Below are positions 1 to 40,818 of a stretch of 40,818 bases of DNA, piece by piece. The notes beneath the pieces are model-generated. The model did no database searches. It saw nothing but the letters and a program-made list of their open reading frames with translations, and had not been told where the DNA came from. The position numbers and the translations under genes were made by a program. The stretch is from Nevskiales bacterium (lineage in GTDB: Bacteria > Pseudomonadota > Gammaproteobacteria > Nevskiales > Nevskiaceae), in assembly GCA_028698335.1 (NCBI GenBank), contig JAQVDP010000025.1, positions 1 to 40,818 of the forward strand. The letters run 5' to 3'. Every line of letters begins with the position of its first letter. Positions within the stretch are counted from its first letter, which is position 1.

Positions 1-123
1 CTGGGCAGAAAATGCCCGGTAACGGCGAAATTCAGCACAGGTGCGCGCCCAAAATCGTCAGAACTATCAAAAATCAAATCAACGCGTCTACACGCGCCAA
101 TATTCCGCAGTTACGCAGCGGTC
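1..123. other. Unassigned sequence left of the parB truncation point
   Basis: These bases are less GC-rich than the parB/parA genes that follow, with several A/T runs, and I find no coding frame I can support. ParB reading from the right stops at 124-126, far short of the usual family length, so a junction near 124-140 is likely and this stretch would be foreign to the parB gene. It could be the end of an insertion sequence or a deletion scar. I do not recognise a terminal repeat with confidence. Confidence 0.35.
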
Positions 124-690
124 TCAATAGGAAATGATCGGTGCCGAGATGCGGTAGCCCTTGTCGCGCAGGATGTCCGCCAGCTGGCGCATCGATACGC
201 TCTGGCCGGTTTCGTCTTCGATCATCTGACGCACGGCACGCAGGGCGCGTGCCTTGTCGATGAACACCAGCTCGCCCCGCGTCTCGTTTTCGACCAGATG
301 GCCAACCAGCACGTCGGTTTCCGTCGTCCACGGCTCGAACAGGCAGGGTGCTGTCGCGAACGCATCGGCGTCGGTTTCGGTGTGCAGTTCGCGCAGGATC
401 GTCAGGCGTGTGTTGCCGCCGTAGCGCAGCATGTAGCGTTCGGCACCCGGACGCCGCGTGACGACCAGCGGCTGTCTGAGTCCCTGCGCGCGGATCGAAT
501 CCTTCAATTCTGTGTACTTGTCGTTGCGCAGGTGACGGGGATTGTGGTCGTAGAGCTCGATCTCACCGATCGGCAGCAGCATCGGTGTCTTGGCGACGGG
601 GTCAGAGGACTCGAGCGGACCGTCGTCGGCGCCGAAGTGTCCGACGCGCAGCGACTCGCGCAGCTGCAGATCGGAGGGTCGCTTTTTCAT
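124..690 (-). pseudogene. parB: Truncated ParB-like nuclease-domain protein of an integrative element
   Basis: The 188-residue product has a ParB/sulfiredoxin-like N-terminal domain. It begins with a linker, then PIGEIELYDHNPRH, R-Q-P-L-V-V and RYGGNTRL, the usual order in ParB-like nuclease folds. A helical segment follows (ARALRAVRQMIEDETG, then RQLADILRDKGYRIS), the start of the DNA-binding part. The frame ends a few residues into the recognition region (IISY then stop). Element-borne ParB proteins of this family usually run to several hundred residues, so the DNA-binding and C-terminal parts are missing. Its ATG overlaps the parA stop by 4 bp, so the two are translationally coupled. Segregation activity is doubtful because the helix-turn-helix is incomplete. 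Truncation is inferred from family length. Confidence 0.72.
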
Positions 691-1538
691 CGCGGCGACA
701 CCTCGGCCGGAATTTCGTACACCGGGAGATCGGGAAGCAGCTCGCGCACGAGTGCCGTCATGACCGCGTGACCGCTCGGGGTCGGGCCGCGGCGCTTGGT
801 CTCGTAGCGGTGGATCGGCACACCGGCGGTCGCGGCTTCTCGGTAGGCCACGGTGGCCGGTACCGTGGTATCCAGAATGCGGATTGCGCCGCCGGACGGT
901 ACGAACGATTCCTGCCTAAGTTCGGCGGCGATCCGTGCAGCCTCCGAAGCGCGGTCCATGCGATAGACCAAACCACACAACGGGGCGACCGGTGCTCCGA
1001 CGTAGCGCATCGGCCGCAGGCGATCGAGCATCGCGATCGTGCCGCGCGCGAATTCCCGAGCCGGCAGGATCTCCGGCGGGATCGGCGACAGCAGCAGATC
1101 GGCCGCGAGAATCGCCGCATCCTGCAGCGGACCGACCGCACCTTGGGTGTCGATGATCGTGATGTCGTAGGGCAGGGAACCTTCAAGCCGATGCTTCAGC
1201 CGAACGCGTCCGTCCGGCGTGTGCAGCACCCAGTCCTGCAGCCGGCCGACGGGGTCGTCGGAGTAGATCAGGTCGCAACCGATCTCGGTTGTGCTGAGGC
1301 AGTCGGACAGCGCGCCGCCCTGCAGGAAGGCGGTTAGGCCGCCGACCGCGCGATGACGCAGCGTGTAGTAGCTCGACAAGGTCGGCTGGATGTCGGCGTC
1401 GATCATCAGCACGCGTTGGCCGAGATCGGCGAAATAACCGGCGAGGTTCGCGGCCAAGGTCGTCTTGCCCACGCCACCCTTGGTGCTGCAGATTGTGAGG
1501 GTCAGCCTGCCGCCTTCGTGGTATCGTTGCGTATCCAT
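687..1538 (-). CDS. parA: ParA-family partition ATPase of an integrative element
   Basis: This 283-residue protein is a deviant-Walker ATPase. It has CSTKGGVGKTTLAANLAGYF near the N-terminus (P-loop with signature lysine), VLMIDADIQPT (Walker A') and IIDTQGAVG (Walker B region). ParA proteins bind ATP and nonspecific DNA and, with ParB, segregate plasmids or excised ICEs. The start at 1538 (MDTQRY) is preferred; an in-frame start 13 codons upstream would add a basic leader unlike the family. It is followed by parB with a 4-bp overlap and is divergent from alpA. The alpA/parA/parB set near an element terminus matches the attR-proximal end of ICEclc/PFGI-1-type elements (established knowledge). 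Assignment to ParA is secure; assignment to a specific ICE class is inference. Confidence 0.9.
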   Translation of the reverse strand: MDTQRYHEGGRLTLTICSTKGGVGKTTLAANLAGYFADLGQRVLMIDADIQPTLSSYYTLRHRAVGGLTAFLQGGALSDCLSTTEIGCDLIYSDDPVGRLQDWVLHTPDGRVRLKHRLEGSLPYDITIIDTQGAVGPLQDAAILAADLLLSPIPPEILPAREFARGTIAMLDRLRPMRYVGAPVAPLCGLVYRMDRASEAARIAAELRQESFVPSGGAIRILDTTVPATVAYREAATAGVPIHRYETKRRGPTPSGHAVMTALVRELLPDLPVYEIPAEVSPR

Positions 1539-1840
1539 CCTGGTCTTCGGCGCGTCCCTTGTCGCGCTACGGAACAATGGGCTGGGTTTGTCAAGCTACA
1601 TACGGATGGTTTTCCGCAGTTTCGAGAAATAAAACTCCCCGGATTCGGACAAAGTAGTCTGGGACAGAAAATCAAAAACTTGAAAATATGCAGGCTTGTC
1701 AGTGATTTCTGACTTGATGCTGCGAAAGTCCGACAAAACGTTCATCGCATCGAATGCTGAACCTGGGCGTTTCGATATGGGCTTTCCCGCTCAGGACTGC
1801 GTTGGCATCGTCGCTTTCAGACACAAGCCGGAGTGAGCTG
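1539..1840. promoter_or_regulatory. Divergent parA/alpA intergenic region
   Basis: A gap of about 300 bp separates divergently transcribed parA and alpA. It is richer in A/T than the flanking genes, especially 1620-1720 (runs such as aaaatcaaaaacttgaaaatatgc). Promoters for both genes must lie here, but I cannot assign -35/-10 pairs confidently. The alpA ribosome binding site is visible as ggagtgag just before its ATG. Confidence 0.45.
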
Positions 1841-2044
1841 ATGCTGTCCGACAGGATTCTGAGATTGCCGCGCGTCAAGGACGCGACTGGGCTGAGCCGC
1901 TCGACGATTTATGAGCGCGTGCGCGACGGCACCTTTCCGGCGCCGGTGTCGCTAGGGAAGAAATCCGTCGGCTGGTCGGCGGCCGAAGTTGACGCGTGGA
2001 TACAGCGAACTCTTGAGGCGGGGCGAAAGCAGCTGGACGCATAG
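1841..2044 (+). CDS. alpA: AlpA-family excisionase/transcriptional regulator
   Basis: The product is a 67-residue MerR-like winged helix DNA-binding protein. It starts MLSDRILRLPRVKDATGLS, then RSTIYERVRDGTFPAPVSLG, and ends with SAAEVDAWIQ, the standard AlpA pattern. ATG 1841 follows ggagtgag at good spacing; an upstream start would add 29 unrelated residues. AlpA proteins act as excisionases or as activators of integrase genes in prophages and ICEs (established knowledge). Its position between parA and the putative attR supports a role in excision of this element. It is the last gene before the element terminus. Confidence 0.9.
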   Translation: MLSDRILRLPRVKDATGLSRSTIYERVRDGTFPAPVSLGKKSVGWSAAEVDAWIQRTLEAGRKQLDA

Positions 2045-2499
2045 TCCTGTAAGCGTGCGCCGGTTGGGGCCGGCCGGGCTTACGCCAATGGAGGTGCACG
2101 GGACTTTGCCACTGCAGGCTGGGAATGGATAGATCGATCGATCCCGGCCACTTCCATTCGCTTTGAAGCACACGACATACTGGGCAACGGATGCAGGGGT
2201 ACGGGCGCAGCTGCTCGAGGGCATCCCACAACGTGCAATTTGAACCATCACGTGACGACGGCACCCTGATCCATGAGGCGGCAACGATCAGGTAGTGTGT
2301 TTTTGCGCAAATCGACCGAAATTGCGCCGCGGTCTAGCGAATTTTCGGCTTGGCTCCGCGCTGCATCGGATGTCATGTGTCGCGACGTTGGCTGACACCG
2401 AAGAGCGCTGATGAGGCGGGGGAACGAACGGGGGAATACGCAGCAATTGCTTCATATAATTAATTTTAAAAACATATACTTATTTTATATATGTGGCTG
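2045..2499. other. Element terminus without a recognisable gene; AT-rich end
   Basis: I see no supportable gene in this stretch; the open frames on the minus strand lack start signals and family resemblance. A gatcgatcgatc repeat lies at 2132-2143. The last 55 bases (about 2445-2498) are strikingly AT-rich, with taattaattttaaaaacata and tattttatatatg, in an otherwise GC-rich region. They abut the tRNA-Ser end copy at 2500. This looks like the recombination and excisionase-binding end of an integrated element. Confidence 0.5.
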
Positions 2500-2514
2500 C
2501 CTCTCTCTCCGCCA
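2500..2514 (+). other. Putative attR: duplicated tRNA-Ser 3' end
   Basis: The 15 bases cctctctctccgcca match the 3' end of a bacterial tRNA-Ser: the last part of the T-stem, the acceptor strand TCTCTCC, discriminator G and CCA. No tRNA body lies upstream; the preceding bases are the AT-rich element end. A terminator hairpin follows seven bases later, as expected downstream of a tRNA gene. This is the arrangement left when an island integrates at a tRNA 3' end and duplicates the short core at its distal border. The intact tRNA-Ser and integrase should lie beyond the left edge of the window. Confidence 0.68.
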
Positions 2515-2520
2515 GTTTCG

Positions 2521-2555
2521 AACCAAAAGGCCCCGCAATGCGGGGCCTTTTGGTT
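2521..2555 (+). terminator. Strong bidirectional hairpin terminator, probably the ancestral tRNA-Ser terminator
   Basis: This is a perfect 16-bp inverted repeat, aaccaaaaggccccgc / gcggggccttttggtt, with a 3-base loop (aat). The GC-rich core is flanked by an A run on one side and a T run on the other, so it can act in both directions. It lies just after the tRNA-Ser 3' end copy at 2500-2514 and just before an inverted tRNA-Ser-like tail at 2556-2588. It was probably the terminator of the tRNA gene before the element inserted. Confidence 0.85.
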
Positions 2556-2588
2556 TGCGGACAGGAAGAGGGTTCGAACCCTCGATAC
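2556..2588 (-). repeat. Inverted tRNA-Ser-like 3' remnant with a 16-bp palindrome
   Basis: Read on the minus strand, this begins gtatcgagggttcgaaccct and continues cttcctgtccgca. It resembles the variable-arm/T-arm/acceptor part of tRNA-Ser but lacks one T-loop base, which makes gagggttcgaaccctc a perfect palindrome (2568-2583). No matching anticodon or D-arm is visible to the right (2589-2680). It is therefore not a functional tRNA. It may be a decayed attachment-site or tRNA fragment in the opposite orientation to the one at 2500-2514. Confidence 0.45.
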
Positions 2589-2677
2589 AAGGAGCGAACG
2601 GGCTCGACGACCGGCCCTTCCGGGCGATCGTGCTGCGGGCACGACCCGAAGAGCGACGCCCGACTGCGGCCCTGGTG

Positions 2678-3142
2678 TCAGTGGAGTACCAGGATCATGT
2701 CCTCTGGCGACCGTCCAGACCTGCGGTTGAGACATAGCGCCTGGCATGGCTCCTTCGGAATGTGCACCGCACCGGATGTCGGATAGTCGATCTTGAAATA
2801 GCAGGTATGGCCAGCGACCCCAGCGGTCGCCATTGCAGGGTCATCGACGATGCGCTCCGAAACGTCGAACGCAGCAACCATCTTTGTAGGGACTACGTCA
2901 GCGGCATCGAGGAAGTATCCGGCCCCCGGATTTGCCGTCAGATATTCGGCGTGAGCCGCGAGTCCGGGGTACACGCCCATGACTTTCGGCCAGGCCGCAA
3001 GCGCGGCCTCCACCTTTGCTTGGTCGATCAGGCCGTCGAACTGAGGGGTAACGGACTTGTCGCTCTGACCAGATCCGCACGCGCTCAGTCCCCATGCTGC
3101 CAATGCGGGCAGTACCGCCCAAAGCGTCGCTGTTTTCTTCAT
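2678..3142 (-). CDS. Small predicted lipoprotein of unknown function
   Basis: The 154-residue product has a classic lipoprotein signal: MKKTATLWAVLPALAAWG followed by a lipobox LSAC with the acylated cysteine at residue 22. The mature part (CGSGQSDKSVTPQFDG...) contains a helical stretch (AKVEAALAAWPKVMGVYPGL) and a C-terminal domain with two more cysteines (GHTCYF and EPCQALC). I do not recognise the family. The start at 3142 is chosen because the signal peptide begins there and gggaggg lies 8 bases upstream; longer in-frame starts add 80 residues with no signal. The gene is isolated, just right of the putative element junction, with no partners on its strand. Confidence 0.72.
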   Translation of the reverse strand: MKKTATLWAVLPALAAWGLSACGSGQSDKSVTPQFDGLIDQAKVEAALAAWPKVMGVYPGLAAHAEYLTANPGAGYFLDAADVVPTKMVAAFDVSERIVDDPAMATAGVAGHTCYFKIDYPTSGAVHIPKEPCQALCLNRRSGRSPEDMILVLH

Positions 3143-3631
3143 GACTCGAACCCTCCCTGGCTCTTGGTTGGTCGGCATCGCAGATCCGATCAGCAACCGA
3201 CCGTGCGGTGACAGCGCCTCGAATGCTGCAAGTGCTTGCATCGCTTTCCGCAGCACCACACTCGGCCGCTTGATGCCCGCATCCCCGTGGGTGGCCGGCA
3301 TCGAAATATCGCCTCTGGATCGTGTCGGAGTCCAACCCGCCCGCGCCGACGTGGGATCTGAACATCGATCCGGAGTTGATCGGGCCACTATCGGGGACGG
3401 ATGAACCCATCAGATCCGTGGCGGCTCCTGATCAAGGCGAGCACCCCGATGAAGCGGTTGGCGCGAAAGGTCCGTTAGTGGCCGTTTGAGCATGGCGAGC
3501 CAGTCGTCAAACCGAGACGCGAGAGCGAAACGCTCAAACCGCGTTGAGCAGCCCCATGGTCAGGGGGCGAAACTCCGCTATGCTGACCCGCTTGCTCGCC
3601 GAGCCATGCCAGAGGTCGATCGTTACCGCCC
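3143..3631. other. Intergenic region between divergent genes, no gene supported
   Basis: This gap of about 490 bp lies between the leftward lipoprotein and the rightward transglutaminase-like gene. The open frames crossing it are extensions or shadows with no start signal or recognisable domain. It contains an interrupted palindrome gctcaa-accgcg-ttgagc (3532-3549), and an 8-bp inverted pair gtttgagc (3484-3491) / gctcaaac (3532-3539). A tatgct hexamer at 3579-3584 could be a -10 box for the rightward gene, without a convincing -35. Confidence 0.4.
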
Positions 3632-4483
3632 ATGCAGCGCTACAGGATTCTTCACCGCACCGAATATCAGTACACGGGCGAGGTCCAGTTGGGTGCGCAC
3701 CAGTTACGGGTGCGTCCGAAGGAGGGGCATGAGCTGCGGATCGAGTCGTCCCGACTCGACATCACGCCGCCGGCACAGCTGCGCTGGCATCGCGACGTCG
3801 AGGACAATTCGGTCGCGATCGCGACATTCGACGCCGCCGCAACTGCGCTGGTGATCGAGAGCGAGGTGATTATCCAGCAATACAACGAGGAACCGCTGGA
3901 CTTCCTGGTGGCCGACTATGCGATCGACTATCCGTTCGCGTATCGGGCCGACGATCGGGCGGTGCTTTCGCCGTATCTGAACGCGACCGACCACAAGAGC
4001 AGTGAGGTGCTCGAAGCCTGGGCGGCCGAGCTCTGGCAGCCGGGCGAGGCGATCCAGACGTACGCCTTGCTGGAACGCCTGTGTCTGCACATCAAGGACA
4101 CCATGACCTATCAGGTCCGGGAGGAGCCCGGCGTGCAAAGTGCGGCCGAAACCTTGTCGTCGGCCACCGGATCGTGCCGGGACTTCGCCTATCTGTTCAT
4201 CGAGGCGGTCCGGCGTTGGGGGCTCGCGGCCCGTTTCGTCAGCGGCTATCTGCATGCGCCGCTGGTTCCGGGGGAATGCGGGGCGACGCACGCCTGGGCC
4301 GAGGTGTTCCTGCCGGGCGCGGGCTGGAAAGGCTTCGACCCGACGGTCGGGGCGATCGTCGGTTCCGATCACATCCCGGTCGCGGTTTCGCGCCTGCCGG
4401 AGTCCGTGCCCCCGGTGGCGGGTTCGTTCACCGGGCCGCCCGGCTCGACGCTGAGCGTCGGCGTCTGGGTGGAGGCGCTCTGA
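3632..4483 (+). CDS. Transglutaminase-like (cysteine protease fold) protein
   Basis: The 283-residue cytoplasmic-looking protein has no signal peptide. An N-terminal beta domain (MQRYRILHRTEYQYTGEV) is followed by the transglutaminase-like core. The catalytic triad is visible: Cys182 in ATGSCRDFAYLF, His220 in THAWAEVFLPG and Asp236 in GFDPT. The N-terminal HRTEYQY pattern and overall size fit the bacterial transglutaminase-like family with an N-terminal extension (PF08379 plus PF01841). Members are thought to be proteases or amidases rather than crosslinkers, and the substrate is unknown. The gene stands alone, 70+ bases upstream of the ceramidase gene on the same strand; co-transcription is possible but unproven. 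Confidence 0.9.
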   Translation: MQRYRILHRTEYQYTGEVQLGAHQLRVRPKEGHELRIESSRLDITPPAQLRWHRDVEDNSVAIATFDAAATALVIESEVIIQQYNEEPLDFLVADYAIDYPFAYRADDRAVLSPYLNATDHKSSEVLEAWAAELWQPGEAIQTYALLERLCLHIKDTMTYQVREEPGVQSAAETLSSATGSCRDFAYLFIEAVRRWGLAARFVSGYLHAPLVPGECGATHAWAEVFLPGAGWKGFDPTVGAIVGSDHIPVAVSRLPESVPPVAGSFTGPPGSTLSVGVWVEAL

Positions 4484-4667
4484 GTCTCCGACACCCGGCG
4501 GCGCGACAGGCCGGGCGCGAATCAACGGCACGGATGTTGTCGATATTCCCGAAATGTCGCGCATGGATGACGCGATAGGATCGATTTGCTGCTGCGGAGG
4601 CGTGTCATGGCTCCGTAATATCGGCAGTCGGATGAAAAGAGTCTTGGGGAACGACGTGACGAATGCG

Positions 4668-7277
4668 ATGTTGAAATCGGGCCGACGCAGCCTGGTCCTG
4701 CTGGCGCTGACAGCGATCTGCAGCGGCTGCGGAACCTCGACGCCGCCGGCTCCGGAGGCGGCGGGCGGGACCAGCGGCGTGCAGCTGCCCGAGGGTGCGG
4801 CGTGCGTGCTGAACAGCCCGGCACTGGAGGTCGGCGCCAGCAACGAGCTGACGATCGACGGCGTCACTTACACCCGCACGCATCAGCCGGATGCACCTGG
4901 ACCGTTGGAACTGCCGGCCCCCGACGCCGGCGTCGCCAGCGGCAGCTGTGCCAACAATGACCAGTTCCGCTTCGGCACCGGCCTGTATGACACCACTGGT
5001 CCGATCGGTGGCAACCCGACCGGGCACGCCGACATGTTCGGCATGGTGGTGCCGCCGCAGGAGCCCAACGGCATTCATCAGCGCCTGTACGCGCGCGCGT
5101 TCGCGATCGAATCGCCGTGCAACGACAAGCGCGTGATGTTCGTGTCGCTGGATCTCGGCGCGGTGTCGGCGCTGCTGCATCAGGAGATCCTGAAGAAGAT
5201 CGCCGACGACCCGCAGCTGGCCGGCGTCTACACGCGCGACAACCTGATGGTCTCGGCCACGCATACGCATACCGCGGGCGGCGGTTTCGGCGTGCCGGTG
5301 CTGCCGGATCTGTCGTCGACCCTGCCGACCCTGATCAACAATCCGGTGGTCTGGGTCGAGAGCCTGATCTTCAGCAATGCCAACTACGACGACGACAACG
5401 TCAACGCTATCGTCGACGGCACGGTGCAGGCGATCCGCCGCGCCCACGCGAATCTGGAGGCGCATCCGCAGACCGCCGGCATCCGCATGGCGATCGACGA
5501 GCTGCTCAATGCCAACATCAACCGTACGCCGCCGGCGTACAAGCAGAACTCGCCATCCGAGCGTGCGCAGTACGTCGATGCGGACGGTCACGAGGTCAAT
5601 GTCAGCAAGCGCTCACTGCAGCTCAACTTCGTGCGTGACAGCGGCTCGGTGGCCGGCGTGCTGAACTGGTTTCCGGTGCATCCGACCTCGATGGGCAATC
5701 ACGCGCTGCTGCTGTCCGGTGACAACAAGGGCTACGCCTCTCTGGGTTTCGAGAAGCTGATGGGCACGCGCTACGTCGCCGACGCCGGCGGGCAGCCCGA
5801 CGGTGCCGACAACTTCGTCGCCGCGTTCGCGCAGGCCGACGAGGGCGACACGATTCCCGACCTGTTCGTGTTCGACGCCGACCTCGACGGCGGCAACGGA
5901 CCGGGGCAGGGCGTGCCGTACTACGCGCGCGGGGGCACCAACGAGCCCTATGAATACGACCAGCCGGGCTTCGAGCGCGGCCAGCCGCAGGCCACCGCGA
6001 TCTCCGGCACCAAGCAGCTGGCGATGGCGCTGGAGCAGATGACGCGCGGCAGCGCGCTGCGCGGGCCGGTCGACTACCGCTTCTTCTACGCCGACTTCAG
6101 CAACAACGAGATCACCGATCCGGTGGTGCTGGCCGAGCTTGGCTACGGCGACCTGCCGTCCGAGCTGTACGACGGCGACAAGACCACCTGCGCGACGGCG
6201 ATGGGTGTCGGCTTCGGTGTCGGTGGTGTCAATGGTCCGGGCTTCGGCGCCGCCGGATTCACCTGCGCGGACACTGCGCCGGTGCCGTACACCGACGAGA
6301 TCCGCAATGGCTACAACGGTCTGTACAACGGCACCGGCTATGTCACGGTGAAGGTCGACGACCAGAACCTGAAGGTGCCGTTCCCCGGCGTTGCGGTGTA
6401 CACGGTCGTCGCGCCGGCGCTGTGCCTGACCACCGCGCTGCAGCCGGGCTACGATTGCCAGGGTGAAAAGCCGGTACTGCTGGGTTCGGAGGACAATCCG
6501 GTGCCGTTCCAGCTGCTGCGCATCGGCAATCTGGCGGTGCTGGGCGTGCCGTTCGAAGTCACGACGATGTCCGGCCGCCGCATCCGCAAGACCGTGCTCG
6601 ACGTGCTCAAGCCGATCGGTGTCGACACCGTCGTCATCGCCGGCCCGTCGAACGACTACCTGCACTATCTGGCGACGCGCGAGGAGTACTCGGCGCAGAT
6701 GTACGAGGGCTCCTCGACCTATGCCGGCCCCTGGGAGCTGGCGGCGGTGCAGCAGGAGTCACGGCGTCTGGCGCTGACCATGGCGGCCGGTGAGCCGGCG
6801 CCGGAAGGCATTCCGGCCGGGGTCTTCGAGCGCGGGCCCGCTTCGCAGATCTTCGTCGATCCGGACAGCGACTTCGGTGCGGTCCTGACCGACGCCCACG
6901 ACAGCTACACGCAGGGCGACACCGTCGACGTGCAGTTCGTCGCCGGCTATCCCGGTCACGACCTGAAGCTGATGGGCTCATATCTGTACGTCGAGCGGCA
7001 GAACGCACAGGGCGGCTGGGATATCGTCGCCACCGACCGCGACGGCGAACTGCTGTTCGTCTGGGACTCGGACGTCAGCCTGATCAACACCGAACTCGGC
7101 ACCATCGGACCGTCGACGGCGCAGGCGCTGTGGACGATTCCGGCGGACATGGCACCCGGCACCTACCGCATTCGTCACGACGGCAGCTACCGGTTGTCGC
7201 GCGATCAGACGCCGCAGCCCTACGAGGGCATCAGCAGGAGCTTCGCGATCAGCGGCGTCGCGGCGGCCTGTCCGTGA
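4668..7277 (+). CDS. Neutral/alkaline ceramidase, predicted lipoprotein
   Basis: The 869-residue product resembles neutral (non-lysosomal) ceramidases, which hydrolyse the amide of ceramide to sphingosine and fatty acid. A lipoprotein signal ends LTAICSGC (Cys21). The catalytic domain starts around FGTGLYDTTGP (residue 102). It shows GIHQRLYARAF (His137), SATHTHTAGGG (His199/His201), NANINRTP, FPVHPTSMGNH (His338) and LLLSGDNKGYAS, where Ser350 is the candidate nucleophile of the family. VAAFAQADEGD follows. A C-terminal beta-sandwich domain (about 730-865) matches the second domain of bacterial ceramidases. ATG 4668 gives the most compact lipoprotein leader; ATG 4632 and 4554 are in-frame alternatives with no better ribosome binding site. 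The lipid anchor is unusual, since well-studied bacterial examples are secreted. Confidence 0.88.
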   Translation: MLKSGRRSLVLLALTAICSGCGTSTPPAPEAAGGTSGVQLPEGAACVLNSPALEVGASNELTIDGVTYTRTHQPDAPGPLELPAPDAGVASGSCANNDQFRFGTGLYDTTGPIGGNPTGHADMFGMVVPPQEPNGIHQRLYARAFAIESPCNDKRVMFVSLDLGAVSALLHQEILKKIADDPQLAGVYTRDNLMVSATHTHTAGGGFGVPVLPDLSSTLPTLINNPVVWVESLIFSNANYDDDNVNAIVDGTVQAIRRAHANLEAHPQTAGIRMAIDELLNANINRTPPAYKQNSPSERAQYVDADGHEVNVSKRSLQLNFVRDSGSVAGVLNWFPVHPTSMGNHALLLSGDNKGYASLGFEKLMGTRYVADAGGQPDGADNFVAAFAQADEGDTIPDLFVFDADLDGGNGPGQGVPYYARGGTNEPYEYDQPGFERGQPQATAISGTKQLAMALEQMTRGSALRGPVDYRFFYADFSNNEITDPVVLAELGYGDLPSELYDGDKTTCATAMGVGFGVGGVNGPGFGAAGFTCADTAPVPYTDEIRNGYNGLYNGTGYVTVKVDDQNLKVPFPGVAVYTVVAPALCLTTALQPGYDCQGEKPVLLGSEDNPVPFQLLRIGNLAVLGVPFEVTTMSGRRIRKTVLDVLKPIGVDTVVIAGPSNDYLHYLATREEYSAQMYEGSSTYAGPWELAAVQQESRRLALTMAAGEPAPEGIPAGVFERGPASQIFVDPDSDFGAVLTDAHDSYTQGDTVDVQFVAGYPGHDLKLMGSYLYVERQNAQGGWDIVATDRDGELLFVWDSDVSLINTELGTIGPSTAQALWTIPADMAPGTYRIRHDGSYRLSRDQTPQPYEGISRSFAISGVAAACP

Positions 7278-7459
7278 CGCACCCGTAGGGCGACATCCCC
7301 GATCACCGGTCGGGTCGGGCGTTCCGTTCCGGCCCGATCGGCGTCCAGCCGCAAGGTGACGACGCCCCGTGGCAACGGAGGCCGGTCAGCCCTGTCGCCG
7401 CGGAACCTGCCGGCGACGCGGCTGTGGTATGCGCCGATTCGACATCCACTGCGCCGGCG

Positions 7460-9565
7460 TCAGAAGCGTGCAGTCAGCTGGACCCGTACGGTGCGTGGCT
7501 CGGCCGGATGGAAGTGGACGTCCTCGACCGGTCCGGATTCGCCGGCCAGCTGCGATGCGTAGTCGTAGGCGATGTCATCGACCTCGCGATCGAACAGGTT
7601 GAGCACGTCGACGGCGACGCGCAGGTGCTCGGACCAGGCGTAGCCGACCCGGCCGTTGACCAGCGTGCTTGCCGTCGCCCGCACCGAATCGTCCTCGATC
7701 AGCGGTCGGCCGCCGAAGTAGCGCAGGCGCAGGCCTCCGAACCAGCGCCGCCAGTCCTGGACCACGACGCCGACCGAAGCGGTGCGCTCGATCGCGCCGG
7801 GGATGAAGTCGCCGGCGGGATCGTTGTCGGTGAAGCGCGCGCGTGACCAGGCGGCGTCGACGTCGACGATCACGCCCGGCAGCGGCGTCCAGTAGTTCGC
7901 CAGCTCGATGCCGCGCCGGCGGCTCGGCCGGCTCGGCTCGGTGATGCCGGCGTCGCCGACGAACAGCAGTTCCGAATCGATGTCGAGCTGCCACAGCGTC
8001 AGCGAGGTCTGGACGCCGTCCAGCCACTGCGTGCTGCTGCCGATTTCGTAACCCTTGGTGCGCACCAGCGCGTCGACGCGTTCGGCCGGTTCCGCGCTGC
8101 CGGGATTCTGCGGGTCGTAGCTGGCCGGATCGACGCTGATCGTGGTGCCGCGGGCGTCGTTGCTGTGGAAGCCGTAGCCACCGTTGACGAAGATCTGCGT
8201 CTCCGCCCACGGGCCGAAGATCAGCGACAGCTTCGGGCTGACGATGCTGTCGTCGGCCGAGCCGCTGTTGGCGGGCACGTTCGAATTGACGTCGAAGCTG
8301 AAGAAGTCGGCGCGCACGCCGGCGACGCTGCGCAGCCACGACGTCCACCGGGTCTGATTGCTGTAGTACAACGCGGTGCCGAGTTCCTCGACCGCATCCT
8401 CGCGCGTGGTCGACAGGCGCCGGCGTTCGGTCGTGTGATACAGGCCGACGGTGCCGATGTCGTCGTAGCGCAGCTGCGCGCCGAGGCGATGGTGCATGTG
8501 CAGACCGGCGAATTCCCCGTGGCGTTCGTATTCGACGTCGCCACCGGCGATGCGCCGATCGTCGAGCTGTTCGAACTGGTCGCCGTTGACCGGATCGTCG
8601 AGCCGGAACGTGAAGTTCGAATACAGGCTCATCTGGTAGTCGATCCAGTAGGCGCTGGCGCGCCAGCCGGACTGCTCGCCCGACTTCGACCATTGCGCCG
8701 ACAGGCTGTAGCGGTGGGTGTCGCCGCCGTCGCTGTCGTCGAGCGAACCGTAGCGGCCGATCAGGCCCTGCGCGACCGCGCGGCGCGGGATCTGGTCGGT
8801 CGAATCCCAACGGCTGTCGTAGCCCATGCCGGTGACGCTGAGTTCGCCGCCGGCCAGCGGGTGGGTGTAGCGCAGCACGCCGCTGAGCCTGCGCAGATCC
8901 TCGGGAACGTCCCAGGGGCCGTCGTTGAGACCGCCTTCGACGGCATACAGCAATTCGCCGCGGCCCAGCGGACCGGAGTTCATCGCGACCAGACGGCGGT
9001 AGCCGTATTCGCCGACCTGCAGCGACACTTCGGCATGTTCGAGCCGGCGGAAGTATTCGAGCTGCGCGGCGCCGGCCGACGCGAAGTCGCCTTCCTCGGC
9101 GAAGTAAGGGCCCTTCTTGTAGCGGATGCGGCTCACCAGTTCCGGGATCACGAAGTTCAGATCGCTGTAGCCCTGGCCGTGCCCGTGGGTGGGCATGTTC
9201 ACCGGCATGCCGTCGACGCTGGTGCGGAAATCCGTGCCGTGATCGAGATTGAAGCCGCGCAGAAAGTACTGGTTGGCTTTGCCGTCACCGCTGTGCTGCG
9301 TGACGATCAGCCCCGGCACGATCTCGAGCAGTTCGCCGGTGCGCAGCCGCGGGCGGTTCTCGATCTGTTCGGCGGTAACCACGCCCTGATTGGCGCTGAT
9401 GAGTTCCTGGCCGACGCTTTCGGCTTCGCCTTCGACCTGGATCGGTTCCAGGGTCTGGGCGTCGTCGGTCTGCAGGCCGCCGGCCCAGAGCGGCGTGACT
9501 GCCGTCATCAGCAGGCCGGCGAGCGGATGCCGCACGCGGCGCCGTGTGAGCGGTTGTGCGCCCAT
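7460..9565 (-). CDS. TonB-dependent outer-membrane receptor
   Basis: The 701-residue product starts with a basic signal peptide (MGAQPLTRRRVRHPLAGLL, cleavage near LWA-GG). A plug domain follows with LRTGELLEIVPGLIV, NQYFLRGFNLDHGTDF and a His/Gly loop MPTHGHGQGYSDLNF. A long region of alternating aromatic beta strands ends in the terminal Phe (VRVQLTARF) typical of barrel proteins. It transports an unknown substrate in a TonB-energised way. The conserved GHGQGYSDLNFVIPE stretch marks a widespread proteobacterial receptor subgroup without assigned ligand, as far as I know. It lies 180 bp downstream of the M56/BlaI-like pair on the same strand, so regulation by that pair is plausible. It converges with the ceramidase gene. 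Confidence 0.93.
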   Translation of the reverse strand: MGAQPLTRRRVRHPLAGLLMTAVTPLWAGGLQTDDAQTLEPIQVEGEAESVGQELISANQGVVTAEQIENRPRLRTGELLEIVPGLIVTQHSGDGKANQYFLRGFNLDHGTDFRTSVDGMPVNMPTHGHGQGYSDLNFVIPELVSRIRYKKGPYFAEEGDFASAGAAQLEYFRRLEHAEVSLQVGEYGYRRLVAMNSGPLGRGELLYAVEGGLNDGPWDVPEDLRRLSGVLRYTHPLAGGELSVTGMGYDSRWDSTDQIPRRAVAQGLIGRYGSLDDSDGGDTHRYSLSAQWSKSGEQSGWRASAYWIDYQMSLYSNFTFRLDDPVNGDQFEQLDDRRIAGGDVEYERHGEFAGLHMHHRLGAQLRYDDIGTVGLYHTTERRRLSTTREDAVEELGTALYYSNQTRWTSWLRSVAGVRADFFSFDVNSNVPANSGSADDSIVSPKLSLIFGPWAETQIFVNGGYGFHSNDARGTTISVDPASYDPQNPGSAEPAERVDALVRTKGYEIGSSTQWLDGVQTSLTLWQLDIDSELLFVGDAGITEPSRPSRRRGIELANYWTPLPGVIVDVDAAWSRARFTDNDPAGDFIPGAIERTASVGVVVQDWRRWFGGLRLRYFGGRPLIEDDSVRATASTLVNGRVGYAWSEHLRVAVDVLNLFDREVDDIAYDYASQLAGESGPVEDVHFHPAEPRTVRVQLTARF

Positions 9566-9745
9566 GTCGATCCCGGTTGAGGTGGTGTGAGGTCGATGCT
9601 AGTGCAGCGACTCAAAACCCATAACAGATCGGCATTCGGCGCCATCGCCGCAATGGCGGTGTGCGCGGCGGCACCTGCGCCCGCGTTTCAGGCGTCGTGG
9701 AGCAGCAGGCGTCGGGATGGGAAGGCGGTGAGATGCGAGCCGTGC

Positions 9746-10693
9746 TCAGTGCATCCAGGTGAGGATGACTTCCATCAGATGGTGCCCGAGCCCGATGCCG
9801 ATCAGGCCGGCGGCGACGGCAAAGCCGAGCGTGGTGCCCATCAGCGGCGCCGATGCGGCGTTGTGCGCGCTGAGCAGTTCGGCGATGCGCTGTTCGAAGG
9901 CCGTGGAGTTGATCTGACTCAGAGACGGGTCGTGCGACTGCAGGCCCAGGCGCTGGACGCGCAACAGCGTGCGCGCAACGCGTTCGGGCGTGCTGTGTCG
10001 GGCGGCGGCCTGGTCGGCGACATGCTCGGCGCTGCGGAACAGGTCGCCCATCAGGTGTCGTCCCGGCAGCCGGGTCAGCGGACAGAACAGTGTCATCGCG
10101 AGCAGGTGCACGAGGTTGTCGCGGCGCCGCGCATGGCAGGACTCGTGCGCGACGATGGTTCGCAGCTCGTCGTCGCCGAGCGCGCGCAGCAAGCCCGACG
10201 ATACGAATATCCGGCTGCTCCAGAGTCCGGCGCACAGTGCCAGCGGCCGCTCGCAGTCGAGGATCCAGAAGCCGCGCGCGTCGGGCCGGATCGCCAGGCC
10301 TCTCAGCGTCGCGGCCCAGAGCCGGTGCGCCTGCAGCAGGCGCAGGACCCGGAACACGATGGTGGTGATCAGGGCGCAGATGGCAAAGGCGAAGATGCGG
10401 TCATCGGTCCCGCTGGCGAGCCATGACGGGATGTGGGCCTGACAGCCCAGTGCGTCGTGGCAGTGTTCGAATTCGGGAATGTCCAGCGGCAGGAAGATCA
10501 GTGCCGTCGTGACGCTGCTCGTGGCCAGCGGCAGTATCGCGAGCACGCTCAACAGCCGCCGTCGTGCTTGCGGTGCGGTGCGGTGCAGCCAGTCGTGCAG
10601 TCCCGCATGCAGCAGCGCGGTGGCGCCGCTCATCAGCAGCCACAGGATCAGCAGCAGGGTTGCGGCGGCCAGTGCCTCGTCGATCGCGGTCAT
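9746..10693 (-). CDS. M56-family (BlaR1-like) integral membrane metallopeptidase
   Basis: The 315-residue membrane protein has about three N-terminal transmembrane helices (roughly residues 7-29, 46-70 and 100-120). A cytoplasmic zinc-peptidase loop has HESCH (His183, Glu184, His187) and the downstream ligand region AEHVADQAAARHS (Glu223). Further hydrophobic segments are near 195-210 and 280-300. In BlaR1/MecR1 this module cleaves the partner repressor after sensing. Here no large periplasmic sensor domain follows, so the signal is unknown. Its ATG overlaps the upstream repressor gene by 4 bp, the standard pairing. No beta-lactamase is nearby; the first downstream gene is a TonB receptor, which may be the regulated target. 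Confidence 0.9.
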   Translation of the reverse strand: MTAIDEALAAATLLLILWLLMSGATALLHAGLHDWLHRTAPQARRRLLSVLAILPLATSSVTTALIFLPLDIPEFEHCHDALGCQAHIPSWLASGTDDRIFAFAICALITTIVFRVLRLLQAHRLWAATLRGLAIRPDARGFWILDCERPLALCAGLWSSRIFVSSGLLRALGDDELRTIVAHESCHARRRDNLVHLLAMTLFCPLTRLPGRHLMGDLFRSAEHVADQAAARHSTPERVARTLLRVQRLGLQSHDPSLSQINSTAFEQRIAELLSAHNAASAPLMGTTLGFAVAAGLIGIGLGHHLMEVILTWMH

Positions 10694-11103
10694 TTCCGGG
10701 ACCTTTGCGGGTTGCGTCGATCCTCGATCCAGCGTTCGAGGCGGTCGAGCGTCGCTTCGTCGATGGTGTCGCGCTGATCGAGCAGCCCGAGGATGGCCCC
10801 ATTGAGGTCGTCGGCGGACAGCGCTTCCACCAGATCGGACACCATGCGCGCGGTCAGTGCGTCGCGACTGATGGCGGTGTGGTAGCGGAAGCTGCGGCCC
10901 TGTTTGCTGCGTCTGAGCAAGCGTTTGCGCGTCAGGCGCTCGAGCGTGGTCTGGACCGTGCTGAGGGTGATGCCGCGCTGTGTCGACAGTTCGGCGTAGA
11001 TGTCGAGCGCCGACTGACCTTGACGGCGCCAGAGGCTGTCGAGAATTCCCCGCTCCAGCCGTCCGAGAGGCGGCGTGCGATCACCGTAGATACCCAGCTT
11101 CAC
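10690..11103 (-). CDS. BlaI/MecI/CopY-type winged-helix repressor
   Basis: The 137-residue protein has the N-terminal winged helix of the family: PLGRLERGILDSLW, SALDIYAELS, and TLSTVQTTLERLTRKRLLRR as recognition helix and wing. A C-terminal helical dimerisation domain follows, where family members are cleaved by their M56 partner. It is translationally coupled to the M56 peptidase (ATGA overlap at 10690-10693). A 25-bp inverted repeat sits 22 bases upstream of its start and is a strong candidate operator, implying autoregulation. The target genes beyond the pair, probably the TonB receptor, are inferred. Confidence 0.92.
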   Translation of the reverse strand: MKLGIYGDRTPPLGRLERGILDSLWRRQGQSALDIYAELSTQRGITLSTVQTTLERLTRKRLLRRSKQGRSFRYHTAISRDALTARMVSDLVEALSADDLNGAILGLLDQRDTIDEATLDRLERWIEDRRNPQRSRK

Positions 11104-11124
11104 CGTTCGGACGCAACATGTCGG

Positions 11125-11149
11125 GTTTCATTGACGGAATCAATGAAAC
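11125..11149. promoter_or_regulatory. Palindromic operator for the BlaI-like repressor
   Basis: Perfect 10-bp arms gtttcattga / tcaatgaaac are separated by cggaa. The site lies 22 bp upstream of the repressor start, in the gap before urtE (whose stop is at 11210). BlaI-family dimers bind such inverted repeats near their own promoters. The position and symmetry are direct observation; ownership by the adjacent repressor is inference. Confidence 0.72.
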
Positions 11150-11209
11150 TGCAATCGGGTGCCGGTTGGCAAGATCCCGAGCGGCCGCCTCCGCCGTCGC
11201 AAACCGACC

Positions 11210-11937
11210 CTACACCGTCAGATGGTGGCGCACCATGTCGTCGGTGAGCGCGTCGATCGCGCCTTCGGCGACCAGGCGGCCCTTGTCGAGAATGCGGAAC
11301 TCGCTGGCGACGCGACGTGCGAACGGCAGCTTCTGCTCGACCAGCAGCACGGTCAGGCCGGTGTCCTCGTTGAGCTTCAGGATCAGGTCGCCGATTTCGT
11401 GGACGATGTTCGGCTGGATGCCTTCGCAGGGCTCGTCGAGGATCAGCAGCTCCGGCTGCAGCAGCAGCGCACGGCCGATTGCGAGCTGTTGTTGCTGACC
11501 GCCGGACAGATCGCCGCCGCGGCGCTTGAGCATCTGCTTGAGCACCGGGAAGGTGGTGTAGACACGCTCCAGCGCGTCGGCCGGGCGTTCGCGCTTTGCA
11601 AACAAACCGGTGCGCAGATTCTCTTCCACGGTCAGCTGCGAGAAGATCTCGCGCCCTTGTGGCACATAGCCGATGCCCAATGATGCGCGCGCGTCGGCGC
11701 TGCGCTTGACCAGATTCTGGTCGCCGAACTGGATCTCGCCGGAAGCGGTCGGCACCAGGCCCATCACGCAGCGCAGCAGCGTGGTCTTGCCCATGCCGTT
11801 GCGGCCCATCAGGCAGGTGCGCGAGCCCTTCGGGACCGACAGGCTGATGTCCCACAGGGTGTGACTGCCGCCGTAGAACTGATTGAGCTGGCGCGTCTCC
11901 AGCAAGGCTGCGGGCGCGGTTTGGGTATCCGCCATCG

Positions 11938-11941
<4 letters not shown>
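11210..11941 (-). CDS. urtE: Urea ABC transporter ATP-binding subunit UrtE
   Basis: The 243-residue LivF-type ATPase has Walker A GRNGMGKTTLL, signature LSGGQQQQLAIGRAL, Walker B LLILDEPCEGIQP and an H-loop-like region VLLVEQKLPFA. The EPCEGIQPNIV wording is typical of UrtE rather than generic LivF. It forms the nucleotide-binding pair with UrtD to power urea import through UrtB/UrtC. ATG at 11941 overlaps the urtD stop (ATGA), so it is the last cistron of urtABCDE. ATG two codons on (MADTQ) is an alternative start. Confidence 0.95.
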
Positions 11942-12767
<826 letters not shown>

Positions 12768-12771
<4 letters not shown>

Positions 12772-13874
12772 GCGGTGGCCTCCTTGCGACGCAGCAGGCC
12801 GACGATGCCCTGCGGCAGGAACACGGTGACGACGACGAACAGCGCGCCCAGCGCGTACAGCCAGATCTCCGGCAGTGCGCCGGTCAGCACGGTCTTGGCG
12901 TAGTTGACCAGCAGCGCGCCGACGACGGCGCCGTAGAGGGTGCCGCGGCCGCCGATCGCGACCCAGACCACGACCTCGATCGAGTTGATCGGCGCGAACT
13001 CGCCGGGGTTGATGATGCCGACCTGCGGCACGTACAGCGCGCCGGCGATGCCGGCCAGCGCGGCCGAGAACGTGAACAGCCACAGCTTGTAGTTCTCGAC
13101 CTTGTAGCCGATGAAGCGGGTGCGCGCCTCGGCATCCCGCACCGCCTCGATCACGCGGCCGAAGCGCGAGCCGACGATGTAGCGGCTGGCGGCATAGCCC
13201 AGGCCCAGCGCGATCGCCGTGCACAGGAACAGCGCGACACGGGTATTGCTCGACTGCAGGTCGTAGCCGAGCAGGTCCTTGAAGTCGGTCAGGCCGTTGT
13301 TGCCGCCGAAGCCCATCTCGTTGCGGAAGAATGCCAGCAACAGCGCGTAGGTCAGTGCCTGCGTGATGATCGACAGATACACGCCGGTGACGCGCGAACG
13401 GAATGCGAACCAGCCGAACACGTACGCCAGCACGCCCGGCGCGAGGACCACCATCAGCATCGCGAACCAGAACATATCGAAGCCGTGCCAGAACCACGGC
13501 AATGCCTTCCAGTCCAGGAACACCATGAAGTCCGGCAGCACCGGGTCTCCGTAGACGCCGCGGCTGCCGATCTGGCGCATCAGGTACATGCCCATCGCGT
13601 AGCCGCCGAGCGCGAAGAATGCGGTGTGGCCGAGGCTGAGAATGCCGCAGTAGCCCCAGATCAGATCCAGCGCCACCGCCAGCAGCGCGTAGCTCAGATA
13701 CTTGCCGAGCAGGGTGACGGTGTAGGTCGACAGATGCAGCGCCGAGCCCTCCGGCACCGCGAGGTGCAGGATCGGGACCGCCACCGCGACCGCCAGCAGG
13801 ACGACGAAGAACGCGCTGCTGCCGCGATCATCGCGCATCGGCAGCAGGCGGGACAGCAATGAGGATGCGGCCAT
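12768..13874 (-). CDS. urtC: Urea ABC transporter permease UrtC
   Basis: The 368-residue LivM-type permease has about ten hydrophobic helices. Recognisable stretches are LDLIWGYCGILSLGHTAFFA, GNNGLTDFKDLLGYDL, VIEAVRDAEARTRFIGY (the ABC-coupling EAA-like loop) and PGEFAPINSIEVVVWVAIGG. It forms the inner-membrane channel with UrtB. The start at 13874 shares one base with the urtB stop (TGATG). The N-terminus reads MAASSLLSRLLPMRDDRG with a first helix beginning near residue 20. Confidence 0.95.
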
Positions 13875-15589
13875 CAGTGGCCCTCCGCGGCACGGCCTTT
13901 GTGCGGAAACAGTCCGCGCGGCCTGCGTTGTATGAACAGGATCAGGAACACCAGCACCAGAATCTTCGCCAGCACCGCGCCGGAGTACGGCTCCAGCAGC
14001 TTGTTGATCACGCCCAGCGACAGGCCGCTGATCAGGGTGCCCCAGAGATTGCCGACGCCGCCGAAGACCACGACCATGAACGAGTCGATGATGTAGGACT
14101 GGCCGAGATTGGGGCCGACATTGGTCAGCTGCGACAGCGCCACGCCGGCGACCCCGGCGATGCCGGCGCCGAGGCCGAAGGTCGCGGCGTCGACCCACTC
14201 GGAGCGGATCCCCATCGCCCGCGCCATCGCACGGTTCTGCGACACCGCGCGCACCTTCAGGCCCAATGTCGTGCGCTTCAGGATCAGCTGCAGCAGCACG
14301 AACACGATCAGCGCGAAGACGATGATGTAGAGGCGGTTGTAGGTCAGGCTCAGTGCCTCGTTGATCTGCAGCGTGCCGCTCATGAAGTCCGGCGTGGAGA
14401 CCGAGCGGTTCAGCGGCGAGAAGATCGAGCGCACCAGCTGCTGCAGGATCAGCGACAGGCCGAAGGTGGCCAGCAGCGTTTCCAGCGGGCGGCCGTAGAG
14501 GAAGCGCACGATGCCGCGCTCGATCGCGACGCCGAACGCGCCGGAGACGATGAACGCCGCCGGGATCGACAGCACCATCGACAGGCCGATGTGCTCGGGC
14601 ATCAGCAGCTGCATGCAATACGTGGTGTAGGCGCCGATCATCATCAGCTCGCCGTGCGCCATGTTGATCACGCCCATGACGCCGAAGGTGATGGCCAGGC
14701 CGATCGCCGCCAGCACCAGCACCGATCCCAGGCTCATGCCGAAGAACAGCGTCTCGATCCAGCCGTAGACCTTGCGCCAGCCGTCGATGCCGCGCACGGC
14801 GGCGGCGGCGGCCTTGCGTACCGCCGTGTCCGGATCGCCCTCGGCGATCAGGTTCAGGCGGTTGTAGACCGCGGTCTTCATCGAGCCGCGGAGGTGCTCG
14901 ATCGCGGCCATGCGGCCTTCGGCGTCGGCACTGCCGAGATCGGCGAGGGCGAGACCGGTTTCGATCTCGGCCAGCACCTCGGCGTCCTTTTCGACGGGCG
15001 CCCGCTGGCGCAGCAGCGCGACGGTGTCCTCGTCGAGATCGTCGACCAGCTCGCGCGCCGAGGCGAGCCGCACGGCGGCGTCGGGATCGGACAGCTCGAA
15101 CTGTGCGATCGCCTGGCGCAGCGCCTTGCGCAGGGCGTTGTTGGTGCGGATGCGCTTGAGGCCGCCGCTGGCGCCGCCGGCGGCCGCGCCGGTCAACGGA
15201 TCGGTCAGGCTGTAGTGGTCGTCTCCGTCCTCGACCGCGATGAAGACCTTGCCGTCCGCGGCGCGCTGGTACAGCGCGCCGTCGAGAAAGGCGCGCAGCG
15301 CGAGGCGGGTGTTCGGTGCGCCGAGCGCCACCATGCGCGCAACCAGAGCCTGCTTCTCGCGGTAGCCGGCGCCGCCCAGCTCGGCGAGCAGCGGAGCCAG
15401 CGTGGCCGATGCGTCCTGAGATGCCGTCGCCGCCTGTCCGGCGTCGGCACTGTCATCCTGCGCCATCAGCGCCGGCGCCGGTCCCAGGCCGAGCAGCAAC
15501 GCGGCGAGCCAGATACGGACGCCGCGCATGGCACCTGCGCGCCCGCGGGCAGCGGGCGGCGTCGGGACGAGAGTCGCATGGTCGGTCAC
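13874..15589 (-). CDS. urtB: Urea ABC transporter permease UrtB with N-terminal extracytoplasmic domain
   Basis: The 571-residue protein has a signal-like helix at about residues 22-44 (RIWLAALLLGLGPAPALMAQ). A region to about residue 275 carries HEAT-like helical repeats (for example LRKALRQAIAQFELSDPDAA and VRKAAAAAVRGIDGW). The LivH-type permease follows, with GLAITFGVMGVINMAHGELM, ETLLATFGLSLILQQLVRS and VRAVSQNRAMARAMGI. UrtB proteins of proteobacteria carry this extra domain, absent from LivH, presumably for interaction with UrtA. The gene is separated from urtA by 132 bp that contain a long hairpin. The start is the first ATG of the frame; an internal Met at residue 21 (MRGVRIW), just before the signal helix, is equally plausible. 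Confidence 0.94.
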   Translation of the reverse strand: MTDHATLVPTPPAARGRAGAMRGVRIWLAALLLGLGPAPALMAQDDSADAGQAATASQDASATLAPLLAELGGAGYREKQALVARMVALGAPNTRLALRAFLDGALYQRAADGKVFIAVEDGDDHYSLTDPLTGAAAGGASGGLKRIRTNNALRKALRQAIAQFELSDPDAAVRLASARELVDDLDEDTVALLRQRAPVEKDAEVLAEIETGLALADLGSADAEGRMAAIEHLRGSMKTAVYNRLNLIAEGDPDTAVRKAAAAAVRGIDGWRKVYGWIETLFFGMSLGSVLVLAAIGLAITFGVMGVINMAHGELMMIGAYTTYCMQLLMPEHIGLSMVLSIPAAFIVSGAFGVAIERGIVRFLYGRPLETLLATFGLSLILQQLVRSIFSPLNRSVSTPDFMSGTLQINEALSLTYNRLYIIVFALIVFVLLQLILKRTTLGLKVRAVSQNRAMARAMGIRSEWVDAATFGLGAGIAGVAGVALSQLTNVGPNLGQSYIIDSFMVVVFGGVGNLWGTLISGLSLGVINKLLEPYSGAVLAKILVLVFLILFIQRRPRGLFPHKGRAAEGH

Positions 15590-15634
15590 GGTGAGTCGGC
15601 TCCGGTGGTGCCAGGAACGGTGATGGCTGAAAAG

Positions 15635-15675
15635 GGGTGCCCGGACGCCGAGTCATCGGCGGCGCCCGGGCACCC
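15635..15675 (-). terminator. Compound hairpin between urtA and urtB
   Basis: Outer arms gggtgcccgg (15635-15644) and ccgggcaccc (15666-15675) are perfectly complementary. They enclose a second perfect stem cgccga-gtca-tcggcg (15646-15661), with a 4-base bulge (gcgc) between the stems. No clean U run follows in the direction of transcription, so it may act as a partial terminator or as a 3' stabiliser of urtA mRNA. Either would give more of the binding protein than of the membrane subunits. Confidence 0.6.
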
Positions 15676-15721
15676 AGCCCCTCCGGGAGGGAGTAAGGGA
15701 TCGCCCGTCGTGTCAGAACCC

Positions 15722-16993
15722 TCAGTAGTTCTGACCCGAGCACTCCTTGGTCTTGGTGTTGTAGTTGCCGCACTTCAGCTTGACCCAGTCGGCCTCGATG
15801 TCCTTCGAGCCTTCGAGGAAGTCGCTCCACGCATCGCCCGGAACTTCCTTCTCGGTCTCCCAGACCACGTCGAACTGGCCGTCGTCGCGGACCTCACCGA
15901 TGAACACGGGCTTGGTCAGGTGATGGTTCGGCAGGAACTTGGCGGTACCGCCGGTGAGGTTCGGCGTCTCGATGCCGATGATCGCGCTGCTGACGGTGTC
16001 GACGTCGGTGGTCTTGGCTTTCTCGACCGCCTTGGCCCACAGGTTGAAGCCGATCACCGTGGCCTCCATCGGATCGTTGAACGTGCGCTTGTCGTTCTTG
16101 ATGTACTGGTGCCAGGTGTCGATCAGCTTCTCGTTCTCCGGCGTGTCGATCGACATGAAGTAGTTCCATGCGGCGAGGTGGCCCACCAGCGGCTTGGTGT
16201 CCAGGCCGGCCAGCTCTTCCTCGCCGACCGAGAACGCGACCACCGGAATGTCCTCGGCCGAGATCTTCTGGTTGCCCAGCTCCTTGTAGAACGGCACGTT
16301 GGCGTCGCCGTTGATCGTCGAGACCACCGCGGTCTTCTTGCCGGCGCTGCCGAACTTCTTGATGTCCGACACGATCGACTGCCAGTCGGAATGACCGAAC
16401 GGCGTGTAATTGATCATGATGTCTTCCTGCTTCACGCCCTTGGCCTTCAGATAGGCCTCGAGGATCTTGTTGGTCGTGCGCGGATAGACGTAGTCGGTCC
16501 CGGCCAGCACCCAGCGCTTCACGCCGACGTCGTTCATCAGATAGTCGACGGCCGGGATCGCCTGCTGGTTGGGCGCCGCGCCGGTGTAGAAGACGTTCTT
16601 CGACGACTCCTCACCCTCGTACTGCACCGGATAGAACAGCAGGCCGTTGAGTTCCTCGAACACCGGCAGCACCGACTTGCGCGAGACCGAGGTCCAGCAG
16701 CCGAAGACGACGTCGACCTTGTCCTTGGCCAGCAGCTCGCGCGCCTTTTCGGCGAACAGCGGCCAGTTCGACGCCGGATCGACCACCACCGGCTCCAGCT
16801 TCTTGCCGAGCAGGCCGCCCTTCTTGTTCTGCTCGTCGATCATCATCAGGACGGTGTCCTTCAGCGTGGTCTCCGAGATGGCCATCGTGCCGGACAGAGA
16901 GTGCAGCACCCCGACCTTGATGGTGTCGGCGGCCTGTGCCGCGAAGCTGGCGGCGCCGAGCGCGGCGGCCGTCAGAATGGTTTTGAGTTTCAT
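15722..16993 (-). CDS. urtA: Urea ABC transporter substrate-binding protein UrtA
   Basis: The 423-residue periplasmic protein has a cleavable signal (MKLKTILTAAALGAASFAAQ, cut after AQA). The mature start DTIKVGVLHSLSGTMAISET is diagnostic of UrtA, as are VVFGCWTSVSRKSVLPVFEE, LLFYPVQYEGEESSKNVFY and GTDYVYPRTTNKI. It captures urea (sometimes short amides) and delivers it to UrtBC. The upstream gap to the porin gene is short and filled with hairpins, so the two may share a promoter with attenuation between them. A weak aaggga lies about ten bases before ATG 16993. Two cysteines close the protein (KCGNYNTKTKECSGQNY). Confidence 0.97.
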   Translation of the reverse strand: MKLKTILTAAALGAASFAAQAADTIKVGVLHSLSGTMAISETTLKDTVLMMIDEQNKKGGLLGKKLEPVVVDPASNWPLFAEKARELLAKDKVDVVFGCWTSVSRKSVLPVFEELNGLLFYPVQYEGEESSKNVFYTGAAPNQQAIPAVDYLMNDVGVKRWVLAGTDYVYPRTTNKILEAYLKAKGVKQEDIMINYTPFGHSDWQSIVSDIKKFGSAGKKTAVVSTINGDANVPFYKELGNQKISAEDIPVVAFSVGEEELAGLDTKPLVGHLAAWNYFMSIDTPENEKLIDTWHQYIKNDKRTFNDPMEATVIGFNLWAKAVEKAKTTDVDTVSSAIIGIETPNLTGGTAKFLPNHHLTKPVFIGEVRDDGQFDVVWETEKEVPGDAWSDFLEGSKDIEADWVKLKCGNYNTKTKECSGQNY

Positions 16994-17025
16994 GGCAGAG
17001 AATCCCTTGTTGAGGTGTGGATGAC

Positions 17026-17081
17026 TGCGCCAGCCGACGTTGGCCGGCGCAATCTCGACAGCCCGAGTGGTCGGACTGTCG
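17026..17081 (-). terminator. Tandem hairpins between the porin gene and urtA
   Basis: Two stem-loops lie in the 96-bp gap. The first after the porin stop is 17056-17081: cgacagcccga / tcggactgtcg with one mismatch and a gtgg loop. The second is 17026-17051: tgcgccagcc / ggccggcgca with one G-U type pair. Neither is followed by a clean U run. They probably attenuate or process the porin-urtA transcript. Confidence 0.55.
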
Positions 17082-17089
17082 ATGTCGAA

Positions 17090-18076
17090 TCAGAACGTGA
17101 ACAGGGCTTCGAGCGCGTACGAGTCCGAGTCGCCGTTGGTATCGGACGTATCCGAGCGGTATTCGCCCACGATCAGCCAGTTGTCGCCGACCTTGTAGCT
17201 GGGCGACAGCGTGATCGCGCTGCCGTCGTCGACGGTGACGCCGGCGTCGTCCTGGATCTCGAAGTCGTGATAGCGCAGCGTGATGCCGAAGGGGCCGGTG
17301 GCGTAGTTGGCCATCAGCAGGAAGCCGTCGCCGTCGCCGGCAGGGCCGTAGTCGGCCGTGTTGTACTCGCCCGCGAAGGTGAATCCCGCGACCGCGTAGG
17401 AAATCCAGGCGTTGACGATGTCGGTGTCGGTGTCCTCGTCCGAGATGTAGAACGCCTTCGCGGTCAGCCCCTCGACGGGCATCAGGGCCACGCCGGCTTC
17501 GTAGCCCATCTTGTCGTCGACACCCTCGACGCTGTTGCGGTCGTTCGGGTTGAAGGCGCTGGTGACGACCGAACCCATGACGGCGACCTTGCTGCCGCCG
17601 TAGTAGGCGGAAATGCCGTTCTGGTAGTAACCATAGAAATACTTGGCGTAGCCGGTGCCGCTGTACTGGAACAGGCCGGTGGGTTCTTCGGCTTCCCAGC
17701 CGCTGTAGCTCAGGAAGCGGCCGACCTTCACGCTGAACTGCTCGGTGAAGGCCTTGGTGACGAAGGCCTGCTCGACGAAGGTGGTGTCGCCGGTGCCTTC
17801 GAAGCCCTCGCCGTATTCGATGTCGACTTCGGCGGAAACGCCGCCCGAGCCGGCATACAGGAAGTCGGTCTCGACCTGATCGATGCCGATGCTTTCCGTG
17901 GTCGAGCCGCCGTCGGGCGAGAACGACGAGTACGACATGTCGACAAAGCCCATGACACTGAGGCCGGTCCCCAACTCGATCTCGGCATGTGCGACCGGAA
18001 CGGCGCTCACGGCACCGGCGGCCATCAGCGCCGATGCCCAGCGCGTGACCGCGTTGATCTTGTGCATCCGCTGCAT
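17090..18076 (-). CDS. Outer-membrane porin-like beta-barrel, probably for urea uptake
   Basis: The 328-residue exported protein has a signal peptide that begins MQRMHKINAVTRWASALMAA and ends at AHA, followed by EIELGTGLSVMGFVDMSY. Beta strands alternate with acidic Asp/Gly/Ser-rich loops, and the final residue is Phe (ALEALFTF), as in outer-membrane barrels. ATG 18076 is preferred because aagga lies 7 bases upstream; a TTG at 18103 and an ATG at 18082 are alternatives. It immediately precedes urtA on the same strand, so a role in letting urea or amides cross the outer membrane is inferred from context. I do not recognise the exact family. Its codon use matches its neighbours. Confidence 0.82.
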   Translation of the reverse strand: MQRMHKINAVTRWASALMAAGAVSAVPVAHAEIELGTGLSVMGFVDMSYSSFSPDGGSTTESIGIDQVETDFLYAGSGGVSAEVDIEYGEGFEGTGDTTFVEQAFVTKAFTEQFSVKVGRFLSYSGWEAEEPTGLFQYSGTGYAKYFYGYYQNGISAYYGGSKVAVMGSVVTSAFNPNDRNSVEGVDDKMGYEAGVALMPVEGLTAKAFYISDEDTDTDIVNAWISYAVAGFTFAGEYNTADYGPAGDGDGFLLMANYATGPFGITLRYHDFEIQDDAGVTVDDGSAITLSPSYKVGDNWLIVGEYRSDTSDTNGDSDSYALEALFTF

Positions 18077-18302
18077 CCCCATTTCCTTCCTGCTCACGTT
18101 CAAAACTCCCTGTGTGTAAAGCCTTCAATGGGCTCGGGCCCGAGAAAATCCGATCGGTGGGCAGGCATTGACCGGCGTAGCGGCATCCTTCTTGCGTCGA
18201 CGACCCCGTGTTCCCCGTTTGGCGCGACTGCCCCCAGCTGCCAGAACAGGCTAGGCGGCGGATCTGGACACCGGTATGGGGCGATTGGCGTAGGGGGATG
18301 GG
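18077..18302. promoter_or_regulatory. Divergent regulatory gap between the porin-urt and sensor-ure arms
   Basis: All promoters for the leftward porin/urtABCDE arm and the rightward sensor/urease arm should be in this region. A perfect 12-bp palindrome ctcgggcccgag lies at 18133-18144, and a ttgcgtcgacg stretch near 18192. No convincing sigma54 (-24/-12) or sigma70 element pair was found by eye. The partner response regulator encoded at 21757 carries a LuxR-type DNA-binding domain and is the natural candidate to bind here. Confidence 0.4.
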
Positions 18303-21300
18303 GTGAATGACGTAGATGCAAAGCGCCGCAACACGGTCATCATCCGCAGCGTGCAAGACATTCAGGGCCAGGCGGCGGCGCTCGGCCCGCAGCCGCGCCA
18401 GCGGATCGTGCGCGAGCGCCGCCAGTACAACAAATGGGCCGCCAGCCAGACGCTGGAGGACTACGCGCTGCGCTTTACCGCCGAGAAGGCGCGCAAGTAT
18501 TCGTCGTTCCGTGTCGCCAACACCGCGTTCGGGGCGATCTCGTTTCTGGCCTGCGAGGCCATCGGCGGTACGCTGACCCTGGCCTACGGGTTCGCCAACG
18601 CGGTCACCGCGATCCTGCTGGTGTGCGCGCTGATGTTCCTGATCGGCCTGCCGATCGCGCGCTACGCGGCCCGCTACGGGCTGGACATCGATCTGCTCAC
18701 CCGCGGCGCCGGCTTCGGCTACATGGGCTCGACGATCACCTCGCTGATCTATGCCTCGTTCACCTTCCTGCTGCTGGCGATCGAGGCCAGCATCATGTCC
18801 GGCGCGCTGGAGATGCTGTTCGGCATTCCGCTGGCGGTGGGCCATGTCATCAGCTCGCTGCTGGTGATTCCGATCGCGATCTACGGCATCCGCATGATCA
18901 GCCGGGTGCAGATGGCGACGCAGCCGGTCTGGCTGCTGCTGCAGTTCGCGCCGCTGCTGTTCCTGCTGGTCTCCGGCAGCGACGCGCTGAAGTCATGGGC
19001 CGGATTCGCGGGCCGCCACGGCGATCCGGAGGGGGCACTGGACCCGACGCTGTTCGCCATCTGCGCGTCGACCCTGCTGTCGTTGCTGCCGCAGATCGGG
19101 GAGCAGGCCGACTACCTGCGCTTTCTGCCCAGCCACCAGCGCATCGGCAGATGGCGCTGGTGGACGGCGCTGCTGAGCACCGGGCCGGGCTGGGTGCTGA
19201 TGGGCGGACTGAAGCTGCTCGCCGGCTCGTTCCTGGCCTACTTCGCCCTGAACCACGGCATCGACGAGGCGCGTGCCGCCGAGCCGGCCGAGATGTTCTT
19301 CGTCGCGTTTCGCGAGATGCTGGGATCCCCCGCGGTGGCGCTGGTGCTGACCGGCATCTTCGTCATCACCTGCCAGCTCAAGATCAATGTGACCAATGCC
19401 TATGCCGGCTCGATCGCGTGGTCGAATTTCTTCTCGCGGCTGACCCACGCGCATCCGGGCCGCGTCGTCTGGCTGGTGTTCAACGTGCTGCTGGCCTTGC
19501 TGCTGATGGAGATCGGCATCCTGCGCGTGATCGAAGGTGTGCTGATGCTGTACGCGAATTTCGCGGTGGCGTGGATTGGCGCGCTGACCGCGGATCTGGT
19601 CGTCAACAAGCCGCTGGGCCTGTCGCCGAAGCACATCGAGTTCAAGCGCGCGCACCTGTACGACATCAATCCCGTCGGCGTCGGCGCGATGCTGTGCTCG
19701 GTGCTGGCGTCGACCGCGGCGTTCATGGGCGTCCTTGGCCCGATGGCGCAGGCGCTGTCGCCGTTCGTTGGTTTCGCCGTCGCCTTCGTCGCGGCGCCGC
19801 TGATCGCCTGGGCCACTCAGGGCCGCTACTACCTTGCGCGCGAGGCCGGCGGGCTGGCGGACGCCCCGGAGATCCGCTGCGTGATGTGCGAGAACGTGTT
19901 CGAGCGCAGCGACATGGCGATGTGTCCGGCCTACAACGGACCGATCTGCTCGCTGTGCTGCACCCTGGAGACGCGCTGCCATGACCTGTGCAAGGACGAC
20001 AGCCGTTTCAGCCAGCAGATCACCGGATTCCTGATGCGCTTCATGCCGGCGCGTATGGCCGCCGTGGCGCATACCAGCACCGGCCATTTCATCGGTACCT
20101 TTGGCATGATCACCCTGGTGGTCGGCCTGCTGCTCGGCTTCATCTATCTGCAGTACGTCGCGGTCGCGCCGCAGCACGCCGACGTCGTCCGCCACACGCT
20201 GACGATCGTGTTCTTCGCGCTGTTGATCGTCTCCGGCATCTCGGCGTGGCTGCTGGTGCTGGCCCAGCACAGCCGCCAGTCGGCGGAGCAGGACTCGCAG
20301 CGGCAGACCGTGATGCTGATGGAGGAGATCGAGGCGCACGAGCGCACCGACGCCGCGCTGCAGAAGGCCAAGGAGCTGGCCGAGAGCGCCAACGAGGCCA
20401 AGAGCCGTTACATCGTCGGCATGAGTCACGAGATCCGCTCGCCGCTCAACGCCATCCTTGGCTATGCGCAGCTGCTGGAGCGCGGCACCGCGCGGCCGGA
20501 CAACGCGATCCAGGTGATCCGCCGCAGCGCCGGGCATCTGTCGAATCTGGTCGACGGCCTGCTCGACATCTCCAAGATCGAGAGCGGACTGCTGCGCCTG
20601 TCGCGCGACAAGGTGCCGCTGGCCGAGTTCCTCGACCAGATCGCCGACATGTTCCGCGTGCAGGCCGAGGCCAAGGCGATCGATTTCCGCTACCAGCGGC
20701 CGGAGACGCTGCCGGCCTACGTGCACGCCGACCAGAAGCGTCTGCGCCAGATCCTGATCAACCTGCTGTCGAACGCGATCAAGTACACGCGCGAAGGCCA
20801 CGTCGGCCTGACCGTGCGCTACCCGTCGAGCCAGGTCGCCGAGTTCGAGATCGTCGATTCCGGCATCGGCATCCGCGGGACCGACCTCGACAACATCTTC
20901 AAGCCGTTCGAGCGCGGCGGCATGCCCGGCGTCAGCGCCGTGCCCGGGGTCGGTCTGGGACTGACGATCACCAAGGTCCTGGTGCAGATCATGGGCGGCG
21001 AGATCGCAGTGCGCAGCGCGCCGGGTGAGGGCAGCAGCTTCACCGTGCGCCTGTACCTGTCCGAGGCCAGCGGCGCGCCCGAGGCCGACGCGCATCGGCG
21101 CATCGTCGGCTATCTCGGCCCGCGCGCGACGGTGCTGCTGGCCGACGACGATCCGGCGCATCGCGGCCTGATCGAAGGGCTGCTCCGCCCGCTCGGCTTC
21201 AACCTGTTCATGGCCGCCGACGGGCTTGGCTGCCTGGAGCTGGCCAGCGAGTGCAGGCCCCATCTGGTGATGCTCGACATCGCGATGCCCGGCATGAGCG

Positions 21301-21767
21301 GCTGGGAGGTCGCCGCCGCATTGCGCGCGCTGGAGCCGCCGCAGCCGAAGATCATGATGGTCTCGGCCAACGCCCACGACTACGGCCGCGGCGGTGATCG
21401 CAATTCGCCGCACGACGCCTTCCTGGTCAAGCCGATCGAGATCGACAGCATGCTCGAGCGCATCGGCGCGCTGCTGGGACTGCGCTGGGTCTACGAGGGC
21501 GACGCGCCCGTCCCGGAGGAGACGCCGGTGGAGCAGACCACGCCGCGGCCGCCGGCGCGCGCGCGCCGCTATGTCGACGAGCTTGCGCAGCTCGGCCGCA
21601 TCGGTCACGTCCGCGGCATCGAGGCCAAGCTGCGCGAACTCGAAGCCGCCGAACCGGAGAGTCGTGCGTTCGTCGCGCGGCTGCAGCAGCTGGTCGCGAA
21701 CTTCGACATGAAGGGCTACGTCAGCCTGCTCGACAGCGTGCGGGAGGAGGTGCGGGATGATGGCTGA
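18303..21767 (+). CDS. NCS1-type permease fused to a hybrid sensor histidine kinase/response regulator
   Basis: This is a 1154-residue polytopic sensor. Residues about 70-515 resemble purine/cytosine (NCS1) permeases, with many hydrophobic helices and motifs such as LLTRGAGFGYMGSTITSLIY. A linker with eight cysteines follows (526, 529, 541, 549, 552, 553, 559, 563; patterns CVMC, ICSLCC, RCHDLC). Two transmembrane helices (about 595-620 and 634-655) and a coiled coil lead into HisKA with phospho-acceptor His709 (MSHEIRSPLNAIL). The ATPase domain (NLLSNAIKY at 820, DSGIGI, GVGLGLTI) precedes a receiver with Asp992 (LVMLDIAMPGMSG) and a C-terminal helical tail. GTG 18303 follows aggggg. Transporter-kinase fusions are known for SLC5 (CbrA); here the permease is NCS1-like. 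Urea or a related nitrogen compound as ligand is inferred from context. Confidence 0.88.
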   Translation: MNDVDAKRRNTVIIRSVQDIQGQAAALGPQPRQRIVRERRQYNKWAASQTLEDYALRFTAEKARKYSSFRVANTAFGAISFLACEAIGGTLTLAYGFANAVTAILLVCALMFLIGLPIARYAARYGLDIDLLTRGAGFGYMGSTITSLIYASFTFLLLAIEASIMSGALEMLFGIPLAVGHVISSLLVIPIAIYGIRMISRVQMATQPVWLLLQFAPLLFLLVSGSDALKSWAGFAGRHGDPEGALDPTLFAICASTLLSLLPQIGEQADYLRFLPSHQRIGRWRWWTALLSTGPGWVLMGGLKLLAGSFLAYFALNHGIDEARAAEPAEMFFVAFREMLGSPAVALVLTGIFVITCQLKINVTNAYAGSIAWSNFFSRLTHAHPGRVVWLVFNVLLALLLMEIGILRVIEGVLMLYANFAVAWIGALTADLVVNKPLGLSPKHIEFKRAHLYDINPVGVGAMLCSVLASTAAFMGVLGPMAQALSPFVGFAVAFVAAPLIAWATQGRYYLAREAGGLADAPEIRCVMCENVFERSDMAMCPAYNGPICSLCCTLETRCHDLCKDDSRFSQQITGFLMRFMPARMAAVAHTSTGHFIGTFGMITLVVGLLLGFIYLQYVAVAPQHADVVRHTLTIVFFALLIVSGISAWLLVLAQHSRQSAEQDSQRQTVMLMEEIEAHERTDAALQKAKELAESANEAKSRYIVGMSHEIRSPLNAILGYAQLLERGTARPDNAIQVIRRSAGHLSNLVDGLLDISKIESGLLRLSRDKVPLAEFLDQIADMFRVQAEAKAIDFRYQRPETLPAYVHADQKRLRQILINLLSNAIKYTREGHVGLTVRYPSSQVAEFEIVDSGIGIRGTDLDNIFKPFERGGMPGVSAVPGVGLGLTITKVLVQIMGGEIAVRSAPGEGSSFTVRLYLSEASGAPEADAHRRIVGYLGPRATVLLADDDPAHRGLIEGLLRPLGFNLFMAADGLGCLELASECRPHLVMLDIAMPGMSGWEVAAALRALEPPQPKIMMVSANAHDYGRGGDRNSPHDAFLVKPIEIDSMLERIGALLGLRWVYEGDAPVPEETPVEQTTPRPPARARRYVDELAQLGRIGHVRGIEAKLRELEAAEPESRAFVARLQQLVANFDMKGYVSLLDSVREEVRDDG

Positions 21768-22680
21768 GGTCGCCAGCCAGCGCCGTGACATCGTGCTCGT
21801 TGTCGACGACACGCCGGGCAACCTGAGCTTCCTGACCGAGACCCTGGACCAGGCCGGCGTCACCGTGCTCGTGGCCACCGATGGTGTCAGCGCACTGAAC
21901 CTGGTCGACCAGATCACGCCGGACCTGATCCTGATGGACGCGATCATGCCCGGCATCGACGGCTTCGAGACCTGTCGCCGGCTGAAGCAGGACAAGCAGC
22001 TGACGCACGTGCCGGTGATCTTCATGACCGGTTTGTCCGAGAGCTGGCATGTGGTCAAGGGGCTCGAGGTCGGCGGGGTCGACTACGTGACCAAGCCGAT
22101 CATCGTCGACGAGCTGCTGGCGCGCATCCGTGTGCACCTGACCAACGCGCGAATTGCCTATGGCTCGCGGGCGGCGCTGGACGCCACCGGCCGTTACCTG
22201 CTGTCGACCGATGCCGACGGCGCGTTGCTGTGGTGTACGCCGCGGGCCTCGCAACTGCTCGCCGAGCTGTCGCCCGGGACCGGGACGCAGCAGCAGGCGC
22301 TGCCGGATTCGGTGATGCCGCGCCTGATCGAGCTGCGCCGGGGCGGCGATGCCCCGGACAGTGCCTTCGTCGAGATCGACGGCCGCCGGCTGGAGTTCTC
22401 GTACGTCGGCTCGACCGGCCCGGCCGAATTCCTGTTCCGCCTTGCCGATGTCAGCCCGGGGCGCGAGGAGCGCGCGCTGCAGCAGGCCTTCGTGCTGACC
22501 GGACGCGAGGCCGACGTGCTCATCTGGATCAGCCGCGGCAAGTCCAATCGCGAGATCAGCGAGATCCTCGGCATCAGCCCGCGCACCGTGAACAAACACC
22601 TTGAACAGGTGTTCGCGAAGCTCGGCGTCGAGAACCGCGCGGCCGCCGCGGCGCGCGCGGTCCGCGTCCTCAACCAGTGA
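21757..22680 (+). CDS. Response regulator with LuxR-type DNA-binding domain
   Basis: The 307-residue protein has an N-terminal receiver (acidic Asp17/Asp18, phospho-acceptor Asp61 in LILMDAIMPGIDG, Lys in YVTKPI). A middle region (about 140-235) may be a small sensory or PAS-like segment. The C-terminal LuxR helix-turn-helix reads LTGREADVLIWISRGKSNRE, then ISEILGISPRTVNKHLEQVF. The start overlaps the kinase gene by 11 bp, so kinase and regulator are coupled and almost surely partners. The regulator is followed within 25 bases by the nickel permease and urease genes. Control of the urt/ure arms is inferred. Confidence 0.92.
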   Translation: MMAEVASQRRDIVLVVDDTPGNLSFLTETLDQAGVTVLVATDGVSALNLVDQITPDLILMDAIMPGIDGFETCRRLKQDKQLTHVPVIFMTGLSESWHVVKGLEVGGVDYVTKPIIVDELLARIRVHLTNARIAYGSRAALDATGRYLLSTDADGALLWCTPRASQLLAELSPGTGTQQQALPDSVMPRLIELRRGGDAPDSAFVEIDGRRLEFSYVGSTGPAEFLFRLADVSPGREERALQQAFVLTGREADVLIWISRGKSNREISEILGISPRTVNKHLEQVFAKLGVENRAAAAARAVRVLNQ

Positions 22681-22705
22681 CATCCACCATTCCCCGGGAG
22701 GCATC

Positions 22706-23287
22706 ATGAAGCTCACCCCTCGCATTCTGACGCTGTCGACCCTGCTGGTGCTGAGCGGCGTCGCCGACGCCCATCCGCTGCATGCCGGCGCGGCGATGGC
22801 GGACGGATTCCTGCATCCGTGGCTCGGCTGGGATCACCTGCTGGCGATGGTCGCCGTCGGTCTGTGGGCGCGGCAGCGCCAGTCGGACATGGCGGTGGCG
22901 TGGCTGCCGGCGAGCTTCGTCGCGGCCGTCGCGGTCGGGGCCTGGGCGGGCCACTGGCGCGGTGACGCCGCGATGGTCGAGTCATGGATCGCGCTGAGCC
23001 TCGTCGGGCTCGGCGCACTGCTGGCGCTGCGGGTGCGGCTGAGCATGCCGTTGGCGCTGCTGCTGGTGCCGGCGATGGGACTCGCGCACGGATGGGCACA
23101 CGGCGTGGAGCTGCCGGCGTCGGCGCCGGGCCTGCCGTTCGCCGCCGGCTTTGTGGGCGCGACCGCGGTGCTGCACGGCATCGGCGTCGCGATCGCCGCG
23201 GGCGTGCTGTCGCGTGGCGCCGCGCCGCTGCTGCGCATCGGCGGCATCGGGATCCTGGCCAGCGGCTGCGGCCTGCTGCTGGGCTGA
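22706..23287 (+). CDS. ureJ: HupE/UreJ-family nickel permease
   Basis: The 193-residue membrane protein has a signal-like N-terminus (MKLTPRILTLSTLLVLSG, ADA) followed by HPLHAGAAMADGFLHPWLGW and DHLLAMVAVGLWA, the family metal-site signature (HP...GxDHxxxM). About six hydrophobic segments follow, with a second His motif GLAHGWAHGVELP. HupE/UreJ proteins move nickel (or cobalt) across the inner membrane. Placement directly ahead of ureD supports nickel supply to urease. ATG 22706 has gggagg 5-6 bases upstream. Its stop shares one base with the ureD start. I use ureJ because of context; hupE is the other common name. Confidence 0.92.
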   Translation: MKLTPRILTLSTLLVLSGVADAHPLHAGAAMADGFLHPWLGWDHLLAMVAVGLWARQRQSDMAVAWLPASFVAAVAVGAWAGHWRGDAAMVESWIALSLVGLGALLALRVRLSMPLALLLVPAMGLAHGWAHGVELPASAPGLPFAAGFVGATAVLHGIGVAIAAGVLSRGAAPLLRIGGIGILASGCGLLLG

Positions 23288-24159
23288 TGCAGGCACCGCC
23301 GCCGCTTCCGGAACGCATGCGCACGGCGCTGTCGCAGCGGCCGGCCTGGCACGCACGCCTGCAGCTCGGCGTCGCGCTGAGGGACGGACGCAGCGTGCTC
23401 GGACGCTGTGAGCACCACGGGCCGTTACGGATCCAGAAGGTGCTGTACCCGGAAGGGCCGGGGCTGGCGCAGTTGCTGATGCTGCATCCGCCCTCGGGTA
23501 TCGCCGGGGGCGACGCGCTGGAGATCGGGGTGCATGCCGAATCCGGCGCCTGCGCGCTGCTGACCACACCCGGCGCGGGCAAGTGGTACAAGTCCGCCGG
23601 CCGTGTCGCGCGCCAGAGCGTGCGCCTGCGTGTCGACGCCGGCGCCGCGCTCGAATGGCTGCCGCAGGAAGCGATCGTGTTCGACCGCGCCGAAGCCGAG
23701 CAGGTCCTGCACGTCGACTGTCACGGCTCGGCACGCTGCATCGGCTGGGATATCGCGGTCCTCGGTCGCCTCGGCAGCGACGAACGTTTCGAGCACGGGC
23801 GCTGGCAGCAGCGCATCGATCTGTGCCGCGACGGCGAGCGTTTGTGGGCCGAGCGTGGCCGCGTCGACGGCGGCGACCCGCTGCTGCGCTCCGTCGTCGG
23901 CTGGAACGGCCTGCATGTCTGCGGCCTGATGTGGGTGATCGGCATGCCCGACGACGAGGCACTGCTCGACGCCTGCCGCGCGGTGCCGGCCGACGGCGTG
24001 CGGGTGGGCGTGACCGCGCCCCGCGACGCCCTGCTGCTGGTACGGGTGCTCGGCGACTCGGCCGAACGCGTGCGCGGCTGTCTCGGCGCGATCTGGGCCC
24101 TGTTGCGACCTGCCGTCCTCGGCCGCCCGGCGGTGCCGCCGCGCATCTGGTCCACCTGA
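23287..24159 (+). CDS. ureD: Urease accessory protein UreD
   Basis: The 290-residue protein has the UreD hallmarks: [67 protein letters not shown] and [16 protein letters not shown]. UreD (UreH) binds apo-urease and UreF-UreG and provides the nickel-delivery tunnel. The start at 23287 follows the family start and overlaps the nickel permease stop by one base (TGATG). It lies first in ureDABCEFG, as in many proteobacteria. Confidence 0.95.
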
Positions 24160-24197
24160 TGCGCTTTTCATCCGAATTCTGACTGGGAGTACCGTCG

Positions 24198-24500
24198 ATG
24201 GAGCTGACGCCCCGCGAGAAGGACAAGCTGCTGATCTTCACCGCTGCGCTGCTGGCCGAACGGCGCAAGGCGCGCGGCGTGAAGCTGAACTATCCGGAGG
24301 CGGTCGCGCTGATCACCGCCGAGATCATGGAGGGCGCGCGCGACGGCCGCAGCGTGGCCGAGCTGATGAGTCACGGCCGCACGATTCTGTGCCGCGACGA
24401 TGTGATGGACGGGGTCGCCGGGATGATTCCGGACATCCAGGTCGAGGCGACCTTTCCGGACGGCACCAAGCTGGTGACCGTGCACGATCCGATCGTCTGA
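24198..24500 (+). CDS. ureA: Urease gamma subunit
   Basis: The 100-residue protein starts [20 protein letters not shown] and contains [34 protein letters not shown] and the end VTVHDPIV, all standard for UreA. It is a structural subunit of the (UreABC)3 enzyme. The gap from ureD is 38 bases, with ggga before the ATG. Length is typical. Confidence 0.97.
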
Positions 24501-24511
24501 GGGCGCGCGCG

Positions 24512-24823
24512 ATGATTCCTGGGGAACTGCTGCCGGAGCCCGGCGAGATCGAACTCAACGCCGGGCGCGACACGATCACCTTGAGCGTGACCAATACCGG
24601 CGACCGCCCGGTCCAGGTCGGCTCGCATTACCACTTCTACGAGACCAATGCGGCGCTGGACTTCGATCGCGAGTCGGCGCGCGGCTTCCGGCTCAACATC
24701 GCGGCGGGCACCGCGGTGCGCTTCGAGCCGGGGCAGTCGCGTACGGTCGAGCTGGTCGCGCTCGCCGGCGACCGCATCGTCCACGGATTCAACGCCAAGG
24801 TCTGCGGGCCGCTGGGGAACTGA
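24512..24823 (+). CDS. ureB: Urease beta subunit
   Basis: The 103-residue protein starts [19 protein letters not shown] and includes [37 protein letters not shown] and [11 protein letters not shown], the conserved UreB core. It lies 11 bases after ureA and ends one base before the ureC ATG. As a separate gene (not fused to ureA) it gives the common three-subunit bacterial urease. Confidence 0.97.
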
Positions 24824-24824
24824 C

Positions 24825-26531
<1,707 letters not shown>

Positions 26532-26565
26532 TCGGGCTGTGGTCGTGGATCTGCGAACGAAAACA

Positions 26566-26586
26566 GGGCGGCGGTCCGACCCGCCC
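26566..26586 (+). other. Small stem-loop between ureC and ureE
   Basis: The arms gggcgg / ccgccc are separated by 9 bases, in the 66-base gap after ureC. No U run follows, so it is unlikely to stop transcription. It could tune the structural versus accessory gene dose by RNA processing or partial attenuation. Confidence 0.35.
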
Positions 26587-26597
26587 CACGCTGCGCC

Positions 26598-27170
26598 ATG
26601 AGCGAGTTGCTGAAAATCACCGAGCGTGTCGAAGGCGCGGCCGCGCCGACGGCCGCGCGCATGCTGGTGCTGAGCTTCGCCGAGCGTTCGCGCAGCCGCC
26701 TGCGCACCGTGCTCGACGACGGCACCGAAGTCGGCCTGCTGCTGCCGCGCGGCACCGTGCTGCGCGGTGGCGACGTGCTGTGCGCGACGACCGGGGAGCC
26801 GGTGGTGGTGCGTGCCGCGATCGAGGCCCTGTACCGGGTCACGGCGCCCCGCGACGATGCCGATCCGGGGTTCACGTTGCTGCGCGCGGCCTATCACCTG
26901 GGCAACCGTCACGTGCCGGTGGCGTTGGCACCGAATGTGCTTTATCTCGAACAGGACCCGGTGTTGTGCGAGATGCTGCGGCGACTCGGCCTGCAGGTCG
27001 AGGCGTGCATGGCGGCGTTCGAACCGGAGGCCGGTGCGTACGGTGGCGGTCATCGCCACGACCACGAACCGCCTCCGCCCGGAGAGGGCGGCTCACTCGG
27101 AGAGCAGCTGTCGCGCGAGGCACATGCGCGTGGCGGTGGTGATTTTGCGCAGATGCAGTTCTACAGATGA
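26598..27170 (+). CDS. ureE: Urease accessory metallochaperone UreE
   Basis: The 190-residue protein has an N-terminal beta domain ([37 protein letters not shown]). The C-terminal domain carries [14 protein letters not shown] (His100/His105 region, the conserved dimer-interface nickel site). The tail contains GGGHRHDHE (His152, 154, 156), a modest His cluster compared with the long His tails of some UreE. It brings nickel to UreG/UreDF. The gap from ureC is 66 bases with a small GC-rich stem-loop. Confidence 0.95.
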
Positions 27171-27220
27171 GCGGTGAGATCAGCCGCCGGCGGACTGGGC
27201 ACTTTTTGGAAGGGAGGACG

Positions 27221-27910
27221 ATGGGTATCAAGTCTTACGGAGCGGTCGAATCCGACGCGCTCGGGGCGTTGTTGCAGTTGTCGAGTCCGGCGCTGCCGGT
27301 CGGCGCCTACAGTTATTCGCAGGGCCTGGAGCGGGCGATCGAGGACGGCCTGATCCACGACGCGGCCAGCGCCCAGGAATGGATCGCCGATTCTCTGAAA
27401 CTGGTTCTGGGGCGCTTCGAGGCGCCGGTCTGGCTGCGCCTGCGCGCCGCCTGGGATGCCGCGGATCGCACCGTTTTCGCCGCATGGAACGAGCTGTTCA
27501 TCGCCACGCGGGAGACCCGCGAGCTGCGCGCCGAGACCCTGCAGATGGGGTATTCGCTGCGCAAGCTGCTGGGCGATCTCGGCTACGGCAGCCCGGTCGA
27601 GGCCGATGCCGAACTCAGCTTCCCGGCGGCGCATGCCTACGCGTCGGCCTGCTGGAAGATCTCGCCCAGCGTCGGCCTGCACGGTTACCTGTACGGCTGG
27701 CTCGAGAATCAGGTCACGGCGGCGCTCAAGACCGTGCCGCTGGGGCAGGTGGCGGGGCAGCGCATGCTGCTGGCACTGCGCCCCGAAGTGTCCGGAGTCG
27801 TCGACGCGGCGCTGCGCATGGACGACGACGCCCTGTCGACCCAGGCGCCGATGCTCGGCATCGTCAGCAGCCGGCACGAAATCCAGTATTCGCGACTGTT
27901 CCGCAGCTAA
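27221..27910 (+). CDS. ureF: Urease accessory protein UreF
   Basis: The 229-residue helical protein is the UreG GTPase-regulating partner in the UreDFG maturation complex. It shows [20 protein letters not shown], then [37 protein letters not shown] and [16 protein letters not shown] 27221 is chosen because gggagg lies about 6 bases upstream and the family start is close. An in-frame ATG at 27167, overlapping the ureE stop, would add 18 residues and is possible. The final helices end at [11 protein letters not shown]. Confidence 0.94.
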
Positions 27911-27927
27911 AAAGAGACGACGAGACG

Positions 27928-28560
27928 ATGAGTGACGGCAACGCCATGCAGCGCGGTCCGCTCCGGGTCGGGATCGGGGGGCCGGTCGGTTCCGGCAAGA
28001 CCACGCTGGTCGAGGTGCTGTGCAAGCGCATGCGCGAGCGTTACCGCCTCGCGGTCGTGACCAACGACATCTACACCCGTGAGGACGAACGCCTGCTGGT
28101 CGCTGCCGGCGCACTGGAGCCCGAGCGCATCATGGGCGTCGAGACCGGCGGCTGTCCGCACACGGCGATCCGCGAGGACGCGTCGATCAATCTCGAGGCG
28201 GTGGACCGGATGAGCCGGCGCTTTCCGGACCTGCAGCTGATCTTCATCGAGTCCGGCGGCGACAACCTCGCGGCGACGTTCAGCCCCGAGCTGTCGGATC
28301 TGACCGTCTACGTGATCGACGTCTCCGGTGGCGAGAAGATCCCGCGCAAGGGCGGCCCCGGCATCACCAAGGCTGACCTGCTGGTGATCAACAAGACCGA
28401 TCTGGCGCCCTATGTCGGCGCATCGCTGGACGTCATGGCGCACGACGCCGAGCGCATGCGCGGTCACCTGCCGTTCGTGATGACCAATCTCAAGGACGGC
28501 GGCGGCGTCGATGCGGTGATCGACTTCATCGTGCGTCAGGGCCTGCTCGACGCCGCCTGA
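27928..28560 (+). CDS. ureG: Urease accessory GTPase UreG
   Basis: The 210-residue SIMIBI GTPase has P-loop GPVGSGKTT (residues 18-26), [14 protein letters not shown], the metal-binding CPH motif in [15 protein letters not shown] (Cys76, His78), [15 protein letters not shown] and the base-specificity motif NKTDLAP. It hydrolyses GTP to load nickel into UreC. It is the last gene of the rightward urea arm, 17 bases after ureF. It converges on the acyl-CoA synthetase gene with only 8 bases between stops and no visible terminator. Confidence 0.97.
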
Positions 28561-28568
28561 GTCCGCCC

Positions 28569-30215
28569 TCAACCGGTGGCGAGCAGCGCTTCCTTGAGCT
28601 GCGCGCGCAACTGGAATTTCTGGATCTTGCCGGTCGAGGTCTTCGGCAGCGTGCCGAACACGACCTGCTTGGGGACCTTGTAGCGCGCCAGGTGCTGGCG
28701 GCAGTGCTCGATCATCTCGGCCTCGGTTGCGGTCACGCCGTCGCGCAGCTCGATGAAGGCGCACGGCACTTCGCCCCATTTTTCGTCCGGTTTGGCCACC
28801 ACCGCCGCGCCCATCACCGCCGGGTGACGGTACAGCACGTCCTCGACCTCGAGGCTGGAGATGTTCTCGCCGCCGGAGATGATCACGTCCTTGCTGCGGT
28901 CCTTGATCTTCACGTAGCCGTCCGGCTGCATCACCGCGAGATCGCCGGTGTGGAACCAGCCGCCGGCGAAGGCCTCCTCAGTCGCGCTCGGGTTTTTCAG
29001 ATACCCCTTCATCACCAGATTGCCGCGGAACATGATCTCGCCCATGGTCTGGCCGTCGGGCGGCACCGGCTGCATCGTCTCCGGGTCCATCACCGTGATC
29101 GCTTCCTGGGCGTGATAGGGCACGCCCTGGCGGCCGTTGCGCTCGACGCGGTCGGCCAGGCTCAGGTCGTTCCACTCGTCCTGCTTGGCGCAGACGGCGG
29201 CGGGACCGTAGGTTTCGGTGAGACCGTAGACATGGGTGATGTCGAAGCCGATGCGCTCCATGCCCTCGATGATCGCGGCGGGCGGCGCGGCGCCCGCGAT
29301 CAGCGCACTGACACGGTGCTCGATCCCGGCGCGCGCCGACTCCGGCGTGTTGATCAGCATGCCGTGGACGATCGGCGCGCCGCAGAAGTGGCTGACGCGG
29401 TGTTCGCGGATCAGCTCCAGGATCTGGATCGGGTCGACGCGGCGCAGGCACACGCTGGTGCCGGCGTTGGCGGCCATCGTCCACGGGAAGCACCAGCCGT
29501 TGCAGTGGAACAGCGGCAGCGTCCACAGGTAGGTCGCGTGCTGCGGCATGCCCCAGGACACGATGTTGGACATCGCATTCAGGTACGCGCCGCGGTGGTG
29601 ATAGACCACGCCCTTGGGGTTGCCGGTGGTGCCGGAGGTGTAGTTCAGCGCGATCGCATCCCACTCGTCCTCGGGGAGCTGCCAGTCGTAGTCCGGATCG
29701 CCGTCGGCCAGAAAGGCTTCGTATTCGATCTCGCCGAGATGCGCACCCGCGGTGACCGCCGGATCGTCGACGTCGATCACCAGCGGCCGGCGCTGGCCCA
29801 TCATCGCCAGCGCGCGGTTCATCACGTCGGCGAACTCGCGGTCGGTGATCAGCACCCGGGCCTCGCCGTGCTGCAGCATGAACGCGAGGGTCTCGGCGTC
29901 CAGGCGCGTGTTCAGCGTATTGAGCACCGCGCCGGTCATCGGCACGCCGAAATGCGCTTCGATCATCGCCGGCGTGTTCGGCAGCATCACCGCGACCGTA
30001 TCGCCGGTGCCGATCCCGCGTCGGGCCAGCGCCGACGCCAGGCGGCGGCAGCGCGTGTAGGTCTCGGCCCAGCTGTAGCGTCGCTCGCCGTGGATCACCG
30101 AGCAGCGGTCCGGATACACCGCGGCGGCGCGCCGGATGAAGCTCAGCGGCGACAGCGATACGTGATTGGCGGGGGTGCGGTCGAGGCCGAGGCGATACGG
30201 GTTGGCGTGGGACAT
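28569..30215 (-). CDS. AMP-forming acyl-CoA synthetase
   Basis: The 548-residue ANL-superfamily enzyme has the ATP-binding loop YTSGTTGNPKGVVYHHRG, the A5 motif YGLTETYGP, the hinge-region GGWFHTGDLAVMQPDGY, KIKDRSKDVIISGGEN and the catalytic-Lys region LPKTSTGKIQKFQLR. It activates a carboxylic acid as the acyl-adenylate and then the CoA thioester. Its pattern resembles medium-chain fatty acyl-CoA ligases (AlkK-like) and methylmercaptopropionate-CoA ligases (DmdB-like); I cannot choose between them. It lies 107 bp downstream of a TetR gene on the same strand, so joint control is likely. Confidence 0.92.
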   Translation of the reverse strand: MSHANPYRLGLDRTPANHVSLSPLSFIRRAAAVYPDRCSVIHGERRYSWAETYTRCRRLASALARRGIGTGDTVAVMLPNTPAMIEAHFGVPMTGAVLNTLNTRLDAETLAFMLQHGEARVLITDREFADVMNRALAMMGQRRPLVIDVDDPAVTAGAHLGEIEYEAFLADGDPDYDWQLPEDEWDAIALNYTSGTTGNPKGVVYHHRGAYLNAMSNIVSWGMPQHATYLWTLPLFHCNGWCFPWTMAANAGTSVCLRRVDPIQILELIREHRVSHFCGAPIVHGMLINTPESARAGIEHRVSALIAGAAPPAAIIEGMERIGFDITHVYGLTETYGPAAVCAKQDEWNDLSLADRVERNGRQGVPYHAQEAITVMDPETMQPVPPDGQTMGEIMFRGNLVMKGYLKNPSATEEAFAGGWFHTGDLAVMQPDGYVKIKDRSKDVIISGGENISSLEVEDVLYRHPAVMGAAVVAKPDEKWGEVPCAFIELRDGVTATEAEMIEHCRQHLARYKVPKQVVFGTLPKTSTGKIQKFQLRAQLKEALLATG

Positions 30216-30322
30216 CCAGTGGGCTCCGGGGGGAAGAAGGGGCGCGTCGCCGCAGCCTATCGGGTCCGGCCGGGACTGCCTATTGGGCTTTGGGCGAATA
30301 CGGCCGGGACGCCCCGCCGATG

Positions 30323-30925
30323 TCAGGTGCCCCGTGGCGCCGTCCCGAGCAGGGCGACCATCGCCGCGTGCGCGGCGTCGCGGGGAACGTCGAGGTCGCG
30401 CAGCTCGCCGTCGGCGTCGGCATCGGCGAGGCGCTCGATCTGCAGCAGCGCCACCGCGATCTCGGCGCGATGAGCGGGGGCGAGCCCGCGCCAGCGCAGG
30501 ATTGCATCGATCTGCCGTTCACGGGCGGCCGTCCGCGCCGCCCGGACCTGGTCGTCCTCGACCGCGAGCCGGCGCAGGCTGCGACGGAAGACACGGAAGC
30601 GCCGATGGTGCGCCAGGATCGCATCGGCCAGTGCGGCGGCGTCCGCGCCTGTTCCGACCAGCGTATCCAGCGTCCGGCGCTCCGCCGACTCCCAGGCCTC
30701 GTACGCGGCGACGAAGATTTCGGTCTTGTCCCGGAACCAGCGGTAGAACGTCTGTGGGGCGAAGCCGGCGCGTCGCGCGATGCGGTTGCTGTCGGTGCCC
30801 GCGAAACCGTGCTGGCGGAACTCCTCGAGCGCGGCGCGCGTCAGCAGCGCCCGGGTGTCGCGGGTTCTGTGCGGCGCGTTCGGTTGGCGTGCGGGCATAT
30901 CAGCGTTTGTCTGTTGCGACGCCAT
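30323..30925 (-). CDS. TetR-family transcriptional regulator
   Basis: The 200-residue protein has an N-terminal TetR helix-turn-helix (LLTRAALEEFRQHGFAGTDS, then NRIARRAGFAPQTFYRWFRD and KTEIFVAAY). A helical ligand-binding domain follows (for example VFRRSLRRLAVEDDQVRAAR). The start at 30925 (MASQQTN) is used; an earlier GTG at 30976 would put the coding region inside the operator palindromes, and a later ATG at 30898 is also possible. It is divergent from an alpha/beta hydrolase gene, with two palindromes in between, and precedes the acyl-CoA synthetase. A ligand such as a fatty acid or acyl-CoA is inferred only. Confidence 0.9.
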   Translation of the reverse strand: MASQQTNADMPARQPNAPHRTRDTRALLTRAALEEFRQHGFAGTDSNRIARRAGFAPQTFYRWFRDKTEIFVAAYEAWESAERRTLDTLVGTGADAAALADAILAHHRRFRVFRRSLRRLAVEDDQVRAARTAARERQIDAILRWRGLAPAHRAEIAVALLQIERLADADADGELRDLDVPRDAAHAAMVALLGTAPRGT

Positions 30926-30939
30926 CAGTGTAGCGGCCT

Positions 30940-30976
30940 GTGATATAAACATCACCAATAGTGATATTGATATCAC
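30940..30976. promoter_or_regulatory. Two tandem 16-bp palindromes, probable TetR operators
   Basis: Box 1 is gtgatataaacatcac (30940-30955), with one mismatch in its symmetry. Box 2 is gtgatattgatatcac (30961-30976), with perfect 7-bp arms. Their centres are 21 bp apart, two helical turns, so two dimers would sit on the same DNA face. They lie between the divergent TetR and alpha/beta hydrolase genes, box 2 ending 14 bases before the hydrolase start. This fits autoregulation plus control of the hydrolase. Confidence 0.8.
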
Positions 30977-30990
30977 ATGGAGATATGCCG

Positions 30991-31869
30991 ATGTCCGAGA
31001 TCGAGAGCGTGTCCGCGGCCCTGGGGGTGCCTGCGGGATCGGCGCGGGTGCCGGTCTGTGGGGTGCAGCTGGCGGTCGCCCGCGAGGGCAGCGGACCGCC
31101 GGTGGTGTGCCTGCACGCGATCGGGCACGGTGGCGGCGACTATGCCGGCCTCGCCGCGGCGCTGCGTTCGCGGTACGAGGTGATCCGCATCGACTGGCCG
31201 GGGCACGGCCGTTCCGGCAGCGATGCGCAGCCGCCGAGCGCGCAGCGCTATGCCGAGCTGCTGGACGCGGTGATGGCGCGCTTGCAGATCGTCGAGCCGA
31301 TCGTGATCGGCAACTCGATCGGCGGGGCCGCCGCGATCATTCACGCATCGCGTCGCCCGGTCCGGGCGCTGGTGCTCTGCGATCCGGGTGGACTCGTGCC
31401 GGTGTCCGCGCTGGTGCGGGGGATCTGCGCGGCGTTCGCATGGTTCTTCCGCGCCGGGGAACGCGGGGCGCCCTGGTTCGGGCGGGCGTATGCGGTCTAC
31501 TACCGCTGGGTGGTGTTGCCGGCGCGGCCCGCGGCGCTCCGGCGCGCGCGTATCGTCGCCGCCGGCTACGCCAGCGCGGGACTGCTGCGCCGCGCCTGGG
31601 CGTCGTTCGGCCGGCGCGACGCCGATCTGCGCGCGGTCGCCGAGTCTCTGGAGACCCCGATCTGGTGCGCCTGGGCGCGGCGCGATCGTGTCATCCCGCT
31701 GGCGCTATGCAGGGCCAGCATTCGCAGGATGCGCCACGCCAGGCTCAGCCGCTTCGACGGCGGCCACAGTGCGTTCATGGAACAGCCCGAGGCGTTCCTG
31801 CGGGAGTTCCTGGACTTCGCCGCGGCTCTCGACGTTCCGCAGGCCGGTGCCGAGCCCGCCGTCACCTGA
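30991..31869 (+). CDS. Alpha/beta hydrolase
   Basis: The 292-residue protein has an alpha/beta-hydrolase fold: oxyanion region VVCLHAIGHGGGDY, IRIDWPGHGRSG, nucleophile elbow GNSIGG (Ser109), acid Asp232 in ARRDRVIP and His259 in GGHSAFME. It could be an esterase, lipase or C-C hydrolase; the substrate is unknown. ATG 30991 follows ggag at 8 bases; ATG 30985 is an alternative. It is divergent from the TetR gene with the operator pair between them. A Trp/Phe-rich cap (about residues 150-180) suggests a hydrophobic substrate. Confidence 0.9.
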   Translation: MSEIESVSAALGVPAGSARVPVCGVQLAVAREGSGPPVVCLHAIGHGGGDYAGLAAALRSRYEVIRIDWPGHGRSGSDAQPPSAQRYAELLDAVMARLQIVEPIVIGNSIGGAAAIIHASRRPVRALVLCDPGGLVPVSALVRGICAAFAWFFRAGERGAPWFGRAYAVYYRWVVLPARPAALRRARIVAAGYASAGLLRRAWASFGRRDADLRAVAESLETPIWCAWARRDRVIPLALCRASIRRMRHARLSRFDGGHSAFMEQPEAFLREFLDFAAALDVPQAGAEPAVT

Positions 31870-31961
31870 TCCCCCGCGTTACCGTCCGGGCGCACGTCAC
31901 AAAGCCTCCATAACGCTGTGGCAGGCTTTCATGCTGGGTCCGAATATCGATCGGGTGTGTG

Positions 31962-33374
31962 ATGAGAGCCTTGCCAACAGCCCGCGCCAGCCGGCGCGCC
32001 TTCCTGCGATACGTGTTCCTGAGCGCCGGTGCCGCGAGCACGCCAGCCTGGCTGAGCGCCTGCGCCGGCGGTTCCGACAACGGCGACGATCCGGCGTCGT
32101 CGGTCGATCCGGTCGGCAAGGAATTCACCATCGCGCCCGGTCCGCTGTCGCAGGTCGGGGCGCTGGTCGACAGCGGCGTCGACGGCATCCTGCTGGCGGA
32201 GGGCTTCTCGGTCCGTCGCGTTGCGCGGCATCGCTACAACCCGGTCACCGACGGCTTCGATCCGTTCGGGCTCACCGGTTATCAGTGGCACGAGGCGCCG
32301 GACGGCGGTGCGGTCTTCGATACCGACGACGGCGGCTGGATCTACGTGTCCAACAGCGAGGTCAGCAACACCGGCGGCGTCGGCGCGCTCCGGTTCGACG
32401 CCAACGGCACCATCGTCGACGCCTACCGGATTCTCGACGGCACCACCCGCAACTGCGCCGGCGGCAAGACGCCGTGGGGCACTTGGCTGTCCTGCGAGGA
32501 GACCGGCGACGGGCTCGTCTTCGAATGCGATCCCCGCGGCGCCAGCGCGGCGCGCGAACTGCCGGCGCTGGGCCTGTTCAATCATGAGGCTGCGGCGGTG
32601 GACCTGCAGACGCGCACGGTCTTCCTGACCGAGGACGCCGGCGACGGCCGCCTGTACCGCTTCGTCTGCGACGCCGCCGATCTGTACGTCGACGATCAAG
32701 GGCATACGCGCCTGAAGATGGAAGCCGGCGTGCTGCAGGCGATCAACATCGCCGGCTACGAGAACGGCGGCTACGCCGCCGACGACGCCAGCCTGCGGAC
32801 GCTGCACCGCACCGCCTGGGTCGATGTGGCCAGCCCCGAGTCACCGCAGGCGGGCGTGCGCAGCGCGCTGGCCGACGCCGGCACGGCGGTCCCGGGCACG
32901 GTGTTCAAGGGCGGGGAGGGCATCTGGATCTACGAGGTGCCGGTGGGTCTGCAGACGGTGCCGCCGGGCGGCGCAAAGCCCACCCGCGCGCTGGTCTTCT
33001 TCGCCAGCAAGGGCGACAACCGCGTCTATGCCTACGACATCGATAACGACCTGATCGAGCTGGTGTTCGACAACGCCTCGATCGATCCGGCCTTCGACGA
33101 CGTCGACAACGTCGTCGTCTCGCCGGCCGGCGACGTGCTGGTCGCCGAGGACGGCGAGGCGATGCGCCTGATGGTGGTCGTGCCCAATCAGCCGTCGAAG
33201 GTGTTGCTGCAGGTGACGCTGGGGGGTTCGGAAATCACCGGTCCGGCGTTCACCTCCGACGGCAGCCGGCTCTACTTCAGCTCGCAGCGCGGTCCCAATC
33301 TCGGTATCGGCAACACCGGCACCGGCGTCACCTACGAGGTGACGATTCCGGAAGCCTTCCGCAGCCGCGTCTAG
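31962..33374 (+). CDS. PhoX-like (DUF839) Tat-exported protein
   Basis: The 470-residue protein begins with a twin-arginine-type signal (ASRRAFLRYVFLSAGAAS) and a possible lipobox (LSAC). The body has the PhoX/DUF839 patterns: GFDPFGLTGYQWHEAPDGG, IYVSNSEVSNTGGVGALRF, NCAGGKTPWGTWLSCEET, LFNHEAAAVD and FLTEDAGDGRLYRFV. Acidic stretches in the C-terminal half may bind calcium. PhoX proteins are Ca/Fe alkaline phosphatases, but many DUF839 members are uncharacterised. The protein is shorter than classical PhoX (about 600 or more), so phosphatase activity is a guess. GTG 31959 just precedes the chosen ATG. It is followed convergently by the DUF2884 gene. Confidence 0.88.
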   Translation: MRALPTARASRRAFLRYVFLSAGAASTPAWLSACAGGSDNGDDPASSVDPVGKEFTIAPGPLSQVGALVDSGVDGILLAEGFSVRRVARHRYNPVTDGFDPFGLTGYQWHEAPDGGAVFDTDDGGWIYVSNSEVSNTGGVGALRFDANGTIVDAYRILDGTTRNCAGGKTPWGTWLSCEETGDGLVFECDPRGASAARELPALGLFNHEAAAVDLQTRTVFLTEDAGDGRLYRFVCDAADLYVDDQGHTRLKMEAGVLQAINIAGYENGGYAADDASLRTLHRTAWVDVASPESPQAGVRSALADAGTAVPGTVFKGGEGIWIYEVPVGLQTVPPGGAKPTRALVFFASKGDNRVYAYDIDNDLIELVFDNASIDPAFDDVDNVVVSPAGDVLVAEDGEAMRLMVVVPNQPSKVLLQVTLGGSEITGPAFTSDGSRLYFSSQRGPNLGIGNTGTGVTYEVTIPEAFRSRV

Positions 33375-33412
33375 GGTCGGCTGGCGCCGCGGCCGGTCGC
33401 AGCGTTGCTGTC

Positions 33413-34201
33413 CTAGATCGCCTGACGGTCGTCTTCGATCAGGTCGAACACGCCCATCTCGGTTTCGAGCCGGTCGAGCGCCTCGATGCGTTTGCACAGC
33501 GTCTCGGCGCGGCTGCGCAGCGCTTCGGCCCGCGGTTCGATGCGGCGTTCGACGATGTGTTCGAGATATTCGCTGCGCGCTTCGGTGCCGTGCGCATCGA
33601 AGATCGCCCGGGCGACGAAGGCCGCGAGATTGCCGGTGAGGCTGGACGCCAGGTCCTCGATCTGCGCTTCCAGATCCGGCCCGAGCCAGGCGTTGTGCGC
33701 CGGCAAGTGGCGGCCGTCGAACTGGCGGTGCAGCTGCAGGCTCAGGACTTCGACGCGGCGGGTCAGCGCATCGATGCTCTCGTGGTCGCCGGACAGTGCC
33801 GCGGTGACGATGGCCAGACTCTCGACGCCGAGCATCGCGCCGCCGATGGCCAGATCGGTGACCTGCGGCAGCAGCGCCTCGAGCTGCCGGCGGAATGCGT
33901 CGGCGTGCTGCCGCTGCTTGCGGTTGAGCGACAGCGGCCGGCCGTTGTGGATGACGCGGTCGCCCTGCAGTTCATAGACGTCGTCGCCGTCGCTCAGGCG
34001 GATGCGGTCGTCGAATGCCTCGACGGCATAACCGACGTGCAGCGCGCAGCCATTCTCCACGACGCCCGCCGGGGCCGGTGTCGGTGCGTTGCGGCCAAGC
34101 CACGCCAGGCCCGGCAGCGCGGGTGCTGCCGGCAGCGGAGCGGCGGCGAGGGCGGTGGCCAGCCCGCAGGCGATGGCGACGGTTCTGGCGTAGGCGTTCA
34201 T
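33413..34201 (-). CDS. DUF2884 (YggN-like) exported protein
   Basis: The 262-residue protein has a signal peptide (MNAYARTVAIACGLATALAA). The periplasmic part contains CALHVGYAVEAFDDRIRLSD, YELQGDRVIHNGRPLSLNRK and QRQHADAFRRQLEALLPQVT, a YggN-type arrangement. A long C-terminal helix (about residues 205-255) is probably coiled-coil. The function of this family is unknown. It is the last gene of a leftward group after two VOC proteins and 38 bases from the convergent PhoX-like stop. Confidence 0.8.
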   Translation of the reverse strand: MNAYARTVAIACGLATALAAAPLPAAPALPGLAWLGRNAPTPAPAGVVENGCALHVGYAVEAFDDRIRLSDGDDVYELQGDRVIHNGRPLSLNRKQRQHADAFRRQLEALLPQVTDLAIGGAMLGVESLAIVTAALSGDHESIDALTRRVEVLSLQLHRQFDGRHLPAHNAWLGPDLEAQIEDLASSLTGNLAAFVARAIFDAHGTEARSEYLEHIVERRIEPRAEALRSRAETLCKRIEALDRLETEMGVFDLIEDDRQAI

Positions 34202-34361
34202 GCGGCGTCTCTCCCATGGGTGTCCGTGCGGGGAAACGCAAGCGTCGGGCCAGCGGCACCGGCCTTATGAATCAGTGACTTGCGGAACTATGAGTTTCTG
34301 TCCGTCGCGAGATTGGCCGCGTGTTGGCGGATCTGGCGACGAAGTGGCGAGGCGTCTGCGC

Positions 34362-34742
34362 TCAGGGCCACTGGGTCGCCAGCCGATCGAAATCCGGCGA
34401 CTGGGCGTTGACCACGCAGAAGCGCTGGCCGGTCGGGGCCTGCATGACCCACCAGCGCGGGAACTGCTGCACCCGGGTCGCGCCCAGCGCTTCGAGCCGA
34501 CGCACTTCGGCCTCGATATCGTCGGTCTCGATATCCATATGGATGCGGCTGTCGTGCTCGACCGACTGGACCTCCAGATGCAGGCCGTGCTGGTGATCGA
34601 GCAGACGCACGTAGTTCTCGCCTTCGCTGCCATCGAGCCCGCGCCGTTCCATCCCGAGTGCGCCCGCCCAGAATGCGGATGCCGCGGGCAGGTCGCCGGT
34701 GCGGCAGTCGATGATGAATCCGGCCAGCTTGCTCTTGTGCAT
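34362..34742 (-). CDS. VOC-family (glyoxalase/bleomycin-resistance fold) protein, copy 1
   Basis: The 126-residue protein has beta-alpha-beta repeats: LAGFIIDCRTGDLPAASAFW, then LLDHQHGLHLEVQSVEHDSR and IHMDIETDDIEAEVRRLEAL. The end WVMQAPTGQRFCVVNAQSPD is typical of VOC proteins of the antibiotic-biosynthesis/glyoxalase-like group. Metal-ligand assignment is not certain. It follows the second VOC gene closely on the same strand. Substrate unknown. Confidence 0.85.
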   Translation of the reverse strand: MHKSKLAGFIIDCRTGDLPAASAFWAGALGMERRGLDGSEGENYVRLLDHQHGLHLEVQSVEHDSRIHMDIETDDIEAEVRRLEALGATRVQQFPRWWVMQAPTGQRFCVVNAQSPDFDRLATQWP

Positions 34743-34763
34743 GGAACGCTCCGTCGGGCGGGG

Positions 34764-35156
34764 TCAGCCGTCCTGCTCCGCATACAGCGCGATGCGGTTG
34801 CCCTCGCTGTCGAGCAGGATCGCGCGTACGCCGTAGCCGCCGATCGGCTGCACGGTCTGCAGCAGACGGCCGCCGCGCGCCGCGGCCTGTTCGATCGCGT
34901 CGCGGATGCGGCCGTTGACGTTCAGGTACAGCAGCACGCCGCCCCGGGCACCGGCCTGCTCGGGCGCGACGACCAGACAGCCGCCGTTGCCGCCGGCGGA
35001 TTCGAACACCGCGCTCGCGGGTGCGCCGGTCGCCGCCGGCTGGCGGGTGACCGCACACTGCAGGACGGCGGCATAGAAATCGCGCGCGCGTCCGAGGTCG
35101 GTGACGGGGATGTCGAACCAGACGGCCCGGTTGTGGTGCGTGTTCCAGGAACTCAT
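34764..35156 (-). CDS. VOC-family protein, copy 2
   Basis: The 130-residue protein starts MSSWNTHHNRAVWFDIPVTD, with LGRARDFYAAVLQCAV, GVLLYLNVNGRIRDAIEQAA and ILLDSEGNRIALYAEQDG, a single VOC module of the YkcA/PhnB-like kind. Start at 35156 is the Met before the fold; upstream in-frame sequence has no domain. It lies 21 bases ahead of the other VOC gene. The two differ strongly in sequence, so they are not a recent duplication. It is divergent from the oxidoreductase operon. Confidence 0.85.
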   Translation of the reverse strand: MSSWNTHHNRAVWFDIPVTDLGRARDFYAAVLQCAVTRQPAATGAPASAVFESAGGNGGCLVVAPEQAGARGGVLLYLNVNGRIRDAIEQAAARGGRLLQTVQPIGGYGVRAILLDSEGNRIALYAEQDG

Positions 35157-35299
35157 GGCGGTATCGGCGGCAGAGCGGCGGGCATCGGCCGGGGCAGTTT
35201 GATCTGCATCATCGTCCGGTCGAGGTCGGCGTGGGAGTATCGTGAACAAACCATGCGGGGGCAATTCATGAGCGACGTGATGGTCGCGTGGAGCGACCG
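35157..35299. promoter_or_regulatory. Divergent gap between the VOC genes and the oxidoreductase operon
   Basis: A 143-base gap must contain promoters for both directions. A ttgatc hexamer near 35199 is a weak -35 candidate for the rightward operon; no -10 of quality follows at proper spacing. The rightward gene has ggag six bases before ATG 35300. Confidence 0.35.
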
Positions 35300-35881
35300 A
35301 TGATCGAGGTCCGTGTCCACGGGCGCGGCGGGCAGGGCAATGTCGTGGCCGCGTATCTGCTGGCGACGGCGGCGATCGAACACGGCTGGCACGCGCTGGC
35401 GTTTCCCGCGTTCGGCGCCGAGCGCCGCGGGGCCCCGGTGGCCGCCTTCGTGCGCATGGCCGAGCAGAGCTTCCGCCGCCGCGACCAGATCGCGCATCCC
35501 GATTTCCTGATCGTGCAGGACGACGCCCTGCTGCACGTGCCCGGCATCCTCGCGGGACTCAAGCCCGGCGGCGGCATCCTGATCAACAGCCGCCGCGAGG
35601 CGTCGACGCTGGACCTGCCGCTGGACGGCGATGTCCGCGTGCAGTCGCTGCCGGCGAACGAGCTGGCGATGGAACACCTGGGCCGGCCGCTGCCGAACGC
35701 GCCATTGCTCGCCGCGTTCCTGCTGCTGAGCGGGGCGTTGCCGGTCGACGCGCTCAAGCAGGCGTATTCCGGGCGTTTCCACGGTGGCACGCTGGACGCC
35801 AATCTCAAACTGATCGACGCCGCCGCGCAGTACGTGCGCGCCGGTGCGTGGCAGGAGGGTGCCGATGCGGCAAGCGCTTGA
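35300..35881 (+). CDS. 2-oxoacid:acceptor oxidoreductase, gamma subunit
   Basis: The 193-residue protein has the gamma-domain pattern MIEVRVHGRGGQGNVVAAYL, LAFPAFGAERRGAPVAAFVR, HPDFLIVQDDALL and PLPNAPLLAAFLLLSGALPV. It helps bind CoA and completes the POR-type enzyme that turns a 2-oxoacid plus CoA into acyl-CoA, CO2 and reduced acceptor. ATG 35300 has ggag six bases upstream; a GTG at 35288 is the other candidate. It overlaps the next gene by 17 bases. The gene order gamma, alpha, beta, flavoprotein/ferredoxin recalls phenylglyoxylate dehydrogenase (Pad) clusters; the substrate is not determined. Confidence 0.92.
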   Translation: MIEVRVHGRGGQGNVVAAYLLATAAIEHGWHALAFPAFGAERRGAPVAAFVRMAEQSFRRRDQIAHPDFLIVQDDALLHVPGILAGLKPGGGILINSRREASTLDLPLDGDVRVQSLPANELAMEHLGRPLPNAPLLAAFLLLSGALPVDALKQAYSGRFHGGTLDANLKLIDAAAQYVRAGAWQEGADAASA

Positions 35882-37070
35882 AGGTTCGCAGGCGATCGCG
35901 CGCGCGGTCGCACTGTGCCGTCCGGACGTGGTGTCGGCGTACCCGATCACGCCGCAGACCCATATCGTCGAGAACATCGCCAAGCTCGTCGCCGATGGCG
36001 AACTCAAATGCGAGTACGTCAGCGTCGAGAGCGAACACTCCGCCGCCAGCGTCGCGCTCGGCGCGGCGGCGGCGGGTGCGCGGGCGTACACCGCCAGTGC
36101 CTCGCAGGGCATCCTGCTGATGTGCGAGGTGCTCTACGACATCGCCGGCCTGCGCATTCCGATGGTGCTGACCTGCGCCAATCGCGCGGTGTCGGCGCCG
36201 CTGTCGATCTGGAACGACCACCAGGACTCGATGGCCGTGCGCGACGCCGGCTGGATCCAGATCCACTGCGCCGACAATCAGGAAGCCGTCGACACCACGA
36301 TCCAGGCCTTCCGCATCGCCCAGGACACTGACCTGCCGGTGATGGTCTGCGTCGACGGCTTCACACTGACGCACACGCTGGAACCGATCGAACTGCCGAC
36401 GCAACAGCAGGTGGACGACTTCCTGCCGCCGTTCGTGTTCGCCCGCGCGCTGGACCCGCGCAAGCCGCTGAGCATCGGCACCATGGCCACGCCGGACTGG
36501 TTCACCGAGGCGCGGCACAGCCACCACGGCGCGGTGCTGGCGGCGGCGGAGGTCATCGCCGCGGCCGACGCCGACTGGCAGCGGATCACCGGCCGCTGTG
36601 GCGGCGGTCTGCTCGCGGTCGACGGCCCGGACGACGCGCGCATCGGCGTCGTCTGCATGGGCTCGATCACCGGCACGCTGCAGGACGCGCGCGCGGCGTC
36701 GCCGGAGCTGCCGGCCGCGCGGATCATCCGTCTGCGCAGCTACCGGCCGTTTCCGGCACAGGCGCTGCGCGAGGCCTGTGCCGGGCTCGATCAGGTCGTG
36801 GTGCTGGAACGCGCGCTGGCGCCGGGCGGTGTCGGCATCGTCGGCGCCGAAGTGCGCGCGGCGCTCTACGGCACCCCGGATGCGCCGAGAGTGCAGAGCG
36901 TCGCCGCCGGCCTCGGCGGGCGCGACATGCCGCTGACGACCTATGCGCGGCTGATCGCGCTGGCGCAGGCCGAGGCGACCACGGATTTCGCGATTCTCGA
37001 TGTGGAGCTGGACAAGCTGCCGGAGGCCGATCGCTACGCCGCAGCGGCCATGGCCGGGGGGCAGGCATGA
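35865..37070 (+). CDS. 2-oxoacid:acceptor oxidoreductase, alpha subunit (PadG/PorA-like)
   Basis: The 401-residue subunit has EGSQAIARAVALCRPDVVSA, YPITPQTHIVENIAKLV, ARAYTASASQGILLMCEV, IWNDHQDSMAVRDAGWIQ and VMVCVDGFTLTHT, the standard domain I/II features of POR alpha chains. YPITPQTHIVE with IWNDHQDSMAVRDAGW is the wording found in phenylglyoxylate dehydrogenase-type enzymes. ATG 35865 follows aggagg by six bases. It overlaps the beta gene by 4 bp. It binds thiamine pyrophosphate together with beta. Confidence 0.92.
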   Translation: MRQALEGSQAIARAVALCRPDVVSAYPITPQTHIVENIAKLVADGELKCEYVSVESEHSAASVALGAAAAGARAYTASASQGILLMCEVLYDIAGLRIPMVLTCANRAVSAPLSIWNDHQDSMAVRDAGWIQIHCADNQEAVDTTIQAFRIAQDTDLPVMVCVDGFTLTHTLEPIELPTQQQVDDFLPPFVFARALDPRKPLSIGTMATPDWFTEARHSHHGAVLAAAEVIAAADADWQRITGRCGGGLLAVDGPDDARIGVVCMGSITGTLQDARAASPELPAARIIRLRSYRPFPAQALREACAGLDQVVVLERALAPGGVGIVGAEVRAALYGTPDAPRVQSVAAGLGGRDMPLTTYARLIALAQAEATTDFAILDVELDKLPEADRYAAAAMAGGQA

Positions 37071-38089
37071 GCACCATCACCAACGCGGGCGCGCCGACGC
37101 GGGCGGACGGCACGATCTCGCTGACCGAACTGCGCGAGCAGCAGCCGCGCTTCCAGGGCTTCGTCGGCGGGCATCGCGCCTGCGTCGGCTGCGGCCAGGC
37201 GCTGGCGGCGCGCCTTGTCACCGAGGCGGCAGGCCCCGACGTTGCCGTGGCCAACGCCACCGGCTGTCTCGAGGTCTTCAGCACCGCGTGGCCGGATTCG
37301 GCCTGGCGCGTGCCGTGGCTGCATTCGCTGTTCGAGAACGCCGGCGCCATCGCCTCCGGCATGGAGGCCGCCTACAAGGCGCGCGGCGTCAGCGCCAAGG
37401 TGCTGGCCTTCGCCGGCGACGGCGGCACCTTCGATATCGGCTTCCAGTCGCTGTCCGGCATGATCGAGCGCAACCACAACGTGCTCTACGTCTGCTACGA
37501 CAACGAGGCGTACATGAACACCGGCATCCAGCGTTCGAGTTCGACGCCGCATGCCGCCGCGACGACGACGTCTCCGGCCGGCCGCGAACGGCTCGGCAAG
37601 CGCCACATGAAGAAGGACATCCTGCAGATCGTCGCCGCCCACCACATGCCGTACGCGGCGACCGCGTCGGTGGCGTATCCGTCGGACCTGCGCAAGAAGG
37701 TGCGGCGCGCGATGGAGATCGAGGGCACCACATTTCTGCTGGTGCATTCGCCGTGTCCGCTGGGCTGGCGCCACGACGGCGCCAAGAGCGTCGAGGTTGC
37801 GCGTCTGGCGGTGACCACCGGTCTGGTGCCGATCATCGAGCTCGAACGCGGCTCGTTGACCGGCAGCATGCCGATCCGCGAGCCGCGCCCGGTGGTCGAC
37901 TACCTGCGCGCGCAGGGCCGCTTCGAGCATCTGTTCGTCGACACGCCGGCGGCGCGCGAGGAGCTGGAACACATCCAGGCGCTGGCCAACTACAACATGG
38001 AACGCTACCAGCTGCGCGGCAGCGGTCACGACGCGCGTGACACCGCGGGTGCCGACACCGTGCGGCGCGGCGGCGTGCGCTGGGCATGA
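37067..38089 (+). CDS. 2-oxoacid:acceptor oxidoreductase, beta subunit (TPP-binding)
   Basis: The 340-residue protein has a cysteine pair near the N-terminus (HRACVGCGQALAARL) and NATGCLEVFSTAWP, the usual ligands of the proximal iron-sulfur cluster. The TPP motif follows: FAGDGGTFDIGFQSLSG with downstream CYDNEAYMNTGIQRSSSTPH. The region KKDILQIVAAHHMPYAATAS is also conserved. It carries the TPP and a [4Fe-4S] cluster in POR-type enzymes. It ends 25 bases ahead of the electron-transfer subunit gene. Confidence 0.93.
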   Translation: MSTITNAGAPTRADGTISLTELREQQPRFQGFVGGHRACVGCGQALAARLVTEAAGPDVAVANATGCLEVFSTAWPDSAWRVPWLHSLFENAGAIASGMEAAYKARGVSAKVLAFAGDGGTFDIGFQSLSGMIERNHNVLYVCYDNEAYMNTGIQRSSSTPHAAATTTSPAGRERLGKRHMKKDILQIVAAHHMPYAATASVAYPSDLRKKVRRAMEIEGTTFLLVHSPCPLGWRHDGAKSVEVARLAVTTGLVPIIELERGSLTGSMPIREPRPVVDYLRAQGRFEHLFVDTPAAREELEHIQALANYNMERYQLRGSGHDARDTAGADTVRRGGVRWA

Positions 38090-38114
38090 AGGCGCAACAG
38101 CGGGAGTCGAACGC

Positions 38115-39797
38115 ATGAAGCAGTATCCGCGCGGCGGCATTGCCGAACCGGGTGCGAGCCTGGACTACCACACCGGGAGCTGGCGCCTACAGCGCCCGGT
38201 GCACGTGCATCAGGCCGCGCCCTGCCATCACGCCTGTCCGGCCGGCGAAGACGCCCAGGCCTATCTGGCGCTGGTCGAACAGGGCCGGATGCAGGCCGCC
38301 TGGGAATCGCTGGTCACGGCCAATCCGCTGCCGGCGATCACCGGACGCGTCTGCCCGCACCCCTGCGAGAGCGCCTGCAATCGCGGGCAGTACGACGAGG
38401 CGGTGTCGATCCACGGCATCGAGCGCTTTCTCGGTGACGAGGCGATCCGTCAGGGCTGGGCCTATCCGGTCGCGCCGCCGCCGGCCGACGCGCCGGTGGT
38501 GGCCGTGGTCGGCGCCGGGCCGGCCGGGCTGAGCTGCGCCTGGCATCTGCTGCGGGCCGGGCTGCGCGTGGACGTGTTCGAGGCCGAGAGCGAGCCGGGC
38601 GGCATCTGCGCCACCGCGATCCCCGGCTACCGCCTGCCGCCGGACACCGTCGCGCTCGAATGCGGCCGCCTGATGGCGCTGGACGGCATCGAATTCCGTC
38701 CCGGCCAGCGCCTGGGCCGCGACATCCAGCTGCATGAGCTGCGCCAGCAGTACGCGGCGGTGTTCCTCGGCGTCGGCGCGCAGCAGGCGCGGCCGTGGAG
38801 CATCGACGGCGTCACCCCGGGCGATCTGCACGACGGTCTGGCGCTGCTGCAGGAGTGGAAGCGCGTCGGCCAGATTCCGGTGCCCGAGCGCGTCGCCGTC
38901 GTCGGTGGCGGCAACACCGCGGTGGATCTGTGCCGAGTGTTCAAGCGCGCCGGTGCCAAGCGGGTGATGCTGGTCACGCACAGCGGCATGCCCGGACCGG
39001 GCGTGCCGGACCCGATGCGCGCGCTGCCGCGCGAACTCGCGCAGGCACAGGAGGAGGGCGTCGAGGTTCTCACTCATCGCGGTGTGCGGCGTCTGGTGCT
39101 GCGCGGCGAGAAGGCCGTCGGCATCGAGACCGTGCACATGAAGAAGCTGCCGGACGCCGAAGGGCGCCTGCGCCGCGTCGCCTTCGAGGGCACCGAATCG
39201 CTGCTGCATGTCGACATGATCGTGCCGGCGACCGGGCAGGACGTCGACGGCCGCGGCTTCGAGGAGCTGCTCAAGGGCAGCGCCGCGCTGGCGATCGCGG
39301 CCGACGGCGCGATCGGCACGCCCGGCGTGTACGCCGGCGGCGATGTCACCGGCAACGCCGGCACCGTGACCGCCGCGGTCGGGCAGGGGCGCCGCGCCGC
39401 CGCCGCGATCGTCCGTTCGCTGCAGCGCGAGGCCGGCATCGACTGGACCGACGCCGCGCCGGTCGCGTTCGCGGCCCTCAACACCGAGTACTACGAACCC
39501 ATGCGGCGCCATCACGGCGCGGTGCTGCCGCCGGCCGAGCGCGAAGGCGAGCTGGAGGTCGAGCAGGGCTTCGACCCCGCCGCGGCCCAGGCCGAGGCCG
39601 GCCGCTGCCTGTCCTGCGGCAACTGCATGGCCTGCGACAACTGCTACACCCTGTGTCCGGACACCGCCGTGCTGAAGACCCGCGACCTCGCCGAGGACGG
39701 CAGCCACTACGTGTTCGACTACGAGTACTGCAAGGGCTGCGGCCTCTGCGCCAACGAATGCCCGACTGGCTACATCCAGATGGTGGTGGAACCGTGA
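38115..39797 (+). CDS. GltD-like NAD(P)/FAD oxidoreductase fused to a 2[4Fe-4S] ferredoxin
   Basis: The 560-residue electron-transfer subunit begins with a GltD-type iron-sulfur region (APCHHACPAGEDAQAYLAL, VCPHPCESACNRG). An FAD Rossmann fold (VVAVVGAGPAGLSCAWHLL) and a second dinucleotide fold for NAD(P) (RVAVVGGGNTAVDLCRVFKR) follow, then the FAD-closing motif GVYAGGDVTG. The C-terminal 60 residues add a two-cluster ferredoxin (CLSCGNCMACDNCYTLCP and YCKGCGLCANECPTG). In Pad/POR systems such functions are on separate subunits, so this is a fusion of the delta ferredoxin with the NAD-linked flavoprotein. It should pass electrons from the oxoacid to NAD(P). Confidence 0.92.
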   Translation: MKQYPRGGIAEPGASLDYHTGSWRLQRPVHVHQAAPCHHACPAGEDAQAYLALVEQGRMQAAWESLVTANPLPAITGRVCPHPCESACNRGQYDEAVSIHGIERFLGDEAIRQGWAYPVAPPPADAPVVAVVGAGPAGLSCAWHLLRAGLRVDVFEAESEPGGICATAIPGYRLPPDTVALECGRLMALDGIEFRPGQRLGRDIQLHELRQQYAAVFLGVGAQQARPWSIDGVTPGDLHDGLALLQEWKRVGQIPVPERVAVVGGGNTAVDLCRVFKRAGAKRVMLVTHSGMPGPGVPDPMRALPRELAQAQEEGVEVLTHRGVRRLVLRGEKAVGIETVHMKKLPDAEGRLRRVAFEGTESLLHVDMIVPATGQDVDGRGFEELLKGSAALAIAADGAIGTPGVYAGGDVTGNAGTVTAAVGQGRRAAAAIVRSLQREAGIDWTDAAPVAFAALNTEYYEPMRRHHGAVLPPAEREGELEVEQGFDPAAAQAEAGRCLSCGNCMACDNCYTLCPDTAVLKTRDLAEDGSHYVFDYEYCKGCGLCANECPTGYIQMVVEP

Positions 39798-39860
39798 GCG
39801 CGGCGCCGTACGGCCCCGGGCAGGGCGTGACGGGCTGAGGCGCCGCACGGGGTCCGCCGC

Positions 39861-40406
39861 ATGATGGCGCCGATGCCTCTGGCCAGGGTCTTCACCCTGA
39901 TCGAACCGGGGCCGGTGGTGCTGGTCACCACTCACGACGGCAAGCGCCACAACGTCATGACCATCTCCTGGACCATGGTCACCGACTTCACGCCGACCCT
40001 GGCCATCACCACCGGGCCGTGGAACCACTCCTACGCGGCCCTGCGCAAATCCCGCGAATGCGTGATCGCCGTGCCGACGGTGGACCTGCTCGATCAGGTC
40101 GTCGGCATCGGCACCTGTACCGGCGCCGACACCGACAAGTTCGAGCGCTTCGGCCTGACGCCGCTGCCGGGCAGCTGTGTCGGCGCGCCGCTGATCAAAG
40201 AGTGTCTCGCCAACATCGAATGCCGGGTCGTCGACATCGTCCGCAGGCACAACATCGTCGTGCTCGAAGGCCTCGCCGCCCATCTCGACCGGGCGCGCAG
40301 GGAACGGCGCACCCTGCACGCCGTCGGCGACGGCCACTTCGTCGTGGATGGACCGCGGCTGAGCCGCCGGGCGAAGATGCGCGCCAAGCTGCCGCCCGAC
40401 GTCTGA
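39861..40406 (+). CDS. Flavin reductase-like FMN-binding protein
   Basis: The 181-residue protein has a flavin-reductase-like split barrel: PGPVVLVTTHDGKRHNVMTI, SWTMVTDFTPTLAITTGPWN, KSRECVIAVPTVDLLDQVVG and TCTGADTDKFERFGL. Such proteins reduce or bind FMN, and a few serve as small oxidoreductases. It sits 63 bases after the flavoprotein-ferredoxin gene on the same strand, so may share the operon. Substrate unknown. MAPMPL at the second Met is an equally likely start. Confidence 0.88.
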   Translation: MMAPMPLARVFTLIEPGPVVLVTTHDGKRHNVMTISWTMVTDFTPTLAITTGPWNHSYAALRKSRECVIAVPTVDLLDQVVGIGTCTGADTDKFERFGLTPLPGSCVGAPLIKECLANIECRVVDIVRRHNIVVLEGLAAHLDRARRERRTLHAVGDGHFVVDGPRLSRRAKMRAKLPPDV

Positions 40407-40455
40407 GCGCCCGGCCGCGGCGCGTCATCCGCGTAAACGGGGAGGGGGAACAACC

Positions 40456-40734
40456 ATGGTGTGCGCACATCTGGCGGAGCTGGAAAACGCCCTGATCGCC
40501 GGCGCCGCGGTCGAGACCTACCGCGGCCAGCCCTGGACCCGGAACTGTCGCGAATGGGTCTACTTCGACGTGGTGCTGGACATCGAGGCCCTGCAGCGTC
40601 GCTTCGACTTCGGCCCCACCGTCAGCGTCCACGAAAACCTAGACCCCAAGTTCGGCCAGGAGCGCGGCTTCGTCTGCGACGCCTGTCATGACGCGGTGCT
40701 CGGCGTACTCGACGGCCGCAGCGTGTTCCGCTGA
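40456..40734 (+). CDS. Small conserved protein with cysteine motif, function unknown
   Basis: The 92-residue protein reads MVCAHLAELENALIAGAAVE, then TYRGQPWTRNCREWVYFDVV and GFVCDACHDAVLGVL. It has four cysteines (3, one in NCREW, and a C-terminal CxxC in VCDACH) that could bind zinc or another metal. A ggaggggg ribosome binding site is about 10 bases upstream of the ATG. I recognise the general look of a small conserved hypothetical protein but no assigned function. It follows the flavin-reductase-like gene by 49 bases. Confidence 0.78.
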   Translation: MVCAHLAELENALIAGAAVETYRGQPWTRNCREWVYFDVVLDIEALQRRFDFGPTVSVHENLDPKFGQERGFVCDACHDAVLGVLDGRSVFR

Positions 40735-40759
40735 GGCGGACCCGGCCGGGCACTGCCGT

Positions 40760-40765
40760 TACAAT
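40760..40765 (+). promoter_or_regulatory. Possible -10 box for the tRNA-Arg gene
   Basis: The hexamer tacaat ends 12 bases upstream of the tRNA 5' end, a normal distance for a stable-RNA promoter. No good -35 hexamer is seen at 17 bp spacing, so support is partial. Confidence 0.4.
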
Positions 40766-40777
40766 ACGCCCCCGCAA

Positions 40778-40818
40778 GCGCCCGTAGCTCAGCCGGATAG
40801 AGCATTCGCCTTCTAAGC
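40778..40818 (+). tRNA. tRNA-Arg (TCT), cut by the window end
   Basis: The 5' half is visible: acceptor gcgcccg, ta, D-arm gctc-agccggata-gagc, then the anticodon stem ttcgc and loop cttctaa. This places anticodon TCT at positions 34-36, decoding AGA. The right half, including the T-arm, lies beyond the window. Confidence 0.93.

Follow-up and report, generated by a model that had tools for sequence, protein, structure and literature searches.

Few fusions of a transporter to a sensor kinase are understood so far (CbrA, CrbS, Ks-Amt5). CbrA of Pseudomonas, an SLC5-STAC-PAS histidine kinase, is described as carrying a LeuT-type transporter domain fused to its kinase and as controlling nutrient genes (PMC13022988). 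CrbS and RpuS have been grouped with CbrA as transporter-fold kinases that also control such genes. Ks-Amt5 of Kuenenia is presented as a nitrogen-compound (ammonium) transporter domain of the Amt fold fused to a histidine kinase (PMC12918730). Amidase genes can be controlled in response to amides through AmiC/AmiR, portrayed as a periplasmic-type binding protein and an antiterminator (PMC13209695). In the open-licence literature we found no report of a two-component sensor that carries a transporter domain and responds to urea or small amides. The ammonia sensor GrtK was considered and set aside, its membrane domain being different.

The sensor described here is encoded in a 40,818-nucleotide stretch of Nevskiales bacterium DNA, which we call the window (Table 1). 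It shares with CbrA the fusion of a LeuT-type transporter domain to a kinase and the proposed control of nutrient genes, with Ks-Amt5 the joining of a nitrogen-compound transporter domain to a histidine kinase, and with AmiC/AmiR its proposed role. Conversely, where CbrA is described with SLC5, a STAC four-helix bundle and PAS, the window family has an NCS1 domain, an eight-cysteine block and two extra helices, and its partner is a LuxR-type regulator whose gene adjoins that of the kinase in all hybrids with room. The fold also differs from the Amt fold of Ks-Amt5, and a membrane two-component system takes the place of the binding protein and antiterminator. We propose, with a probability of roughly 0.6, that the protein is a sensor kinase derived from a transporter (a "transceptor"), responding to urea in the window and to formamide- or acetamide-like amides in most relatives, and controlling urt and hydrolase genes.

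Table 1. Positions of the sensor, its parts and the neighbouring genes and promoter elements in the window.
Feature	Position	Strand	Remarks
urtE	11210-11941	-	
urtD	11938-12675	-	boundaries approximate
urtC	12768-13742	-	boundaries approximate
urtB	13874-14749	-	boundaries approximate
urtA, substrate-binding protein	15722-16993	-	
outer-membrane porin gene	17090-18103	-	between urtA and kinase
sigma-54-like -24/-12 match	18181-18195	+	CGGCATCCTTCTTGC, upstream of kinase
tandem half-sites TGGCGTA / TGACGTA	18276-18315	+	22 bp apart
hybrid sensor kinase, N-terminal NCS1-like permease domain	18303-21767	+	1154 aa, GTG start
NCS1-like permease domain, residues 48-520	18444-19862	+	fold match CodB/Mhp1; PF02133 in stand-alone relatives
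eight-cysteine block, residues 526-563	19878-19991	+	short beta strands in model
two added long helices, residues 592-706	20076-20420	+	model m654105cb45b9, helices 545-574 and 576-659
kinase core HisKA + HATPase_c, His709	20400-21059	+	Pfam, string search
receiver domain, Asp992	21132-21464	+	Pfam, string search
response regulator, receiver + LuxR-type HTH	21757-22680	+	overlaps kinase stop
ureD	22984-24159	+	
ureA (gamma)	24198-24500	+	
ureB (beta)	24512-24823	+	start approximate
ureC (alpha)	24648-26531	+	homology from 24831
ureE	26598-27170	+	
ureF	27167-27910	+	
ureG	27955-28560	+	start approximate

The reading frame of the sensor is open throughout. Pfam places HisKA at residues 700-762, HATPase at 810-919 and Response_reg at 944-1054, and a string search finds the H-, N- and G-boxes and the receiver aspartate; the protein is a hybrid histidine kinase with its catalytic residues in place. 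No Hpt domain for a full phosphorelay appeared in the Pfam search. The first-pass annotation had seen a transporter-like domain, an eight-cysteine block, a kinase and a receiver in one protein, placed between urea uptake and urease genes. Pfam, the string search and the fold comparison confirm this composition, and the kinase and regulator do stand between the divergent urtABCDE (11210-16993, minus strand) and ureDABCEFG (22984-28560, plus strand). In the model, the two added helices can be read as a membrane hairpin that would continue as one signalling helix to HisKA.

The permease half has the LeuT-type fold closest to Mhp1 and CodB. In a structural search with its model, the five best PDB folds (ranks 1-5 of 619 matches) were CodB and Mhp1, with TM-scores by target of 0.63-0.80. 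The annotated NCS1-like character, which a best match to a non-transport membrane domain was to overturn, therefore holds, and so does the accompanying statement that the domain is not of the SLC5 type. SLC5-like folds (NIS, sialic acid symporter) rank below NCS1, and neither the Pfam list nor the 25 NCBIfam matches listed (of 141) contain an SLC5 family. The STAC four-helix bundle is absent after the transporter, where the model instead shows two short and two long helices together with the cysteine/beta block. Membership of the SLC5/STAC (CbrA) type is rejected, both on how the folds rank and on the order of the domains. At the sequence level the relationship is distant. The Pfam NCS1 model PF02133 (cut-off 23.5 bits) matches neither the window protein nor any fused member (0/57), but a stand-alone relative, 43-45% identical, scores above the cut-off. 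Matches were obtained for the stand-alone permeases L034 (31 bits) and L225 (35.9 bits, 28% identical); four other proteins, namely two urease-linked and one amide-linked stand-alone permease and one fused member, gave none. A PDB sequence search with the permease profile found no match, and searches with single proteins found only weak ones, to other proteins. Profile comparison with E. coli CodB/AllW is weak (E 0.012, probability 3.5%) and collinear across 394 columns; in it the DYLRF/DFVRF motif of TM6 aligns between CodB and the window family. By a hand reading that differs from the hhalign gap placement, an invariant glutamate (Glu161) occupies the position of CodB Gln112, which we take to be the counterpart of Mhp1 Gln121. 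CodB and Mhp1, whose substrates are cytosine and hydantoins, respectively, have neither kinase nor cysteine block, and sequence identity is 16-17%.

The family was found in 52 of 398 genomes drawn evenly by phylum, the window's own included. The survey shows the association of homologues with nitrogen genes that the first-pass annotation called for: urt, urease or formamidase/amidase genes lie beside 53 of the 54 hybrids fetched from this draw, the exception being on a 4.8-kb contig, and beside 73/77 hybrids in a GTDB set comprising the best-scoring 80 of at least 583 and hence non-random. A LuxR-type regulator follows directly downstream in all hybrids with room (54/54 in the phylum draw, 73/73 and 17/17), the locus sets sharing some genomes. 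Since the sensor almost always stands beside urea or small-amide genes, it probably detects these compounds and switches the neighbouring genes on. Two loci depart from this pattern: in Azospirillum lipoferum, the annotation of 31.6 kb lists kinase and regulator and none of the urt, ure or amide genes, and L052 likewise has none by match to reference sequences. Because formamidase or amidase rather than urease accompanies most relatives, the family looks like one of urea/short-chain-amide sensors. A copy on pSymB of Sinorhizobium meliloti 1021 stands beside urt, and the fmdA type occurs in Bradyrhizobium. Of the stand-alone permeases found, most are encoded either at the head of a formamidase operon or beside urease genes. 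In three genomes (L031-L033) an eight-cysteine stand-alone twin, divergent from the kinase, heads fmdA-fmdB-nitrilase, with no urt genes listed in 20 kb.

In relatives, the palindrome TACGTCA-NN-TGACGTA is found at the promoters of the sensor, urt and hydrolase genes; in L031-L033 it lies between the divergent permease and kinase. Among sites of at least 15 bits in 2.26 Mb, 72 of 98 fall within -500 to +60 of a sensor gene, a partly circular count, since upstream regions had been used to train the weight matrix. Three tests are fairer. First, the dyad occurs in 24/81 upstream regions and in none of 10 shuffles. Second, 24 of the 26 sites outside that interval, unused in matrix building except for any that also lie in a trained region, are 21-167 bp upstream of the estimated starts of fmdA (12), urtA (9), ureD, urtC and a nitrilase gene (1 each). 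Third, a genome-wide scan of 22 genomes, hand-picked among those with a homologue and several because a site had already been seen, placed 23 of 24 sites at the locus; 18 genomes had a site there, one only elsewhere and three none. Held-out site density was about 60-170 times that elsewhere, with a random split that left kin on both sides. The operator is present in 12/23 urt+urease hybrid loci and in 1/6 urease-only ones. A full operator is missing from the window (best score 6.1 bits, elsewhere in the contig), and its promoter repeats score 3.4 and 2.3 bits. We read these tandem half-sites as a possible degenerate form of the family operator. Across both strands of 24 genomes, the pattern occurs 10 times and its reversed control 32 times. 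The number is thus meaningless and only the place is informative: in six genomes, that of the window among them, a site falls at the kinase promoter, which accounts for six of the ten. TACGTCANNTGACGTA is predicted to be a candidate operator sequence for the LuxR-type regulator.

For ligand, coupling, phosphoryl route, operator binder and metal we infer the following course. The NCS1 domain would bind whichever compound the neighbouring genes act on, and its occupancy or cycling would move the cysteine (metal-ribbon) block and the added hairpin, which would continue as one long helix into HisKA and set kinase activity. Phosphate could then pass from His709, via Asp992 or directly, to the adjacently encoded LuxR-type regulator; this would bind the local operators and turn on both the urt uptake genes and those for hydrolysis (ure, or fmdA/amidase). 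A broader view seems to us evenly balanced: that these proteins form an unnamed, large class of NCS1 transceptors for urea and short-chain amides, derived from an amide/urea permease still found alone in like operons, with a two-metal cysteine module linking permease to kinase, hybrid and orthodox kinases and a one-locus regulon under its own palindromic operator, the window member being tuned to urea. The family is common and offers stand-alone twins, kinase swaps and a predicted operator; comparing twin with sensor makes signalling by a transporter fold directly testable.

The cysteines bear on what is sensed. They lie at residues 526, 529, 541, 549, 552, 553, 559 and 563 (C-x2-C-x11-C-x7-C-x2-CC-x5-C-x3-C), and as 150/150 non-identical, full-length hybrids have identical spacing, the pattern is not due to chance. 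Such constancy could mark a sensing site, as would suit an NCS1 domain that only carries out ordinary uptake and is attached to a kinase sensing another cue (nitrogen status, pH, or metal/thiol state via the cysteines), with genetic linkage reflecting a shared nitrogen regulon. The sigma-54-like promoter upstream of the window gene, a lead only (the site is perfect in 3/5 loci examined, all close kin), would place the gene under general nitrogen control, and the tree has at least 7 switches between urease and amide context, as a non-specific cue would allow. We nevertheless consider this explanation unlikely. Stand-alone permeases carry the block, whole or half, without any kinase; the cysteines therefore serve the permease and are not the special linker to the kinase that had been annotated. 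Moreover, the NCS1 domain is retained with both hybrid and orthodox kinases, and also where urt already supplies uptake.

Less probable still is that every member, including the window's, has a short-chain amide (formamide, acetamide) as its ligand, urease context being secondary. Loci with urt and amide genes do account for 35/54 phylum-draw hybrids, and in Bradyrhizobium a UrtBC-like cluster with neighbouring amidase genes is described as earlier suspected of amide transport (PMC3098086). However, the formamidase family PF03069 has no match in the window's genome, whose operon nonetheless contains urease, nor in G005, G017, G028, G036 and G040; five other genomes of the family to which the window's genome belongs have one. 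Matches elsewhere in the genome were found for the urease-linked kin G003, G011 and G041, and in G006 and G010. Several urease-linked sensors, including the window's, also form their own branches. With no PF03069 match and the genome's one UreD located in the window, urea is the natural guess for the window ligand.

That the block binds nickel or an iron-sulfur cluster, coupling urease maturation or redox state to signalling, is very improbable: eight fixed-spacing cysteines beside nickel-enzyme genes invite the idea, but amide-locus members whose loci lack urease genes also have all eight, urease-linked stand-alone permeases (L034-L037, Acinetobacter ursingii) keep only four, and two CxxC knuckles with short beta strands fit zinc. 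Nothing was found in support of the nickel or redox coupling suggested in the first-pass annotation. A zinc-ribbon-like structural site would be the simpler reading, and we propose that the block may hold two metal sites, one formed by residues 526, 529, 549 and 552 and the other by 541, 553, 559 and 563.

When urease- and amide-linked sensors were compared, position 263 ranked third of 411, and at position 157, which a hand reading puts near Mhp1 Trp117, leucine was seen only in urease-linked members (16/29 against 0/60). These positions were set aside as evidence: the comparison has no more than 5 independent pairs, and higher scores go to positions that are not known to be pocket-lining.

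The start at GTG 18303 is doubtful, since it overlaps a 22-bp tandem repeat kept in five relatives and two relatives (L038, L040) have GTA at the aligned position; the true start may possibly lie downstream, for example at GTG 18351. In the annotated plasmid records listed, most copies are named kinase or "ATP-binding protein".

We conclude that the N-terminal half of the hybrid sensor kinase is a divergent branch of the NCS1 permease family. A first structural model (residues 48–567, pLDDT 77) gave Mhp1 and CodB as its best PDB folds. In a second model, built from 61 sequences (residues 48–707, pLDDT 85.7), CodB and Mhp1 occupied ranks 1–5, with target-normalised TM-scores of up to 0.80, and SLC5-like and Nramp folds ranked lower. 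Furthermore, L034, a stand-alone relative 43–45% identical to the N-terminal part of the window protein, exceeds the Pfam cut-off for PF02133 (1.5e-7, 31 vs 23.5 bits), as does the remote stand-alone L225. These observations bear out the NCS1-like permease proposed in the first-pass annotation. Of the fused members, 0/57 match PF02133. This may explain why annotated plasmid records mostly name them kinase or "ATP-binding protein". The remaining four proteins run alongside L034 gave no PF02133 match, and Pfam assigns nothing to the first ~690 residues of the window protein, showing only the domains listed in the table; no Hpt domain was found by Pfam.

A PDB sequence search with the permease part was empty, and its profile comparison with CodB/AllW was weak, aligning the DYLRF motif in TM6 with CodB DFVRF. 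Glu161 is invariant and, by hand reading, lies opposite CodB Gln112, whereas hhalign places a gap there. We take CodB Gln112 to be the counterpart of Mhp1 Gln121. The latter is described as a ligand-binding residue in a passage of PMC4195764.

Features of the window, which is an entire contig of a 4.3-Mb draft genome, and of homologue loci (L-numbers)
Feature	Position	Strand	Remarks
Hybrid sensor kinase	18303-21767	+	ORF, 1154 residues; Pfam HisKA, HATPase_c, receiver
LuxR-type regulator	21757-22680	+	start precedes kinase stop
Porin gene	17090-18103	-	strand opposite kinase
urtABCDE		-	strand opposite kinase, as porin gene
ureDABCEFG		+	downstream of kinase and regulator
Two operator half-sites	18276-18315		22 bp apart
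Sigma-54-like promoter match	18181-18195	+	upstream of kinase; identical in L038, L040
BlaR1-type peptidase (M56/M48) and penicillinase-repressor-type regulator genes	9746-11103	-	just past urtE
Transglutaminase-like gene, then neutral/alkaline ceramidase gene	3632-7274	+	
Orthodox-kinase fusion	L206:8501-11182	-	
Orthodox-kinase fusion	L215:8165-10861	-	
Orthodox-kinase fusion	L121:9905-12889	+	
Remote stand-alone NCS1 permease	L225:9283-10938	+	28% identical; nitrilase-like, UrtA-like matches nearby
Kinase gene with in-frame TAG in permease part	L047:8716-12261	+	genome G048
Two sensor copies in one locus	L127:9764, L127:16663		Hylemonella MAG

In the model, the cysteine block lies after the permease and before two further long helices, the last of which (model 576–659) continues unbroken into HisKA. 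The spacing C-x2-C-x11-C-x7-C-x2-CC-x5-C-x3-C was found in 150/150 full-length, non-identical hybrids, six partial rows, L225 among them, having been dropped. All eight cysteines are kept in three stand-alone permeases of amide loci, and five urease-adjacent ones have the first, second, fourth and fifth only. Since the other four are absent together, we propose from the sequences two putative four-cysteine sites, 526/529/549/552 and 541/553/559/563. An Arthrobacter stand-alone permease has none of the eight and, by eye, neither does L225.

Matches occur in 42/100 near relatives (a count that includes the window's genome, genomes with a stand-alone permease only and one weak match), in 52/398 genomes of an even phylum draw (own genome counted), in at least 583 stretches of GTDB genomes and in 527/72,556 plasmid records, 342 of the 527 being Klebsiella. 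The one Klebsiella stretch examined (plasmid locus L135) carries urtABCDE and formamidase genes in a single locus together with a sensor kinase of this type. Besides the window, the phylum draw comprised 57 places: 54 hybrids, two orthodox kinases and one stand-alone permease. The suggested survey of co-occurrence with urt/ure genes, from which UrtB-E, AmiE and regulator matches below 35% identity were discarded beforehand, placed 53/54 of these hybrids beside urt, urease or amide genes (urt+amide 35, urt+urease 11, urt only 3, urease only 4); the sole exception is a 4.8-kb contig. The 77 hybrids among the best 80 of the at least 583 GTDB loci were distributed as 52, 6, 11 and 4, with four lacking such genes (L052 with 10-kb flanks, L092 with 4–5 kb, and the short contigs L079 and L098), and near-relative hybrids lay in such loci in 16/16 cases. 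Azospirillum lipoferum is a counterexample, with kinase and regulator and no urt, ure or amide genes annotated in the 31.6 kb examined. The regulator directly follows the kinase in 54/54 (phylum draw), 73/73 (GTDB, four further hybrids being cut by contig ends) and 17/17 (near relatives) cases.

A shared putative operator was found in the relatives. Dyad enumeration over ~460 bp at and upstream of 81 kinase genes preceded by an opposite-strand urtA detected TACGT-N6-ACGTA in 24/81 regions and in none of 10 shuffles; 42 operator sites were spread over 36 regions. At ≥15 bits, 72/98 sites in 112 loci (2.26 Mb) fell within −500 to +60 of a permease or permease-kinase gene. Of the other 26, 24 precede the estimated start of a locus gene by 21–167 bp (fmdA 12, urtA 9, ureD 1, urtC 1, nitrilase 1), and the two without such a gene are the weakest. 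Among the urtA sites, two from Sphingomonas are shared with ureD, and in L127 the site is shared with the second sensor copy; the region of that copy had been used in matrix training. Six random hold-out splits gave 1.1–1.5 sites per kb upstream vs 0.007–0.019 elsewhere. With ≤1 mismatch, TACGTCANNTGACGTA occurred 24 times in 19 of 22 chosen genomes, 23 times no more than about 10 kb from the kinase gene; its reversed control occurred 6 times.

The operator is present anywhere in 49/58 urt+amide, 3/3 amide-only, 7/10 urt-only, 12/23 urt+urease and 1/6 urease-only hybrid loci, in 0/2 without such genes, and in one truncated hybrid locus. In contrast, orthodox-kinase loci (0/3) and stand-alone-permease-only loci (0/5) lack it. 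The operator therefore tracks the pairing of hybrid kinase and regulator.

In the most likely mechanism, occupancy of the permease domain by urea (or an amide) would drive the kinase, with the cysteine block and hairpin as the link between them, and uptake and hydrolysis genes would then be switched on by the regulator. In support of urea as the probable ligand in the window, urease is in the operon, and the genome has no PF03069 hit and one UreD. No PF02133 match was found in this genome, though the profile misses the window protein itself.

The permease also occurs apart from the hybrid kinase. In three genomes (G076, G077, G081), a stand-alone permease, divergent from the kinase, is the first gene of fmdA-fmdB-nitrilase, with no urt genes listed in 20 kb. 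Stand-alone permeases follow ureG in four relatives (L034–L037) and precede ureEFG in Acinetobacter ursingii; that of Arthrobacter has no urease or amide neighbour in the stretch shown. The permease-cysteine-hairpin module is joined to orthodox kinases at three loci, two adjoining fmdA-fmdB and the third, from the cyanobacterium Phormidium, with no reference genes near. In a quick tree, whose rooting depends on a very long outgroup branch, kinase-fused permeases all fall on one side (SH-aLRT 98), with stand-alone ones outside, and the hybrids cluster (87). The urease/amide label changes at least 7 times among hybrids. One L127 copy groups with amide-linked and the other with mostly urease-linked sensors. 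Residues 157 (read as TM3) and 263 (read as TM6) differ between urease- and amide-linked sensors; these positions may set specificity, but the difference does not reach significance on the tree.

An earlier paper noted the urt+fmdAB cluster and suggested formamide uptake (PMC13209695), and the same role was suspected for a Bradyrhizobium urt-type cluster (PMC3098086); "histidine kinase" is absent from the available part of PMC13209695. A genome paper (PMC13296017) depicts, next to urt, a kinase labelled only as a hybrid kinase, which presumably belongs to the same family. The CbrA structure paper describes SLC5-STAC, and "NCS1" is absent from its main text (PMC13022988). No description of an NCS1-kinase was found in the titles and abstract openings searched; Ks-Amt5, an ammonium transporter-histidine kinase, was among the matches.

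In the window, only two half-sites are present. Their spacing is that of tandem operators in four relatives (L087, L103, L105, L125), and they align in L038–L040. Such tandem half-sites occur once per genome, at the kinase promoter position, in six genomes. Because they overlap the GTG at 18303, this position is doubtful as a start. The nearby sigma-54-like site, if true, would add NtrC control.
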